Part shown: positions 1-64,000 of the stretch, piece after piece | How the letters are laid out: each line of letters starts with the position of its first letter | Numbering within the stretch: position 1 is the stretch's first letter | NCBI GenBank assembly: GCA_021604525.1 | Contig: BQJD01000004.1 | Coordinates: 124,001 to 188,000, forward strand | From: a marine bacterium B5-7 | Lineage (GTDB): Bacteria > Pseudomonadota > Gammaproteobacteria > Arenicellales > CAJQKF01 | Length of the DNA stretch: 64,000 bases | Reading direction: 5' to 3' | Program-made: the position numbers and the translations under genes | The notes under the pieces: model-generated | What the model saw: the letters and a program-made list of their open reading frames with translations, nothing else | Databases searched by the model: none | Told to the model about the DNA's origin: nothing

Positions 1-16
1 AACGACTCGAAATGCC

Positions 17-691
17 ATGACCGTGCGTATTGCTCTGGTTTGTATGGCGACGTTCTGGTTATCCGCATGTGCCACGGTCACGCCCATCACGGGTCAGTTG
101 AGTGGCGAGGTGTTGACACGCTGGCAGCAGCGGACACAGCGTCTCGAAGTCGTTGATCAATGGGATATCAAAGGCCGCATGGGAGTACGCACAGCCGATG
201 ACGGCGGTTCCGCTACGTTTGTCTGGGAGCGTACCGGCCAGACACATCGAATCGAGATGTTTGGACCATTTGGCAGTGGCCGCATCACTATCGAGCAAAC
301 CCCATCCGGCGCTACTTTGACCGATGGCGATGCGCCACCGGTTCTCGCTGATAGCGCGGAAGAACTTCTTTATTACAAAGTTGGCTGGCACGTGCCGTTT
401 CAATCCCTTGAATCCTGGTTGAAAGGGATACCGTCACCGATAGTGCCATACCATTCTCTGGAGGTCGATACCGAAGGCCGGGCATCAGGATTTACCCAGG
501 ATGGCTGGGAAGTATCCATCGTCGACTACGATAAGGGTGATTTGCTGGATTTACCCCACCGGGTATTTATTCACGCACTTCCCGGAACGGTGCATCTGGT
601 AGGAGAATCGGGCGAGGATCTTGGTGATCGCCTTGATGTCCGGGTGGTGTTGAAGCGCTGGCAGATCACAAACGAGACACCGCGCACGTAA
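17..691 (+). CDS. lolB: outer-membrane lipoprotein LolB
   Basis: LolB is the outer-membrane receptor that accepts lipoproteins from periplasmic LolA and inserts them into the inner leaflet of the outer membrane. The 224-residue product has a short signal peptide ending in the lipobox LSAC (residues 15-18), so Cys18 would be lipidated. The mature part opens with the family strand WDIKGRMGVRT near residue 49. ispE follows after 53 nt, a conserved gammaproteobacterial order. The ATG overlaps a TGA at 18-20 in another frame, so a gene cut off by the window edge may end here with an ATGA overlap. Family call is firm; only the exact start is open. Confidence 0.93.
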   Translation: MTVRIALVCMATFWLSACATVTPITGQLSGEVLTRWQQRTQRLEVVDQWDIKGRMGVRTADDGGSATFVWERTGQTHRIEMFGPFGSGRITIEQTPSGATLTDGDAPPVLADSAEELLYYKVGWHVPFQSLESWLKGIPSPIVPYHSLEVDTEGRASGFTQDGWEVSIVDYDKGDLLDLPHRVFIHALPGTVHLVGESGEDLGDRLDVRVVLKRWQITNETPRT

Positions 692-744
692 CCGGCGCAG
701 ATGCAGAATGTCCGAACGGGGCGTGATTCGCAGATGAAATCATT

Positions 745-1602
745 ATGACCAACTTGCGACACTGGCCGGCGCCAGCCAAGATCAACCTGTTTCTTCACGT
801 CATCGGTCGGCGCGATGACGGCTATCATTTGCTGCAAACTGCGTTTCAATTCCTCGACTTCTCCGACTACCTGACATTCGATATTCGCGACGATGGCGTC
901 ATCCGTCGCATAGGTAATACGGAATTGCCGATAGAAGACCTGAGCGTACGCGCAGCACGCCTGCTGCAGCGTCGAAGTGGTGTATCTTGCGGAGTGGATA
1001 TTCGCATCGATAAGCGGATTCCGAGCGGTGCCGGCCTTGGCGGTGGCAGTTCCGATGCGGCAACCACGCTACTCGCATTAAATAACCTGTGGGGTGTCGG
1101 CATGAATCTCGAATCTTTAGCTGGTCTTGCCACACAGCTTGGGGCCGATGTGCCCGTTTTTGTCTCAGGCAGGGCGGCATTTGCCGAGGGAATTGGCAAT
1201 CTGTTGACGCCGATTTCGCCGCCCAAAGCCTGTTATGTGATTATTAAACCGCCCGTTAGCGTCGATACGGGTACGATTTTCACCGACCAGCAATTGACAC
1301 GCGACACGCCGGTGATCAAAATACGCGGTTTTTTAGCGGGCGAGGCTCATAACGATCTTGAACCCGTTACGTGCAGACGATATCCAGAAGTTGGCCATGC
1401 GCTCGATTGGCTGCGGCGCCACGCACCGGCGCGCATGACTGGTAGCGGTTCAGCGGTTTTCGCCGAAGTGCCGGATCGTTCGCGTGGTGAGGCAATCCTG
1501 GCCGATTTACCGAACGCCTTCACGGGTTTCGTTGCCCATGGGGTTAATCAGCATCCGCTTTTTTTGGAATTGGCAGTGGCTGATCAGCAATGTGGACCAT
1601 AA
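745..1602 (+). CDS. ispE: 4-diphosphocytidyl-2-C-methyl-D-erythritol kinase (IspE)
   Basis: Cytoplasmic GHMP-family kinase that phosphorylates CDP-methylerythritol in the MEP pathway to isoprenoid precursors. The N-terminus has PAPAKINLFLHV-like sequence, here WPAPAKINLFL. The ATP-binding GHMP motif PSGAGLGGGSSDAA lies at about residues 93-106, and the C-terminal glycine motif ARMTGSGSAVF near residue 230. Length (285 aa) fits the family. It sits between lolB and a tRNA-Gln/prs, the standard arrangement. Translation starts at ATG 745; no competing start is needed. Confidence 0.96.
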   Translation: MTNLRHWPAPAKINLFLHVIGRRDDGYHLLQTAFQFLDFSDYLTFDIRDDGVIRRIGNTELPIEDLSVRAARLLQRRSGVSCGVDIRIDKRIPSGAGLGGGSSDAATTLLALNNLWGVGMNLESLAGLATQLGADVPVFVSGRAAFAEGIGNLLTPISPPKACYVIIKPPVSVDTGTIFTDQQLTRDTPVIKIRGFLAGEAHNDLEPVTCRRYPEVGHALDWLRRHAPARMTGSGSAVFAEVPDRSRGEAILADLPNAFTGFVAHGVNQHPLFLELAVADQQCGP

Positions 1603-1655
1603 TACCGTCGAGTCAGCCCGTTGTGGCACATCGAATGATCGAGTGTTCCGTGTAT

Positions 1656-1732
1656 TGGGGTGTAGCCAAGAGGTCTAAGGCACCGGATTTTGATTCCGGC
1701 ATTCCCAGGTTCGAATCCTGGCACCCCAGCCA
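1656..1732 (+). tRNA. tRNA-Gln (anticodon TTG)
   Basis: Cloverleaf is readable by eye: the acceptor strand TGGGGTG at 1656-1662 pairs with CACCCCA at 1722-1728, followed by discriminator G and an encoded CCA (1730-1732). The anticodon stem CCGGA/TCCGG encloses a seven-base loop with TTG at 1690-1692, and the T arm contains GGTTCGAATCC. The T-initial acceptor end is typical of bacterial tRNA-Gln. It lies between ispE and prs, as in many gammaproteobacteria. Confidence 0.97.
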
Positions 1733-1804
1733 TATGGCCGGTTTTGGTATTCGACGGGCTGAAGAAATCGATACTCCAGAGGTTTGCCAGTGGGATTAGA
1801 GAAC

Positions 1805-2740
1805 ATGGCAGTGTTCAGCGGCAACGCCAATCCGGCGCTTGCCGCACTGGTCGTGCGCCATCTTGGTTTGCCGATCGGTCGTGCTGTGGTCGACAAGTTT
1901 AGCGACGGCGAAGTCAACGTCGAAATCATGGAGAACGTACGAGGGCGGGATGTCTTCGTAATCCAGCCGACTTGCGCGCCGGCCAACGACAATCTCATGG
2001 AGTTGTTGATCATGATCGATGCCTTGTCGCGGGCATCGGCCAAACGGATAACCGCGGTAGTTCCGTATTTCGGGTATTCGCGACAGGACCGCCGACCGCG
2101 GACCGCCCGAGTGGCCATAAGCGCCAAGCTGGTTGCGACAATGTTCAGCGTGGCGGGTGCTAATCGGGTGTTGACCATGGATCTTCACGCCGATCAGATA
2201 CAGGGTTTTTTCAGTATCCCGACTGACAATATCTATGCCTCACCGGTATTGCTCAGTGAGCTGTGGCGAAATCAGCCGGATAACCTGCTGGTCGTCTCAC
2301 CGGATGTCGGCGGCGTGGTACGGGCGCGGGCCATGGCCAAGCAGCTCGGCGTAGATCTGGCGATTATCGACAAACGCCGACCGCGCGCCAACGAAGCCAA
2401 AGTGATGCATATCATCGGTGAAGTCGACGGACGAAGCTGTGTGCTGATGGACGACATGGTGGATACCGCCAATACGTTATGTCAGGCGGCTACAGCGCTT
2501 AAACAGGCCGGTGCGACACGTGTGATGGCCTGTGCAACACACCCGGTATTGTCCGGAAGAGCTGTGCGGAACATACAGGAATCTGCACTCGACGAGGTGG
2601 TGGTGACCAATTCCATCCCATTGAGCGAAGCGGCAGACGCCTGCCCCAAAATACGGCAAATCAGTATTGCCGAGTTGCTGGCAGAGTCGATCCGCAGGAT
2701 ATCGGACGCCGATTCAGTCAGTTCGCTATTCATGGACTGA
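1805..2740 (+). CDS. prs: ribose-phosphate pyrophosphokinase (PRPP synthase)
   Basis: Makes PRPP from ribose-5-phosphate and ATP, feeding purine, pyrimidine, His, Trp and NAD synthesis. Recognisable blocks are [12 protein letters not shown] at the N-terminus, [27 protein letters not shown], and [19 protein letters not shown]. The PRPP loop reads [11 protein letters not shown] (codon AAT at 2471-2473), where the family normally has a glycine, as in DTGGT or DTAGT; this substitution is unusual. ATG 1805 gives the family-like N-terminus. TTG 1784 and GTG 1790 are in-frame alternatives, and GTG 1790 has an AGAGG about 7 nt upstream. Confidence 0.94.
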
Positions 2741-2830
2741 TGGTTTTTAGATTGAACTTTTTAAATAGCCGCCACGTTGCAATGGGCATGGCGGTACGAG
2801 TCGAATAATTTCTCTTTAGTGGAGTAGAAA

Positions 2831-3502
2831 ATGAGTGATTTCATAGTCAATGCACAAGTCCGGGAAGAAACCGGTACCCGTGCCATGCGCAGAATGCGTA
2901 TTGCCAAGAAAGTTCCTGCTGTCGTCTATGGCGCCGGCAAGGACAACCAATCGATAGTGCTGGAGCATGATCCATTCATGCACCAGCTTGAGATCGAGGC
3001 GTTCCAGAACTCGATTCTCACCCTGAAAGCTTCCGGCAACTCGCAGCAGGTTATTCTGCGCGAAGTGCAGATGCATCCCTTTAAGCCGATTGTCATGCAC
3101 GCTGATTTTCAGCGCATCAGCGCCACTGAAAAACTGCACATGTCGATTCCTGTTCACTTTACGGGTGAAGACGACGCGCCGGGTGTGCTGCTCGAAGGCG
3201 GAATCGTGTCGCATCTCATCACCGAGATTGACATCGTCTGTTTGCCGGCAGATCTGCCGGAGTATCTTGAGGTCGACGTTTCCAAACTGGCGTTGGGCGA
3301 ATCTGTCCATCTCTCTGAGGTTACCCTGCCCAAGGACGTCGAGTTCGTGACGCCGCCGGAAGAGGATGCCGATCATGCCGTCGTTTCCATCCTCCAGCCA
3401 CGACTCGAGATAGACGAAGACGAGGCCGAGGACGAGGAAGGTATCGAGGCCGGCGGAGAAGAGACCACCGATTCGGAAGAAGAATCCGGGGACGACAGCT
3501 AG
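2831..3502 (+). CDS. rplY: 50S ribosomal protein L25/general stress protein Ctc
   Basis: Binds 5S rRNA in the large ribosomal subunit. This is the long Ctc/TL5 form (223 aa): an N-terminal L25 domain (about residues 1-95), a C-terminal beta domain (about 96-185), and a very acidic tail rich in Glu and Asp after residue 190. GGAG lies 9 nt upstream of the ATG. It stands between prs and pth, the canonical order. The acidic tail is compositionally extreme but occurs in many long-form L25 proteins. Confidence 0.95.
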   Translation: MSDFIVNAQVREETGTRAMRRMRIAKKVPAVVYGAGKDNQSIVLEHDPFMHQLEIEAFQNSILTLKASGNSQQVILREVQMHPFKPIVMHADFQRISATEKLHMSIPVHFTGEDDAPGVLLEGGIVSHLITEIDIVCLPADLPEYLEVDVSKLALGESVHLSEVTLPKDVEFVTPPEEDADHAVVSILQPRLEIDEDEAEDEEGIEAGGEETTDSEEESGDDS

Positions 3503-3596
3503 CATCGACCAATAGTCAACGGATTAGCGGGATCAAAAAACGCGTAGCGAATAATGATCCCGATCTGTCCAGGCTGCATGGCTGGCTGCGCTGATT

Positions 3597-4202
3597 GTGA
3601 ATATTCGACTGGTTGCGGGGCTCGGAAATCCGGGCCCCGAATACCGTGACACACGCCATAACGCGGGATTTCAATGTGTCGATCGAATGGCAGAACGGCT
3701 TGGTGTCAGTCTTAAGGACCAGGCGAAATTTTTCGGACGTCACGGACGATTAAATCCAAACGCAGCATCACCATCGTTTGTCAGGCTCTCTGTTAGCGAA
3801 CCGTTGTCGTTACTGGAGCCCACCTGCTGGATGAATCATAGCGGCCGTTCAGTGGCTGCGTGTGCCGCGTTTTACCGTATTCAACCCGCTGAAATATTGG
3901 TTGTTCACGACGAACTCGATCTCGAGCCCGGCTGCATCCGGTTAAAAACCGGGGGTGGACATGGCGGTCATAACGGACTGCGCGATATTGTCTCAAACAT
4001 CGGCGGCTCGGGATTTCACCGACTTCGTGTGGGCATTGGGCATCCGGGCCATGCAAATCGGGTGGTGTCGTGGGTGTTATCCCGACCTGGCTCGGTGGAA
4101 TCAAACCTGATCAGCGACGCCATCGAGCGGGCACTCGATTCATTGCCGGAAATCCTTGCCGGTGACTTTGCCGGCGCGATGAACCGCCTTCACAAAAATT
4201 GA
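3597..4202 (+). CDS. pth: peptidyl-tRNA hydrolase
   Basis: Releases peptides from prematurely dropped peptidyl-tRNA in the cytoplasm. The start is a GTG giving MNIRLVAGLGNPG. The catalytic histidine is His21 in YRDTRHNAGF, and the partner aspartate lies in VVHDELDLEPG. The signature GGGHGGHNGLRDI follows. Compared with the short E. coli enzyme there is a small extra loop around residues 58-72 before the CWMNHSG strand. ychF starts 16 nt after the stop, so the two are probably cotranscribed. Confidence 0.95.
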   Translation: MNIRLVAGLGNPGPEYRDTRHNAGFQCVDRMAERLGVSLKDQAKFFGRHGRLNPNAASPSFVRLSVSEPLSLLEPTCWMNHSGRSVAACAAFYRIQPAEILVVHDELDLEPGCIRLKTGGGHGGHNGLRDIVSNIGGSGFHRLRVGIGHPGHANRVVSWVLSRPGSVESNLISDAIERALDSLPEILAGDFAGAMNRLHKN

Positions 4203-4218
4203 CAGGAATAACTGACCC

Positions 4219-5310
4219 ATGGGTTTTCGCTGCGGTATCGTTGGACTTCCCAACGTCGGCAAATCTACCTTGTTCAATGCGCTGACACGTTCCGGTGTCG
4301 ATGCACAGAATTATCCTTTTTGTACCATCGAACCGAATACAGGCATCGTCGAGGTTCCCGATGAACGCCTTAACCGGATTGCCGCCATTTGCAAACCGGA
4401 ACGCGTCATTCCAACAGTTATTGAATTTGTTGATATCGCCGGATTAGTGGCCGGCGCATCCCAGGGCGAAGGACTTGGAAACAAATTCCTGTCGCATATT
4501 CGCGAGGTCGATGCCGTCGCGCATGTGGTACGGGCCTTCGTCGATGACGATGTAACTCATGTGGCCGATCGGGTCGATCCGATTGCCGATATCGAAACGA
4601 TCAATACGGAACTTGCGCTGGCGGATCTCGATACTGCCGGCCGTGCGCTTGATCGTGCAAACAAAGCCTCCAAATCCGGAGACAAGGCGCAGATCAGGCT
4701 TCGCGACTTTCTCGAAACAGTTCGCGATCATCTTGATACGGGAAGCCCCGCGCGCAGTATGGATCTTGACGATACCAGTCGTCAGTTGCTCAAGCCGCTG
4801 TGCCTGCTCACCGCTAAACCGATGATGTACATCTGCAATGTGGCTGAGGACGAACTCGATGGCAATCCTCTGGTCGATCAGGTTCACGCCGTTGCCGACA
4901 AGGAGAATGCCGATATCGTGGTGGTATCTGCGGCAGTTGAGCAGGAAATATCCGAACTCGACGAGGCGGAACGATGCGAGTTTCTGAGTGCCATGGGTCT
5001 CGATGAATCCGGTCTCGACCGCGTTATCAGGGCTGGCTATCATCTGCTCGGGTTGAATACATTTTTCACTGCGGGCAAGAAAGAAGCCCGTGCGTGGACA
5101 TTTCGCAAGGGGGCGAGCGCGCCCCAAACCGCCGGTGTGATTCATACTGACTTCGAGCGTGGCTTCATCCGCGCCGAAACCATCGAATATGACGACTATG
5201 TTCGATATAACGGCGAGCAGGGCGCCAAAGAGGCCGGCCGAATGCGCCTAGAAGGCAAGGAATACATTGTCCAGGACGGTGACATCATGCACTTTCGCTT
5301 CAACGTCTAG
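4219..5310 (+). CDS. ychF: redox-regulated ribosome-associated ATPase YchF (OLA1 family)
   Basis: Obg-related P-loop protein that prefers ATP over GTP and binds ribosomes. The P-loop GLPNVGKST is near residue 9. The base-recognition motif is NVAE (in YICNVAEDE) instead of the GTPase NKxD, the hallmark of this subfamily. The C-terminus is the TGS domain ending in YIVQDGDIMHFRFNV. Length is 363 aa, the family norm. It follows pth closely and precedes tRNA-Met. Confidence 0.97.
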   Translation: MGFRCGIVGLPNVGKSTLFNALTRSGVDAQNYPFCTIEPNTGIVEVPDERLNRIAAICKPERVIPTVIEFVDIAGLVAGASQGEGLGNKFLSHIREVDAVAHVVRAFVDDDVTHVADRVDPIADIETINTELALADLDTAGRALDRANKASKSGDKAQIRLRDFLETVRDHLDTGSPARSMDLDDTSRQLLKPLCLLTAKPMMYICNVAEDELDGNPLVDQVHAVADKENADIVVVSAAVEQEISELDEAERCEFLSAMGLDESGLDRVIRAGYHLLGLNTFFTAGKKEARAWTFRKGASAPQTAGVIHTDFERGFIRAETIEYDDYVRYNGEQGAKEAGRMRLEGKEYIVQDGDIMHFRFNV

Positions 5311-5423
5311 CAGGCTGTGAGACGGACCGCCATAAGGCCTGTCCGCACACGGCAATTCGATTGCACATTGCGCTCAAAGCACTTGCCGAATGCAATCTAA
5401 ACCGTTATCTTTCCGAGCCCCGT

Positions 5424-5500
5424 GGCTATGTAGCTCAGCTGGTTAGAGCACATCACTCATAATGATGGGGTCGGTAGTTCGAATCTACCCATAGCCACCA
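5424..5500 (+). tRNA. tRNA-Met, elongator (anticodon CAT)
   Basis: The acceptor strand GGCTATG at 5424-5430 pairs with CATAGCC at 5490-5496, followed by A and an encoded CCA ending at 5500. The D arm (TAGCTCAGCTGGTTAGAGC) and the anticodon arm ATCACTCATAATGAT are close to E. coli elongator tRNA-Met. The T arm contains GTTCGAATC. The sequence immediately downstream is A+T-richer and carries gene relics, so this tRNA may have been an integration point, though no duplicated 3' end was found. Confidence 0.96.
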
Positions 5501-5603
5501 ATCCTCTCTCACCATATCCCTCAAAAAACAAGCATTTAAACGTATACTGTCCCCACTAGGGCTAACTACTTGAAACCGTATTTCTGGTTGTCAGGTAGCC
5601 AAT

Positions 5604-5792
5604 AGGTAGCCAAAAGGCATTCTCATAATCGGTGATGTCGTGAGGACGCTGAAGGACTTGTTCGTGAAGTACGGTCGTCCTGGCTGTCTTCGCAGTGATT
5701 ATGGGACGGATACTGCGGCAAGCGAAGACACAATTAGGCGCGAGATCAATTGCCAATACCAAATCCGAAAAACATTGACTCTGTCTGATTAA
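5604..5792 (+). pseudogene. probable transposase (DDE/rve type) relic
   Basis: No intact gene lies in the 540 bases between tRNA-Met (5500) and 6041. The frame ending at TAA 5790-5792 reads GDVVRTLKDLFVKYGRP and then LRSDYGTD, which resembles the integrase-core block of IS3/IS481-type transposases (typically LRSDNGPEF). There is no start codon, N-terminal helix-turn-helix or terminal inverted repeat, so it would be a small remnant. A 10-bp direct repeat AGGTAGCCAA occurs at 5593-5602 and 5604-5613. The minus strand of 5598-5615 also matches part of the methyltransferase at 36879 (one mismatch in 18 nt), so the assignment is ambiguous. 5793-6040 is A+T-rich and shows nothing else. Confidence 0.4.
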
Positions 5793-6040
5793 ATACTTTT
5801 ACGGATTAAAATATAAAATTGGAACTTGGTCTGACGATTTCGGCTATTCGGTTTAGATAAAATTTGAAAATGTCCGGTTTATACTTCATTGCTGACACTA
5901 GTGGAATCCGCCATGAGCCCATATTATCAATCCTCTTTCAATGCACAGCCTGTACTACATTGACTGTCATTTTCTTCGCGTGACACGCACGACCATGTTG
6001 ACGTTTTATTGCTTGACGTAGCCATTCCCCCCCTCTAATT

Positions 6041-6904
6041 ATGACTACTGAAATAAATCCGACGATCCTGGTAACAGGTGCGAGTGGATTATTTGGTGGA
6101 GAAATAGGAAGACAGCTTAACGACAGCGGTTTTACTTTCCGCATACTTCTGCGGGATCAAGCCAGAGCTCCTGAATTCACAGGGCGAATAGAAACAGCGA
6201 TTGGTGACTTTGCTAACCCTGACAGCCTGCCAGCTGCGCTTGAAGGTATAGAGCGTGTATTTCTTGCCTCCTACGATGGACCAGAGGTTGTCGAACATCA
6301 AGCTAATTTTCTCGCAGCAGCAAAGCGCACTGGTGTCAGACACGTAGTACGCCTTTCTGCCAACGGCACAGAAGAATGGGCGCATCTGTCAATCTTCAAT
6401 CAGCATCGAATATGCGACCGCCAGCTAGTTGACTCCGGGTTGGAATACACACTGCTAAAGCCAGTATGGGTTATGCAGAACTTCACCTCATTCATGATGG
6501 TCAACGATAACATCCGTGTACCTGCACAGGACGGAGTGGCTGGTCAGGTCGATGCCCGTGATGTCGCTTCCGTGGCGTTAGCCGCGCTGACCATGGAGGG
6601 ACATGTCGGTAAAGACTACGTATTGTGTGCAGAGGCGTTGTCTCATGGCGAGATTGCCCAACTACTCTCACGGTCTACGGGACGCAACATTACCTATGTT
6701 GACCTTGATCCTGAAACATACAGGAAAGAGCTTGAGTCCTCCGGCTGGACCAAGAAGTCGATTGATTCCATGCTTGGCTTGTTTGACGACATCCGGGCTG
6801 GTACCAACAGCGACAGTATGGTGGGCGACACGATTAAACCGATACTTGGCCGCCCGGGTATTCTCTTTCGACAGTTTGCAAAGGATTACGCCTCAAGCAT
6901 ATGA
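6041..6904 (+). CDS. NmrA-like NAD(P)-binding oxidoreductase
   Basis: Atypical short-chain dehydrogenase of the NmrA/NAD(P)H-quinone-reductase-like group (287 aa). The Rossmann motif ILVTGASGLFGGEIGRQL (TGASGxxG) is at residues 9-26, and later blocks such as RVFLASYDGPEV and VDARDVASVALAAL fit the family. No catalytic Tyr-x-x-x-Lys is obvious, as is common in NmrA proteins, so it may be a redox sensor or a reductase of unknown substrate. No good Shine-Dalgarno precedes the ATG. It sits in the A+T-richer stretch after tRNA-Met and may be horizontally acquired. Confidence 0.8.
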   Translation: MTTEINPTILVTGASGLFGGEIGRQLNDSGFTFRILLRDQARAPEFTGRIETAIGDFANPDSLPAALEGIERVFLASYDGPEVVEHQANFLAAAKRTGVRHVVRLSANGTEEWAHLSIFNQHRICDRQLVDSGLEYTLLKPVWVMQNFTSFMMVNDNIRVPAQDGVAGQVDARDVASVALAALTMEGHVGKDYVLCAEALSHGEIAQLLSRSTGRNITYVDLDPETYRKELESSGWTKKSIDSMLGLFDDIRAGTNSDSMVGDTIKPILGRPGILFRQFAKDYASSI

Positions 6905-6931
6905 GTCGAATAGCGGCTCAGATTAATCTAA

Positions 6932-7641
6932 ATGAAAGGAGAAAAATCAAAGCACCACCTGACTAAAGATTTGGTGGCTCTTGTCGAACGAAAGGAACCT
7001 GACCCAGGCCCTGAACCGGGGAGCAGAGAACACAGTTTTGAGGATTTCAGCAAAATTGCCGATGATGTTCTTATAGAATATTCTCCGGACGAATTGTGGC
7101 TGTTTGCTTATGGATCACTGATCTGGAATCCAGATTTCGATCATTCAGTTGTAGAAATAGCAGTTGCAAATGGGTGGCATCGCTCCTTTTGTCTCAAGTT
7201 GACTCGCTGGAGGGGGACTCGTGAGCTGCCAGCATTGATGTTGGCACTGGACAAGGGGGCGATCATGTACTGGGGTGGCGTATAGACTATCTGGCGGTGA
7301 TCACAAAACCCAGATAGTTCGATTGTTGGAGCGAGAGATTGATGCCAATCCCTCTACAAATGTACCTCGTTGGATCGACATTTCGACGGACTCCGGCTGA
7401 ATTCGGGCGCTAACTTTTGTCGCAGATCCGAGTGGTCCCGCCTATACTGGTAAACTAACCCAGGATGAAACTGCATGGGTTTTAGCAAGGGCGGCAGGAC
7501 ACTTGGGGATCATGTGCACAATATCTTTACAATACTTTCACGAAATTGGAATCGGAAGGTATTCATGATACTGACCTCAATGCTATTCAACAGCTCGTTG
7601 CTAATGAAATTATTACAATGCACAGGCTACAAAAGAACTAG
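6932..7641 (+). pseudogene. broken ChaC-type gamma-glutamylcyclotransferase
   Basis: An intact ChaC-family enzyme would cleave glutathione to 5-oxoproline and Cys-Gly. The first frame (6932-7285) gives LWLFAYGSLIWNPDFDH and NGWHRSFCLKLTRWRGTREL, then stops after YWGGV. The homology continues as GVAYRLSGG in a second frame from about 7272, is cut by TGA at 7398-7400, resumes as RALTFVADPSGPAYTGKL, and shifts again near 7500 to a third frame reading GSCAQYLYNTFTKLE up to TAG 7641. Two frameshifts and one in-frame stop make a functional product unlikely. The reconstructed length of about 236 codons fits the family. Sequencing error is less likely because three lesions occur together. Confidence 0.85.
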
Positions 7642-7825
7642 TTATTCCGAAGCTTTTCTAGAGAATTTTCTAATGTAAATGTCAGCAATGAGCAAGGAGC
7701 CGCCGCAAGGGTTAGAAATCTCGATCCGTCGGAATCATACTCACAGCAGATGTATTCGTTACTAGTTGGAGTGCTCACAACCAGTAAATTAGTGTTGATG
7801 GTCCTCGGCTTATCGGAGTTGATCT

Positions 7826-8647
7826 ATGCCCAATAAAGTACAAAATCATTATAGCAGTAGGGTTGATCTAGCGCTTGAAATAGAAAGGAAGCTAGAAGCA
7901 GCGGGAAAGTATCCAGACAATCTCAAAGCTATCGATTTGTCGACCGTTGACGAATTCCACATCAGGGGTCGAAAGGCTACACTGGAATTGGGTCGCCGCA
8001 TGAATCTGGATAGTGGTTCGAGCGTTCTGGACATTGGCAGTGGGCTCGGTGGGCCCGCCCGAACGATCGCTGAAGAATATGGCTGCCTCGTTACCGGTAT
8101 AGATTTGACCCAGGCGTTTTGTGATGCTGCAAACCAAATGTCCAAGTGGGTAAATCTGGACGACAAAGTTACCTTTCAGCAGGGTGATGCAACAGATCTA
8201 CCATTTGAAGACCATCAATTCGATGCAGCAATGACGGTCCATGTGGCAATGAATATACCTGCTAAAGATAAAGTCTATTCCGAAGCCAAGAGAGTCATCA
8301 AGTCTGGTGGCGTCTTTGTAGTCTATGATGTACTCAAAGGTGAAGGTGATGATCTACTGTTCCCTGTTCCCTGGGCCAGGGAACCTTCTATTAGCTATTT
8401 GGAGACCTCAGAAGGGATGGAGAACCTACTTACGAAGGCGGGTTTTCAGATTGTTCAAATCGATGACTCAACCGAGGAGAGCCATGAGTGGTTCGAGGCG
8501 ATGTTGGACCGACTATCGAAGTCAGGGCCTCCGTCAGTCTCATTTCAAGCATTCTTGGGGGATGAATATCCCGACATGGTTCGGAACCAGGTGCGTAATC
8601 TAGCGGAGAGGCGGATCAGGACCGTAACTTTTGTCTGCGCGGCTTGA
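7826..8647 (+). CDS. class I SAM-dependent methyltransferase
   Basis: Cytoplasmic methyltransferase of 273 aa. SAM-binding motif I is VLDIGSGLGGPARTIAEEYG (about residues 68-87), followed by the acidic residue in VTGIDLT and by FQQGDATDLPF. This layout is typical of small-molecule methyltransferases of the sarcosine/dimethylglycine and sterol/UbiE-like groups; the substrate cannot be told from sequence. GGAG lies about 9 nt before the ATG. It stands alone after the ChaC pseudogene, at the end of the accessory stretch. The 184 bases before it (7642-7825) show nothing convincing. Confidence 0.85.
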   Translation: MPNKVQNHYSSRVDLALEIERKLEAAGKYPDNLKAIDLSTVDEFHIRGRKATLELGRRMNLDSGSSVLDIGSGLGGPARTIAEEYGCLVTGIDLTQAFCDAANQMSKWVNLDDKVTFQQGDATDLPFEDHQFDAAMTVHVAMNIPAKDKVYSEAKRVIKSGGVFVVYDVLKGEGDDLLFPVPWAREPSISYLETSEGMENLLTKAGFQIVQIDDSTEESHEWFEAMLDRLSKSGPPSVSFQAFLGDEYPDMVRNQVRNLAERRIRTVTFVCAA

Positions 8648-8838
8648 GCCAAAGACCGCTTGGGGCAAATAACAGTCATTGTCACTAGGCAACTGTTCGA
8701 TTTGGTTAAACCCGGTTACCAGTATTTGTCAGATCAGATAACGCATTTACACATAAGCAACCAATAATAACTAGCCTAGTGACCGATCCGAAAATCGGTG
8801 CGACTGTATGGGTGCAGGTATCACCATTTCCCGTTGAT

Positions 8839-11052
8839 CTACGGAATAGTGTGCGCGCCGTCGCCGCACGATCCTGGTACGAAGCGCACCGGATCCACCT
8901 GGGCAGGTATGGTGAGATCGGCAGAGAAATCTCCTTCATTTACAGAGCCATAAACTATGGCGTAGTCATTGAGAATATCCGGCCATAGTTCGCGAGTGTC
9001 GTCGGTCAGCGTGTCTGGATCTATCGTCCGCGCCAACAGCAGGTTCTCGGCACCCATGGAAGCGGACAACAGTTGGTTCAATCGCCATAAATCGTATTCG
9101 AGTGTCGGGTTAAAGTACAAAGATCGTATGACGTTATCGCTTTTATCAAGCAACACGGCGAACACGCCATGTTCCGGCACCTTACTTAAACGTACGCCAC
9201 GATGATAAAACTGCGTCGACAGATTCTGATCACCCCAAACCAAGTCAAGGCCTCCGGATATGGAATCAATTTTTACCTCAGCAGCGAGATCACATACCTG
9301 ATTCTCGTTAACTGTAGGACTACTCGTATAAGTTGCATGCAGGTTGATAAGTGTCTTAAGGACACGGCGCTTGTCGCATGGATCGAGCGGGAGGCCGACC
9401 GGTCCGTCGGTCACGCTGCGGGTGCATTCGCCATTTCTGTTATGGATGACCTTTCCGTTGTCATAATCCACACGCCGGGTAACGATGTAGTTTGAACGCG
9501 GTGGTCGTGAAAGCAATGATTGCGACAGAATGAATTGGGCATTGTGTTGAATACCCAGCAGATCGAGTAGGGTCGCTACCGTGTCGATACTACTGCCCTG
9601 GATATCTTCAGGCACGTCATCGAGCTTTGCATCGATGGTTTCGGGTGCGGCCACCAGGGTGAATACGCGTCGATCCATGACATTGTCATCGAACAGTCGC
9701 TTCATGTCGGGATTTTCAAACACCCCATGATCGCCTTGTATGAAAAGCACGCTATCGTCGAGCAGGCCGTGTTTTTCCAGGCGCTTGATGAATTGACCGA
9801 GCAGATAATCGGTACAGTGGATGGCATTCAAGAACTTGCGATTCTCATCAGGTGTGTATTGTGGGCAGCCGTCGTAGGTGAATCCCGGCAAATGCGTGCC
9901 AAGGGTCAATAGCGTGACATTAAAGGGTGTCTTAAGCGCGTGTCGCTTGCTGATGATCTTGAATGCGTTATCGAACAATTCCGTATCGGCCAGTCCCCAG
10001 TTGCCAATCGCTTCGTAGTCGAGGCGATCCCAGTATTCCCAGCCGAGCAGTTCGTCATAGCCGTGTTCAGCAAGGAATGGGCCCTTGCCGGCAAAGTCGA
10101 GTTCAGCACCGCCTAAATAAATCTGCCAGTAGCCGGCCGCTTTGAGAATATCGCCGAGACAGGGTAGTGCTGATAGACGACCGCTGGCAGTGATCAGGGA
10201 GTTGTTAGCCAGCTCCATGTTCATCAGGGTACCGCACTGCGAATTGGCCATTCCCTCGATAGTCAGATAGGCCGATGAATGGATCTGGCTGAAATGCCTG
10301 AAGCGGGATTTCAGTTTCGATATTTCAGGGGTGAGACCAAGGTAGTGCGTATTATTTGTCAGTATCTCATTAAACGATTCGAGATAAATCATGATCAGGT
10401 TTGGCGCTGGTTGTGGCGCAGTTGCAGTGATCATGTGTCTGTCGGAAGGAATCGGGACAGCTCGTCGAAGCGGACCGAGGATCGTTGAAGCCATCTCACG
10501 GATTGCATCATTTGATGCCAGATTGGCATCGTCGATTGGCATGTTGTAGTTTACGTACGCTTCAACCAGTGCGATTTCCGGTGATGATTTCGCGCCAGTG
10601 TAGATTAGTGTTGCGGCGATGATGAACAATGCCACGGATAGACGACCTTCTACGCCTGCTGAACGCTTGATCAGCCGGGACGAAATCAGTGCTGTAATGC
10701 CGATGGCAATCGTTGCCAGAATGAGTTCACGGAGGTATTCGAAAAAACCGATTCGAACCGATGTCGAGTTGATATGGGTAATGAATTCTGCGGTAAATCC
10801 TTTACCGGAAAAATCGTACACCATGAGTAGTACAACTCGAATGACGAGGCAAATTAGCAGCAATGCAGATGTCACGCGCACGGCCACTACCACGTTGCTG
10901 GTGCGCAGTCGACTTGCAATGAGGTACAGGAATAACGCAAGCCCAACGGACGACGCCAGCATTGCCGGAACATCGAACACCGCTCCGTTTCGCATCAGCA
11001 GCGAAACCATGGGCAGGATGATGACCGTGGTTAGAAATAGAAAAAGCAGCAT
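8839..11052 (-). CDS. LtaS/sulfatase-fold membrane phosphotransferase-like protein
   Basis: Membrane protein of 737 aa from the LTA-synthase/phosphoglycerol-transferase group of the alkaline-phosphatase superfamily. The first 155 residues hold about five hydrophobic segments (near 1-20, 30-47, 57-78, 108-125, 138-153), then a large extracytoplasmic domain. NLIMIYLESFNE (about 218-229) supplies a metal-binding Glu, SSAYLTIEGMANSQCG (about 259-274) contains the likely nucleophile Thr264, and VLFIQGDHG carries the Asp-His metal ligands. In Gram-negatives such enzymes add phosphoglycerol or phosphoethanolamine groups to envelope glycans. The C-terminal 200 residues after the catalytic core are not recognised. 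Substrate unknown. Confidence 0.83.
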   Translation of the reverse strand: MLLFLFLTTVIILPMVSLLMRNGAVFDVPAMLASSVGLALFLYLIASRLRTSNVVVAVRVTSALLLICLVIRVVLLMVYDFSGKGFTAEFITHINSTSVRIGFFEYLRELILATIAIGITALISSRLIKRSAGVEGRLSVALFIIAATLIYTGAKSSPEIALVEAYVNYNMPIDDANLASNDAIREMASTILGPLRRAVPIPSDRHMITATAPQPAPNLIMIYLESFNEILTNNTHYLGLTPEISKLKSRFRHFSQIHSSAYLTIEGMANSQCGTLMNMELANNSLITASGRLSALPCLGDILKAAGYWQIYLGGAELDFAGKGPFLAEHGYDELLGWEYWDRLDYEAIGNWGLADTELFDNAFKIISKRHALKTPFNVTLLTLGTHLPGFTYDGCPQYTPDENRKFLNAIHCTDYLLGQFIKRLEKHGLLDDSVLFIQGDHGVFENPDMKRLFDDNVMDRRVFTLVAAPETIDAKLDDVPEDIQGSSIDTVATLLDLLGIQHNAQFILSQSLLSRPPRSNYIVTRRVDYDNGKVIHNRNGECTRSVTDGPVGLPLDPCDKRRVLKTLINLHATYTSSPTVNENQVCDLAAEVKIDSISGGLDLVWGDQNLSTQFYHRGVRLSKVPEHGVFAVLLDKSDNVIRSLYFNPTLEYDLWRLNQLLSASMGAENLLLARTIDPDTLTDDTRELWPDILNDYAIVYGSVNEGDFSADLTIPAQVDPVRFVPGSCGDGAHTIP

Positions 11053-11245
11053 CGAAGATCGAATACTAAAAAACGAAAATTTTATGGCGAGCGAATATTT
11101 CCGTGGCTATCTCGCCCGATCGATACCAGAAATTCCCCATATAAAGATTCAGATAGGGAGTCCGTCGACTGGTCCTGGCAGATTGTAACGCTGTTTGCTT
11201 ATTTCAGATAAGGTCAGCAATCCGAATCGAGTCTGGCGAGGTGGA

Positions 11246-12376
11246 TCAGTGATCAAGGTAGAGATAATTCTGCCAACTCTTCATCCTCAGAAGCACTTTA
11301 CGCATAATCGACAGGTGGTGCATGCTGTCGGAATAAACGGCAACTTCAGCGTTGCTGCCGTCAGGTAAATCGTAGGCGGACATGTCATCCAACACTCGAA
11401 GCTTTACCTGGACTCTACCGGTTCGGGAAAAGAAATCCGTGCCGATGGCAGTTCCGCTGGCCTGTACCGCGTTTTCGCCGATGATTGGCAGGACTTCAAC
11501 AACCTCCCCTTTGAAGATGCGGCCTGGTAATGCCGGAAACATGAATTCGGCTTCAAATCCGGGTTTTAATCGTTGTGATGAGTTCTGCCGGAATGCAGCG
11601 AAGTAAAATCTTTCCTCATCGTGCACAAACAGCATCACCGGTCGAAGCGGCAGCGGCACTGCCATCATCCCGGGACGCAGCGCAACCTGGGTAACATAGC
11701 CGTCGGTAGGGGCACGCACCACGGTTTCTTCCAGATTGAACTCGGCGTTTTTCAGTTCTGCCTTTATTCCGGCAACGACTGGATCATCGCCTTCGAATTC
11801 TGAATCACTTGCCTGTTTCGACTGCCTTTCCGCGGCAAGCGCTGCCTCATAAGCTGATTGGGCTGCCAACGCCTGTTGTTGACGATTCTCGAATTGTTGC
11901 TCCGATACAGCACCGCCCTTGAAAGCTTGCTCATAACGTTCGAGTTCGCGTTTGGCACGATCCATCTGCGCCTCGGCCTGAAGACGATTGGAGGTGGCGA
12001 TTTCGACACCCGTATCGAGTTGCTCGTCACCCGATTGTGCATTTTCAAGGGCAGCGCGAAGTCGCGATACCTCGGCCGCATATTTCACTGGCTCGATGAT
12101 GAACAGTGGGTCACCCTGTTTTATCGGCTGATTCACCTTGACCGGAACCTCGATCACGCGTCCCTGTACTGTCGGGACGATGGGTGTGGTGACATATACG
12201 TTGCTGGCCAACGGTGTAAACGGGTGGTTGTAGTTCATCAACAGGATGAGACTCGATATCAGCACAACACCGCCCAACACGGCTGTTGGTATGGTCCACT
12301 TGTTGAGGGGGATCTTGAAAATCCGAAACACGAATATGCACAACGCCGCGTAAGTGAGTATCAGCAGAAAATCCAT
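11246..12376 (-). CDS. HlyD-family membrane-fusion protein (YiaV-like)
   Basis: Periplasmic adaptor anchored by one N-terminal transmembrane segment (about residues 3-46, with a second hydrophobic stretch). It has a biotinyl-lipoyl-like half near residues 70-95, a long alpha-helical hairpin (about 95-205, rich in Ala, Glu, Gln), then the second lipoyl half VRAPTDGYVTQVALRPG and a beta-barrel. At 376 aa it matches E. coli YiaV. It overlaps the preceding DUF3302 gene by one base (TAATG), the same pairing as E. coli yiaW-yiaV. No transporter or outer-membrane partner is adjacent, so the exported cargo is unknown. Confidence 0.88.
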   Translation of the reverse strand: MDFLLILTYAALCIFVFRIFKIPLNKWTIPTAVLGGVVLISSLILLMNYNHPFTPLASNVYVTTPIVPTVQGRVIEVPVKVNQPIKQGDPLFIIEPVKYAAEVSRLRAALENAQSGDEQLDTGVEIATSNRLQAEAQMDRAKRELERYEQAFKGGAVSEQQFENRQQQALAAQSAYEAALAAERQSKQASDSEFEGDDPVVAGIKAELKNAEFNLEETVVRAPTDGYVTQVALRPGMMAVPLPLRPVMLFVHDEERFYFAAFRQNSSQRLKPGFEAEFMFPALPGRIFKGEVVEVLPIIGENAVQASGTAIGTDFFSRTGRVQVKLRVLDDMSAYDLPDGSNAEVAVYSDSMHHLSIMRKVLLRMKSWQNYLYLDH

Positions 12377-12759
12377 TATCGTGACTCCGGCGTCAATGAA
12401 TCAGTGTCTGTGGGCTCGACGGCTGCATTGATATTTTCGGCGTTGATCCGGGATTCCAGATCATTAATACGGTCTGTCATCAGGGTAAATTTGTGCTCGA
12501 GGTCATGTTGCTCCATTTCAAGTTGCTCGAATCCCCAACCACGGTCCTCACGCCATAGCGTTGCCCATATCCACAGGAAAGGCCAGAGGATGTGGAGTGT
12601 GAATAGGCTGATCCAGCCAGCTACATGGATCGCATCCTGGTGAGGATGATTTCTTCGGCAGGCGATGAGGTAGGGGATGTCATGAATGGCTATGATTCCG
12701 TAGAACAATACGACCACTACAAAGATCAGCAGAAAAAGAGAGAAATAATCGAGAAACAT
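12376..12759 (-). CDS. DUF3302 inner-membrane protein (YiaW-like)
   Basis: Small membrane protein (127 aa). A transmembrane helix covers residues 2-25, the conserved DUF3302 block AIHDIPYLIACRRNHPHQDA follows, and a second helix lies near 46-67 before the WREDRGWGFE motif. The C-terminal third is polar and probably forms a short coiled coil. Its stop overlaps the start of the HlyD-family gene by one base, so the two are translationally coupled. The molecular role of DUF3302 is not known; the conserved pairing with YiaV implies a joint envelope function. Confidence 0.87.
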   Translation of the reverse strand: MFLDYFSLFLLIFVVVVLFYGIIAIHDIPYLIACRRNHPHQDAIHVAGWISLFTLHILWPFLWIWATLWREDRGWGFEQLEMEQHDLEHKFTLMTDRINDLESRINAENINAAVEPTDTDSLTPESR

Positions 12760-12957
12760 GAACGTTACTGGCCGCTGTTGTCAGCGTTCTCACAGGTTAT
12801 AAGCTGGCCGATGAATATAATCCGAATCGGTTTTTCGATCCAGTAAGCATGAGATTTGTGACAACGTTTATTGCGTTTCGCAATTCCAAGGTGCGTGTTG
12901 GAAAACAGTGTGTTGAAATAACTGACAGTGCAGGGCAAATCGAATACCTCGCCGCCA

Positions 12958-15132
12958 TTATTTTCTTGTCATCAAAGTGACACCGGTCCAGTCGGTCGGC
13001 GGTGGATTCTTTTGATGTTCGGTAACGCGTTTCTTGTAAATGAGTGCAACCGGGTCATGCGGGTAGCGTTCCAGAAAGGCATCCAGCGCCTTCATTGCTT
13101 CGTTCCATTGCCTGTCAAGATAGCTTTGATGGATGCGCTCCCAATGCCGGCATTTTTCAATATCAGCATCAAGATCTTCCTGCGTTGTTAGTGCGTTTTG
13201 ACTGATTGAAATCTCACCAACGAGTTCGTGGATGAGTACCGGATGCTCGAACCCTTTTGGCGATACCATGTCGACGACGCGAAACAGAAACTCCGGCCCG
13301 ACAGCTTGCCGCACCGCATCGCTGACCAGAATTTGTGTGCCATAGTAACGATTCAATCCTTCGAGTCGCGCGGCCAGATTTACGGTCGCACCAATAGCGG
13401 TATAGTTCATCCGGTCGGTACTGCCAACGTTGCCGACGACTGCCTGACCGGAATTCAAGCCGAAGTAGGTTGTTAAAATATCTTCCCCTTTTGCTTGCCA
13501 GGCAGCGTTGAGCCTCTTATTGGCGGCGACGCAGGCAAGAATCGCCCTGCAGGCGGCTGCGGCGTGACCATCGATTCGAGAGGGTGCGTTCCACAGTGCC
13601 ATGATGGAGTCGCCAATGTATTTGTCGACAGTTGCGCCGTTGTTCATTAACTGAGTGGTCAACTCTTCAAAGTAACCAGACAGTTTTAACATCAAGGCTT
13701 CCGGTTCAATATTTTCAGAGAAATCGGTAAAACCGGCGATATCGCTGAACATGACGCTGATCTCGCATCGGTGACCCCCGAGCACCGGTGATTCGTTGCG
13801 ACGGATCATTTGCCGAACGAGGGTTTTGGGAACGTAAATTTGAAAGGTGCTTAAGGCCGACTGCATACGATCGACAGTTGTTGAAAGTTTATTGATTTCG
13901 CGAATTCGTGACTTGATCTGTTCAGTGGATTCAAAATTGAATCGACGGATGTTGTCGGCCTTTTCGGCGATTTGATTAAGCGGTTTTGATATCGTTCGCG
14001 ACAGTATCCAGATCGGCGGAATAAATAACAGGATAACGATCAGCGAGATGATGAGGTTACGGTTGAATCGCTCGGTGACATGGCCGGTAAAACGGTTTTC
14101 CGGAACAGCAATGGCGACGACAAATTCACGCCCGGTTCCAAGCGGAACCATCATGGTTTCGATCAGATAGCGAATGCCTGTGTATTCGATTACCGTTTCC
14201 CGAGTCGATGATTTGTCTAACAGGTAGACATCGATCAAGTCATCGAGCACATCGCGCTTTACCGGATCCCCAATGGACGTAGTGGTTTCCATATCGGAAT
14301 CCGAACGTGCAATGACTTCACCGTTTTTTTCAAGAATGGCTATCAGGCCATCTGATGCCAGCGGTTCGTTGGCAAGAAAATTGGACAGCGCTGATAGCGA
14401 CACATCGATGCCGAGAACTGTGCCGTTGTGATTGGATATGGGAACGGCAATCGTAAAACCAGGCTTGCCTGTGGATTCAAACGAATACACATCGGTTCGA
14501 AGTGGTGAGTCTTTGCCGATTGTGTTTTGATACCAGGGGCGGTCGCGTGGATCCAGTTTTGGATTGGGTTCGTCGCGGCGTGATATCTCTTTGCCATCGG
14601 TGTCGAGATATCTCCACAACTGATGCGCAGGCGCATCGTCTGGACGTAACACGTAACGTGTGGCAAAGCGCGCCTCACCGGGTGCATTCAAGCTACTACG
14701 CAAAGCCGGATCAAGTGCGCCGAATCCAAAGACCTGAAAAAACTCACCATTTTCATAGCCAAAATACATGGATGAGATTTGTGGGAATTCACTAATCAGG
14801 AATCGAAATCGCTCCTCGGAGGGATGCCCTGCTTGAGTCAGTGGTTCCCCGGTCTCTCGCCAACCGGACGCGCTGCGGGCGATGACGTCGATAGGCGTTA
14901 CCAGGCGTTCGACTTTCAGGCTGATCGTTTGCCCGGCACGAGTCATCACGTCTGCAGCGACCGCTCGGCCCACCTGGTGTGCACTTCTGACGCTGTTGAA
15001 AATCAGAATTGCGGCGAGGGTGAAGGCAATTGCCGAGATGGCGATGAAAATGCTAATAACAATGGGAATCGTGCGGCCCCGTTTCGAAGGCGTGACGACA
15101 TCATTACCAGTCGATTGGGTTGGTGTAGTCAA
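12958..15132 (-). CDS. class III adenylate/guanylate cyclase with extracytoplasmic Cache sensor
   Basis: Membrane receptor cyclase of 724 aa. It has a transmembrane helix at about 22-46, an extracytoplasmic double-Cache-like sensor (about 50-330), a second helix at about 345-370, a HAMP linker, and the catalytic CHD domain (about 470-640). Metal-binding aspartates are in VMFSDIAGF and YIGDSIMA; the base-recognition Lys is in TVDKYIGD, paired with Thr in MNYTAIGATVNLAARLE, which favours ATP over GTP. The C-terminal tail with WERIHQSYLDRQWNEA and PHDPVALIYKKR is common in this cyclase type. It would turn an external ligand into cAMP. The ligand is unknown, and adjacent genes give no effector. 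Confidence 0.92.
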   Translation of the reverse strand: MTTPTQSTGNDVVTPSKRGRTIPIVISIFIAISAIAFTLAAILIFNSVRSAHQVGRAVAADVMTRAGQTISLKVERLVTPIDVIARSASGWRETGEPLTQAGHPSEERFRFLISEFPQISSMYFGYENGEFFQVFGFGALDPALRSSLNAPGEARFATRYVLRPDDAPAHQLWRYLDTDGKEISRRDEPNPKLDPRDRPWYQNTIGKDSPLRTDVYSFESTGKPGFTIAVPISNHNGTVLGIDVSLSALSNFLANEPLASDGLIAILEKNGEVIARSDSDMETTTSIGDPVKRDVLDDLIDVYLLDKSSTRETVIEYTGIRYLIETMMVPLGTGREFVVAIAVPENRFTGHVTERFNRNLIISLIVILLFIPPIWILSRTISKPLNQIAEKADNIRRFNFESTEQIKSRIREINKLSTTVDRMQSALSTFQIYVPKTLVRQMIRRNESPVLGGHRCEISVMFSDIAGFTDFSENIEPEALMLKLSGYFEELTTQLMNNGATVDKYIGDSIMALWNAPSRIDGHAAAACRAILACVAANKRLNAAWQAKGEDILTTYFGLNSGQAVVGNVGSTDRMNYTAIGATVNLAARLEGLNRYYGTQILVSDAVRQAVGPEFLFRVVDMVSPKGFEHPVLIHELVGEISISQNALTTQEDLDADIEKCRHWERIHQSYLDRQWNEAMKALDAFLERYPHDPVALIYKKRVTEHQKNPPPTDWTGVTLMTRK

Positions 15133-15384
15133 ATGCTTATTAAACTAGCGAACGCATCTTGCCGCGCCGTTTATACACGTCGATAAATTTATCATTATCC
15201 GGTTATTGTAAACCGTTTCGGTGTGTACGCGGATCGAATTGCAACGTCGTAAAGTGGATCATCAGCGTCGCGAAGCAATAAGGCATAATGGCTGAGCGCT
15301 ATCGCACAGGGGCAATTCCTTTGCTACCTTAGAACCGATCTGGCTAGCGATTGCTCTCCACCATCATATTCACTCGGTAAAACC

Positions 15385-17424
15385 ATGAACCCGGAAGATC
15401 CCTTGCTGACGCCGTACCAGCTCAAGCACTTGACGCTCAAGAATCGCTTGATGATCACCTCGCATGAACCGGCCTATTCCGAAGATGGCATGCCCAAGGA
15501 TCGTTACCGCTTGTATCACGTTGAGCGCGCACGCGGCGGTGTGGCCCTGACCATGACGGCAGGGTCGGCTGTGGTGTCGCCGGATTCACCGCCGGCTTTT
15601 GGTAACCTGCTTGCCTACAAGGATGAGATCGTGCCCTGGCTGCGTGCATTAAGCGATGAATGTCACGCTTTGGGTACGGCGGTTATGATTCAGCTTACCC
15701 ATTTAGGTCGGCGTAGCAGCTTCAAGACCGCCGACTGGTTGCCGGTGGTTGCACCTTCGCTGCTGCGAGAAAGCGCTCATCGAAGTTTTCCGAAAATTGC
15801 CGAAGATTTTGATCTCGAACGCATCGCCGGCGACTACGCCGCCGCTGCTGCGCGGATGCAGTCGGCGGGACTGGATGGGATCGAAATCGAGTTGTACGGT
15901 CATCTCATTGATCAGTTTTTATCGCCCGCAACCAATCAGCGCGATGATGACTTTGGTGGTTCATTGGACAATCGCATGCGGTTCGCGCAAATGGTGTTTA
16001 ATGCGATTCGCAGTGCAGTGGGCGAGACGTTTATTGTGGGTGCGCGACTGGTCATGGACGAGAGCCTGCATGTCGGACTGTCAGCCGCTGACGGCATGGC
16101 CATTGCACGTAAACTGAAGGATCACGGCGGTGTCGATTTTCTGAATGTTATTCGCGGTCATATCGATACCGATGCCGCCTTGAGTGACGTGATCCCGATA
16201 CAGGGTACGCCGTCAGCGCCGCATCTCGACTTCGCCGGTGATATACGACGTTTGAGTGGCTTTCCGGTTTTCCACGCGGCACGCATAGCCGATGTGGCAA
16301 CTGCTCGTCATGCCGTTGCCGAAGGCAAGCTGGACATGGTTGGCATGACCCGGGCGCACATTGCCGATCCACATATCGTGCACAAGGTCATGGAAGGTCG
16401 GGAACATGAAATCAGGCCGTGCGTCGGCGCGACGTATTGCCTTGATCGTCTGTACGAAGGTGGTGAGGCGTTATGTATTCATAATCCAGCCAGTGGACGT
16501 GAGGCGACAATGCCACATGTCCTGTCGCCAGTGGCAACCCCTAAAAGGGTCGTGGTCGTTGGCGCAGGACCGGCCGGGCTCGAGGCCGCGCGAGTAGCCG
16601 CTGAGCGTGGTCATGATGTTGTGGTTTTCGAGGCGGCGGCGGATGCAGGGGGACAGGTCAGGCTGGCCGCGCGCAGTCGTCGGCGTGCCGAGTTGATGGG
16701 GATAATCGACTGGCGTTTGCAGTGTTGTGAAGCAGCCGGTGTGTTGTTTCATTTTAATACGCTGGCTGAGGAAACCGATGTCATGGCCGCCTCGCCCGAT
16801 GTCGTCATCATCGCAACCGGCGGCCTGCCCAATACATCGATTCTCAAGGCGGGGGAGGATTATGTGGTCAGTTCGTGGGATATCTTATCGGGCGACGTAA
16901 AGCCAAAAGAAAATGTACTGCTGTATGACGATAATGGCGATCATCCCGGTATGCAGGCAGCCGAATTCATTGCTGAACAGGGTAGTCATCTTGAAATCGT
17001 CACACCCGAACGGTTTTTTGCGCCGGAAGTAGGCGGGCTCAACCATGTTGCCTATGCCCGGTGTTTCCAGGCCCATGGTGTAGCGATCACCATCAATCGA
17101 CGACTCGTGTCGGTTAGCCGGCAAGATGATCATCTTGCGGCGCATCTTGGCAGTGACTACGGTGATTTCAATGACACCCGGCAAGTGGATCAGGTAGTTG
17201 TCGAACACGGCACGTACCCGCTCGACGAATTGTATTTTGATCTTAAAGAAAATTCGCTCAACCGTGGCGAAGTTGATATAGACGCACTGCTGGCTGGAAA
17301 AGAACAAAGCCTCGTTCGAAACCACGATGGTAAATATCGGCTATATCGCATCGGCGATGCAGTGGCGAGTCGCAACATTCACGCGGCGATATATGATGCC
17401 CTGCGTCTTGTAAAAGACATTTGA
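15385..17424 (+). CDS. Old Yellow Enzyme/trimethylamine-dehydrogenase-type flavoenzyme (1)
   Basis: Two-module flavoenzyme of 679 aa. An N-terminal FMN TIM barrel (about 1-370) contains the HLGRR and DGIEIELYGHLIDQF blocks, and a C-terminal Rossmann NAD(P)/FAD module begins RVVVVGAGPAGLEAARVAAE near residue 389. The 4Fe-4S motif is altered: the first part reads CVGATYC, so the second ligand position of the usual CxxCxxxC/CxxCxxC pattern is Ala, with the last Cys in EGGEALCIHN. Relatives include 2,4-dienoyl-CoA reductase, trimethylamine dehydrogenase and N-methylproline/dimethylglycine demethylases; the overall look is closest to the demethylase-like group. A second paralogue follows after 19 nt, so they are cotranscribed. 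Confidence 0.85.
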   Translation: MNPEDPLLTPYQLKHLTLKNRLMITSHEPAYSEDGMPKDRYRLYHVERARGGVALTMTAGSAVVSPDSPPAFGNLLAYKDEIVPWLRALSDECHALGTAVMIQLTHLGRRSSFKTADWLPVVAPSLLRESAHRSFPKIAEDFDLERIAGDYAAAAARMQSAGLDGIEIELYGHLIDQFLSPATNQRDDDFGGSLDNRMRFAQMVFNAIRSAVGETFIVGARLVMDESLHVGLSAADGMAIARKLKDHGGVDFLNVIRGHIDTDAALSDVIPIQGTPSAPHLDFAGDIRRLSGFPVFHAARIADVATARHAVAEGKLDMVGMTRAHIADPHIVHKVMEGREHEIRPCVGATYCLDRLYEGGEALCIHNPASGREATMPHVLSPVATPKRVVVVGAGPAGLEAARVAAERGHDVVVFEAAADAGGQVRLAARSRRRAELMGIIDWRLQCCEAAGVLFHFNTLAEETDVMAASPDVVIIATGGLPNTSILKAGEDYVVSSWDILSGDVKPKENVLLYDDNGDHPGMQAAEFIAEQGSHLEIVTPERFFAPEVGGLNHVAYARCFQAHGVAITINRRLVSVSRQDDHLAAHLGSDYGDFNDTRQVDQVVVEHGTYPLDELYFDLKENSLNRGEVDIDALLAGKEQSLVRNHDGKYRLYRIGDAVASRNIHAAIYDALRLVKDI

Positions 17425-17443
17425 GTCTATATAGGTCGGGAAC

Positions 17444-19444
17444 ATGACCGATTCAGATCATTCAGTATCCCATCGGCGAATACTTGAACCATTCCAACTA
17501 CGTCACCTGACGCTTCGCAACCGTATTGTATTCGGTGCCCATACTGCCAACATGGCCGTTGACGGTTTGCCCGGCAATCAGCATCTTGCCTATTACAGGG
17601 AGCGGGCCATGGGCGGCGCCGCCATGCTGGTGATAGAACCCATGCCGGTACATCCGGCAGCGGTGTTGACGCGAGGCAATTTTCGCCATAGTGACGATGC
17701 CGTTATCCCGCATTTCAGACGCATCACCGATACGGTGCATGCCGAAGGCGCGGTAATTTTGCAGCAGCTTTACCATGTGGGTCAGCATGGTGATGCGGAT
17801 AATTCCTATCACCCGAATTTCTCGCCATCGGGGTTGCCGAGCTATCATGATTCGGACGGCTCTCATGCGATGACGGAGCAGGAAATCGAGCAAACCATTG
17901 ACGGCTTCGTTGCCGCCGCGCGACGCTGCCACAAGGCGGGTTTTGATGGTGTCGAGGTATGGGCGGCTTACCACGGTATGGTGGATCAGTTCTGGACACC
18001 ATGGTCCAACCGCCGAAATGATCGCTTCGGCGGTAGCCTTGAAAACAGAACCCGCATGTCCCGTGAGATATTGACTCGAATACGTCGCGAGGCGGGTGAT
18101 GACTTCATCATCGGCCTGGCGGTGAACGACGAGCCGGATGTCGAGGTGGCATTGTCCCGGGAAGCGCTTGCAGAGATTATTGAGCGGCACGATCGTGATC
18201 ATCTGATTGACTATGTCACTTGCGGCACGGGCGGGTACTTCGACTTTTACAAATTGATGCCGACATTTCTGTATCCCGAAAAACTGGGCGTCGATCTCGC
18301 GGGTGTGCTGAAGGGCACAGTTCGCCATGCGGCGATAACCGCAGAGAGCCATATACGCACGCCCGATAATGCCGAATCGGTACTCGCACAAGGTCAAGCC
18401 GATCTGGTCTCGATTGTGCGCGGACAGATTGCTGATCCCCATCTCGTTAACAAGGTGCGTCGCGGAGTACCGGAACAGATACGTGGGTGTCTGTCGTGTA
18501 ATCAGATGTGTTGGGGCCGTCGTTATCGGGATTACTGGATATCCTGTCTTGTAAACCCGTCTGCCGGGCGCGAATTTGAGTTCGGCGGAGATCGTTTCAA
18601 ACCAGCAACCAAAGCACGCACCGTGCTGGTGGTGGGCGGCGGGCCAGCGGGACTCGAAGCAGCGCGGGTCGCAGCCGAACGTGGACACCGTGTTCGACTC
18701 GTTGAAGCATCCGATCGACTCGGCGGTCAGTTTCTGTTGGCTGGTTTACAGCCTCGCCGGGGACAGATTATCGACCTGATCGACTGGTATGCCCGTGAGC
18801 TTGAAAGGCTGTTGGTTCAGATCAACTTCAATACGTATTATGACGAAGATGAGGTTCGACAATCAGCCGCCGAAGTTGTGATATTGGCGACCGGTTCACT
18901 GCCGGCCGGTACGGGTTTTCAGAAGGCCGTACCTCATGTCGAGCGGTTACCGGGTTATGACGAATCGAGTGTCTTCGCAGTTGAAGATGTGATGCGACGG
19001 GACGCGAAAATTGGCCAAAACGTGGTCGTGCTGGACGAGGGCGGCAACTGGCGCGGTGCCGGTACCGCATTGAAACTTGCCGAAGACGGTCATCAGGTGA
19101 CCGTGGTGACACCGGATCCGTTAGTCGGTAAGGAGTTGCAAAGATCCGCAGCGGACTTTCCGTTGCGTCAACGTCTGGCGAGCTTGGGGGTACGCTTTAT
19201 CGTCGATGCGGCCATAACCGCCTGGTCCTCAAAAGGCGCTGAGGTCATATCATTGCTTGATCGGACAACAATCCTCGTTGACGCCCAGACGCTGGTGCTT
19301 GCGACTACCAATCAGGCGTTTGATCCATTGTCCGAAGTACTCGTCGACTACCCTGGTGAGGTACGCGCAATTGGCGATTGTGTCGCGCCGCGTCAGGCGG
19401 CATTTGTCATCTACGAGGGACGTGTTGCCGGACTTGAAATCTAG
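17444..19444 (+). CDS. Old Yellow Enzyme/trimethylamine-dehydrogenase-type flavoenzyme (2)
   Basis: Paralogue of the upstream gene (666 aa) with the same build: FMN TIM barrel (about 1-370), a 4Fe-4S site, then a Rossmann module starting VLVVGGGPAGLEAARVAAE. Here the cluster motif is complete, CLSCNQMCWGRR plus the fourth Cys in YWISCLVNP. FDGVEVWAAYHGMVDQF corresponds to the substrate/FMN region. The C-terminus ends soon after AIGDCVAPRQA, as in this family. It probably acts with the upstream protein on an N-methylated or enone substrate, possibly as a heteromer, but the reaction is not predictable. Confidence 0.85.
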   Translation: MTDSDHSVSHRRILEPFQLRHLTLRNRIVFGAHTANMAVDGLPGNQHLAYYRERAMGGAAMLVIEPMPVHPAAVLTRGNFRHSDDAVIPHFRRITDTVHAEGAVILQQLYHVGQHGDADNSYHPNFSPSGLPSYHDSDGSHAMTEQEIEQTIDGFVAAARRCHKAGFDGVEVWAAYHGMVDQFWTPWSNRRNDRFGGSLENRTRMSREILTRIRREAGDDFIIGLAVNDEPDVEVALSREALAEIIERHDRDHLIDYVTCGTGGYFDFYKLMPTFLYPEKLGVDLAGVLKGTVRHAAITAESHIRTPDNAESVLAQGQADLVSIVRGQIADPHLVNKVRRGVPEQIRGCLSCNQMCWGRRYRDYWISCLVNPSAGREFEFGGDRFKPATKARTVLVVGGGPAGLEAARVAAERGHRVRLVEASDRLGGQFLLAGLQPRRGQIIDLIDWYARELERLLVQINFNTYYDEDEVRQSAAEVVILATGSLPAGTGFQKAVPHVERLPGYDESSVFAVEDVMRRDAKIGQNVVVLDEGGNWRGAGTALKLAEDGHQVTVVTPDPLVGKELQRSAADFPLRQRLASLGVRFIVDAAITAWSSKGAEVISLLDRTTILVDAQTLVLATTNQAFDPLSEVLVDYPGEVRAIGDCVAPRQAAFVIYEGRVAGLEI

Positions 19445-19479
19445 CAGGTATCTGATCGGGATGCCGTAAGGGCGTGTTT

Positions 19480-19845
19480 TTATTCCGTTTGCGGCGCCCA
19501 GAACTCGATGCGCCGCTCATCCGGATCGAAGACGTAAAACGTTCGTGCCCCCCAGGCATGATTGACCAGTTGTGTCAGGCGAGCGCCTGTCCTCACCAGT
19601 TCGTCATGGTAGCCATCCACGTCAGTGATCTCGAAAGTCAGTGTCAAACCATCACCACCCGCGGGGGGGATGGTTGTGCGCTGGGCATCGGCACAACTTA
19701 AGTACGCATTATCGGTTACCTTGAACTCGACAAACCACGATTTTTCAACGACCACTTCAAGATCAAGTACGGTTCGGTAAAAACGAACGCATTCCTCGAA
19801 ATGGCGGCAGTACAAAATCGTGTTGGCGCGATGTATTTGACTCAC
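19480..19845 (-). CDS. VOC-superfamily (glyoxalase-like) protein
   Basis: Single-domain vicinal-oxygen-chelate protein of 121 aa with the beta-alpha-beta-beta-beta fold: RANTILYCRHFEECVRFYRTVLDLEV at the N-terminus in the usual fold order, and FYVFDPDERRIEFWAP at the C-terminus supplying the terminal Glu ligand. Such domains bind a metal and serve as lyases, epimerases, dioxygenases or resistance proteins. It is convergent with the flavoenzyme pair (35 nt apart) and may be a stand-alone gene. Function cannot be refined. Confidence 0.8.
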   Translation of the reverse strand: MSQIHRANTILYCRHFEECVRFYRTVLDLEVVVEKSWFVEFKVTDNAYLSCADAQRTTIPPAGGDGLTLTFEITDVDGYHDELVRTGARLTQLVNHAWGARTFYVFDPDERRIEFWAPQTE

Positions 19846-19929
19846 AATGTGTGTTCTCGCATCTGTCGCTCAAAGCGGGCGGTAACCGCGACCCCGGCAA
19901 GATTCAAATCGGTTACCGAAAACGAAATA

Positions 19930-20697
19930 TCAAGCCTTCGGATCGAGCGATTGACGAAACATTGTTCCCGCGCTGGCCAGATATTCCATGCCTAGACGGC
20001 TCATGCCTTTGGCGTTTACGGTTATGATGTCCGCCAGTGATTCAGGTGTATTTTGCAGTGTTAACTTGCCGTTTGAACCCGCATTGATGAGATTGCGATA
20101 ACTGTTCGATACCAGATCGGTATAGCAGCGCGCGAAGTTGATCTGCAATTCGACTATTTTGCGAGTGTTGTCGATTGCGAGCTGACCCATCCGGGTAAAC
20201 GATTGTTCGACGTCCCCAATCGACAGCGCAGGTGCCACTACGTCAGTCTTTGACTTATTGCCGGGGCGTGCTGGCTGCCTGGTGCGGCTTTTACCTGTTT
20301 CGGGTTGGGCCATGATCACCGACATCTCTGTCAGATCGGTCTGTCGCGGGGTGTTGGCGGATACGGTTGATGCAGCACGTTTTTTGGTCGCGCGCTTCTT
20401 TGTAACCGGTTTGGACAATGTTTCGATGACTGTATTTTGTGGTTTCTTTACCGATTGGCTTACAGTGGATTGTCGCGCCGCAGTGGATCGTATCGGTGCC
20501 TTACTTGCGGACGTCTTGGCCGCAACAGTCTTGCTTGTGGATTTGCGGGTGGTGGTCTTCCTGGCCGCAGGACGAGCGCTTGCAGTTTTGGCTGTCGCGG
20601 TCCTCTTGGCGGGTTTTGCTGTTGAACGTCTGGAGTTAGCCGTGGTGCGGGCTGTCGTTCGTCGGGTGGTGCTTGCTGTTTTCTTTCGGCTCGCCAT
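19930..20697 (-). CDS. phasin-like protein with long Lys/Ala/Thr-rich N-terminal tail
   Basis: 255-residue protein in two parts. Residues 1 to about 130 are low-complexity, histone-H1-like: repeated Thr, Ala, Lys, Arg and Ser with KTA and KTT units and no hydrophobic core. The remainder (about 150-250) is a helical phasin-like domain with LAIDNTRKIVELQINFARCY and SRLGMEYLASAG, the type that coats polyhydroxyalkanoate granules. In PhaF-like phasins the basic tail is C-terminal; here it is N-terminal. It may link granules to DNA. The neighbour upstream is an HU protein with its own basic tail. No PHA synthase is in the window, so the phasin call rests on the helical domain alone. Confidence 0.65.
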   Translation of the reverse strand: MASRKKTASTTRRTTARTTANSRRSTAKPAKRTATAKTASARPAARKTTTRKSTSKTVAAKTSASKAPIRSTAARQSTVSQSVKKPQNTVIETLSKPVTKKRATKKRAASTVSANTPRQTDLTEMSVIMAQPETGKSRTRQPARPGNKSKTDVVAPALSIGDVEQSFTRMGQLAIDNTRKIVELQINFARCYTDLVSNSYRNLINAGSNGKLTLQNTPESLADIITVNAKGMSRLGMEYLASAGTMFRQSLDPKA

Positions 20698-20827
20698 AAC
20701 GAGACCTCCATATCTGTGAATTTTCAGTTCACGATGATAATGCTTATTGTGCGCTGCAACAAGATGCTGTGTTACTGTTACCCACAGGGATTATTGAGAA
20801 GGGCGTGTCAGGAATAGGCAATGAAAC

Positions 20828-20856
20828 AGAAGAGGCGCCCAAAAGGCGCCTCTTCT
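20828..20856 (-). terminator. strong hairpin, terminator downstream of the HU gene
   Basis: A perfect 12-bp stem: AGAAGAGGCGCC at 20828-20839 pairs with GGCGCCTCTTCT at 20845-20856 around a five-base loop. It lies about 90 nt after the stop of the HU gene on the minus strand and upstream of the phasin-like gene. The run after the stem on the minus strand is only moderately T-rich (TGTTTCAT in part), so termination efficiency is uncertain. The rest of the 20698-20943 spacer shows no gene. Confidence 0.65.
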
Positions 20857-20943
20857 TAACCTGGGTCTGACAATAAATTGTCAAACAAGTATCTGACTTT
20901 CCTTGAGGTTCCTGAACCTCAAGTACTGCCGCAGCAAGTGGAT

Positions 20944-21315
20944 TCAGGTTTTAACCGACTCCTTGAGCGCTTTAAGTGCGGTCACGCGAACCGTGGTCGA
21001 TGCGGGTTTTGCCGCGATCTTGATTTCTTCTCCGGTGGCCGGGTTACGACCCATACGCGCCTTGCGGGCAGGCTTCTTTACCCGGCGAATCTTGACGCCG
21101 GTTTCTGGTATCTGGAATTCGCCGGAGCCACGCTTGCGCATGTGTCCAACAACCAGATCGCCCATTGCGGCCAGCACCGATGCCACATCTTTTTTGGTCA
21201 AGCCGGTGGAATCGGCGATTGCCTGAATTGCCTGACTCTTGGTCTGCTTCTGGGCAATGGCTGGCGCCTTCCTGGTGGTAGCCTTTTTAGAAGCTACTTT
21301 CTTTTTCACTGCCAT
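20944..21315 (-). CDS. HU-family DNA-binding protein with basic N-terminal tail
   Basis: Nucleoid-associated protein of 123 aa. After a Lys/Ala/Thr-rich N-terminal extension (about residues 1-25) comes a standard HU/IHF domain: SQAIQAIADSTGLTKKDV, the GEFQIPETGVKIRR strand and the DNA-contacting arm RNPATGEEIKI. HU dimers bend and compact DNA. The tailed form occurs in several gammaproteobacterial groups. GGAG sits upstream of the ATG on the minus strand (in AGTTTAGTTCC-complement context). A strong hairpin follows the gene. Confidence 0.92.
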   Translation of the reverse strand: MAVKKKVASKKATTRKAPAIAQKQTKSQAIQAIADSTGLTKKDVASVLAAMGDLVVGHMRKRGSGEFQIPETGVKIRRVKKPARKARMGRNPATGEEIKIAAKPASTTVRVTALKALKESVKT

Positions 21316-21678
21316 AGGGAACTAAACTCCTCGTAAGTGTTGTTGGTGTCGAAAAGAGGTACGGAAAATAGCACACGCTTGTAACGGTGTATATTGTTTC
21401 ACTCGATAAAATGCTGGTTTTACGTCACATGAGACCTTCTTTTTCAGTTATCCATGTGCCACGTGTAGAACAGCAATGTCGAGTCGCAATAAATATATTG
21501 GTAAGACAGGCTGATTTGTATTGAGCTATATCATTCAGGAACCACTAGCACGACAATTTTTATCCACATATTTTTGCGGTGTTGCCTTATTGCTGGGAAT
21601 CCACACAAGGCGGTAACGGTCGTGGGGTTCATAACCCGATATTCCATTTGCATCTACTCCCGATGGGATAGGCGGAGG
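21316..21678. other. intergenic region between HU and iscR, distal part
   Basis: This 363-base stretch separates the divergent HU and iscR genes. It should contain the HU promoter (minus strand) but I cannot assign boxes with confidence. No open reading frame with family resemblance and no RNA gene was seen. The part nearest iscR holds a palindrome and a candidate IscR site, listed separately. Confidence 0.6.
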
Positions 21679-21698
21679 ATATTACGGCGCGGTAATAT
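21679..21698. promoter_or_regulatory. perfect 7-bp inverted repeat upstream of iscR promoter
   Basis: ATATTAC at 21679-21685 and GTAATAT at 21692-21698 form a perfect inverted repeat with a six-base GC-only centre. It touches the upstream edge of the candidate IscR site and -35 box, the position of an activator or repressor operator. The binding protein is unknown; an IscR-independent iron or stress regulator is possible. Confidence 0.45.
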
Positions 21699-21730
21699 AC
21701 TTGACTGAAATACTAAGTAATTGTTACATT
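21697..21730 (+). promoter_or_regulatory. candidate iscR-suf promoter with type-1-like IscR site
   Basis: A TTGACT -35 box (21701-21706) is followed after 18 nt by TACATT (21725-21730) with a TG two bases upstream of it (extended -10 form). The segment 21697-21721 begins ATACTTGACTGAAAT, which fits the left half of the E. coli type-1 IscR consensus (ATASYYGACTRWWWY); the right half matches poorly. [2Fe-2S]-IscR bound here would cover the -35 box and repress the operon, the classical feedback. Based on eye alignment only. Confidence 0.5.
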
Positions 21731-21875
21731 TAAACCCATTGTTTTAGTCGGTAATTAAGCCAGGACCGGGCACAGCGATCAAAATGTTGCAGTGCTTGCA
21801 TTTTCTTGATGCCGCCTTCATGCAACGTGTGGCTTATTACCCCACAGTGACTCATTTGATGATGGATTTACGACT

Positions 21876-22391
21876 ATGCGACTGACTACCAAAGGCCGTT
21901 ACGCGGTCACCGCAATGCTGGATCTCGCGATTAATCAGCACACTCGGCCGGTAACTCTCCATGATATTGCTTCCAACCAGGAAATCTCGTTGTCGTACCT
22001 GGAGCAGTTGTTTGCCCGGCTGCGCAAGAGTGGCCTGGTGAAGGGCACCCGTGGCCCAGGTGGTGGGTATCGACTGGCTCGTGAACCGGTGGAGATATCC
22101 ATCGCCGACATCATTACATCGGTGGATGAGCGTATTGACATCACCCGCTGTGCAGGTCGCGAGGATTGCCACGACGGTGAACGTTGCCTGACACACGAGC
22201 TATGGGCCGACCTGAGTGACAAGATATTCCAGTTTCTTGACGAAATCTCTCTGGGCGAGCTGATCGACCGTGAGCGCAGTCGGGTTGACGCACTAACCGC
22301 CAAGGCAGATTCATCAAACGACTACGATTCACGGGCAGCGCGGGTGGTCTTTGATTCGAAACCGCCTGTCTCTCGCCGTACCGGTACCTGA
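21876..22391 (+). CDS. iscR: Rrf2-family Fe-S cluster regulator IscR
   Basis: Transcriptional regulator of Fe-S biogenesis (171 aa). It has an N-terminal winged helix ([18 protein letters not shown], then [20 protein letters not shown]) and the cluster ligands Cys92, Cys98, Cys104 and His107 in [16 protein letters not shown], the same numbering as E. coli IscR. It opens the suf operon; sufB begins 51 nt after its stop. The candidate promoter upstream overlaps an IscR-like site, implying autoregulation. Confidence 0.95.
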
Positions 22392-22442
22392 CATACGGTT
22401 AGATACCGATTAATTTGAACATTTTAATTTAGACGATATCCC

Positions 22443-23891
22443 ATGGCAGATACAGGAACACAACTCGACGCGCTGGTTCGGCGCGAATATAAGGAAGGAT
22501 TCATTACCGATATCGAATCCGACACGTTCCCGCCCGGACTCGACGAAGACGTCATCCGTGCCTTGTCCGCGAAGAAGGGCGAACCCCAGTTCATGCTCGA
22601 TTGGCGGCTCGATGCATTCGCGAGATGGCAGCAGATGCGCGAACCGGACTGGGCACATGTCAGTTATCCGAAAATCGATTTTCGCTCGATCAGTTATTAC
22701 TCGGCGCCGAAACGTCCTGAGGATGGACCACAAAGTCTTGACGAGGTTGATCCGAAGCTGCTTGAGACTTATGAAAAGCTCGGTATTCCGATTGAGGAAC
22801 AGAAAATGCTGGCCGGTGTCGCCGTAGACGCTGTGTTTGATTCGGTGTCGGTTGCAACGACATTCAAGAAGTCGCTGAGCAAGGCCGGGGTAATTTTCTG
22901 CCCGATCTCCGAAGCGGTTCACGAACACCCGGAATTGATTAAAAAGTATCTCGGTTCAGTGGTTCCCGTCACCGACAACTTCTACGCTTCGTTGAATGCT
23001 GCCGTGTTCAGCGACGGTTCGTTTGTCTATGTCCCAAAGGGCGTGCGATGCCCCATGGAGCTATCGACATACTTTCGTATCAACGCCATGAACACCGGAC
23101 AGTTCGAGCGCACCCTGATCGTCGCCGAGGAAGGTAGCTATGTCAGCTATCTGGAAGGCTGTACCGCGCCCATGCGTGATGAAAATCAACTGCATGCAGC
23201 CGTTGTCGAGTTGGTGGCAATGAAGGACGCGGAGATTAAATATTCAACAGTGCAGAACTGGTATCCGGGTGACGAAGAAGGCCGTGGCGGCATTTATAAC
23301 TTCGTTACCAAACGCGGAATCTGTCGTGGTGAGCGTGCCAAGATTTCCTGGACCCAGGTGGAAACCGGTTCGGCGATTACCTGGAAGTATCCAAGCGTGG
23401 TGCTGGAAGGTGATCACTCCATTGGCCAGTTTTACTCGGTGGCGCTGACCAACAATATGCAGCAGGCGGATACCGGTACGAAGATGATTCATGTCGGTAA
23501 GGACACCAGCAGCACCATCGTTTCGAAGGGTATATCCGCAGGCCGCGGACAACAGTCCTATCGTGGTCTCGTCAAGGCGCTCAAGAGTGCGGAAAACGCG
23601 CGTAATCATTCGCAATGTGATTCGCTTTTGATGGGTGATAAATGTGGTGCGCACACATTTCCCTATATCGAAATCAAGAACCCGACGGCCAAGGTCGAGC
23701 ACGAAGCAACCACCTCACGGATCGGCGAAGATCAATTGTTTTACTGCCGGCAACGCGGCTTGTCTGAAGAAGACGCGGTGTCGATGATCGTCAATGGCTT
23801 CTGCAAGGAGGTCTTTCGTGAACTGCCCATGGAATTCGCAGTGGAAGCACAAAAGCTTCTTGGCATCAGTCTTGAAGGGGCGGTCGGATAG
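22443..23891 (+). CDS. sufB: Fe-S cluster scaffold SufB
   Basis: Core scaffold of the SufBC2D complex (482 aa), on which the nascent Fe-S cluster is built. It carries the SufBD beta-helix core with the blocks [40 protein letters not shown] and [20 protein letters not shown], the last containing ligand-type Cys and Glu residues. Length fits. It follows iscR and precedes sufC by 78 nt. Confidence 0.97.
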
Positions 23892-23969
23892 CGTTGCGTA
23901 TGGCTATATGCGCTTTTGAATTAACGATACACAATTTTTAAATACGAATTACTCCGAGTAAATATTGCA

Positions 23970-24731
23970 ATGTTAACAATCAAGAATTTGCACGCCACGG
24001 TTGTCGGCAAACCGATTTTGAAAGGGATAAACCTTGAAATCGGCGATGGTGAGGTGCATGCCATCATGGGTCCGAATGGATCTGGCAAAAGCACCCTGGC
24101 CAATGTCATTGCCGGACGGGAAGGTTACGAGGTAACCGAGGGTACCATTACCTACAAGGGTAAGAATCTGTTCGATCTTGCAGTGGAAGAACGCGCCCGG
24201 GAAGGTATTTTTCTGGCATTTCAGTATCCGGTGGAAATACCGGGCGTCAGTAACATCTATCTATTGAAGGCGGCGGTCAATGCGGGCCGCAAGCATCGGG
24301 GTGAACCGGATCTCGATGCCATGGGATTTTTGAAACTGGTGCGGGAAAAACTCAAGCTGGTTGAAATGCGTGATGAGTTTTTACATCGATCGATCAACGA
24401 AGGTTTTTCCGGCGGCGAGAAAAAACGCAATGAGATTCTGCAAATGGCCATGCTGGAACCCACTCTCGCAGTGCTCGACGAGACCGACTCCGGTCTTGAT
24501 ATTGATGCGCTCAAGATTGTTGCCAATGGCGTTAATTCACTACGCTCGGCTGAACGTTCGATGATTGTAGTAACGCATTATCAGCGTCTGCTCGACTATA
24601 TCGTACCCGATTACGTGCACGTGCTGGCCCAGGGCAAGGTGGTTAAGTCAGGTGGCAAGGAGCTTGCTCACGAACTCGAAGCCCATGGCTATAGCTGGGT
24701 CGGTGACGATGCCAAGGCAGCAGCGGGTTGA
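23970..24731 (+). CDS. sufC: SufC ATPase
   Basis: ABC-type ATPase of the SufBC2D complex (253 aa). Walker A GPNGSGKST is near residue 35, the Q-loop region is FLAFQYPVEIPGVSN, the signature reads FSGGEKKRNEI, and Walker B AVLDETDSGLD. The signature and the D-E-T-D Walker B are typical SufC. Its 3' end overlaps or abuts the start of sufD, so the two are coupled. Confidence 0.97.
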   Translation: MLTIKNLHATVVGKPILKGINLEIGDGEVHAIMGPNGSGKSTLANVIAGREGYEVTEGTITYKGKNLFDLAVEERAREGIFLAFQYPVEIPGVSNIYLLKAAVNAGRKHRGEPDLDAMGFLKLVREKLKLVEMRDEFLHRSINEGFSGGEKKRNEILQMAMLEPTLAVLDETDSGLDIDALKIVANGVNSLRSAERSMIVVTHYQRLLDYIVPDYVHVLAQGKVVKSGGKELAHELEAHGYSWVGDDAKAAAG

Positions 24732-24736
24732 ACGAT

Positions 24737-26080
24737 ATGAGTGTCAAACTGAACACTGAAAGTTGTGAACAGGCATTCGACTCGCTTTCTGGCGAGTTGG
24801 TAGGAGTAGACCAGGCATGGTTGTCGCAACGCCGTCATGATGCTTTAAACCGGCTTGGCAACACAGGGTTCCCAACCGTAAAGCACGAAGACTGGAAATA
24901 TACCGATATTCGTTTACTCACTAAACACGAGTATGTTCTTGATGCGTCCATCGACCTCACTGCAATGGCTGCCAAGGTTGAGTCCAGTCGGATTGATGCG
25001 CTTGATGCGTTACGCATTGTCATCGTCAATGGACGTTTCAGACGCGATCTCTCGACGATCGACTCATTGCCTGAAGGATTGATTGCGGGAGGCCTTGCCG
25101 AGCAAATAGCGAGTGATCCGGCAAGCGTCAAGGCATGGATAGGACAGGCGCTTCCTGAAAACGGTCACGGCTTCTCGTCGCTAAACGATGCATTTGTAAA
25201 TGATGGTGTGTATATCAACGTATCAGCGGGTATAACAGTCTCCCGGCCTGTCGAGATCGTTTACATGATATCTGCTGGCGATGTCGCACCGTTAGCACAG
25301 CCGCGTACATTGGTTATAGTTGCCGAAGGCGCATCGATTGAAGTCGTGGAACGCTACATTTCAGATTCTGAGGATACGTATCTCACCAATGCGGTCAGCG
25401 AGGTATTTGTCGGTAGCGGTGCGCGTATCGAACTTGATCGGATTCAGGAAGAAGGCAGCCGCGCAGGACACGTCGGTGGCCTGTTTGTGTGTCAACGCAC
25501 TGACAGTCATGCAGTAATCAATACGATATCCCTCGACGGCATGCTTATCCGTAATGACCTTCGCGCCAGTCTTGACGAACCGGGGGCAAAGGTTGTTCTG
25601 AATGGTCTTGCACTAGGCGATGGTCGTCAGCACATCGACAATCATACCCATGTCGATCACATCGCCGAACATTGCATCAGTCGCGAATTCTACAAGTCGG
25701 TGCTGGATGATCGATCGAGGGCGGTGTTTCACGGTCGTATAGTCGTTCATAAGGATGCCCAGAAGACCGATTCCGAGCAGCAGAACAAGAGTCTCCTGCT
25801 GTCGAGAAATGCCGAAGTCGATACCAAGCCACAGCTTGAAATCTATGCTGATGATGTTAAATGCTCCCATGGGGCGACGGTTGGTCAGCTCGATGAGACC
25901 GCCGTTTATTATCTGCGTACCCGTGGTATCGATGAGCAATCGGCACGGGGCATACTCACATTCGCATTTGCCGATTCGGCCATAACCGATATTTCCAACG
26001 AGGCGCTACGCGCTTATATCGATACGCGTATTCGCGACAAGCTCGGTGCCGGTGATTTAACCAAAGGAATGAGTTTTTAG
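24737..26080 (+). CDS. sufD: SufD scaffold partner
   Basis: SufB paralogue in the SufBC2D complex (about 447 aa), needed for iron delivery. The N-terminal helical part contains TVKHEDWKYTDIRLL (the family's K-x-E-x-W-K-Y-T motif), the beta-helix runs through the middle, and the C-terminal block DDVKCSHGATVGQLDETAVYYLRTRGI is the SufBD signature (only part quoted as the key run CSHGATVGQLDE). ATG 24737 is preferred; a TTG at 24728 overlapping the sufC stop is an alternative. Confidence 0.95.
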   Translation: MSVKLNTESCEQAFDSLSGELVGVDQAWLSQRRHDALNRLGNTGFPTVKHEDWKYTDIRLLTKHEYVLDASIDLTAMAAKVESSRIDALDALRIVIVNGRFRRDLSTIDSLPEGLIAGGLAEQIASDPASVKAWIGQALPENGHGFSSLNDAFVNDGVYINVSAGITVSRPVEIVYMISAGDVAPLAQPRTLVIVAEGASIEVVERYISDSEDTYLTNAVSEVFVGSGARIELDRIQEEGSRAGHVGGLFVCQRTDSHAVINTISLDGMLIRNDLRASLDEPGAKVVLNGLALGDGRQHIDNHTHVDHIAEHCISREFYKSVLDDRSRAVFHGRIVVHKDAQKTDSEQQNKSLLLSRNAEVDTKPQLEIYADDVKCSHGATVGQLDETAVYYLRTRGIDEQSARGILTFAFADSAITDISNEALRAYIDTRIRDKLGAGDLTKGMSF

Positions 26081-26095
26081 TTTAAGGATACAGCC

Positions 26096-27361
26096 ATGAT
26101 GACGGAAGCAGTCAAACAGCAAACCGAAGACGTTGAAGTACCCGCATTCGATGTGGATTCAGTTCGTGCACAGTTCCCGATATTGACTGAAACCGTCAAG
26201 AACAAGCCGCTTGTCTACCTTGATAGTGCTGCCAGTTCACAAAAACCCGTGGCGGTTATCGATGCGATAGCCGATTACTATCGACACAGTCATGCCAATG
26301 TTCATCGCGGTGTTCATACCTTGAGCGAACGTGCCACTGATGCTTATGAAGGTGCGCGTCAACGTGTTTGTGAATTTGTTAATGCCGCCAGTACATCGGA
26401 AATCGTGTTCGTGCGCGGCGCGTCGGAAGCAATCAACCTGGTAGCCAACAGCTTCGGTGCAGCATTCGTCAAGGCCGGCGACTGTGTGTTGGTGACCGAG
26501 ATGGAACATCACTCCAATATAGTTCCCTGGCAAATGTTATGTCAGTGCAACAACGCCAGGTTGCTGGTCGCCCCCATGCTGAATAATGGCGAGCTCGATC
26601 TGGATGCGTATCGTAACTTGCTGCAATCATCGCCGAAAATCGTTGCGATGACTCATGTATCCAACGCCCTGGGTACGGTTAACCCGGTCAGGCAGCTTAC
26701 TGAGTGGGCACATGATGCGGGTGCATATGTACTTATAGATGGTGCCCAGGCGGCGCCTCATATGCCGATTGACGTACGTGTGATCGATTGTGATTTTTAC
26801 GTTTTCTCCGGTCATAAATGTTATGCGCCCACCGGCATTGGTGCGCTTTATGGTCGTGAGACATTGCTTGAGCAAATGCCGCCCTGGCAGGGTGGTGGTG
26901 AGATGATTCGTGAAGTGACGTTCGAGCACACCGAGTACAACGTGCTGCCATTCAAGTTTGAGGCGGGCACACCGAATATTTCCGGTGCGGTCGGTCTGCA
27001 TGCGGCCATCGACTTCATGTATGACATCGGACTTGACTCTATTAATGAGCACGAACGCGCGTTGCTCGAACTTGCTTCGTTGCGTGCCGCTGAACGACCC
27101 TGGTTGCGTGTGATCGGTACAGCCGGTGACAAGGCTGGCGTGTTATCGTTTGTGGTCGATGGGGTACATTCCAACGATATCGGCATGATGCTTGATGCAG
27201 ACGGCTTCGCTGTACGCACGGGACATCATTGCGCCATGCCGGTGATGCAGCACTACCAGTTGCCCGGCACGATTCGCGCATCGTTGGGTGTTTATAACAC
27301 CCACCAGGAGATCGATAACCTGTTCAGTTCGCTTGACCGAATACGCGATCTTTTTGTCTGA
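26096..27361 (+). CDS. sufS: cysteine desulfurase SufS
   Basis: PLP enzyme that takes sulfur from cysteine for Fe-S assembly (421 aa). The PLP lysine is Lys241 in FSGHKCYAPTG, the persulfide cysteine is Cys379 in TGHHCAMPVMQHY, and the N-terminus has YLDSAASSQKP. The short active-site loop marks a group II desulfurase, which normally needs SufE or SufU as sulfur acceptor; neither lies in this operon. AAGGA is 8 nt before the ATG at 26096; ATG 26099 is an adjacent alternative. Confidence 0.96.
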   Translation: MMTEAVKQQTEDVEVPAFDVDSVRAQFPILTETVKNKPLVYLDSAASSQKPVAVIDAIADYYRHSHANVHRGVHTLSERATDAYEGARQRVCEFVNAASTSEIVFVRGASEAINLVANSFGAAFVKAGDCVLVTEMEHHSNIVPWQMLCQCNNARLLVAPMLNNGELDLDAYRNLLQSSPKIVAMTHVSNALGTVNPVRQLTEWAHDAGAYVLIDGAQAAPHMPIDVRVIDCDFYVFSGHKCYAPTGIGALYGRETLLEQMPPWQGGGEMIREVTFEHTEYNVLPFKFEAGTPNISGAVGLHAAIDFMYDIGLDSINEHERALLELASLRAAERPWLRVIGTAGDKAGVLSFVVDGVHSNDIGMMLDADGFAVRTGHHCAMPVMQHYQLPGTIRASLGVYNTHQEIDNLFSSLDRIRDLFV

Positions 27362-27403
27362 TGACAGGTAGTTGACGAGATATTAACGGTATTAATCACC
27401 CGG

Positions 27404-27793
27404 ATGCAGGACATGAGCGAGACAGAAATGCACGACGAAGCTTTAGAGGCATCGCCGTTCAACCACATTACCACGGAGCTTGGTGGACACGAAGATCTGC
27501 ATGATCTTGTGGTCCAGGCATTGAAGGAAATCTACGATCCTGAAATACCGGTTAACATCTATGATCTCGGTTTGGTCTACAAAGTTAACATCGATACCGG
27601 GGCCAATGTCGCCATTGAAATGACCCTGACTGCACCGGGATGTCCGGTTGCACAAACCTTTCCCGGTACTGTTGAATCCGAGGTAAACATGGTTGATGGC
27701 GTCAGGAATACAACCGTGGAACTCGTCTGGGATCCGCCCTGGACACCGGACCGCATGACTGAAGCAGCGCGCCTTGAATTAGGATTTTTCTAA
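27404..27793 (+). CDS. sufT: SufT (MIP18/DUF59) Fe-S maturation protein
   Basis: Auxiliary Fe-S protein maturation factor (129 aa). The DUF59 core reads YDPEIPVNIYDLGLVYKV, and the cysteine-bearing block is TLTAPGCPVAQTFP. SufT proteins help pass clusters to target proteins. It lies 42 nt after sufS and its stop overlaps the start of the Rieske gene. ATG 27404 or 27413 may be used. Confidence 0.93.
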   Translation: MQDMSETEMHDEALEASPFNHITTELGGHEDLHDLVVQALKEIYDPEIPVNIYDLGLVYKVNIDTGANVAIEMTLTAPGCPVAQTFPGTVESEVNMVDGVRNTTVELVWDPPWTPDRMTEAARLELGFF

Positions 27794-28113
27794 TGTCGGA
27801 TTGGGTTGATGTCGATGCCCGGGATGCCATTCCGGTGGGCGGGGTGAGAGTTGTGGATGTGGATGACGCGCTGGTTGCGGTGTTCAACATTGAAGGTGAG
27901 TTCTATGCCATCGAAGACGTATGCACCCATGACGGTGGTGAAATCGCCAGTGGTTGTCTTTATGGCGACCAGATAGAGTGTCCGCGCCACGGATCGCGTT
28001 TCAATGTAAGAACCGGTGAGGTGTTGAGTCCGCCTGCTTACGAGGATATCGATACGTTTGAAGTGCGTATCGAGAATGAAGTTGTACAGGTGCGGGATAA
28101 CCGCTGGGACTAA
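27793..28113 (+). CDS. Rieske [2Fe-2S] ferredoxin of the suf operon
   Basis: Small soluble Rieske protein (106 aa). The cluster ligands are CTHDGGEI (Cys-x-His) and CPRHGSRF (Cys-x-x-His). It resembles ferredoxin components of non-heme iron oxygenases and NirD-like proteins, but no oxygenase is adjacent. Its start overlaps the sufT stop by one base, so it is part of the suf operon, where it may supply electrons for cluster assembly or be a checked product. It ends 22 nt from the convergent AlgJ-like gene. Confidence 0.92.
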   Translation: MSDWVDVDARDAIPVGGVRVVDVDDALVAVFNIEGEFYAIEDVCTHDGGEIASGCLYGDQIECPRHGSRFNVRTGEVLSPPAYEDIDTFEVRIENEVVQVRDNRWD

Positions 28114-28135
28114 CCTGTAACGAACGGCGGTCAGT

Positions 28136-29296
28136 CTATCGATTGTCAGTCGCGAAGTAGGGGTGCAACAAATTACGCTCCACCATCTCGTGAACGACCA
28201 CATCCGGTTTGAGTATTCGTATTAGATCAAGTTCCCTGCCAAGAATCGGCGTGCCGCCATGCCATACGAAATCGGCACGTCGAAAACTCTCTGCGAACAC
28301 GGTTTTGAAACGCGCACCAAAAAAAGAATCGTGCAAGGCCAGTACCGTCGGCAGGTCCTGACGGGATTGCACAAAGCGCTCGGTCGGTCGCAACGGTCCA
28401 CGCGCATAACCAGGCAACGCGTTACCTTTTGATGTCGCCCGCGCCGCCGTAGAATCGAGACGTGTTGCATCCTCGCGATACCGCTTAACGCTGCCCAGCA
28501 TCCGTGCGAGCCCCCAGCCGCTTGATTGGGTGTCTACAATTTTCAGGGTTCCATCAGATAACGGATCCGGTAGCGATCGTCCAAGCCACGTTGCGATGGT
28601 GTCAACCGTGAGCCGCGCGCCTAGCGCAGCGCCACTTGCATCCCAGTGGGTATCGGTTTTAAACCAGAGTTGCTGGCCGGTACTGGCCGCATCGAGGAAC
28701 ACTTTTTCAACACCTCGTATCAGTGGAAACTCCTTGTTGTCGGCAAGTGCATCATCAAGTTGATAGAGCCTTCGCGGATAACGCTGGCAGCGTATGGTCG
28801 ATGGCAGGTAGTCATCGTGAATCGATTGCTTATTGGGCACGATCATCACCACATATCGCGCGCCGAGTGCTTCCACCTTACGCCGGTTGTCCCGCAAGGC
28901 ATCACGCCAGCGAGTTAACTCCTGCGACGTGAATGAATTCCTTCCGCACAGGTCAGCGGGTAGTGGCAATTGTTTGGCGTAATTGACATTGTCGCGATAC
29001 AAAAACAGCCAGCCATCGCGACCTTTCAGAACCTTGTCGGGAATGTTAAGTAAATCCTGGCTGATTAACCGAAAGCTTGATACAAGGATGCCGCGCAGAC
29101 CCAGGTGATCGTCAAACCAGGCCTGAAAATCCTCACCGAATGCCCGAAAAGCTTTTTTGTCAAAAGACAGATCGGGAAACCTTGCTAATGTCCGATTCTC
29201 GTCTATCACCGGATCAGGAAAGATGCCGGTCACCATATCGATAAGCGGCACCAGCAGGGCGACCACAAACAGAAAGGCGATGAATCGATTGGCCAT
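28136..29296 (-). CDS. AlgJ/AlgX-like SGNH-fold O-acetyltransferase component
   Basis: Extracytoplasmic protein (386 aa) with an N-terminal signal anchor (about residues 4-22) and the SGNH-like acetyltransferase fold of AlgJ/AlgX (DHHW family). Key sites are FKTDTHWDASGA (Asp-x-His-Trp, about 214-225) and VLALHDSFFGARF with the likely nucleophile Ser near residue 320. It is the partner that transfers acetyl groups delivered by the MBOAT protein encoded just upstream (18 nt apart). The polymer acetylated is unknown because no polysaccharide synthase or polymerase lies nearby. Confidence 0.85.
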   Translation of the reverse strand: MANRFIAFLFVVALLVPLIDMVTGIFPDPVIDENRTLARFPDLSFDKKAFRAFGEDFQAWFDDHLGLRGILVSSFRLISQDLLNIPDKVLKGRDGWLFLYRDNVNYAKQLPLPADLCGRNSFTSQELTRWRDALRDNRRKVEALGARYVVMIVPNKQSIHDDYLPSTIRCQRYPRRLYQLDDALADNKEFPLIRGVEKVFLDAASTGQQLWFKTDTHWDASGAALGARLTVDTIATWLGRSLPDPLSDGTLKIVDTQSSGWGLARMLGSVKRYREDATRLDSTAARATSKGNALPGYARGPLRPTERFVQSRQDLPTVLALHDSFFGARFKTVFAESFRRADFVWHGGTPILGRELDLIRILKPDVVVHEMVERNLLHPYFATDNR

Positions 29297-29314
29297 GACG
29301 AGGAGAAGCGGTCG

Positions 29315-30808
29315 CTAAAAGCGGAAGTAGATAAACGGGTTGTAGGATTGAGCGCTGACATATATAGCGCTCAAGACGAAGCTTGCCAATAGCACGCTAT
29401 CACGCACGATAATGCCCAAGCGTCGGTGACTAATTTGGCTGGATTCAACGATCACATTATTGTTTTCAATTGATACGTTTGTCGCCGGTAGTGTCAACTT
29501 GTCACGCTTGATATCGTGTGTTTCAGTAATCGTGGTCCAGCGTGGGGTGGCCGATAAGACAATACCGGCGAGAAGTGCCAGCAGGACCTGATTATTTAAA
29601 TACATCATCACGTAACCATCTGCGTCTACACCGCCAATACCGAACATGATTCCAAGATAATCGATGGCCTCGGTCAATGTCTCGGCGCGAAATAATACCC
29701 AACCGATGATAACAATGCCGAGAAGATAGACATGCTGCAGGACGACTGGCAGGCGAGCTAAAACGGCACCGAGGCGACCGCGCTCCAGGGCCAGGAATGC
29801 GCCATGGAATAATCCCCAGATGAGAAAGTTCCATGCTGCGCCATGCCACAAACCACACAGAGCGAACACGATCAGAAGATTGAATGCGGTACGTCTGGTA
29901 CCAAGCCGGCTACCACCGAGAGGAATGTAGAGATAATCGCGAAACCAACGAGACAGGGAAATATGCCAGCGACGCCAGAACTCGCGAACCGAACGGGAGA
30001 TATACGGATGGTTGAAGTTCTCAGGAAACCGGAACCCGAACAGCCGGCCAAGTCCAATGGCCATATCCGAGTATCCGGAGAAATCGAAATAGATCTGCAA
30101 GGTGTAGCAGATGATTCCAAGCCACGCAACGCTCCAATCCAGCGCGCTCGCGTCATGGGCGAATATCTCATCGGCCACCTGGCCGAGGATATTGGCGATA
30201 AGCACTTTCTTGGCCAGTCCGAGCATGAAGCGACGAACACCCCATGCAAAATCGTCTATATCGGCGTGGCGTTGACGTAACTGATCCGCTATATCGTTGT
30301 ATCGGACGATGGGCCCGGCAATTAACTGGGGGAATAGCGAGATATACAGGCCGACTTCAAGCCAGCTTTTCTGGGCTGGAACTTCGCGACGATACACGTC
30401 GACAATGTAGGAAATCGCCTGAAAGGTGAAAAACGAGATGCCAAGCGGCAGATGTACATCGACCGATTCAGGTTGCCCGAGTCCGATTATCCCGGCCAGC
30501 GGAGTAATGGCCTCGACAAGGAATCCCGCATATTTGTAGTAACCGAGGATCAATAAATTGGCGCCGATGGCGAGCCACAGCCAGTACTTGCGGCCATTGT
30601 CGGAACGTTCAATACGCCTTCCCAGCCAGGCGTTCAGGGAGATCGATACCAGCAGAACCAGTACGTAATGCGCTTCGCCAAAGCTGTAAAACACCAAACT
30701 GGCGGCGAACAGCCACAGGTTCCGTGCCCGCCAGCCAGGCATCAGCCAGTAGCCGATGAGGCATAGCGGTAGAAACAGAAAGAGGAAAACGGAAGACGAG
30801 AAAACCAT
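29315..30808 (-). CDS. MBOAT-family O-acyltransferase (AlgI-like)
   Basis: Polytopic inner-membrane acyltransferase (497 aa) of the AlgI group, which moves acetyl groups across the membrane. It starts [15 protein letters not shown] as AlgI does. The MBOAT region holds [20 protein letters not shown] and [19 protein letters not shown], and the catalytic His lies in [17 protein letters not shown]. It is divergent from miaB and is the first gene of a two-gene unit with the AlgJ-like partner. Confidence 0.92.
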
Positions 30809-30965
30809 CTTGAGAATACAACCCGGGCGGTTTATGCAGTGGTGCTGCGGTTTATTGTGGCAACGCGGGCAATCGCCAACGTGCCTGCCGGCTTCTACCG
30901 CTATGGTGATCCTACGTCAAGTTCGGCATAATTCCGCCCCCGCGACAACCAACACCAGTTACCTC

Positions 30966-32297
30966 ATGCCCGGAAAGGTTTATATCAAGACATTCGGTTG
31001 CCAGATGAATGATTACGATTCCGCGCGAATCGTCGACCTCCTGGCCGAATCCCACGGCATGTCACGCGTCGATGTGCCTGAAGAAGCAGACCTGTTATTG
31101 CTGAATACCTGTTCGGTTCGCGAGAAGGCACAGGAAAAAGTGTTCTCGGCACTGGGGCGTTGGAAGCCGTGGAAGGAAGCGAATCCGGATTTGATGATTG
31201 GCGTCGGCGGTTGCGTCGCCAGCCAGGAAGGCGACCTGATTCGTCAGCGTGCGCCATATGTCGACGTGATATTCGGCCCACAGACCTACCACCGTCTGCC
31301 GGATATGCTGCGCGATGTCGCCAAAACCCGCACACCGCGCATCGATGTCAGTTTCCCGGAAATTGAGAAATTCGACTCCCTGCCGCCCCCACGGGTCGAT
31401 GGCGTCAAGGCATTTGTGTCAATCATGGAAGGTTGCAGTAAATACTGCAGCTTTTGTGTGGTGCCATACACCCGCGGCGAAGAATTCAGTCGCGGTTTCG
31501 ACGACGTGATTGCCGAGGTGTTCGAAATGGCCGAGGCGGGAGTTCGCGAAGTGACCTTGCTGGGTCAGAACGTTAATGGCTATCACGGCGCGACTCATGA
31601 CGGTGGCATCGCCGATCTGGCGATGTTGATTCGATATATTGCCGAGATCGAAGGCATTGAACGCATACGCTACACCACCTCGCACCCAATGGATTTTACC
31701 GAATCCCTGGTGGCTGTCTACGCGGATGTGCCCAAGCTGGTGTCTCATCTGCATCTGCCGGTACAAAGTGGGTCGAACCGGATTCTGGCGCAGATGAAAC
31801 GCAACTATACGGTTTCAGAGTACATTGAACTGATCGATAAAATTCGTGCAGCACGCCCCGGCATCAGTATCTCATCCGACTTTATCATCGGCTTTCCCGG
31901 CGAATCCGAGGAGGATTTTCTCGATACCATGGCGCTGATCGAACACATCGGTTTCGATCAGTCCTTCAGCTTTATATACAGCCAGCGGCCAGGTACACCG
32001 GCCGCTCAACTTGAGGACGATGTCTCGATTGATGAGAAGAAACGTCGTCTGGACCACCTGCAGGCAACAGTCAATGCCAACGCCGTGCGCATTGCCGAAT
32101 CCATGGTGGGCAATGTCGAAACCGTGCTCGTTGAAGGGCCATCGCGCAAGGATGCATTGCAGGTAAGCGGCCGCACCGAGAATAACCGGGTGGTCAATTT
32201 CAGCGGCGATTTGTCGTTAAAAGGACAGATGATCAAGGTAAAAATTACTGAAGCATTGCCGAATTCACTGCGTGGCGTGCAGGTAGATACATTTTAA
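30966..32297 (+). CDS. miaB: tRNA-2-methylthio-N6-dimethylallyladenosine synthase MiaB
   Basis: Radical SAM methylthiotransferase that modifies A37 of tRNAs reading UNN codons (443 aa). The N-terminal cluster cysteines are in KTFGCQMND (Cys12), [11 protein letters not shown] and [11 protein letters not shown]; the radical SAM motif is [15 protein letters not shown]. The C-terminus is a TRAM domain. The frame is open upstream to 30756, but ATG 30966 gives the family N-terminus [11 protein letters not shown]; the extra 70 codons lack resemblance. It heads the conserved run miaB-ybeZ-ybeY-corC-lnt. Confidence 0.96.
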
Positions 32298-32394
32298 AAT
32301 TGTGTATCCGGTCTTGTTGCAAATGGTCACATACGCTTGCCAATGTAATATTTTCTGACTAGACTGAAAGCCGGTTGATTCTGATACGCACATA

Positions 32395-33501
32395 TTGCCC
32401 GATCTGAACATCCTGTCCAAACAGTCGAAAGTTGAAAACACCAGAAATGCACCCAGCACTGGATGCGGCGTGCGCGCCTCGCGGATTCCGGAATTGAAGG
32501 CACAATCCGCTCCCACCTCGTTTCATTTAACCCCTGAAGACAATTATCGACTCGCACAATTGTGCGGCGAAGTCGGTGTTCATCTGAAACTTGTCGAAGA
32601 ACGCTTCGGGGTCAGGATTTCCCATCGCGGCAACCTGTTCTATATCGACGGACGCTCCAAGGACGTCGGGTTCGCAGAGCGTGTTATTAAAGACCTTTAT
32701 GATGAAACCGGAAACACAAGCAATCTTTCCAAGGAGGATGTGCACTTGGCTATGACTCGCACTCGAGAAACAGCGATATCCGCCCCGGTCGAAGACCCTG
32801 TAGAAGACCCGATCGAAGACGCAAGTCGGGTATTGAAAGTCGGCAAGACCAGCATTCGGGCGATGAACCCGAATCAACGCCAATACATACGAAACATTGA
32901 GACACACGATGTCAGTTTTGGCGTCGGGCCGGCCGGCACCGGCAAGACTTATCTGGCGGTGGCTTCGGCGGTACTGGCACTGTCCAACGGTGAGGTGGAC
33001 AGAATTATCCTGGTGCGTCCGGCAGTTGAGGCTGGCGAGCGGCTCGGATTCCTGCCCGGCGATATCGGTCAGAAAGTCGATCCTTATGTCAGGCCCCTGT
33101 ACGATGCGCTGTATGAAATGCTCGGTTTTGAACGTGTCGGCAAGCTGGTGGATCGCGGCATCATCGAACTGGCGCCACTCGCATATATGCGTGGTCGCAC
33201 ATTGAATGATGCATTCATTATTCTCGACGAAGCACAGAATACCACCCGCGAGCAAATGAAAATGTTCCTGACCCGGATTGGCTTTGGTTCCCGCGCGGTT
33301 ATTACCGGTGATCCCTCGCAAGTTGATTTACCCTCACGCAGTTCATCGGGTCTTGTGCATGCCCTCAAGATTCTCGATGGTCTGGAGGGTATCAGCGTCT
33401 TGAACTTCCGGTCTCGCGATGTCGTTCGGCATCGATTGGTGCAATGTATTGTCGATGCCTATGAAGCGGAACAGGCCTGGGTGGAACAGGAAGGATCATG
33501 A
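32395..33501 (+). CDS. ybeZ: PhoH-like ATPase YbeZ
   Basis: Cytoplasmic PhoH-family NTPase/RNA-binding protein (up to 368 aa) that works with YbeY in rRNA processing and ribosome quality control. An N-terminal KH-like region (HLTPEDNYRLAQLCGEVGVH) precedes the P-loop FGVGPAGTGKTYLA and Walker B AFIILDEAQNTTREQ. The start is uncertain: TTG 32395 opens the frame, but the first 40 residues look unlike the family and initiation further in is possible. ybeY follows after 21 nt. Confidence 0.92.
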   Translation: MPDLNILSKQSKVENTRNAPSTGCGVRASRIPELKAQSAPTSFHLTPEDNYRLAQLCGEVGVHLKLVEERFGVRISHRGNLFYIDGRSKDVGFAERVIKDLYDETGNTSNLSKEDVHLAMTRTRETAISAPVEDPVEDPIEDASRVLKVGKTSIRAMNPNQRQYIRNIETHDVSFGVGPAGTGKTYLAVASAVLALSNGEVDRIILVRPAVEAGERLGFLPGDIGQKVDPYVRPLYDALYEMLGFERVGKLVDRGIIELAPLAYMRGRTLNDAFIILDEAQNTTREQMKMFLTRIGFGSRAVITGDPSQVDLPSRSSSGLVHALKILDGLEGISVLNFRSRDVVRHRLVQCIVDAYEAEQAWVEQEGS

Positions 33502-33522
33502 CGACCAGCAGAGTACATCCTC

Positions 33523-34086
33523 ATGGCCGATGATACCGCTGACGATGCGGGTACGGTCGATGTGTGTTTCGAGCCGCCATTCGATGACGATTCGGACGAT
33601 TTACCGGATGCTGATCGTGTCGGTGAATATGTTCAAGCGGTGTTATGTCACTGCCGTCTTGAGCGCAATGAAGTAACGGTGCTGTTTACTGGCGCCGAGC
33701 GCATTCGACAATTGAACCGTGATTATCGCGGCAAGGACTCGACAACCAACGTTCTATCCTTTGTTTTTGAGGATCCACCGGGTGCGAGCTCACGAATCCT
33801 CGGCGATATCGTCGTCAGTCCCGAGGTCGCACGCACCGAAGCGTGTGCACAAGGTATAAGTCTTGAATCCCATTTTACCCATCTGATCATTCATGGTGCG
33901 CTTCACCTGGCCGGTTTCGATCACGTCAATGATCGGCAAGCGGCGGAAATGGAGGCACTTGAAATACGCTTGCTTAAACGATTTGGCTTCGACAATCCCT
34001 ATCTCATCCAACCAGAATCGACGTTTCATGACAACACGGACTCCGGTAAAGCGGTGCTCAAAACAGCCGGCAATACTGCCGGTTGA
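33523..34086 (+). CDS. ybeY: endoribonuclease YbeY
   Basis: Zinc endoribonuclease for 16S rRNA maturation and 70S quality control (187 aa). The metal motif HGALHLAGFDHVND gives His124, His128 and His134 as zinc ligands. LNRDYRGKDSTTNVLSF is the other conserved block. There is an acidic N-terminal extension of about 25 residues and a polar C-terminal tail. It sits between ybeZ and corC as in E. coli. Confidence 0.95.
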   Translation: MADDTADDAGTVDVCFEPPFDDDSDDLPDADRVGEYVQAVLCHCRLERNEVTVLFTGAERIRQLNRDYRGKDSTTNVLSFVFEDPPGASSRILGDIVVSPEVARTEACAQGISLESHFTHLIIHGALHLAGFDHVNDRQAAEMEALEIRLLKRFGFDNPYLIQPESTFHDNTDSGKAVLKTAGNTAG

Positions 34087-34104
34087 CGTTCATTTTCAAA
34101 ACAC

Positions 34105-34974
34105 ATGGACATAACTGAAGCGGTAGGTCGCATCAAAAACAATATCGTCCGTTGGTATCGGCAGGTTACAGGGCGGGGCTGGACCAGGGAGGATTTGTTT
34201 CGGGTTCTTGGTCGTGTTCAACAGCAAGGACTCATCGAACAGGACACTCTCGATACCATCGAGCGCGTGGTGCAGGTGTCGGAATTGCGGGTCCGCGACA
34301 TCATGATTCCGAGTGCACGCATGGTAGTGGTTTACAAGAACCAGTCACCGGAAGAAATTTTGCCGTTGATTATCAGCTCGGCACATTCGCGTTTCCCGGT
34401 CATTGATTCCGATCGTGACAAAGTTATCGGCATCTTACTGGCCAAGGATCTTCTGCGTTTTTTTGACGATCCCGAAGAGTCCTTCTCATGGCGGGACATG
34501 CTGCGCCCGGCGGTGCTGATTCCGGAAAGCAAGCGTCTTAATGTGTTACTCAAGGAGTTTCGTGCCAACCGTAATCATATGGCGATTGTTGTCGATGAAT
34601 ACGGCGGCGCCGCTGGTTTTGTGACCATTGAAGATGTCCTTGAACAAATCGTCGGCGAGATCGAGGACGAACACGATATCGACGAGGAAGCCGGTCAAGT
34701 GATGAGCCGTGGCCAAAACGAATACGTAGTCAAAGCGGTCATCGAGATTGAAGACTTCAACGAATTGGTGGGCGCTGACCTTGATGAGAATGAAAATCAT
34801 ACTTTGGGCGGTGCTGTGGTAAATCAGTTTGGTTATGTACCGCAGCGCGGTGAGTCAGTGGAGTTTAAAGACCTTCGTTTTGAAATACTCAACGCCGATA
34901 GCCGCAGGGTGCACCTGATTCGCGTGCAACGCTTAACGGAAGAAGATCAGGCCGAATCGGGCGACCACGGTTAA
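34105..34974 (+). CDS. corC: CorC/YbeX CBS-domain protein
   Basis: Cytoplasmic CBS-pair protein with a C-terminal CorC_HlyC domain (289 aa), linked to Mg/Co homeostasis and, in the ybeZYX-lnt operon, to ribosome metabolism. The first CBS motif contains VRDIMIPSARMVVV, the second MAIVVDEYGGAAGFVTIEDV; the C-terminal domain includes ENHTLGGAVVNQFGYVP. The stop and the lnt start overlap by one base (TAATG), so they are coupled. Confidence 0.95.
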   Translation: MDITEAVGRIKNNIVRWYRQVTGRGWTREDLFRVLGRVQQQGLIEQDTLDTIERVVQVSELRVRDIMIPSARMVVVYKNQSPEEILPLIISSAHSRFPVIDSDRDKVIGILLAKDLLRFFDDPEESFSWRDMLRPAVLIPESKRLNVLLKEFRANRNHMAIVVDEYGGAAGFVTIEDVLEQIVGEIEDEHDIDEEAGQVMSRGQNEYVVKAVIEIEDFNELVGADLDENENHTLGGAVVNQFGYVPQRGESVEFKDLRFEILNADSRRVHLIRVQRLTEEDQAESGDHG

Positions 34975-36485
34975 TGCGGATCATATCTCGATATCCGGCA
35001 CTAACCGCTTTAGTTGCCGGTGGTCTCACGCCCCTTGGGTTCTCACCATTCGATCAATTCTGGTTGCCACCGCTGACGCTTGCCTGCCTGTTTGTCCTGT
35101 GGTTCGAAGGTAGCATTCGCCAACAGATTGTCAGTGCGCTTTTATACGGCATTGGTTTGTTCGGGGTAGGTGTTTCCTGGGTTTATATCAGCCTGCATAC
35201 CTTCGGCGAAATGCCGGTGGCCCTGGCGGCAGTTTGCGTCGCTGGATTTGTTCTGGTGCTGGCAAGTTTTCCGGTAGTAGCAATAATCGGCTCACAGCTT
35301 GTTAGGGTGCGTTGCCCGGCAATGCGCCTGGTGTTGGTTTTTCCCGCGATGTGGGTGCTGGCAGAATGGCTGCGCAACAATCTCTTTACCGGTTTTTCAT
35401 GGCTCGAGATTGGTTATAGCCAGGCTTCAACGTTTGTCGGTCAGTGGGCAACCGTTATTGGCATCCACGGAGTTAGTCTATTAACCGCACTGAGCGCCGG
35501 ATTGATAGCCGCGACGCTGCTCAAGGTCAGTGATGTTCGCTGGCGCTGGCTAACGCCGCTGGTATTGATTGTGGCTGGAGGCTGGCTGGTGCAATCGGTA
35601 ACCTGGACCGAGCCCACAGGCGGTCCGGTCCGTGCTGCACTGATTCAGGCAGACGTGCCGTTGTCTACCAAATGGGACTTCGAGGCGGCGTCCAGGGTTG
35701 CCCGGACACATTTTTCACTCAGCCAGAAGGCCGGCACGGATGTCGATATCATCGTCTGGCCCGAGTCGCCGCTGCCGTTTTTTATCGATCAGATGGGGCC
35801 TGGATTTTATGATCGGGTGATCAGCCTGCCGGCACCGCTGTTGTCCGGATTTTTAGAGCGTCGGCCCAAGGTCGATGGCGGGTTCGACTACTTCAATAGC
35901 GCCATTCTGTTTACCGATCCGCCATCTATTTATCGTAAGCGCCACCTGGTACCGTTTGGCGAATATACGCCGCTTGAAAAATGGTTCGCACCCATCATCG
36001 GCTACTTGAATATACCGATGTCAGTGCTGTCGCAGTGGCCCGACTGGCAGCCGCCAATGCCGATTGCCGGTCATCTTGCCGCGGTGAGTATTTGTTACGA
36101 GGATGCCTTTCCAGGAGACATCAGAAAAGCTGCGGGGCAGGCCGGTTTTATGATCAACATCAGCGAGGATGCGTGGTTCGGTGATTCCCTGGCGCCTCAT
36201 CAACGCTTGCAGATGGCGCGATTTAGAACAATCGAAACCGGGCGTCCGATGTTACGCACAAGCAATACCGGGCTGGCGGCAGTGATTGATTATCAGGGGA
36301 GGGTGATTGCCACCTCGCCACAGTTTGTCGAATATGTGCTCAAGGGTAGTGTGCAGCCACGTACTGGCCTCACACCTTACGTTCGTTATGCAGATTGGCC
36401 GGTGGCGTTGTTATTGTTGATGATGTTGATGACGGCTGTGTTAGTTGGAGGTAAGTCGATGCGTCGTCTTGTAGTCAACGATTAG
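34974..36485 (+). CDS. lnt: apolipoprotein N-acyltransferase
   Basis: Inner-membrane enzyme that adds the third acyl chain to the N-terminal Cys of lipoproteins (503 aa). About six N-terminal membrane helices (to residue 205) precede a nitrilase-like periplasmic domain. The catalytic triad can be read as Glu (WPESPLPFF, near 264), Lys (YRKRHLVPFGEY, near 322) and Cys (SICYEDAFP, near 374). A final membrane helix ends the protein. It closes the miaB-lnt run and links functionally to lolB at the start of the window. Confidence 0.95.
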   Translation: MRIISRYPALTALVAGGLTPLGFSPFDQFWLPPLTLACLFVLWFEGSIRQQIVSALLYGIGLFGVGVSWVYISLHTFGEMPVALAAVCVAGFVLVLASFPVVAIIGSQLVRVRCPAMRLVLVFPAMWVLAEWLRNNLFTGFSWLEIGYSQASTFVGQWATVIGIHGVSLLTALSAGLIAATLLKVSDVRWRWLTPLVLIVAGGWLVQSVTWTEPTGGPVRAALIQADVPLSTKWDFEAASRVARTHFSLSQKAGTDVDIIVWPESPLPFFIDQMGPGFYDRVISLPAPLLSGFLERRPKVDGGFDYFNSAILFTDPPSIYRKRHLVPFGEYTPLEKWFAPIIGYLNIPMSVLSQWPDWQPPMPIAGHLAAVSICYEDAFPGDIRKAAGQAGFMINISEDAWFGDSLAPHQRLQMARFRTIETGRPMLRTSNTGLAAVIDYQGRVIATSPQFVEYVLKGSVQPRTGLTPYVRYADWPVALLLLMMLMTAVLVGGKSMRRLVVND

Positions 36486-36878
36486 CAACTTGCCTTAAAA
36501 CCTTGATGCGAAGCACGCTACGTTGTTGAACATCGGTTCAAAATACACATGTGTAACGACAAACAAGTAATGCCTCACTCTGGCAAGTTAGAGATGTCCC
36601 GCTTTTAAAAACCCGCTTGATGATCCGCACTGGAGATGGTGGCAGCTCCTCAATCACAGCGCGAGGTCAAGTGCAGTCAGCACTACGAAGGACAGAATAA
36701 ACGGGTCATATGTTTGATATTAGCCGGGTCTGCTTTTCTGCCTAAAGCAGTCGCGGTCATTGAAACCTTCATAATCGCTTTGTGCCAGAAGCTGTCATTC
36801 GAATAAATCTTATCAATGGCCACTTCAAGTTCCTGTGAGGACATTTACTAGCGTTAGAATTCCGACCTTTCCAACGCA
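36486..36878. other. gene-poor stretch after lnt with one small open frame
   Basis: The 393 bases between lnt and the methyltransferase are A+T-richer than their neighbours. On the minus strand, 36844 down to 36683 is a 53-codon open frame starting MSSQELEVAIDKIYSND. It could be the remnant of a longer gene, but I recognise no family and see no clear ribosome-binding site. No tRNA or insertion sequence end was seen. Confidence 0.4.
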
Positions 36879-37625
36879 TCACCTGGTAGCAACCAAGCGA
36901 TAGCCGCAATCACATTCCTCGAGATTAAGTAGATGCAAATACCGCTTCGCCCATGCGCCGTTGTTCAAGTCTGCTTCAAGCTTCTCTAGCCCTTCGGAAA
37001 CATCACCCAATACCCGGAAAGACGACATGGCGGCACGCACTTTCTTGTCAAGATAAGCTTCAGGTCGTCGCCAATAGGCAGCCAAAAAGCCGTCTGTGCA
37101 ATTATGTGGAATTGGAACGGTCGAAACATATACCGGACCGAGCCATTTCTCATAGTCTGCCATCTGCGGCATTTGTCCTTCATCCAAAGTCACAAGTTCT
37201 GGAATATAGTCTGCAAGCCAGAACCCACGGAACGAAGGGTCATAGGTCAGAAATATAAGCTTTCCCCGCGTAACGCGACGCATCTCCATGACACCTTTTT
37301 CTTGGTCAGACCAATGGTGAATGGTGAGAACAGCCATCGAGGCATCGAAGGAACTGTTATCAAAGGGGAGGTTTTCAGCACTACCTTGAATGACAGTGGC
37401 GTTTGAAGAAGGCCGCTGTTGTATCATTTCAGCGGAAGGCTCTACAGCCGTGACCTGCCTGTCGGTAGGTTCATATGAACCAGCTCCCGCTCCAACATTT
37501 AAGACGGTTTGGGCCGTTCCTAGGGCGTCTTGAATCTTCCAGGCTATTCGGGTGTCGGGTTTTCGCAAGTCAGCGTAGTTCAGACCGATGGTATCGTATA
37601 ACGCGTTCATATCACCAAGTGTCAT
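36879..37625 (-). CDS. class I SAM-dependent methyltransferase (Methyltransf_11 type)
   Basis: Methyltransferase of 248 aa. Motif I is VLNVGAGAGSYEPTDRQVTA (about 39-58), with the acidic motif in VEPSAEM; the later AENLPFDNSSFDASMAVLTI block gives the post-I and motif II regions. The C-terminal half contains PIPHNCTDGFLAAYWRRPEA, typical of a widespread uncharacterised group. The start may be ATG 37625 or the methionine five codons later. It lies in a low-G+C stretch between lnt and mgtE with no partners, consistent with acquisition. Substrate unknown. Confidence 0.87.
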   Translation of the reverse strand: MTLGDMNALYDTIGLNYADLRKPDTRIAWKIQDALGTAQTVLNVGAGAGSYEPTDRQVTAVEPSAEMIQQRPSSNATVIQGSAENLPFDNSSFDASMAVLTIHHWSDQEKGVMEMRRVTRGKLIFLTYDPSFRGFWLADYIPELVTLDEGQMPQMADYEKWLGPVYVSTVPIPHNCTDGFLAAYWRRPEAYLDKKVRAAMSSFRVLGDVSEGLEKLEADLNNGAWAKRYLHLLNLEECDCGYRLVATR

Positions 37626-37832
37626 GAGGAACCTGTTTTGTCAGTATCAAACGTCCGCTTGATTCTGCAACCCGGAAGCTTTCCGAAACTAAACAAATGC
37701 CAAATCTGGGCCATCAAAGGATGTCAGATCAAAATCAAATGAAGTCCGCTGAGTGGCTAATTGATGTGGCCGAGGAGTTATATCCAGACTCAAGACATAA
37801 AACGACCGGTCAGGATACTGACCCAGGACGGC

Positions 37833-39188
37833 CTACACAAGAAATAGTGTAGCGAGTCCCAGCACTGCGAAAAATCCGACCACATCGGTTACGGTGGTTA
37901 ACGCGACCCCACCCGCCAGTGCCGGATCAATTCCCAGTCGCTCGATCAACATCGGTAACAGTACACCGGCGATTGCCGCGGCCATCATGTTAATGATCAT
38001 GGCGAAGCCCACTATCAGGCCGAGTTCATAAGTCCCGAACCATAATGACGCGACGAGGGCCACCACCAACGCCCAGATCAAACCGTTGACGCTACCGACG
38101 AGAAATTCCTTGCGTAAAACATAGTTGGAATTGGCGCTGCTGATGGTTTTGGTGCCGAGCCCGCGTATGACCATGGTCAATGTTTGCGTGCCCGCATTAC
38201 CTCCCATATTAGCGACGATAGGCATGAGAACCGCCAGGGCGACCATTTTTTCGATAGTGCCTTCAAACAGGCTGATGACAGACGAGGCGAGGAACGCCGT
38301 GAGCAGGTTGACCCCGAGCCAGACCGCGCGCTTCCTTGAACTTTCCGCCACCGGTTGGAAGATATCGTCTTCTTCATCAAGACCGGCGCGAACCATCACG
38401 TTGCGGTCAGCGTTTTCCTGAATAACGTCGACCACATCGTCAATAGTGATACGACCGAGCAGCACCTCGTTATCATCGACAACAGGCGCCGAGATCAGGT
38501 TATAACGCTGAAAGGCGTCAGCGACATCGCTGTCCGAGGTCATTGGCTTGAACATCACCGGCGTGTGATTAGCCACATCGGCTACGCGTTTGTCGTTATC
38601 CTCGGTGAGTAACGATGACAGGAACAACACACCGGTCAGTCGATTTTGTCGATCGACAACAAACAGCTTGTCGGTATATTCCGGCAACGATGCCTTAAGC
38701 CTCAGGTAGCGTTGTACCACGGCCAGGGTGATATCCGCGCGCGCCGTCACGGTATCGATATTCATCAATCCGCCAGCGGTGTCTTCCGGATACGAGATCA
38801 GCGCATCAAGGTCCTGCCGCGATTCCTTGTCGACGGTATACAGGAGGTCGGCGATAACTGCATCGGGCAACAGGGGAATGATGTCCGCGATGTCATCCAT
38901 GTCCAGCATCTGCACAGCGCGAGAAAGCTCTGCGGTATCCATGTCGCTGATCAGGTCACGGCCAACGCCCTCGGCGACTTCTACCAGCGTTTCACCGCGC
39001 TTGCTGATATCGACGTTTTGCCAGACCAGGAGCCGCTGTTCCGGTGGCAGGCCTTCAAGGAGGTCGGCGATATCCGCCGGATGTAACCCGCCGACGAGTT
39101 GCTTCAATTCATCGTCGTAGCCTTCCTCGATTGCGGAAAGGATCAATGCTTGAATATCGGATTGTTCCAGTTGCGTCATCGGAGTCAT
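37833..39188 (-). CDS. mgtE: magnesium transporter MgtE
   Basis: Magnesium channel (about 451 aa). A cytoplasmic N domain (LHPADIADLLEGLPPEQRL) and paired CBS domains (about 130-250) that sense Mg2+ precede five membrane helices with the pore motifs PIVANMGGNAGTQTLT and the Asp in ALTTVTDVVGFF. ATG 39188 (MTPMTQ) is preferred over an in-frame TTG at 39221 that lacks support. The gene is isolated and convergent with nothing nearby; upstream Mg-responsive leader structures were not recognised. Confidence 0.93.
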   Translation of the reverse strand: MTPMTQLEQSDIQALILSAIEEGYDDELKQLVGGLHPADIADLLEGLPPEQRLLVWQNVDISKRGETLVEVAEGVGRDLISDMDTAELSRAVQMLDMDDIADIIPLLPDAVIADLLYTVDKESRQDLDALISYPEDTAGGLMNIDTVTARADITLAVVQRYLRLKASLPEYTDKLFVVDRQNRLTGVLFLSSLLTEDNDKRVADVANHTPVMFKPMTSDSDVADAFQRYNLISAPVVDDNEVLLGRITIDDVVDVIQENADRNVMVRAGLDEEDDIFQPVAESSRKRAVWLGVNLLTAFLASSVISLFEGTIEKMVALAVLMPIVANMGGNAGTQTLTMVIRGLGTKTISSANSNYVLRKEFLVGSVNGLIWALVVALVASLWFGTYELGLIVGFAMIINMMAAAIAGVLLPMLIERLGIDPALAGGVALTTVTDVVGFFAVLGLATLFLV

Positions 39189-39529
39189 CGCCTGGGGGTT
39201 CAGCGGGTGGTGCGCCGGCAATCATCGATACGATTGGTGGGCGCGGCTTTAGCTACGGTCGTGTCCGCTATCCTTTGTTGCTACCCGCTTTTAGCAGGCG
39301 CGATCATTACTTTTGAACAAAAATCCTGTAAAGCACGAACACTGCCGTAATCGTTACATATCATAACATCGTCACGTTACAATCGTTGCCAACAGGCGGT
39401 GAATGCTCATGCATGGTTATTTGCCAATTGAGCATTCAAACCGTGTATTCGACATTGATCCATTGTCCGCGTGTCAGCTTTTGAAGTATCCCGAGGGCGA
39501 TATTGGTCGACGAGTGACTACAGGCTAGA
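39189..39529. other. intergenic region upstream of mgtE and the 5'-nucleotidase
   Basis: A 341-base divergent spacer that must hold the promoters of both flanking genes. The clearest structure is a 9-bp inverted repeat, GAATGCTCA at 39401-39409 and TGAGCATTC at 39429-39437, separated by 19 bases. I cannot assign a regulator or a riboswitch, and no small gene is convincing. Confidence 0.5.
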
Positions 39530-40453
39530 ATGCAGCCTATGACAGAATCAAAACATACTCTCAAGGTCGCCATTTCCTCGCGCGCCTTGTTCGATCTTGA
39601 GGAGAGTCATCGGGTGTTTACGGAGTCCGGTGTTGATGAATATTGTCGCTACCAGATCGAGCGTGAGAACGAACTGCTTGAACCTGGCGTCGCCTTCCCT
39701 TTGGTCAAGAAATTACTTGCACTCAATACGCTGCTTAAAGGACAGCGTCGTGTCGAGGTGGTATTGATCTCGCGTAATAGCGCCGACACCGGTTTGCGAA
39801 TCTTCAACTCAATCAATCACTATCAGCTCGATATCACCCGGGCGGCGTTTTCCGGAGGTGAAAGTCCATATCGTTATGTGACGCCGTTCGATGCCAATCT
39901 GTTTCTCTCGTCCGATCCCGTGGATGTGGTCAGCGCGCTCGATGCCGGCATAGCCGCCGCTACAATATTGCCATCAAAAGTTGGGCACAACGTCGGTAAC
40001 CAGTTGCGCATTGCCTTCGACGGCGATGCTGTTTTGTTCTCCGATGATGCCGAGCGTGTTTACCGCGAAAAAGGCCTTAAGGAATTCACCGACAGCGAAA
40101 AAACATCTGCGCATACGCCGTTGCCGGGTGGTCCTTTCAAAAACGTGCTGGCGGCGCTGCATGCCATTCAATCCGAACTGCCGGCTACTGAACCGCCGAT
40201 CAGAACTGCATTGATCACAGCGCGTGCTGCGCCCGCTCATGAACGAGTTATACGCACCTTGCGCGCCTGGAAAATCCGTATCGACGAGGCTGTGTTTCTT
40301 GGTGGTCTGCCCAAGGGTCGGTTTCTTGAAACCTTTGGTGCCGACATTTTTTTCGACGATCAGAGCGGTCACTGCGATTCCAGTCGTGAGCATGTTCCAA
40401 CGGGACATGTTCCACACGGTATTGCCAACTCGCCCGTGAAATCCAATGCCTGA
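39530..40453 (+). CDS. 5'-nucleotidase (PF06189 family)
   Basis: Cytoplasmic HAD-like 5'-nucleotidase (307 aa). Family blocks are KVAISSRALFDLEESHRVF, FPLVKKLLALN, VEVVLISRNSADTGLRIF and the C-terminal FGADIFFDDQSGHCD. It dephosphorylates nucleoside monophosphates. ATG 39530 or 39539 (MTESKH) can serve as start. It precedes rpe by 54 nt and may be cotranscribed with it. Confidence 0.87.
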   Translation: MQPMTESKHTLKVAISSRALFDLEESHRVFTESGVDEYCRYQIERENELLEPGVAFPLVKKLLALNTLLKGQRRVEVVLISRNSADTGLRIFNSINHYQLDITRAAFSGGESPYRYVTPFDANLFLSSDPVDVVSALDAGIAAATILPSKVGHNVGNQLRIAFDGDAVLFSDDAERVYREKGLKEFTDSEKTSAHTPLPGGPFKNVLAALHAIQSELPATEPPIRTALITARAAPAHERVIRTLRAWKIRIDEAVFLGGLPKGRFLETFGADIFFDDQSGHCDSSREHVPTGHVPHGIANSPVKSNA

Positions 40454-40507
40454 AATGCAGGCGGTTACGCCGGCTAGTAAGAATCAATTAAACCCGGAGA
40501 AAAATTA

Positions 40508-41188
40508 ATGCAGGACTACGCCATAGCGCCGTCCATACTGTCGGCAGATTTCGCCCGTCTTGGCGAGGAGGTCGACAACGTACTCAAGGCCGGCGCCGAC
40601 ATTGTTCATTTCGATGTCATGGATAATCACTACGTCCCTAATCTGACGATTGGTCCATTGGTTTGCGAAGCATTGCGTAAGCATGGTGTGACGGCGCCAA
40701 TTGATGTCCACCTGATGGTCAAGCCGGTGGACAGGATCATCCCCGACTTCGCTGCCGCGGGCGCCACATACATAACATTTCACCCGGAAGCGAGCGAACA
40801 TATAGACCGAACGCTGCAACTTGTTCACGAGTCTGGCTGCATGGCGGGCCTGGTATTTAACCCAGCAACATCCCTTTCGTACCTTGACTTCGTCATGGAC
40901 AAGATCGACATGATCCTGCTGATGTCAGTCAACCCCGGCTTCGGCGGGCAGAGTTTCATCGAGTACGTACTCGACAAATTACGCGATGCCCGCCGCCGTA
41001 TCGATGCGAGTGGGCGTGATATTCGCCTGGAAATCGATGGCGGCGTAAAAATCGATAACATCCGTCGAATTGCCGAGGCCGGTGCCGACACTTTCGTTGC
41101 CGGTTCGGCCATATTCAATACCGACGATTACACAAAAACCATAAATACAATGCGTGCAGAACTAGCTGCTGCAAAACCTTGCTCATGA
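40508..41188 (+). CDS. rpe: ribulose-phosphate 3-epimerase
   Basis: TIM-barrel epimerase that interconverts ribulose-5-P and xylulose-5-P in the pentose phosphate pathway (226 aa). Key blocks are [54 protein letters not shown] and [12 protein letters not shown] with the metal-binding His and Asp residues. GGAG lies 9 nt before the ATG. The stop overlaps the gph start (ATGA). Confidence 0.97.
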
Positions 41189-41916
41189 CGAATCAACCTC
41201 TTACCACGACGTTGCCGACAGAGGCGATAAAACGGCGCTGGCCGGCGGTACTGATCGACCTCGATGGCACGCTAGTGGATTCGGTTCCGGATCTGGCTAT
41301 CAGCATCAACCTGATGCGTGCCGATCTCGGCTTGCCGTCTCAGGATGAAGGGCTGCTTCGAACGTTTGTTGGCAACGGCGTGTGGCGGTTGGTTGAACGA
41401 TCCCTTGCCGGTACTATTGATGGTCTTGTTGATGATAAGCGGGTGGAGGAAGCCTACCCGCTATTCCTTAATCACTATCGTGATCATCTGTGCGACAAAA
41501 GCGTTTGTTATCCGGGAGTGAATGCGGGGCTGGAGCGTATGTCGCGAGGCGGTATCATGCTTGCCTGTGTGACCAACAAACCGGAATCGTTCAGCCACCA
41601 ACTTCTCGAACAACTTGGAATTCGGCACTATTTTTGTTCACTCGTGGGCGGCGATACCCTCACTGATAAAAAGCCGCATCCGGAGCCGTTACGGCATGCT
41701 GCCAGAGGCTTGGGGTTTGCAGTAGAGAGCTGCATCCTCGTCGGCGACTCAGCAAGCGACATCAAGGCGGCCCGTGCAGCAGGATGCGACAGTATTTGTG
41801 TATCCTACGGATACAATCAGGGGGTCGATCTTGAATCGCTAAAACCCACTTACCTTGTTGATAAATTCGCTGCTGCGGTTGATGAAGTGCTGCGGCTCGA
41901 CGGTATGCAATCTTGA
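41185..41916 (+). CDS. gph: phosphoglycolate phosphatase
   Basis: HAD-family phosphatase that removes phosphoglycolate (about 243 aa). The nucleophile motif is [16 protein letters not shown], followed by VTNKPESF (motif II Thr) and the acidic motif [19 protein letters not shown] 41185 overlaps the rpe TGA; a TTG six bases earlier is in frame but unneeded. The order rpe-gph-trpE is conserved in Pseudomonas and relatives. Confidence 0.95.
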
Positions 41917-41977
41917 AGTACGAATCAGCAGAGTCTCAAGTCTTCAAATGAGACTGTTGTTGAATACTTCTGCGATC

Positions 41978-42000
41978 GCCCCGGACGATATGTCCGGGGC
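41978..42000 (+). terminator. GC-rich hairpin between gph and trpE
   Basis: GCCCCGGAC at 41978-41986 pairs perfectly with GTCCGGGGC at 41992-42000 around a GATAT loop, 50 nt before trpE. There is no T run after it, so it may be a weak terminator, an mRNA stabiliser or a regulatory leader hairpin. No Trp-rich leader peptide is visible upstream. Confidence 0.45.
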
Positions 42001-42050
42001 ATGCGATAATCACCGACCATTTGAATGATCGCCAAAAGGACGCGTTTTAA

Positions 42051-43550
42051 ATGATTATCGATCAGCAGCAGTTTGATCAGTATAAAGCCCAGGGGTACAA
42101 CAGGATTCCAGTGGTGCGTGAAGTGCTCGCCGATCTGGATACGCCGGTCAGCACCTATCTGAAGCTCGCCAACGGCCCGTATTCCTACCTGTTCGAGTCT
42201 GTGCAGGGTGGTGAGAAATGGGGTCGGTATTCCATTATCGGACTGCCCTGTGAGACGCGTATACGCGTTAACAAAAACTCGTTTCGAATCGAGCGCAACG
42301 ACGAGATCATTCTCGACAAGACCACGGATGACCCGCTGGCTGAGATAACCGCGCTGCGGCGTCAGTTCAAGGTGCCGGCAATCCCGGGTATCCCGCGCTT
42401 CGTTGGCGGTCTGGTTGGGTACTTCGGTTATGACACGGTTCGCTACATCGAAACGCAACTGGGCGATAGCGACAAGCATGATCCCATCGGTGCGGCGGAT
42501 ATATTGCTGATGCTGTCCGAGGAGGTAGTGGTATTCGACACCCTGCGTGGGCGGCTGTATGTCATCGTTCATGCCGATACCGAGAATGACGATGCCTTCG
42601 AGCGTGCGACTGAACGGGTCAACGACATCATCGATCAACTTGGCGCGGCATTCGAGGCACCCAAGCGAGTCAACGCAGGTCCTGCTGTGGATGAGTCCGA
42701 GTTTATATCCTCCATGGGTCGCGAGGACTTCGAGGACGCGGTCGAACGTTGCCGTGAATATATTCACAACGGCGACATCTTCCAGGTAGTGTTATCGCAG
42801 CGGTTGAGCGTTCCATTCAAGGCGCCACCACTCGATTTATATCGTGCCCTGCGCACGGTTAATCCATCGCCGTATATGTACTATCTCAATCTCGGCGATA
42901 TTCACGTAGCGGGTTCATCACCAGAAATACTGGTGAGGCTGGAAAATAATGAAGTCACGGTGCGGCCGATTGCCGGTACCCGCCGGCGCGGTTACGATGA
43001 GGCTGAAGACCTTCGCATGGTGCAAGATCTGATGTCCGACCCCAAGGAACTGGCGGAACATCTGATGCTGGTAGATCTTGGACGCAATGACGTCGGTCGG
43101 GTCGCCGAGATTGGTACCGTTAAATTAACCGAGAAAATGCAAGTCGAGAAATATTCTCATGTCATGCATATCGTCTCAAACGTCACTGGCAAACTTGCGC
43201 CAGGACTCGATGCCAGTGACGTATTGCGAGCATGTTTTCCGGCAGGCACGGTGTCCGGTGCGCCCAAGGTGCGGGCCATGGAAATTATCGACGAGTTCGA
43301 ACCGCAAAAAAGGGGAATCTACTCGGGTGCTGTGGGTTACATCGGATGGAACGGTAACATGGATACTGCCATCGCCATACGTACCGCGGTCATCAAGGAC
43401 GGCATACTGCATATTCAGGCGGGTGCGGGGATTGTCGCGGATTCGGTGCCGAGCCTCGAATGGGCAGAAACCATGAACAAGGGGCGCGCCGTATTCAAGG
43501 CAGTGTCCATGGCCTGTACCGGATTGGATGGTGCAGGGGTGGAATTTTAA
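42051..43550 (+). CDS. trpE: anthranilate synthase component I
   Basis: Converts chorismate to anthranilate with TrpG (499 aa). The N-terminal regulatory region contains [15 protein letters not shown] (the Trp-binding ESV-like site reads [13 protein letters not shown]). The chorismate-binding part shows [50 protein letters not shown] and [19 protein letters not shown]. It is part of rpe-gph-trpE; its partner trpG is 13.6 kb away, beyond the catabolic cluster. Confidence 0.97.
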
Positions 43551-43708
43551 CTCCCTGATCTATCACCAGGGATGAATATGGGTCATTGCATACGCATTGA
43601 ATATCCGCTTGGTACGCTACCCGTGACAACCTGTAGCCATTTGAATTTTTCAATTTGATTATCAACCCTTCAGGCATTTGTCTGAGTAAACCAAAGGAGA
43701 TATAAATC

Positions 43709-44095
43709 ATGTATGAAACGCCGCATGCTTTACTGAAGTCATGGATGGAAGGAGTTAACTCAGGCAACATCGAAGGTACCCTGTCACTATATAGCGACGA
43801 AGCTGTTCTTCTACCAACCTTTTCCAATCGAACACTTTCCACCCCACAAGCCATTCGCGACTATTTTGTTCAACTCGGCCAGCGCCCCGGTCTCAGTGTT
43901 GAACTCCATACCCGTACGTTGGCTGTGCATGATTTCAATTCGAAGATCTATGCACTCAGCGGTATTTACCTGTGGCGTTTCGAGGTCGATGACGAACTGT
44001 TGAGTTTCGAAGCGCGTTTTTCCTTTGTGATCGATATCAGTCTCAATGCCCCCATCGTTCATCATCATTCATCGCAGCTACCACGGATGATCTGA
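43709..44095 (+). CDS. SnoaL/NTF2-like (CaMKII association domain) protein
   Basis: Small protein of 128 aa with the NTF2-like fold: LLKSWMEGVNSGNIEGTLSL, YSDEAVLLPTFSNR, and a C-terminal strand RFSFVIDISLNAPIVHHHSS. It resembles the DUF4440/CaMKII-association group, whose members have varied or unknown roles (binding, hydrolysis, antibiotic tailoring). GGAG sits 10 nt before the ATG. It follows trpE by 158 nt; a 6-bp hairpin (TCCCTG/CAGGGA near 43552) might end trpE transcription first. Function unknown. Confidence 0.75.
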   Translation: MYETPHALLKSWMEGVNSGNIEGTLSLYSDEAVLLPTFSNRTLSTPQAIRDYFVQLGQRPGLSVELHTRTLAVHDFNSKIYALSGIYLWRFEVDDELLSFEARFSFVIDISLNAPIVHHHSSQLPRMI

Positions 44096-44138
44096 TCTGA
44101 TCGTAGCGCACGTTCAAAGTTAAGGATCGGTTATACCG

Positions 44139-44173
44139 GAACTCGCCAGGCGGATATTGCTCCTGGCGAGTTC
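44139..44173. terminator. long hairpin at the left edge of the catabolic cluster
   Basis: GAACTCGCCAGG at 44139-44150 pairs perfectly with CCTGGCGAGTTC at 44162-44173 around an 11-base loop. A second, shorter hairpin (GGCGG/CCGCC) follows at about 44195-44212. They lie between the NTF2-like gene and the lacI-type regulator, and probably insulate the cluster from upstream transcription, although no long T run follows. The rest of the 351-base spacer (44096-44446) carries the promoter and operators listed separately. Confidence 0.5.
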
Positions 44174-44327
44174 GGAACCGGGGCAATTGCTGGTGGCGGG
44201 TTCGAAACCGCCATAATCTGGCGATGCATCGGGCGATTTATCTGTTCATAAACGGCTGAAATTCAGCCTGTTTGATCAAATTTGCCGATCAGATTCGATA
44301 AATTGTGAGGGATATAAAAATTGTAAT

Positions 44328-44369
44328 TTGACAAATGTATGCGCATACATGCTATTGTAAGCGCATACA
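44328..44369 (+). promoter_or_regulatory. promoter with two tandem LacI-type operators
   Basis: TTGACA at 44328-44333 is a perfect -35 box; TGCTATTGT (44350-44358) offers an extended -10 element TATTGT after 19 nt. Operator 1, the perfect palindrome TGTATGCGCATACA (44336-44349), fills the spacer. Operator 2, TGTAAGCGCATACA (44356-44369, two symmetric mismatches), overlaps the -10 and start region. The centres are 20 bp apart, about two helical turns, so two dimers could bind side by side. The likely ligand is the LacI-family protein encoded 78 nt downstream, which would repress itself and the TRAP genes. Confidence 0.75.
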
Positions 44370-44426
44370 TTACATAAATTCGTCCTTAAGAGACGATAAG
44401 CCGAGATGGCAGGAGGACTAGCCACG

Positions 44427-44450
44427 GTGATCATCAGGACGCTTCAATGA
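44427..44450 (+). other. possible leader peptide overlapping the lacI start
   Basis: AGGAGG at 44411-44416 stands 10 nt before a GTG (44427) that opens a seven-codon frame, MIIRTLQ, whose TGA (44448-44450) overlaps the regulator's ATG (44447) in ATGA style. It could couple translation of the regulator. The regulator also has its own AGGA at 44436-44439, so the small frame may be chance. Confidence 0.3.
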
Positions 44451-45490
44451 AGCGGCTTAACGAAGATGCGGTTCGACGCATGCCAAGCCAGGCCGATATC
44501 GCGGCAGCGGCACGCGTGTCCACAGCAACCGTGTCACGCGTGGTCAATAATTCCAAGCTGGTCAGGCCAGAAGTGCGTGATCGGGTGCGTGCCGAAATGG
44601 AGCGCCTGGGCTACTTTACCCATGGTGCAGCCCGCGCACTCGCATACAACAAATCCTGGACCATTGGCGCCGTTATACCAACCCTTAACAGCGATTTATT
44701 CGCTCGTAGTATTGATGCGCTGATGAGACGCCTGCGGGAGATGGATTATTCCCTGATGGTGGTATCGTCTGACTATTCACTCGATGACGAAACATTCTTA
44801 ATTAAACGTCTGCTTGAGCGAGGCGTGGATGGGATATTTCTGGTGGGTGGGGAACGACTACCGCAGAGTCAGAAGCTGCTTAAACTATCCCATCGTCCGT
44901 ATATTGAATCCTATATAACAGATGTTCCCGGCAATAAGCGCGCCATTGGTTTCAATAATGCGAAAGCCTGCTCCGCCCTTGTGGAACACCTCGTTGAGCT
45001 TGGCCATCGCCGCATCGGTATGCTCGCCGGAATCACTCGCTACAACGACCGTGCCCGTAAACGCCTGGAGGGATTTCGGCAGTCGATGAGCCTTCACGGG
45101 TTACCTGTTGCGGATCATCATGTCAGGGAAGTCAATTACGATATCGATGAAGCACGCCGGGAATTCTCGCTGTTTCTTGAAGATAACGATCCGCCGACGG
45201 CGCTGGTATGCGGGAATGATCTGATCGCCATGGGAGCGCTGATCGAAGCCAATGCCCGCGGCATTGATATTCCCCGATGCATGTCGATTGTGGGAATCGA
45301 TAATCACCCGTTGTCACGACATTCGAATCCACCGCTTACCACCATAGATATTCCCGCAATCCAGATCGGCATCCGTTCGGCCGAAGCATTGGTTGCTGCA
45401 ATCGAAACCGGTGCTCCGGTCAATCGGCACGATCTTGAGGCGCCACTGATTATTCGCGAAACGACATCGTCACCGGCATCAAGTCAGTGA
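44447..45490 (+). CDS. LacI-family transcriptional regulator
   Basis: Repressor of 347 aa. The N-terminal LacI helix-turn-helix (about residues 14-35) reads SQADIAAAARVSTATVSRVV, followed by the hinge helix around residues 48-65, and a periplasmic-binding-protein-like effector domain (ALAYNKSWTIGAVIPTL to the C-terminus). The tandem operators upstream imply autoregulation. The TRAP transporter follows in the same direction, so it probably controls the cluster in response to the substrate or an intermediate. Confidence 0.93.
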   Translation: MKRLNEDAVRRMPSQADIAAAARVSTATVSRVVNNSKLVRPEVRDRVRAEMERLGYFTHGAARALAYNKSWTIGAVIPTLNSDLFARSIDALMRRLREMDYSLMVVSSDYSLDDETFLIKRLLERGVDGIFLVGGERLPQSQKLLKLSHRPYIESYITDVPGNKRAIGFNNAKACSALVEHLVELGHRRIGMLAGITRYNDRARKRLEGFRQSMSLHGLPVADHHVREVNYDIDEARREFSLFLEDNDPPTALVCGNDLIAMGALIEANARGIDIPRCMSIVGIDNHPLSRHSNPPLTTIDIPAIQIGIRSAEALVAAIETGAPVNRHDLEAPLIIRETTSSPASSQ

Positions 45491-45532
45491 GGCAACTAAA
45501 TGAAGTATTTTGAACAGACAGTTTTACTACAC

Positions 45533-45564
45533 GAAATTTACAAGAGTTGAAATTTACAAGAGTT
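45533..45564. repeat. exact tandem repeat of 16 bp upstream of the TRAP genes
   Basis: GAAATTTACAAGAGTT occurs twice back to back at 45533-45548 and 45549-45564, in the 252-base spacer between the regulator gene and the TRAP binding-protein gene. It may be a pair of direct-repeat binding sites or a replication-slippage duplication. No gene lies in the spacer. Confidence 0.8.
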
Positions 45565-45742
45565 ATGGGTTTTAAGAGATGTTTTATTTGCAGGTTTTAG
45601 AAAGTCCCGACACGGCATTGCCGTGGTGTTCTGTTGACCGCAAGTTGTAAACAGGAACTGCCTGCACGTAGTTGAAGGAATACCCTTTAGTTACGTTTTG
45701 GGATACGTACAAGCCAACCACACAGCGAACGAGGAGTTCAGC

Positions 45743-46927
45743 ATGAAACTTAAAATTGATTGGAAATCGAAGGATGCAAAAGAGGTAAAGGAAGTCGAGA
45801 ACGAAAAGCGTCGTCGCTTTTTCGAGTTGTCCGGCAAGTATGGATTCACTGCCGCACTGGCCGCTGCAGGCGCCGGTACATTGCTTAGTCCGGAAGCTTC
45901 CGCGCAAACCGCACGCGATGAGAAAGAACGTGAGGATGCGGCAAAATACCAGGCGATTATCGCAACCGCTTATCGACTCGAACAGCAGATCGGTCTTCCC
46001 TACGCTGTATCCGAAACCAAGAACAATATTCAAAACATGACCAACGGCAAGGTATATGTAAAGGTTGCCGCGAACAAGGTATTAGGCGGCGGTACCGAGC
46101 TTGCCAAGAAAACCCAAGCCAACACTATCCAGATTGGTCAGCATTCGATTTCCAACCTCGCACCTTATGCCAAGGAAGTCGATCTTATCAACCTGCCATA
46201 CTGGTGCGCCGATAATCAGCAGTTCAACAACCTGGTGCATTCCGATGCGTGGAAGGACCTCGTTGAAAAACCGGCTGCTGAAAATGGTTACAAAATATTC
46301 TCCTACCTGACATTCGATCCGCGTACTACCTCTGTCGGCGCCAAGTTCGATGAACCGATTCGCGTGCCGAGCGACCTCAAGGGCGTGAAGTTCCGCGTTC
46401 CAGGTTCGAAGATACTGGCGCAGCTTTATACACTTCTCGGTGCCAACCCGACTCCGATTGCATGGGGCGAAACGGCGCCTGCAATCAAGTCCGGCGTGGC
46501 TGATGCACTTGACCCATCCATCGAAGGACTCTGGGTGTTCGGATTTGGTGACATCCTCAACTGGGTAACCTTTTCAGCGCCGGTTCCTGACGGCAATGTG
46601 CTGACCATGTCCAAGACCTGGTTTGACAGCCTCGATTCGGAAACTCAGGAGCAGATCGACTTCGCTGCTGATGTCACTACCCGTCAACAGCTCGCCAGCG
46701 TGCCGGCCGCTCGTGCCTATGTCATGGCCGATATGGCTAAGGCGGGTGTGCAGTACTACGTGCCTACGGCTGATGAACGTGCACAGTGGGTGGAAGCCGC
46801 TGGTCATCAACGAAGCGAATGGGATCCGTTCAAGGTGGAATTGGCTGGCTCGAAGAAAAACTTTGATCGGTTGGTGGAAGCTGCGAATACATTCGCCGGG
46901 TATTACGTACACGATCTGAAGGCGTAA
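45743..46927 (+). CDS. TRAP transporter substrate-binding protein, DctP family
   Basis: Periplasmic receptor of a tripartite ATP-independent transporter (about 394 aa). ATG 45743 follows GAGGAG by 6 nt; an earlier in-frame ATG (45698) is rejected. The N-terminus has a charged region, then a twin-arginine-type motif KRRRFFEL (about 22-29), a hydrophobic stretch and ASA cleavage site (52-54), so export by Tat is likely. The mature part has the DctP fold, with SVGAKFDEPIRVPSDLKGVK and FRVPGSKILAQLY containing the conserved Arg that binds ligand carboxylate or other anions. The ligand is unknown. A strong hairpin separates it from the permease genes. Confidence 0.92.
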   Translation: MKLKIDWKSKDAKEVKEVENEKRRRFFELSGKYGFTAALAAAGAGTLLSPEASAQTARDEKEREDAAKYQAIIATAYRLEQQIGLPYAVSETKNNIQNMTNGKVYVKVAANKVLGGGTELAKKTQANTIQIGQHSISNLAPYAKEVDLINLPYWCADNQQFNNLVHSDAWKDLVEKPAAENGYKIFSYLTFDPRTTSVGAKFDEPIRVPSDLKGVKFRVPGSKILAQLYTLLGANPTPIAWGETAPAIKSGVADALDPSIEGLWVFGFGDILNWVTFSAPVPDGNVLTMSKTWFDSLDSETQEQIDFAADVTTRQQLASVPAARAYVMADMAKAGVQYYVPTADERAQWVEAAGHQRSEWDPFKVELAGSKKNFDRLVEAANTFAGYYVHDLKA

Positions 46928-46936
46928 CTTAATCTG

Positions 46937-46964
46937 GCCGGATCGCGGGTAACCGCGATCCGGC
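46937..46964 (+). terminator. attenuator-like hairpin between binding protein and permeases
   Basis: A perfect 12-bp stem, GCCGGATCGCGG (46937-46948) with CCGCGATCCGGC (46953-46964), closes a GTAA tetraloop (GNRA type) and is followed by ATTGTTTTTG. It is a good intrinsic terminator, 10 nt after the binding-protein stop. Partial read-through would give much more binding protein than permease, as expected for TRAP systems; it would also protect the upstream mRNA 3' end. Confidence 0.75.
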
Positions 46965-46996
46965 ATTGTTTTTGAATCGACATCGGTACGCAACCC

Positions 46997-47509
46997 ATGA
47001 AACTGATCCGATTTCTGGATAAGAACGGCGAGAAGATTCTTTCCCTGTGGCTGTATCTTTTTATCGTCGTGGTTATCTTCAATGAAGTACTAAGACGGTT
47101 TGTGCTGTCTTACTCCTCTCTTTGGGGTGAGGAAACAGCACGTTATTCATTTATCTATATGGTCTGGATCGGCGCTTCAATGGCGGTCAAGGATCGATTG
47201 CACATACGCATATCGATCATTATCGACCACTTCGGTAATCGCATGCAGAATTTCTTCAGCGCGCTGGCATCGTTGCTTGGTGTTGCTCTGGCTGTCATTG
47301 CATTCCGCTATTCCATGGAGCCATTTCTGTTGTCGATAAAGTACCAGTCCGTCACTGATGGTCTGCGAATTGTTCAGGCCTGGTATTTGTTTGCTGTACC
47401 GTTCGGATTCACGTTGATCACCATACGGTTATGCCAGGCGTTGATGGAGGATGTTCACCGCATGGTGCGCAACCAGCCGCCGAAACTTCGTGAAAAACTG
47501 TTTTCGTAG
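46997..47509 (+). CDS. TRAP transporter small permease, DctQ family
   Basis: Four-helix inner-membrane subunit of 170 aa. Helices lie near residues 15-35, 48-65, 87-107 and 129-149; LSYSSLWGEETARYSFIYMV is the conserved DctQ block around helix 2. It docks onto the large permease encoded 8 nt downstream. GTG for the DctM gene lies just after GGAGG. Confidence 0.93.
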   Translation: MKLIRFLDKNGEKILSLWLYLFIVVVIFNEVLRRFVLSYSSLWGEETARYSFIYMVWIGASMAVKDRLHIRISIIIDHFGNRMQNFFSALASLLGVALAVIAFRYSMEPFLLSIKYQSVTDGLRIVQAWYLFAVPFGFTLITIRLCQALMEDVHRMVRNQPPKLREKLFS

Positions 47510-47517
47510 GAGGTACC

Positions 47518-48828
47518 GTGTACCAGTACGCCAGCACTTATTCCGAATATGCATTGACACCAGAGATCATCATGTCCCTGATTGGGCTGGTGGTTATGTT
47601 TCTGTTGGGCATACCCATCTGGATATCGCTTGGGATATCCGCATTTGCACTTTTATATTTTTCGCAGGTTATACCGTTAAGCCTGATCGGTGAGAGTCTG
47701 TTTGCAGGACTCGATGCCTTTCCGTTGATCGCTGTTCCGTTGTTTATACTGACGGGCGATGCACTGGTCAGAACAGGGTTATCCAATAAGCTTCTTGATG
47801 TTGCAGAAGCTCTGATGGGGTGGGTTCAAAGTGGTTTTGGTAGCTCGACCGTGCTTGGCTGCGGGTTCTTTTCCTGTATTTCCGGATCCGATGCGGCAGG
47901 TGCCGCCGCCATGGGACGCATCGCTACTGGCCGACTGGTTGAGAAAGGTTATCCATTGCCTTACGCCGCGGCACTGGTGGCCTCTGGTTCATGTACCGGG
48001 ATACTGATACCGCCGTCGATCGGCTACATCATTATCGGCCTGGTACTCGGTATCTCTGCGTCGACGTTGTTCATCGCCGCAATTATTCCAGGCGTACTGG
48101 TATTGATATCGATTATGGTCGCCAATGTGACGATGAATCGAATCATGGGTTATGAGGAAAGCACGCAGAAGTTCAGCGCTCGCCATCTTGCACTGACTGT
48201 TTACGATGCAAAATATGCGTTATTGATTCCGTTTCTGATTCTGGGTGGAATTTATTCCGGCATCTTTACGCCGACAGAGGCGGCAGGTGTCGCGGTGGTA
48301 TTGATCATTACCATTGGGCTTACGAAAAAGACGATAACCTGGAGCGATGTTCCAGACATGTTGTTGTCATCGGTGAAAGTAAACGGCGTTATTGTGCCAA
48401 TTATCGCTTTGTCACTTCCCATGGCTCAGGCGTTGTCATTGCTGCAAATTCCACAGACTCTGGTTGCAGATCTGACATCAATATCAGATAGCCCGGTATT
48501 CATTATCGGAATCATGATTGTTATCTTCATGATGGCCGGCGCCTTCATGGAAGCGACACCGAACATAGTAATTTTCGGTCCTTTGCTATTGCCGCTGGCT
48601 CTTCAGATTGGCATGAACGAAATTCACTTCTCGATATTCATGCTGACCACTTTGGGTCTTGGGTTCATTACACCGCCACTTGGTCTGAATCTTTTCGTGC
48701 TGTCAGCGATAACCGGGGCATCGTCCATGAGCATTTCCTATCGAGCCATCCCTTTCATGGTAAGTATGCTATTGGTGGCGATCATGATTGCCGCTTTTCC
48801 TCAGTTATCGTTGTTCTTTCTTAATTAG
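47518..48828 (+). CDS. TRAP transporter large permease, DctM family
   Basis: Ion-coupled transport subunit of 436 aa with about twelve membrane helices. Family blocks are FPLIAVPLFILTGDALVRTG, GCGFFSCISGSDAAGAAAMG, CTGILIPPSIGYIIIG and GIYSGIFTPTEAAGVAVV; FITPPLGLNLFVLSAITG is the C-terminal half-repeat. The start is GTG 47518 after GGAGGT. It completes a full TRAP system with the two preceding genes. A hairpin follows. Confidence 0.95.
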   Translation: MYQYASTYSEYALTPEIIMSLIGLVVMFLLGIPIWISLGISAFALLYFSQVIPLSLIGESLFAGLDAFPLIAVPLFILTGDALVRTGLSNKLLDVAEALMGWVQSGFGSSTVLGCGFFSCISGSDAAGAAAMGRIATGRLVEKGYPLPYAAALVASGSCTGILIPPSIGYIIIGLVLGISASTLFIAAIIPGVLVLISIMVANVTMNRIMGYEESTQKFSARHLALTVYDAKYALLIPFLILGGIYSGIFTPTEAAGVAVVLIITIGLTKKTITWSDVPDMLLSSVKVNGVIVPIIALSLPMAQALSLLQIPQTLVADLTSISDSPVFIIGIMIVIFMMAGAFMEATPNIVIFGPLLLPLALQIGMNEIHFSIFMLTTLGLGFITPPLGLNLFVLSAITGASSMSISYRAIPFMVSMLLVAIMIAAFPQLSLFFLN

Positions 48829-48852
48829 TTGGTTAAACAATTTTCTGGCATT

Positions 48853-48884
48853 CCGCCATGCCTCGTCTCTTGATGGCATGGCGG
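48853..48884 (+). terminator. hairpin after the TRAP permease genes
   Basis: CCGCCATGCC (48853-48862) pairs with GGCATGGCGG (48875-48884) around a 12-base loop and is followed by TTGTCTTG. It is a plausible terminator for the TRAP transcript. A possible new promoter, TTGATC (48890-48895) and GATAAA (48914-48919) 18 nt apart, lies before the E1 gene, so the enzyme genes may form a second transcript. Confidence 0.6.
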
Positions 48885-48939
48885 TTGTCTTGATCTGACA
48901 TAGATCGGTTTTCGATAAATCCTTGACTACATACCTGAC

Positions 48940-51108
48940 ATGTTGACCAAACCTTTACATACAGAAACACCCTGGCTTCGAATCGAAGTTGACGAAAGTG
49001 ATCGCGCCCTCATTGGATCAGCGACCTGTCGAAAGATGCTTGAACAGATGTTGATCATCCGAACATTTGAAGAGAAGCTGCTTGAGATGGCAAAAGAGGG
49101 CATTCTTCATGGACCCGCACATTCGAGCATCGGCCAGGAAGCCGTTGCGGTAGGTTGCATGTTGTCGCTTGGGTCATCTGACAAGATCAACGGCACTCAC
49201 AGAATGCACCACCAGTTTCTTGCCAAGGTGCTTAACCACGTTACCGCAAAAGACTACGATCCGGCTACGGATGAATTCAGTCCCGAAATGCAGGATGTGG
49301 TCATGCGTACCCTTGCGGAAATACTGGGTTTGTCGCCTGGGTTTACGGGTGGTCGGGGTGGCTCCATGCACTTGAAATGGGATGCCTGCGGGGTATTCGG
49401 TTCTAATGCGATTGTTGGTGGAAATCCGCCTCATGCGGTGGGATACGCCATGGCAGAAAAACTTCGTGGCAGTAATAATATTGCCGTAACGTTTTTCGGT
49501 GATGGCGCCATACAAAACGGCTCGTCTTACGAGTCGATGAATCTTGCTGCACTATACAACCTGCCGGTCGTATTCGTTTGCGAAAATAATCTCTATGCGG
49601 TTTCAACGCATGTTCGTGAACAAACACGTGAGCAACGTTTGTCTGCCCGTGGGTTAGGATTGGGTGTGCCTGGACTTGAAGTCGATGGCATGAACCCGGT
49701 AGCGATGCATGCGGCCATGTCCTGGGCGAAAGATCAGATCAGCAATAAAGCTGGACCCGTTTTAATCGAGGCGCTTACCTATCGATTTTTTCATCAGTCG
49801 GGTCCACTGACAGGAAGTGCATTCGGTTATCGGGATAAAGACGAGGAACAGCAATGGAACGATCGCGATCCTTTGAAAAACTTTCCTGAAACGCTGGTAG
49901 ATTCTGGTGTTATTGACGAAGGGGATGTGGCCCGCTATCGGCAACGTGCTGCCGATATTGTTGACACTGCGATATCCGCATTGGTTGAAGACGCTGCCGA
50001 TACAAAATCGCGCAGGATCATTCCTTCGCTGTGGCCGTCGAAGGATACTGTCGAGCATGGCATTCGAGGTGATCTTGAAGAACTCTCGAATGTATCGGTG
50101 CGTGAGGTCGAGGACACCGATCCCAAGCAGACGAAGACGATGAAATATATCGAAGCCGTATCTCTGGCCGCACGTAACGCGATGGAGCACGATGATTCGA
50201 TTATCATTTTAGGTGAAGATGTTCACCGGCTTCGCGGGGGTACTTCCGGTGCTACCCGTGGCATTGCCGAGAAGTTTCCGGATCGATTGATTGCTACTCC
50301 CATCTGTGAAAATGGTTTTACCGGATTGGGTGTTGGTGCGGCCCTCAACGGCCTGCGGCCGATTGTTGAGATCATGTATCCCGATTTCGCACTGGTAGCG
50401 GCTGATCAGTTGTTCAATCAGGCCGGCAAAGTGCGTCACATGTTCGGTGGCGACCATCCGCTACCGTTGGTGGTTCGTAGCAGAGTGTCTGCTGGAACGG
50501 GCTACGGTTCGCAGCATTCCATGGACTCGCTTGGTTTGTTTGCCTTGTATCCCGGTTGGCGAATCGTCGCGCCTTCGACTCCATACGATTACGTCGGTCT
50601 GTTTAATGCGGCCATTCGCTGTAATGACCCGGTTCTTGTTATCGAGTATCAGAACCTGTTCCAGAATACCGGGCCGGTACCTGTTGATGATCTTGACTAT
50701 ATTATTCCCTTTGGCAGCGCCAAGGTGGTTCGTGAGGGTAGCGATTGCACGGTACTTACCTATGCCGGCGTACTCCCCATGACGCTTGAAGCGATTGAAT
50801 CAAGTGGTGTCGACGCTGAAGTTATAGATCTTCGCACACTCGATCCCATGGGCATTGATTGGCAAACCATTGGTGCGAGTATTCGCAAAACCAATCGATT
50901 GGTCGTTTCCGAACAGACCACTCGTGGCACCTCACTTGGCGCGCATATCGTCAAGGCGGTACAGGAACAATTTTTCGATTGGCTTGATGCCGAGATCGTT
51001 CACGTATCCGGTGCTCATTCATCGCCTGTGGTTTCAAAAGTTCTCGAACAAGCAGCGCTTGCCGGTCCAGCGGAGATTGTCGTTGGATTGAAGCAGGTGA
51101 TGCTGTAA
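48940..51108 (+). CDS. fused alpha-beta E1 of a thiamine-dependent 2-oxoacid/acetoin-type dehydrogenase
   Basis: 722-residue fusion of both E1 chains. Residues about 25-345 are the alpha part with the ThDP motif starting FFGDGAIQNGSSYESMNL and ending in VCENN; residues about 400-722 are the beta part, with IILGEDVHRLRGG, CENGFTGLGVGAALNGLRPI and a C-terminal transketolase-like domain. Such E1s decarboxylate a 2-oxoacid or cleave a diketone/acyloin and pass the acyl unit to lipoyl-E2. The matching E2 is encoded four genes downstream. Most acetoin or branched-chain E1s are two polypeptides; here they are joined. No E3 lies in the cluster. The true substrate is unknown. Confidence 0.88.
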   Translation: MLTKPLHTETPWLRIEVDESDRALIGSATCRKMLEQMLIIRTFEEKLLEMAKEGILHGPAHSSIGQEAVAVGCMLSLGSSDKINGTHRMHHQFLAKVLNHVTAKDYDPATDEFSPEMQDVVMRTLAEILGLSPGFTGGRGGSMHLKWDACGVFGSNAIVGGNPPHAVGYAMAEKLRGSNNIAVTFFGDGAIQNGSSYESMNLAALYNLPVVFVCENNLYAVSTHVREQTREQRLSARGLGLGVPGLEVDGMNPVAMHAAMSWAKDQISNKAGPVLIEALTYRFFHQSGPLTGSAFGYRDKDEEQQWNDRDPLKNFPETLVDSGVIDEGDVARYRQRAADIVDTAISALVEDAADTKSRRIIPSLWPSKDTVEHGIRGDLEELSNVSVREVEDTDPKQTKTMKYIEAVSLAARNAMEHDDSIIILGEDVHRLRGGTSGATRGIAEKFPDRLIATPICENGFTGLGVGAALNGLRPIVEIMYPDFALVAADQLFNQAGKVRHMFGGDHPLPLVVRSRVSAGTGYGSQHSMDSLGLFALYPGWRIVAPSTPYDYVGLFNAAIRCNDPVLVIEYQNLFQNTGPVPVDDLDYIIPFGSAKVVREGSDCTVLTYAGVLPMTLEAIESSGVDAEVIDLRTLDPMGIDWQTIGASIRKTNRLVVSEQTTRGTSLGAHIVKAVQEQFFDWLDAEIVHVSGAHSSPVVSKVLEQAALAGPAEIVVGLKQVML

Positions 51109-51138
51109 CGAACCCTTTTATTTGAATGAGGAATTAAT

Positions 51139-51603
51139 GTGAGTTCAACAAACTCTGCGCTGCTCGATGACCTCATCGTCCGACCGCACCACACGGCGCT
51201 GTGTATAGAGAACTTCGATGCGGCACAATCATTTTTTTGTGACGTCCTCGGTATGCGTGTAGAAAACGAAGCCGATCAACGGGACGAAGAAGGTCTTGGT
51301 ATCGTCACCGGATTGCCCGGTGCGGTTGTACGCTGGGCAATGTTGGAACGTAACGGATATCGGTTGGAATTATTCAAGTACTACCAACCCGAAGGACGTA
51401 CCGTAAATATCCGCCAATGCGATCGGGGGCTGACTCACATTGCTTTTGAAGTATCCGATGTCGACGATGCATGCTGGCGGGTTCGAAATGCAGGTCACGA
51501 GACTTACTCGGATCCGCAGAATTTGCGTGGCGGTGCAACACGACCTGTCTATGTTAAAGGTCCTGAAGGCATCGTGGTTGAACTCATCGAGTTTCGACAA
51601 TGA
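51139..51603 (+). CDS. VOC-superfamily epimerase/glyoxalase-like protein
   Basis: 154-aa VOC protein with both metal-ligand pairs visible: His in RPHHTALCIENF, Glu in RLELFKYY, His in GLTHIAFEV and Glu in GIVVELIEF. The His-Glu-His-Glu set resembles methylmalonyl-CoA epimerase and glyoxalase I rather than extradiol dioxygenases. An epimerase or isomerase of a 2-hydroxy or 2-oxo intermediate would fit the cluster. Its stop overlaps the SDR start (ATGA), showing translational coupling. Confidence 0.85.
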   Translation: MSSTNSALLDDLIVRPHHTALCIENFDAAQSFFCDVLGMRVENEADQRDEEGLGIVTGLPGAVVRWAMLERNGYRLELFKYYQPEGRTVNIRQCDRGLTHIAFEVSDVDDACWRVRNAGHETYSDPQNLRGGATRPVYVKGPEGIVVELIEFRQ

Positions 51604-52382
51604 GCACCGCAGAATTTGCCGGGCGGCGTGTGATCATTACCGGTGGCGCCAGTGGTATCGGTGCCGCTGTCGCTAAACGTCTTGTAAGTCACGGTGCTTA
51701 CGTTTATCTCCTGGATGTGAATGCGACGGGTGTCGAATCCACCGCTACTGCGTTCGGTGATCAGGCAGGTTTCGGAGTATGCAATGTAACCAGTGAGGAT
51801 GACTTTATTCGAGTCTTCAAAGAAGTACGCGGTGAAGGCATTATCGATGGATTGGTGTGTTGTGCGGGTTGTCCCGATTTGCCTGTCCCCGCTGAGAATT
51901 ATTCTCTCGATAACTTTAACCGTGTAATCGATTCACACCTGAATGGAACATTTATCGCCTGTCGGACTGTCGGTGCATCGATGATCGAAGATGGCGGTGG
52001 TGCCATCGTTAATATTGCATCGGTACTATCGTTTAACTCGGGCCCGGTCATGGGTTACGCTGCCGCCAAGGCGGCGATAGTCAATTTAACGTCCTCGTTT
52101 GCGGTGCAATGGGCTGCCCGTAACGTTCGCGTTAATGCAGTGGCGCCGGGCTGGACCGATACGCCTTTTCTAAAGCCGAAGGAACGAAACGGAGAACGTG
52201 ATTTCACGCCAATAAAACAAGCAACACCGCTTGGCCGGTTATTGTCGCCGAGTGAGATAGCCGAGGTGATTGCATTCCTGCTTTCACCAAAATCAAGTGC
52301 CATTGTCGGCACCACAGTGGCTTGTGATGGCGGTGTGATTGCCGGCGCCGGGTGGCCTCCTTATGGTGGTATACCCGCCTGA
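51600..52382 (+). CDS. short-chain dehydrogenase/reductase
   Basis: Classical SDR of 260 aa. The cofactor motif is VIITGGASGIGAAVAKRL with an acidic residue in LLDVN (NAD preference), the NAG motif reads CCAGCPD, the catalytic Ser is in NIASVLSF and the Tyr-x-x-x-Lys is GYAAAKAA. It probably oxidises a secondary alcohol of the pathway to a ketone. It overlaps the VOC gene by 4 nt and precedes the beta-hydroxyacid dehydrogenase by 49 nt. Confidence 0.93.
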   Translation: MSTAEFAGRRVIITGGASGIGAAVAKRLVSHGAYVYLLDVNATGVESTATAFGDQAGFGVCNVTSEDDFIRVFKEVRGEGIIDGLVCCAGCPDLPVPAENYSLDNFNRVIDSHLNGTFIACRTVGASMIEDGGGAIVNIASVLSFNSGPVMGYAAAKAAIVNLTSSFAVQWAARNVRVNAVAPGWTDTPFLKPKERNGERDFTPIKQATPLGRLLSPSEIAEVIAFLLSPKSSAIVGTTVACDGGVIAGAGWPPYGGIPA

Positions 52383-52431
52383 TCGTCATTGGGTTCGTAG
52401 CACCTTATTAAAAGCCAGGGGTAATTGATAA

Positions 52432-53337
52432 ATGTTGAATGTAGGCTTCATTGGGCTGGGTGTCATGGGCTCACCTATGGCTCGACACATCGCCGAGGCG
52501 GGACATTCACTTCGCGTCTACGATATCGACTCAAACATTCGGCAGACTTTCGCTAATCTTACTAACTGCACTGTTGCTGCAACACCGGCGCAGGCGGCTG
52601 ACGATGTTGATTATCTGATTACCATGCTTCCGGAAACCAAACACGTAGTTGACGTTCTGTTTGGCGAAGATGGCGCGGTAGAGCACCTTGCCGATAACGC
52701 GCTCGTGATTGAAATGAGTACCGGTGATGCCACCGCAACACCGGACATCGCCGGGCGATTGCGTCGCAAAGGTTTTCGCATGATCGACGTGCCGGTCGGT
52801 CGAACTCCGGTAGACGCTCACGCCGGTACGCTTCTGGCGCTGGTGGGAGCCGAGCCCGCAGAGCTTGAAGAGGTCAAACCGCTCTTACTTTGTTTCTGTG
52901 ATGAGATCGTTCATGCAGGCCCGCCCGGAAGCGGGATAAAGCTCAAGCTGGTTAATAACTATATGACCATGATCGGCATGGTGATGACGTCGGAAACCCT
53001 GATGCTGGCCGAGAAAGTCGGACTCGATCGGGATACGGTTGTTCATGTACTGCAGAACACGGTGGCAGGACGAGGCCAGATTAACGTTAATTTTCCACGT
53101 AAAGTGCTTGCCGGCGATATCACACCGGATTTTCCATTGCGTCTCGGTTTGAAAGACCTGTCGCTGGCCCTTGATCTGGCACGTTCTGTCGGCGCGCCGC
53201 TGATGCTCGGTGGTGTTTCCCGGGAACTTTTTTCCCTGGCCCGTTCCCTGGGACGCGAAAACCAGGATTGCACAGCCATGCTGTTGTTGCTTGAAGACCT
53301 GGCCCGTTGTCAAACGGGCTCTGCCGATAACGGCTGA
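52432..53337 (+). CDS. beta-hydroxyacid dehydrogenase, sulfolactaldehyde-reductase-like
   Basis: HIBADH-family NAD(P) oxidoreductase of 301 aa. The Rossmann motif is VGFIGLGVMGSPMARHI with an Asp in VYDIDSN (NADH preference). The substrate loop reads DVPVGRTPVDAHAGTL where most family members have PVSGG. This matches E. coli YihU, whose Arg123, Asn174 and Ser178 bind the sulfonate and whose Lys171 is catalytic; here the equivalents are Arg124, Asn175, Thr179 and Lys172 in KLVNNYMT. It may act on sulfolactaldehyde/DHPS or a similar anion. Family is sure, the substrate is inference. Confidence 0.9.
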   Translation: MLNVGFIGLGVMGSPMARHIAEAGHSLRVYDIDSNIRQTFANLTNCTVAATPAQAADDVDYLITMLPETKHVVDVLFGEDGAVEHLADNALVIEMSTGDATATPDIAGRLRRKGFRMIDVPVGRTPVDAHAGTLLALVGAEPAELEEVKPLLLCFCDEIVHAGPPGSGIKLKLVNNYMTMIGMVMTSETLMLAEKVGLDRDTVVHVLQNTVAGRGQINVNFPRKVLAGDITPDFPLRLGLKDLSLALDLARSVGAPLMLGGVSRELFSLARSLGRENQDCTAMLLLLEDLARCQTGSADNG

Positions 53338-53383
53338 TTCGTCCAATCAATACTCCACTGATTACCACTATCACTGATTACGT

Positions 53384-54721
53384 ATGAGTTACCAAACAGA
53401 ATTTCTACTACCAAGCCTCGGCGATGGCGATGGCGGCGGCCGACTGATCAACTGGCTTAAACAACCTGGAGAGTCTTTCAGTAAAAACGATACTTTGCTT
53501 GAAGTTGAAACCGACAAGGCGGTGGTTGAAGTACCTGCCAGCGAAGATGGCGTGCTACTGGAACAACTTGTCGAAATCGATGCACTGATCGAGCTTGGTG
53601 AGCGGGTTGCCCGTGTTGAATACCAGGGCGAAGCGCCACAGGTGCTGGAAACCTCATCAGTCGATGACGAGTCCGAAGAATCATCAACCGAGTCCACATC
53701 CACGCAATCGGGTGATACCCAAACTCGCGATACATCAAATGATACTGCATCGGTGCGAAACGACGCAGAGCGTGTTTTTGCAACTCCCTTTGCACGCAAG
53801 GTTGCCAGAGAGAACGGTATAGATCTTGCCTCACTAAAAGGGTCCGGTAAGAACGGACGTATTGTGGGGAGCGACGTCGAGCGTGCCGATAGCTCGCCGG
53901 GCAGTCGTCCGAGTACAGGGTCCATGGAGTTTCGTGAGCGGATGATTGCTGTTCACAATGCGGAGATGTTTGTTAAATCCTGGATGCCCGTGAATCCACG
54001 ATCCGGTTCCACTGTTGTGCTGATACATGGCCTGTTCGCTGACAGTGATGCGTGGACAGCTAATGCGTCGGTGCTGGCACGAAACGATATTCCCGTCATG
54101 GCGATCGATCTGCCATGCCATGGTCGTACCACGTTAGATGTCGAAACATTTGACGACGTGGTTCTAGCGGTAGTTGAGGCAGTCGAATTGCTGGTCGACG
54201 GGCCGGTCACATTGATTGGACACTCTTTTGGGGCGGCTGTCGCGGCCCGTGCTGCCCGCTCGCCCAATCTCGAATTGAATGCTCTCGGGTTGATTGCGCC
54301 ATTGGGGTTGGGTACACACATCAATCAATCATTTATCGATGGGATGACGGGTGCCAGAACCCTTGACGCACTTCGTCGTGAAATGCGTAAGCTCACCCTG
54401 AGCGGACAACCGGTTGGCGAAGCATTCCTTGTAGCTCTGAAGAATCAACTGATGAGTCGTGCACAGGCTCTCACGGCACTGTGTCGTTCGGTTGCCATAA
54501 ATGGCGTGCAGCAAGTGGACATTGTCAGTGATCTCGATGAGATTGGCCAATTGGCGAGCATCATTCATGGACGTTGCGACGAAATTATTCCATGGCAGCA
54601 GGTACTGGTGGCACCGCCAAGGGTTGCGCTTCACCTGGTGCCCAATGCCGGTCATATGCCGCAATGGGAATCAAGCAAACTGGTCACTGACCTGTTGGTA
54701 GCCAGTACGGCATCGAGATAA
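53384..54721 (+). CDS. lipoyl-PSBD-alpha/beta-hydrolase protein (AcoC-like E2)
   Basis: 445-aa E2-like protein. An N-terminal lipoyl domain (about 1-80) has the lipoylation site Lys45 in VETDKAVVEV; an acidic Ser/Thr-rich linker follows; a peripheral-subunit-binding domain (about 129-165) contains FATPFARKVARENGI and GKNGRIVGSDVE. The C-terminus (from about 205) is an alpha/beta hydrolase with VVLIHGLFADSDAW, nucleophile Ser281 (GHSFGAA), Asp399 (HGRCDEI) and His424 (NAGHMPQ). There is no acyltransferase HxxxDG domain. This plan matches AcoC of acetoin dehydrogenase systems. It would receive the acyl unit from the fused E1. Confidence 0.9.
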   Translation: MSYQTEFLLPSLGDGDGGGRLINWLKQPGESFSKNDTLLEVETDKAVVEVPASEDGVLLEQLVEIDALIELGERVARVEYQGEAPQVLETSSVDDESEESSTESTSTQSGDTQTRDTSNDTASVRNDAERVFATPFARKVARENGIDLASLKGSGKNGRIVGSDVERADSSPGSRPSTGSMEFRERMIAVHNAEMFVKSWMPVNPRSGSTVVLIHGLFADSDAWTANASVLARNDIPVMAIDLPCHGRTTLDVETFDDVVLAVVEAVELLVDGPVTLIGHSFGAAVAARAARSPNLELNALGLIAPLGLGTHINQSFIDGMTGARTLDALRREMRKLTLSGQPVGEAFLVALKNQLMSRAQALTALCRSVAINGVQQVDIVSDLDEIGQLASIIHGRCDEIIPWQQVLVAPPRVALHLVPNAGHMPQWESSKLVTDLLVASTASR

Positions 54722-54810
54722 ATCGCAGGATGCGAACCCAGCGCATCTGAATTATATTGGACCGGTCGAATCAGGCATATTTGCCTGCCGGAACCCATGA
54801 GGATATATGA

Positions 54811-55017
54811 ATGAGACGTTTCCTGAAACCGCTTTCCGCGTTGTTGTTGCTTGCCTATGTTATCGATTTACTACTCAAGAAGTTTTTCTTGAATGGCTTC
54901 TATGGGGCTTATGCATTTCCCGAAGTCGCGTCCTACCTGTGCCTGTTTTTTTCTGTCGGGCTGTTTCTGCTTTCGATTATCCGGGTTGAAGATGAAAATG
55001 ACGATGAGGAAACGTGA
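54811..55017 (+). CDS. small two-helix membrane protein
   Basis: 68-aa protein with two hydrophobic segments (about 7-24 and 40-57) and an acidic C-terminal tail. GAGGATAT lies about 10 nt before the ATG. It sits between the E2-like gene and the FAD hydroxylase, in the same direction and with short spacers, so it is likely expressed with them. No family recognised. It could be an accessory membrane subunit or unrelated. Confidence 0.55.
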   Translation: MRRFLKPLSALLLLAYVIDLLLKKFFLNGFYGAYAFPEVASYLCLFFSVGLFLLSIIRVEDENDDEET

Positions 55018-55102
55018 ACTTGTTATGAGCCCGTTTCCAGACATCCGTATGTGATTCAGGATGCTTTAAAATCGGTGAACGAAACAGCATAAAGACACAC
55101 TA

Positions 55103-56332
55103 GTGGCAGATAAACAAACTATCAATGCCGGGATTTGTATCGCAGGTGGTGGCCCGGCGGGAATGGTTCTTGGCTATTTGCTGGCTCGTTCCGGTGCTGA
55201 TGTTGTGGTGTTGGAAAAACATTCGGATTTTCTTCGGGATTTTCGAGGCGATACGGTGCATCCGTCGACTTTGCAGGTATTGCAGGAATGTGGATTGCTT
55301 GAAACCTTTGATCGCATACCCCAGCAAAAAGTACAGCACCTGACTGTCCGCATTGGATCCGATGTCCAGTCTGTAATCGATTTCCAGGGCCTGAAGCCGT
55401 TTAACTATCTCGCCTTCGTGCCACAGTGGGACTTTCTCGACATGCTTGCTGACGAATGCGGGCAGTACCATAATTTTACGCTCCTCATGGAGCATGAAGT
55501 CACCGATCTGATTGTCGACAACAATCGGGTAAAAGGTGTCAAGGCGGCCCACCCAACCGGCGTCCTTTCTGTATATGCCAACCTGGTTGTCGGTTGTGAT
55601 GGGCGGGACTCGGTGGTAAGGCGGTGTACCGGCCTGAAAGTAATCGACCTGGGTGCGCCAATGGATGCATTGTGGTTCAAGCTCCCGCGCACGCCTGATG
55701 ATCTGGATGACACCTTTGCGATTCTGGGCGCGGGTAATATGATGGTGTTGTTGAACAGGAACGAATATTGGCAAGTGGCTTACGTCGTCCCGAAAGGAAG
55801 TGATTCAAGCCTCCGTGAACGATCCATTGCCGAATTTCGTGATTCAATTGTCAGTCTCGCACCGTTCCTTGAAAAGGATGCGGGGTCACTTGAATCCTGG
55901 GATGAGGTCAAGACCCTCGTGGTTAAAGTAAACCGGCTGAAACAATGGTGCAAAGAAGGGGTGTTGTTAATCGGCGATGCCGCACACGCCATGTCGCCAA
56001 TTGGCGGCGTGGGCATCAATCTGGCAGTACAAGATGCGGTCGCCGCTGCAAATATCATTGCCGGTGCGATGAAACAGGGGGCGCCTATTGATGTGAAGTT
56101 GCTTCGTCAGGTTCAGGGTCGTCGTGAAATGCCGACGAAACTGATCCAGTGGATGCAAACTACCCTTCAAAAACGCGTGGTGTCGAATACCCTCGAGAAA
56201 GTGAATCGGCCACCCGAAATACCTGCCGTGTTACGTTGGTTACTGCATTTCCGGTGGATCAGAAACATACCGGCCAGGATAATCGGCTATGGTTTTCGCC
56301 GTGAGCATGCGAATGTTAAAAACTTCCTCTGA
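55103..56332 (+). CDS. FAD-dependent aromatic-hydroxylase-type monooxygenase
   Basis: Group A flavin monooxygenase of 409 aa (PHBH/UbiH fold). The FAD dinucleotide motif is ICIAGGGPAGMVLGYLL, the Asp-Gly motif is VVGCDGRDSVVRR, and the second FAD motif is LLIGDAAHAMSPIGGVGINL. The start is GTG 55103. Enzymes of this type hydroxylate aromatic or enol substrates with NAD(P)H and O2. It is the next-to-last gene of the cluster and may perform an optional oxidation or belong to a separate small unit with the cupin gene 45 nt downstream. Confidence 0.88.
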   Translation: MADKQTINAGICIAGGGPAGMVLGYLLARSGADVVVLEKHSDFLRDFRGDTVHPSTLQVLQECGLLETFDRIPQQKVQHLTVRIGSDVQSVIDFQGLKPFNYLAFVPQWDFLDMLADECGQYHNFTLLMEHEVTDLIVDNNRVKGVKAAHPTGVLSVYANLVVGCDGRDSVVRRCTGLKVIDLGAPMDALWFKLPRTPDDLDDTFAILGAGNMMVLLNRNEYWQVAYVVPKGSDSSLRERSIAEFRDSIVSLAPFLEKDAGSLESWDEVKTLVVKVNRLKQWCKEGVLLIGDAAHAMSPIGGVGINLAVQDAVAAANIIAGAMKQGAPIDVKLLRQVQGRREMPTKLIQWMQTTLQKRVVSNTLEKVNRPPEIPAVLRWLLHFRWIRNIPARIIGYGFRREHANVKNFL

Positions 56333-56377
56333 GAAGTATGTATTTTAGGGGATGTCGATTTAAATGGGCCTTAAAAA

Positions 56378-56770
56378 ATGAATCTGGATAACACGTTTGC
56401 TGTATTAAAACCGGATCTGTCTGTTGAACCGGTGGTAGTTTCACCAACAATTTATGCGGACCTGGATGCGAACTTCGATCATTTCAAATCACATGTGCTT
56501 GTCTCTACACATGAGTTCGATTCTGATTGGGGAATGTGGGAAAAACATCCCGCCGGGGATGAAATCGTCATGCTCTTGTCAGGATCGGCGCAAATGGTGC
56601 TGGAAACCGATTCGGGTAGTGAGGTCGTCAAGCTCGATACGCCCAACACCTATACGATAATTCCTCGCAATACCTGGCATACCGCGCGGGTCTCGGCGCC
56701 AACTCGAATGTTGTTCATCACGCCAGGGGACGGTACCGAACATCGGCCACTACGGCCGGGCACTGAATAA
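56378..56770 (+). CDS. cupin-domain protein
   Basis: Single-domain cupin of 130 aa: GMWEKHPAGDEIVMLLSG is cupin motif 1 (His and Glu metal ligands, although the usual second His is less clear) and IIPRNTWHTARV is motif 2. Such proteins bind a metal and act as isomerases, dioxygenases or sensors. It ends the catabolic cluster. Its role is unknown; an isomerase or a lactone/enol handling step after the monooxygenase is one possibility. Confidence 0.8.
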   Translation: MNLDNTFAVLKPDLSVEPVVVSPTIYADLDANFDHFKSHVLVSTHEFDSDWGMWEKHPAGDEIVMLLSGSAQMVLETDSGSEVVKLDTPNTYTIIPRNTWHTARVSAPTRMLFITPGDGTEHRPLRPGTE

Positions 56771-57122
56771 GTGGCACTTGATAAGTAATCGGGAATAATG
56801 CGTAGCGAACAAGATTTGTTTTATGGTTTACGTCCCTGATGGTCCAATTGATCCATAATCGGAAACTCTCCCTGTCGTCGTTCTCAATATTCGGGTGGTT
56901 TGAAAATAATCTTCCAATATTCAAACGGGCCTTCCAGATTGGAAGAATGACAGGTTTCATGTTACGTCTTCCCCCGATCAACACCAATGAGAGACAATAG
57001 GTTATTGTTTTGACCGATCGCTCAAGAGTGAGTCGCGCCGGGTACTGCTGTATCCCAAGGCGTGATCTTCACTTTTCAATGATAATTCAGTTACGCACGC
57101 GGAAAATCAGGATTTCGACACC
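56771..57122. other. spacer between the catabolic cluster and trpG
   Basis: A 352-base stretch without a convincing gene. The clearest structure is an 8-bp inverted repeat, CTTCCAAT at 56911-56918 and ATTGGAAG at 56938-56945, with a 19-base loop. The trpG promoter should lie near its right end, but I cannot assign boxes. No duplicated ends or insertion-sequence traces mark the cluster border here. Confidence 0.5.
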
Positions 57123-57686
57123 ATGCTGCTCATGATAGATAACTATGACTCGTTCACCTACAACCTGGTGCAGTACTTTGGAGAATTGGGTTCACAAGTC
57201 AATGTGTTTCGCAACGATCAGATCAGTATCGATGAAGTGGAGTCTCTGACTCCGGAACGGATTTGCATATCGCCTGGTCCTTGCACACCCAATGAGGCGG
57301 GCATTTCAGTGGATCTGGTTTCGCGGTTTGGTTCGCGAATACCGCTACTCGGCGTTTGCCTTGGCCACCAGAGCATCGCCCAGGCCTATGGCGGTGAAAT
57401 CGTCCGTGCCAGGACTTTGATGCATGGCAAGACATCGATGATTCATCATGATGGCAGCGGGGTTTTCAAAGGCCTGTCGAATCCCTTCCAGGCGACGCGC
57501 TATCACTCGTTAGTGGCAGATCGCGACGCACTGCCCGATTCACTCAAGATCAATGCCTGGACGGATGATGACGAGATTATGGGAATCCGGCATGAGGAGT
57601 TTCCGGTGCATGGCGTGCAGTTTCATCCCGAATCGATTCTCACTCAACACGGTCATACCCTTCTGAAGAACTTTCTGGAGATTTGA
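57123..57686 (+). CDS. trpG: anthranilate synthase component II (glutamine amidotransferase)
   Basis: Supplies ammonia to TrpE by hydrolysing glutamine (187 aa); in many bacteria it also serves PabB. The class I amidotransferase nucleophile Cys is in [15 protein letters not shown], and the His-Glu pair in [10 protein letters not shown]. The oxyanion motif [14 protein letters not shown] is present. trpC follows almost directly (GTG two bases after the TGA), with no trpD between them. Its partner trpE is 13.6 kb upstream. Confidence 0.96.
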
Positions 57687-57688
57687 TC

Positions 57689-58495
57689 GTGACACCTGTC
57701 GATACCCCCGACATCCTCGTCAGGATTCTTGAACACAAGCGTAGCGAAGTCGATGCGGCGCGGCGATTGGTGAGTGTGGATGAATTGCTTGCACAAATAA
57801 ACGACTTGCCACCCGCCAGAGGCTTTCATCGCGCACTTGATACACGGGTTGCCAGCGGTAAGGCAGCGGTCATTGCCGAGATTAAAAAAGCCTCTCCGAG
57901 CAAAGGGGTCATTCGTGACGATTTTGATCCGGTCAAGATTGCCGGGCAGTACGCCAAAGGTAGCGCGACCTGTCTGTCGGTGCTGACCGATGAGAAATAT
58001 TTTATGGGCTCGCCGCGTTATCTTGAGGCAGTCCGGGAGGCAGTCGATTTGCCTGTTTTGCGCAAGGACTTCATGATCGATCCATACCAGGTGATGGAAG
58101 CACGCACGCTGGGGGCGGACTGCATTTTACTGATTGTCGCGGCACTTGAAGATGCACTCATGGCTGATCTGGCAGCGCTTGCAGTGGAGCTAGGCATGGA
58201 TGTGCTGGTAGAGGTCCACGACATTGCCGAGTTGACCCGGGCACTTGAAATCGATTCACCATTGATTGGAATCAATAATCGCAATCTCAGGAATTTCGAG
58301 ACGCGACTTGAAACCACACTCGAGCTGTTGCCGGCGGTTCCAGCATCTCGCCTGGTCGTCACCGAAAGCGGCATACACAGCGGAGCAGACGTGCGATTGA
58401 TGCGGGAAAATGGGGTAAACTGTTTTCTCATCGGCGAGACATTCATGCGCGCTGATGACCCCGGCGTCGCCCTTGCGGACTTGTTCGCTGACTGA
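57689..58495 (+). CDS. trpC: indole-3-glycerol-phosphate synthase
   Basis: TIM-barrel enzyme of tryptophan synthesis (about 268 aa), converting CdRP to indole-3-glycerol phosphate. Key blocks are [20 protein letters not shown] (substrate-binding Lys), [25 protein letters not shown] (catalytic Lys), [11 protein letters not shown] and [15 protein letters not shown] 57689 has GGAG about 8 nt upstream; an in-frame TTG at 57683 overlaps the trpG stop. Coupled to trpG. Confidence 0.96.
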
Positions 58496-58626
58496 TCGGC
58501 TTCGGTAGCGCATGATGTTTTTCCCCGGAATTAGTTGCCGGGTTGAAGGTTTGTCCCTTGATGGTTCATCGTTATAGTTCAGCGTTGTGTTTGCCAGCGT
58601 CCTACTGATCGTTAGAACGAGTTTTT

Positions 58627-59049
58627 ATGCCAATGAAAGCTTCCGTAAAACTGCTTGAAAATGTCAGCTTTGAAGCTGTTGCTGACAGCGGTCATCCCGT
58701 AATAATGGATGGCCCGCCGGAATTTGGCGGTAAAGGGAAAGGTTCGCGTCCCATGGAAATGATCCTGATGGGCCTTGGTGGGTGCACGGCCTTCGATGTT
58801 GTCCACATCCTGCGCAAGGGACGCCAGAATATCGACGGATGTGAAGCGGTGCTCACTGCGGAACGTGCCGACACGCCACCTAAGGTCTTTACCCGCATAC
58901 ACGTTCATTTCATTGTTTCAGGCGAAAATCTGTCACACGACAAAGTCGCCCGCGCCATAAACCTGTCGGCTGAAAAATACTGTTCAGCATCCATCATGTT
59001 GAGCAAGGCGGTGGAGATCAGCCATGATTTCGAGATCGTGGATCGTTAA
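58627..59049 (+). CDS. OsmC-family peroxide-resistance-like protein
   Basis: OsmC/Ohr-fold protein of 140 aa (YhfA-like group). The two redox cysteines are in MGLGGCTAFDVVHIL and SAEKYCSASIML. Family members reduce organic hydroperoxides; the YhfA type is less studied. In Pseudomonas and relatives a gene of this kind also lies near trpGDC and crp, so the position is ancestral. It is followed 14 nt later by the AI-2E permease gene. Confidence 0.9.
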   Translation: MPMKASVKLLENVSFEAVADSGHPVIMDGPPEFGGKGKGSRPMEMILMGLGGCTAFDVVHILRKGRQNIDGCEAVLTAERADTPPKVFTRIHVHFIVSGENLSHDKVARAINLSAEKYCSASIMLSKAVEISHDFEIVDR

Positions 59050-59063
59050 GCGGAATTGCATTC

Positions 59064-60134
59064 ATGCATCTGATTGCTGACTGGTTTAAACGACACTTCT
59101 CGAATCCCGAGGTTGTTTTTCTCGCCATCGTATTGATTGCCGTGTTTACGGTGATTCTGGTTTTTGGTGATGTCCTTGGGCCCGTGCTCGCCAGCATCGT
59201 CATAGCCTATCTGCTTGAGGGCATTGTCAAGGTTCTCGAACGCAACCGGATTCCACGTCTGATTGCGGTAATCCTGGTTTTCTCGATCTTTTTGCTGGCA
59301 CTGACCGTCGTCATGTTCTGGCTATTGCCATTATTGTCCAGCCAGCTTACTCAGCTTGCTCAGGATATACCCAGCTATCTGACTCGTGGCCAGGGCGCCT
59401 TGCTGCAGCTCCCCACACGTTACCCTGAAGTTATTTCTGCCGAACAGGTTAACGACATCATTCGCTTGTTACGTCTTGAACTGACAACCTGGGGCCAGAA
59501 AGTAGTCACCTTCTCACTGTCTTCGGTTCTGGGATTAATCACTCTGCTGTTGTACCTGATTCTCATGCCGATACTGGTTTTCTTCTTTTTGAAAGACAAG
59601 AAGAAAATAGTCTCCTGGCTGTTACATTACATGCCGAGTGACTACAAGCTGGCGCAGAGCGTCTGGCAGGAAGTCGACGGTCAGATCGCTAATTACATAC
59701 GCGGCAAGTTCTGGGAGATACTAATCGTCTGGGCGGTGTGTTTTTTCACCTTTTCATATTTCGGGCTACAGTACGCCATGTTGCTTGGTCTGCTGGTAGG
59801 ATTGTCCGTGCTGATTCCCTACGTTGGCGCGGCGGTTGTGACCGTGCCGGTGTATCTGATTGCCTGGTTTCAGTTTGGCTGGAGTACTGAATTCATATAC
59901 GTGGCCGTCGCCTACCTCATCATTCAGGCCCTCGACGGCAATGTGCTGGTACCCATACTGTTTTCCGAAGTTGTTAATTTGCACCCGGTGGCGATTATTA
60001 CCGCGATCCTGATATTCGGTGGTATCTGGGGCATTCTGGGCGTATTTTTCGCTATTCCCCTTGCGACCCTGGTGCAGGCGGTTCTGAGATCCTGGCCAAA
60101 GGGCGAAAAAAGCGCCAGCGCGCCCTCACCATAG
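59064..60134 (+). CDS. AI-2E/PerM-family membrane permease
   Basis: Polytopic inner-membrane protein of 356 aa from the AI-2E exporter (PerM/YdiK) family, with about eight helices: two pairs near residues 17-55 and 67-95, a periplasmic/amphipathic middle (about 95-150), and helices from 155 to the C-terminus. The block VLIPYVGAAVVTVPVYLIAW and GNVLVPILFSEVVNLHPVA are family signatures. Substrates vary from autoinducer-2 to Na+/H+; none can be assigned here. Confidence 0.9.
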   Translation: MHLIADWFKRHFSNPEVVFLAIVLIAVFTVILVFGDVLGPVLASIVIAYLLEGIVKVLERNRIPRLIAVILVFSIFLLALTVVMFWLLPLLSSQLTQLAQDIPSYLTRGQGALLQLPTRYPEVISAEQVNDIIRLLRLELTTWGQKVVTFSLSSVLGLITLLLYLILMPILVFFFLKDKKKIVSWLLHYMPSDYKLAQSVWQEVDGQIANYIRGKFWEILIVWAVCFFTFSYFGLQYAMLLGLLVGLSVLIPYVGAAVVTVPVYLIAWFQFGWSTEFIYVAVAYLIIQALDGNVLVPILFSEVVNLHPVAIITAILIFGGIWGILGVFFAIPLATLVQAVLRSWPKGEKSASAPSP

Positions 60135-60251
60135 AGCTATCAAGTCAATATTTTTTGGATCCAGTCACGGTAAAACTTGATCCCGCCGCATGGGTTGTGG
60201 AGAATTAGGTTAGCTGCACGACTGGACAATTATTGAGCTTATTTTCAGGTC

Positions 60252-61559
60252 ATGGCTAGAGAAAACAAAAACCCCCTGGCGATGGGCGAGTCTGAACCCA
60301 CCGCGAAAATCAATCTTGTTACCGAAGGCCTCGTTACGTCTGCACAAGACGAACAGGATAGCCGTGAATCCCATGGCTGGGAGCGAAGCTTGCTGACAAG
60401 GCTGATCAAGTTTCTTGGTAATCCCGCTATCCGCATAGAACTCTGGGATGGCTATGGCGAAGAAGGTACAGCCGATACACCATTAATTGGTACGGTGCGA
60501 ATCAAAACCCGCAGCGCGTTCAATCACATCATCACCAATGCGATGCTCGGCTTCGGAGATGAATATTGTGCCGGGCGAGTCGAGATAGATGGCGACCTCG
60601 TCGATGTGTTGACTGAATGCTTCTCGCAGATATCCAGTGGATTCGGGTTTTTCGGCATCATGGAGAAGATGATGACCCGGCGACCTAGGATTAACAGCCT
60701 GCTCGGATCGCGAGAGAACATCCAGCATCATTACGATATTGATAATAACTTTTACAGTTTGTGGCTCGACCATGAGATGCAATACACCTGTGCTTATTTT
60801 GCAGCCGACGACTACACGCTGGAAGATGCGCAGCTTGCCAAGATGGATCACATCTGCCGCAAACTTCAATTGCGTGCGGGCGATCGAGTCATTGAGGCAG
60901 GCTGTGGTTGGGGTGGACTGGCCCGACACATGGCGTTGTATTACGGTGCAAAGGTTACTGCATACAATATATCCGGCGAGCAAATTCGTTTCGCTCGGGA
61001 ACGAGCCCAGCGAGAGGGTTACCAGGATCGGGTCGAGTATGTCGAAGACGACTATCGCAACATAAAAGGCGAGTTCGATGTATTTGTATCAGTTGGTATG
61101 CTTGAACACGTTGGCAAAGGATCATATGGCATTCTCGGTAAAACCATCGATGCGCATCTCGCGCCCGAGGGTCGTTGCCTCATTCATGCAATCGGCCGGA
61201 ACGAGCCGAGGTTGATGAATAGCTGGATTGAAAAACGTATTTTCCCGGGTGCCTATCCACCGTCACTCGGCGAGATGATGGAAATATTCGAAGTAGGTAA
61301 ATTTTCAGTGCTGGATGTGGAAAATCTGAGGTTGCACTACGCACGAACGCTTGAACATTGGCTTTATCGTTATAATCGTTCTGAACATACGGTTGTGTCC
61401 ATGTTCGATGATGTGTTCCTGCGTGCCTGGCGACTTTATCTGTCAGGTTCGATTGCAGCATTTTTATCCGGAAATCTGCAACTCTTCCAGGTGGTTTTCG
61501 CCCGCGTACGAGACAACAGCATTCCCTGGACGCGTGAGCACGTGTATCCTTCGGATTGA
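60252..61559 (+). CDS. cyclopropane-fatty-acyl-phospholipid synthase family protein
   Basis: SAM-dependent enzyme of 435 aa, CFA-synthase type. After a polar N-terminal 60 residues comes the lipid-binding domain, then IQHHYDIDNNFYSLWLDHEM, the typical CFA motif with YTCAYF, and SAM motif I VIEAGCGWGGLARHMA. VSVGMLEHVG and the C-terminal RYNRSEHTVVSMFDDVFLRA are also family blocks. It would cyclopropanate or methylate unsaturated acyl chains in membrane phospholipids. Confidence 0.9.
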   Translation: MARENKNPLAMGESEPTAKINLVTEGLVTSAQDEQDSRESHGWERSLLTRLIKFLGNPAIRIELWDGYGEEGTADTPLIGTVRIKTRSAFNHIITNAMLGFGDEYCAGRVEIDGDLVDVLTECFSQISSGFGFFGIMEKMMTRRPRINSLLGSRENIQHHYDIDNNFYSLWLDHEMQYTCAYFAADDYTLEDAQLAKMDHICRKLQLRAGDRVIEAGCGWGGLARHMALYYGAKVTAYNISGEQIRFARERAQREGYQDRVEYVEDDYRNIKGEFDVFVSVGMLEHVGKGSYGILGKTIDAHLAPEGRCLIHAIGRNEPRLMNSWIEKRIFPGAYPPSLGEMMEIFEVGKFSVLDVENLRLHYARTLEHWLYRYNRSEHTVVSMFDDVFLRAWRLYLSGSIAAFLSGNLQLFQVVFARVRDNSIPWTREHVYPSD

Positions 61560-61623
61560 TCGTTAGCGCCGGTCGGCTCCTGACACCCGTCAACGCAATC
61601 GGTTCAATTCACGGAAGTACTGA

Positions 61624-61938
61624 TTGAAACGTGTCTATACAGCTTCAGGATTGCCTGAAGCCTATCTTCTAAAAGACTATCTCGAATCACAGGGAATCGA
61701 TGTCGTGGTATTTAACGAACATAGTGCTGGTGCTGTCGGTGAAATTCCGACCACTGAGGTCTTGCCACAATTGTGGGTACGCCATGTGGATCAATACGCG
61801 CGGGCACGTCAATTGGCACAACAGTTCGAACTTCGCGAAGTCGTTGACGGATCCCGGACGTGCACGCGCTGCGATCAGGAAAGCCCGACAACCTTCGAGT
61901 TTTGCTGGAACTGCGGACAGTACTTCGATCAATATTAA
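61624..61938 (+). CDS. DUF2007-domain protein with C-terminal zinc ribbon
   Basis: 104-aa protein. The DUF2007 domain (about residues 1-70) has the pattern KRVYTASGLPEAYLLKDYLE and PQLWVRHVDQYARARQLAQQ, ferredoxin-like fold related to PII-type signal proteins. The C-terminus holds a zinc ribbon, CTRCDQES and FCWNCGQYF (two CxxC pairs). The start is TTG 61624. DUF2007 proteins are called putative signal-transducing but have no defined role. It precedes mrcB by 66 nt. Confidence 0.82.
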   Translation: MKRVYTASGLPEAYLLKDYLESQGIDVVVFNEHSAGAVGEIPTTEVLPQLWVRHVDQYARARQLAQQFELREVVDGSRTCTRCDQESPTTFEFCWNCGQYFDQY

Positions 61939-62003
61939 ATCATGATCCGCACCGATTCTTCAGGGGTACATTTTATATTGCGTGAACACGTGAATTAGTC
62001 TGC

Positions 62004-64000
62004 ATGGTTGTTCGCAAGAAACGGATCGTTCGCAAGAAAAAAACAGTTTCCAAGAAAAAATCCGTAAAAAAGAAAGCTCGCCGAAATAAAAAACGCACAA
62101 CTTCAGCCGTTCGCAGGCGTCGCCTGAAATGGGCCGTTGTTTCCATCGCGTTGTTGCTGACAATATTTGGCGGTTGGCTTGCCTGGCTTAATCACACCAT
62201 TGTCAAGCGTTTCAATGAGCGTGACCTGGCATCGTTGGTACATGTCTACTCACGTCCCGTCGAGTGGTTCAAGGGTGCCCACATAGGCCTTGAAAAAGCT
62301 GTTGATGTGCTCCTGGCCAGTGGTTACCGTCAACGTCGCAGTGCCCATGAAGTGGGCGATTTTTCAGTGGAAAATCGCTCCCTTGATCTGGTCACCCGAC
62401 AGTTTGAATATGCCGATGCGTTATATCCGTCGCAGCGCGTCCGGGTACGCTTTGGTAAGGGTGGAATCGAGAGTATAAAACTGCAATCAAGCGACAAGCC
62501 TCTGGCGGTGCTGTTGCTCGATCCGGTGGAGGTGGGATCGTTGGCTTCGAACCAGCAGGAAGATCGTCGGGTGCTCCGCTTGCACGAGGTTCCGGATCGT
62601 TTTCTAAAGGTGTTGTTGGCCGTTGAGGATCGACGTTTCTCGTCCCATCCAGGTGTGGATCCCGTGGCGATTGCACGGGCTTTGATTGCTAATCTGCGTT
62701 CCGGCAGGGTGACCCAGGGAGGCAGCACGATTACCCAGCAATTGGTGAAAAATCTCTACCTGAATTCCGAGCAAACCCTGACGCGTAAAATAACGGAGGC
62801 GCTGTATGCGTTATTGCTGGAACGAAACTTTGACAAGGATGAGATTCTCGAGGCCTACATCAATGAAATATTCCTGGTACAAGTAGGCAACCGCGCGCTT
62901 CATGGATTTGAGTTGGCGAGCGAGAACCTGTTCGGACGGCCACTTAACGAACTGGATTTAAATGATTACGCATTACTGGTGGGGATGATCAAGGCGCCGA
63001 GTGCCTACCACCCGAGACGTCACCCCAAAAAGGCCCTGGAACGTCGTAATACCGTGCTGCAATTATTGGCAGATAACGGTCTCATCAGTGAAAAGGAACG
63101 CGCAGCACTCTCCGCCAGACCACTAAGGGTGTCCGCTGCGGCGAGCCGGGGAGGGCAACCCCATGCGGCGTTCCTCGACCTGGTTCGCAGACAAGTGAGC
63201 GAACGCGGAATGAGTGGTGATGTTCCCAACGGCGAATTTAAAGTCTGGTCGACCATGGATCCGGTAATTCAGCGTTCTGCCGAGACTGCATTGAATCGAG
63301 GACTTAAGCGGATTGAAACCGCGCGCGGTATGAAGCCCAACACCTTGCAGGGAGCGATTGTTGTACTGCGTGCCGAGAACGGTCATGTACTGGCGCTGGT
63401 TGGCGATCGTCGTCGGGACTATGCCGGATTCAATCGCGCCCTCGACGCGCACCGTTCGGTTGGCTCGTTGTTAAAACCTGTCATCGCGCTGACTGCGTTT
63501 GAATCACCGGCAGCCTATACCCTGTCAAGCCCGATAGACGATGGGCCTTTTTCAATCAAGCTTAAAAACGGTGATAGTTGGGCGCCCGGAAATTACGATG
63601 GTCAGTTTCACGGCATTGTGCCACTGGCCACGGTGGTGGAGAAGTCCTACAACGTTGCCTCGGCGCGATTGGGTCTGGATGTTGGTATTGGCCCGTTTGT
63701 ATCCCGGCTTTCAAGCCTGACGCTGGATTCAACGCCACCGGCCTATCCATCGGCGTTATTGGGCGCGGTTGAGATGACGCCGCTTGAAGTAGCTCGTTTA
63801 TATTTGCCCTTTGCCAATGGTGGACTTGGTTTCCCGCTTAGAGCCTTTGTATCGGTAACCGACGATAAAAGGCGGATTCGTGGAAGATTTCCATCTACGA
63901 CCAAACGCCTGATCGCTCCTGATAAGCGTTTTCTGGTCGATGATCTGTTACGGGGCGTGGTGGAACGGGGTACCGCCAGTCGGGTATTGGGCGATTTCGG
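62004..64000 (+). CDS. mrcB: penicillin-binding protein 1B, 5' part (cut by window end)
   Basis: Bifunctional peptidoglycan synthase. From ATG 62004 the frame is open to the window edge (665 codons seen). A very Lys/Arg-rich cytoplasmic tail (about 1-42) and a membrane helix (about 43-65) precede a UB2H-like region. The glycosyltransferase (GT51) has catalytic Glu208 in VEDRRFSSHPGVD and the motif QGGSTITQQLVKNLY; the transpeptidase has Ser488-x-x-Lys491 in GSLLKP and SYN in VEKSYNVASARLG. The UB2H segment and order identify PBP1b rather than PBP1a. The KTG motif lies beyond the window. Confidence 0.93.
   Translation, partial: MVVRKKRIVRKKKTVSKKKSVKKKARRNKKRTTSAVRRRRLKWAVVSIALLLTIFGGWLAWLNHTIVKRFNERDLASLVHVYSRPVEWFKGAHIGLEKAVDVLLASGYRQRRSAHEVGDFSVENRSLDLVTRQFEYADALYPSQRVRVRFGKGGIESIKLQSSDKPLAVLLLDPVEVGSLASNQQEDRRVLRLHEVPDRFLKVLLAVEDRRFSSHPGVDPVAIARALIANLRSGRVTQGGSTITQQLVKNLYLNSEQTLTRKITEALYALLLERNFDKDEILEAYINEIFLVQVGNRALHGFELASENLFGRPLNELDLNDYALLVGMIKAPSAYHPRRHPKKALERRNTVLQLLADNGLISEKERAALSARPLRVSAAASRGGQPHAAFLDLVRRQVSERGMSGDVPNGEFKVWSTMDPVIQRSAETALNRGLKRIETARGMKPNTLQGAIVVLRAENGHVLALVGDRRRDYAGFNRALDAHRSVGSLLKPVIALTAFESPAAYTLSSPIDDGPFSIKLKNGDSWAPGNYDGQFHGIVPLATVVEKSYNVASARLGLDVGIGPFVSRLSSLTLDSTPPAYPSALLGAVEMTPLEVARLYLPFANGGLGFPLRAFVSVTDDKRRIRGRFPSTTKRLIAPDKRFLVDDLLRGVVERGTASRVLGDF

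Follow-up and report, generated by a model that had tools for sequence, protein, structure and literature searches.

Gene Organization of the Locus

The window, the whole 64,000-nucleotide stretch of DNA analyzed here, carries a gene cluster at 44447-54721 that lies on a single strand with short gaps between its genes. The order is a LacI-family regulator, a TRAP binding protein, two TRAP permeases, a fused E1, a VOC protein, an SDR, YihU-II, and an E2. The gene under study (52432-53337, + strand) has a 301-aa product, an NAD-dependent beta-hydroxyacid dehydrogenase that is a candidate DHPS/sulfolactaldehyde oxidoreductase with the residues R124, K172, and N175. We coined the name YihU-II for the sister family of YihU that contains this protein.

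The first gene (44447-45490, +) encodes the regulator, which matched LacI-family models, all under their cut-offs. Related clusters likewise have LacI genes at their flanks, as do the hpsNOP genes of the same genome. It is followed by a DctP-type TRAP substrate-binding protein (45698-46927, +; PF03480), which matches PDB entry 24gc and is probably a DHPS receptor. A strong 12-bp hairpin followed by a T-rich stretch (46937-46964, +) separates this gene from that of the TRAP small permease. The hairpin, a consensus match only, is a possible partial terminator and may reduce downstream expression. The small permease (46997-47509, +) gave a weak match to the YiaM model, lies between the binding protein and the large permease, and is kept in related loci (L012, L017, L051, and L131). 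The large permease (47518-48828, +) matched TIGR00786 with 315 bits against a cut-off of 268.

The second half of the cluster encodes enzymes. The ThDP-dependent dehydrogenase (48940-51108, +) has E1 alpha and beta fused in one 722-aa chain (PF00676, PF02779, and PF02780). Separate alpha and beta subunits, as in acetoin dehydrogenase, were not found in the cluster, and the fused protein passed no curated cut-off. The E1 proteins of YihU-II clusters formed one group (support 96/94), apart from fused E1 proteins of about 50% identity that occur in other settings. The VOC-fold protein (51139-51603, +; PF00903) is a candidate isomerase or epimerase. Its metal-site pattern, H18/E77/H100/E148, was kept in an alignment of 9 homologues and is consistent with an enolizing isomerase or epimerase. 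A second oxidoreductase, the SDR dehydrogenase (51600-52382, +; PF13561), had only distant PDB matches. We rejected its assignment as HpsO since it is better matched (48% identity) by the SAR116 SDR that pairs with YihU-II.

The E2-like protein (53384-54721, +) combines a lipoyl domain (PF00364, K45), an E3-binding domain (PF02817), and an alpha/beta-hydrolase domain (PF12697), the last in place of the canonical acyltransferase and with S281 and H424 conserved. It passed no curated cut-off and fell just short of the acetoin-dehydrogenase E2 model PRK14875 (281.6 bits, cut-off 307), which its Roseovarius orthologue (L017) cleared with 341.8 bits. The E1, VOC, and YihU-II genes, together with TRAP and/or E2 genes, recur as a set in Burkholderiales, Alcaligenaceae, Rhodobacterales, and the window's own genus. 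One culturable bacterium with the cluster is Roseovarius halotolerans CECT 8110. The pairing of YihU-II with a metal-site VOC protein and a complex of fused E1 and acetoin-dehydrogenase-type E2 looks new, and a search of open-licence papers found no link between DHPS and acetoin dehydrogenase.

Just 3' of the cluster lie genes for an FAD-dependent monooxygenase-like protein (55103-56332) and a small cupin-like protein (56378-56770). They are separated from it by a 381-base gap and probably fall outside it. A trpE-like gene (42051-43550) and trpG-trpC-like genes (57123-58495) bracket the cluster and these neighbors, so that the usual single trp operon is split. The window's trpG and trpC have no apparent trpD-like gene between them.

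Residues and Phylogeny of YihU-II

The YihU-II protein carries the Pfam pair NAD_binding_2 (PF03446) and NAD_binding_11 (PF14833), which places it in the beta-hydroxyacid dehydrogenase superfamily by domains and fold. It is about 43% identical to E. coli K-12 YihU (locus L061). The preliminary description had matched R124, K172, N175, and T179 to R123, K171, N174, and S178 of that enzyme, and in the alignment these residues paired exactly, one to one. We take R123 of E. coli YihU to be the arginine of the sulfonate loop and K171 and N174 to be the catalytic lysine and asparagine. Across 13 aligned relatives, G123, R124, T125, K172, N175, N176, Y177, and M178 were invariant. The Ser178 equivalent, Thr in the window protein, varies as Ser, Thr, or Ala across the YihU-II clade. 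GarR, GlxR, LtnD, and the paralogues L002-L004 of the window genome have PVSGG in place of PVGRT.

An arginine at the loop position also occurs in distant proteins with a GRL motif (L065, L066, L067, and L078) and in a very distant GRT protein (L035). The motif by itself is therefore not diagnostic of sulfonate binding, and we rejected it as a stand-alone signature. In these GRL and GRT dehydrogenases (the latter at 473-1369 of L035), SGG is replaced and the surroundings look non-sulfonate.

Searches with the whole protein pointed to YihU. Among PDB sequences the top match was YihU 6sm7 (247.8 bits), and the next enzyme was tartronate semialdehyde reductase 1vpd (152 bits). The top NCBIfam model was sulfolactaldehyde 3-reductase YihU (NF012005/PRK15461) with 288.6 bits, below its curated equivalog cut-off of 348 bits. 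Because this curated score was missed, we treat the window protein as a member of a sister family and not as YihU proper. Its predicted structure (pLDDT 90.9) aligned with 1vpd at Z 36.0 over 290 residues at 1.9 Å and with YihU over only 224 residues at 4.8 Å, probably owing to a different domain arrangement. The model confirmed the fold, but it was dropped as a discriminator of substrates and is silent on this point, because many beta-hydroxyacid dehydrogenases superpose equally well.

Phylogeny had been proposed as a check on the sulfonate reading, and a maximum-likelihood tree of 63 sequences was consistent with that reading. The window protein fell inside a 19-row clade with support of 100/100. 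The sister of this clade was a 13-row clade that holds E. coli YihU together with further YihU proteins of the sulfoglycolysis type, in which the window protein itself was not included. With support of 95/52 on the joining branch, this sister grouping is likely without being secure. Outside lay GarR, GlxR, LtnD, and the PVSGG paralogues from the window genome, and the window protein did not fall within any clade of proven non-sulfonate enzymes. YihU-II proteins from E1-containing clusters grouped in one subclade. The family is scarce: it was found in 3 of 109 genomes of the window's order, all from the window's own genus, and at high similarity in 2 of 198 genomes of a sampled Rhodobacterales-type family.

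Genomic Evidence for DHPS as the Probable Substrate

The transporter provided evidence that is independent of the dehydrogenase. In the PDB, the binding protein matched 24gc, annotated as a dihydroxypropanesulfonate (DHPS) TRAP transporter, with 390.8 bits; the next match, an isethionate receptor, reached 75.6 bits. Identity to 24gc was 55% for the window protein and 59-60% for its counterparts in Roseovarius clusters. Sequence similarity of this kind makes the window protein a probable DHPS receptor.

Gene neighborhoods in other genomes pointed the same way. The genes hpsN, hpsO, and hpsP adjoin YihU-II genes in at least four lineages; such neighborhoods were seen in SAR116, Pusillimonas, and Candidimonas as well as in the genus of the window. 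In Pusillimonas (L020), hpsN-hpsO-hpsP lie directly downstream of YihU-II. In SAR116 (L013 and L014), YihU-II is followed by hpsN, hpsO, hpsP, and SuyA/SuyB-like genes, and in L013 HpsN matched PDB 8v35 with 574 bits and HpsP matched 8wwd with 411 bits. In Candidimonas (L019 and L129), hpsN-hpsO and the E1/YihU-II cluster are separated by a few kb, and an ABC transporter also adjoins the cluster. In a genome of the window's genus (G023), the cluster and hpsNOP share one 36-kb contig. A relative of HpsN was present in 16 of the 17 genomes examined. The names HpsO, SlcC, SuyA, and TauE at these other loci denote similarity to reference proteins drawn from those loci. Absences in the comparison genomes are soft because many of these genomes are fragmented.

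Several of these loci have features of their own. The SAR116 locus L013 (297-17293) is a compact C3-sulfonate locus with two YihU-type genes, a PhyH dioxygenase, TRAP genes, GMC and SDR genes, hpsNOP, and SuyAB-like genes. In a betaproteobacterium (L010, 12323-13069), a TauE/SafE-type exporter lies directly 3' of the cluster's E2 gene. YihU-II was also found in two settings with no DHPS genes nearby. In Polynucleobacter (L009, 7232-10888), genes for the large and swivel parts of aconitase X and a TctC receptor directly precede a YihU-II that is 61% identical, and the same contig carries slcC-comC-suyAB-xsc-like genes and sauS-sauT. In L011 (679-10909), YihU-II sits beside a sugar ABC transporter, an FGGY kinase, a class II aldolase, and a HAD phosphatase, a gene set that could encode a so far unrecognized sulfosugar pathway with 3-sulfolactaldehyde (SLA) as its end product.

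The genomic context strongly supports a C3 sulfonate as the substrate of YihU-II, and DHPS is the most likely one. On this comparative evidence, we consider it highly probable that the enzyme acts on the DHPS/SLA pair. The C3-sulfonate pathway suggested in the preliminary description is thus supported by evidence independent of the motif: the tree, the 24gc-like binding protein, the hps neighbors, and lyases encoded elsewhere in the genome.

Desulfonation Genes Elsewhere in the Genome

The window cluster lacks hpsN, hpsO, and hpsP. These genes were found at another site of the same genome (G000:C1), together with a paralogue of the LacI regulator (L127). The genome also has a suyA-suyB-slcC-comC-type operon (L055), in which the top NCBIfam model of the ComC-like protein was L-sulfolactate dehydrogenase, under its cut-off. 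It encodes Xsc as well, over the cut-off. The missing lyases therefore sit elsewhere in the genome, in line with the earlier remark that desulfonation would have to occur outside the cluster.

Xsc exceeded its cut-off in 14 of 16 carrier genomes, versus 27 of 398 genomes of the phylum. Within the window's order it was present in 82 of 109 genomes. Because Xsc is this common in the order, its occurrence in the window's genome lends the E1 step little support, and we set it aside as a strong pathway marker for this genome. The three Roseovarius carriers, all with Xsc, had no GD_AH_C (SuyB) protein. In three unrelated genomes, a pair of genes for a MoxR-like ATPase and a VWA-like protein lies beside xsc (L054, 9211-11885; L058, 12709-15418; and L111, 7051-9799).

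Proposed Route and Alternatives

The best overall explanation, to which we assign a probability of roughly 0.7 on the comparative data, is that YihU-II interconverts DHPS and SLA with NAD(H) and feeds a route encoded by the operon. DHPS would be imported by the TRAP transporter. YihU-II would then oxidize its primary alcohol to SLA, the reverse of the E. coli YihU reaction, and this oxidative direction is the likely one in the present operon. By homology, R124 and N175 would hold the sulfonate, and K172 would serve as the general acid/base. The VOC protein may isomerize or epimerize the resulting hydroxy-carbonyl compound. The fused E1 and the acetoin-dehydrogenase-type E2 could split its C-C bond. 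The products would be sulfoacetaldehyde and a formyl unit or, after isomerization, sulfoacetyl-CoA and formaldehyde, and the C2 sulfonate would be desulfonated by Xsc. Such a route would run alongside hpsNOP and SuyAB.

The step from DHPS, a vicinal diol, to SLA, an alpha-hydroxy-aldehyde, resembles that from 2,3-butanediol to acetoin. Because SLA is an alpha-hydroxy-carbonyl like acetoin, a route from diol to acyloin to cleavage is chemically natural. By this analogy, C-C cleavage by the E1/E2 complex is conceivable but falls short of being probable. The full proposal is likewise tentative. It would be an undescribed DHPS pathway of the butanediol/acetoin type, in which a YihU-type dehydrogenase, a VOC protein, and a thiamine/lipoate complex convert C3 to C2 plus C1 and supply Xsc with sulfoacetaldehyde while bypassing sulfolactate, sulfopyruvate, and ComDE. 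The pattern of Xsc without SuyB in Roseovarius, combined with the lack of a match to sulfopyruvate decarboxylase alpha in the window's own genome, is supporting evidence for cleavage. YihU-II may serve S-DHPS, a role that we propose because DHPS from sulfoglycolysis is the S form and HpsN selects R-DHPS about a million-fold (PMC11382572).

The main rival leaves the role of YihU-II unchanged and takes E1/E2 as an ordinary 2-oxoacid dehydrogenase. DHPS would pass through sulfolactate to sulfopyruvate, which E1/E2 would decarboxylate oxidatively to sulfoacetyl-CoA and CO2, and SauS would then form sulfoacetaldehyde for Xsc. The domains of E1 are indeed those of 2-oxoacid dehydrogenases, the genome has a SauS relative (55%) and SlcC/ComC-like sulfolactate dehydrogenases, and the missing sulfopyruvate decarboxylase alpha match would fit here too. 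However, the operon has no aldehyde dehydrogenase for making sulfolactate, and the E2 hydrolase domain is of the acetoin-dehydrogenase type. In addition, a search for SauS found nothing in two fragmented genomes that have the E1 cluster (G506 and G508). The genome's own SauS lies in a different cluster with biotin-carboxylase-like and BKACE-like genes, and we rejected it as proof of a sulfoacetyl-CoA intermediate. Taken together, we regard this decarboxylating route as unlikely. The SauS cluster (L110, G000:C5:124000-143900) includes biotin-carboxylase-like, carboxyltransferase-like, and BKACE-like genes (5355-10484 and 18725-19444), with a TauE-like gene nearby. These gene names reflect sequence resemblance only. 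BKACE/SauS groups occur in L116 and L117 as well. Such a group might process sulfoacetone or a related sulfonate by way of sulfoacetyl-CoA.

Since the genome already has hpsNOP to cover DHPS, the operon may be redundant or may serve another sulfonate, such as a fragment of a sulfosugar, a hydroxysulfonate with a longer chain, or an ester of DHPS. YihU-II would then reduce released SLA to DHPS, as YihU does, or oxidize a different hydroxysulfonate. The sugar transporter, kinase, and aldolase beside YihU-II in L011 fit this explanation, and the 45% sequence difference between the binding protein and 24gc could alter the ligand. Nevertheless, that protein is by far nearest to a DHPS receptor and hpsNOP genes adjoin YihU-II in four lineages, which makes a different sulfonate improbable. 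A conventional beta-hydroxyacid dehydrogenase with a carboxylate substrate (tartronate semialdehyde, 3-hydroxyisobutyrate, or 4-hydroxybutyrate), whose arginine binds the carboxylate, would share the fold, the Pfam domains, and the arginine seen in GRL/GRT proteins, but it is very improbable given the sulfonate uptake gene, the hps neighbors, and the position of GarR, GlxR, and LtnD outside in the tree.

Comparison with Known Systems

DHPS is an abundant sulfonate that bacteria receive from phytoplankton and from degraders of sulfolipid, and its known aerobic catabolism has so far been described via HpsNOP and sulfolactate. If oxidation of DHPS by YihU-II holds, a second dehydrogenase clade with a ThDP/lipoate complex would mean that surveys of hpsN overlook part of DHPS turnover. 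This gene set occurs in the gammaproteobacterium of the window, in Burkholderiales, in Rhodobacterales, and in other bacteria. Cleavage of C3 to C2 by the complex, if it takes place, would also explain how C3 sulfonates feed Xsc in genomes with no match to sulfopyruvate decarboxylase alpha.

E. coli YihU acts on a C3 sulfonate derived from plant and algal sulfolipid. It and YihU-II (PDB 6sm7 and 6smy for YihU) belong to sister clades and share the identical R, K, and N of the sulfonate loop and catalysis. They differ in that YihU has Ser178 where the window protein has Thr, that no sulfo-EMP genes surround the window gene, and that the window protein likely runs from DHPS to SLA. That direction is known from DhpA of Desulfovibrio sp. 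DF1, a COG2084 member like YihU, which converts DHPS to sulfolactaldehyde with NAD (PMC6278857). Compared by published description, DhpA and YihU-II share the COG2084 superfamily and the proposed reaction and direction, but DhpA is accompanied by SlaB and an ABC transporter and is only 27% identical to YihU (PMC6278857).

In Ruegeria pomeroyi, DHPS is taken up by the TRAP system HpsKLM (PMC10130141). HpsO and HpsP convert R- and S-DHPS to sulfolactaldehyde (PMC11131964). The HpsNOP systems of R. pomeroyi and Cupriavidus pinatubonensis (PMC11131964, PMC11382572) resemble the window in importing DHPS, by TRAP in R. pomeroyi, and in using dedicated dehydrogenases. They employ HpsN, HpsO, and HpsP with an aldehyde dehydrogenase, whereas the window operon encodes an enzyme of the YihU type along with a fused E1, a VOC protein, and an E2-hydrolase. 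Because DhpA, HpsKLM, and HpsNOP have already been described, the presence of YihU-II in an operon for DHPS would extend known chemistry. The remaining parallel is acetoin dehydrogenase of the AcoABC type, which likewise combines E1 with an E2 of lipoyl and alpha/beta-hydrolase domains. It acts on an alpha-hydroxy-carbonyl supplied by a preceding alcohol dehydrogenase, and the same arrangement is proposed here. The window complex departs from it in its fused E1, in an E2 just under the cut-off, and in its proposed substrate, a sulfonate.
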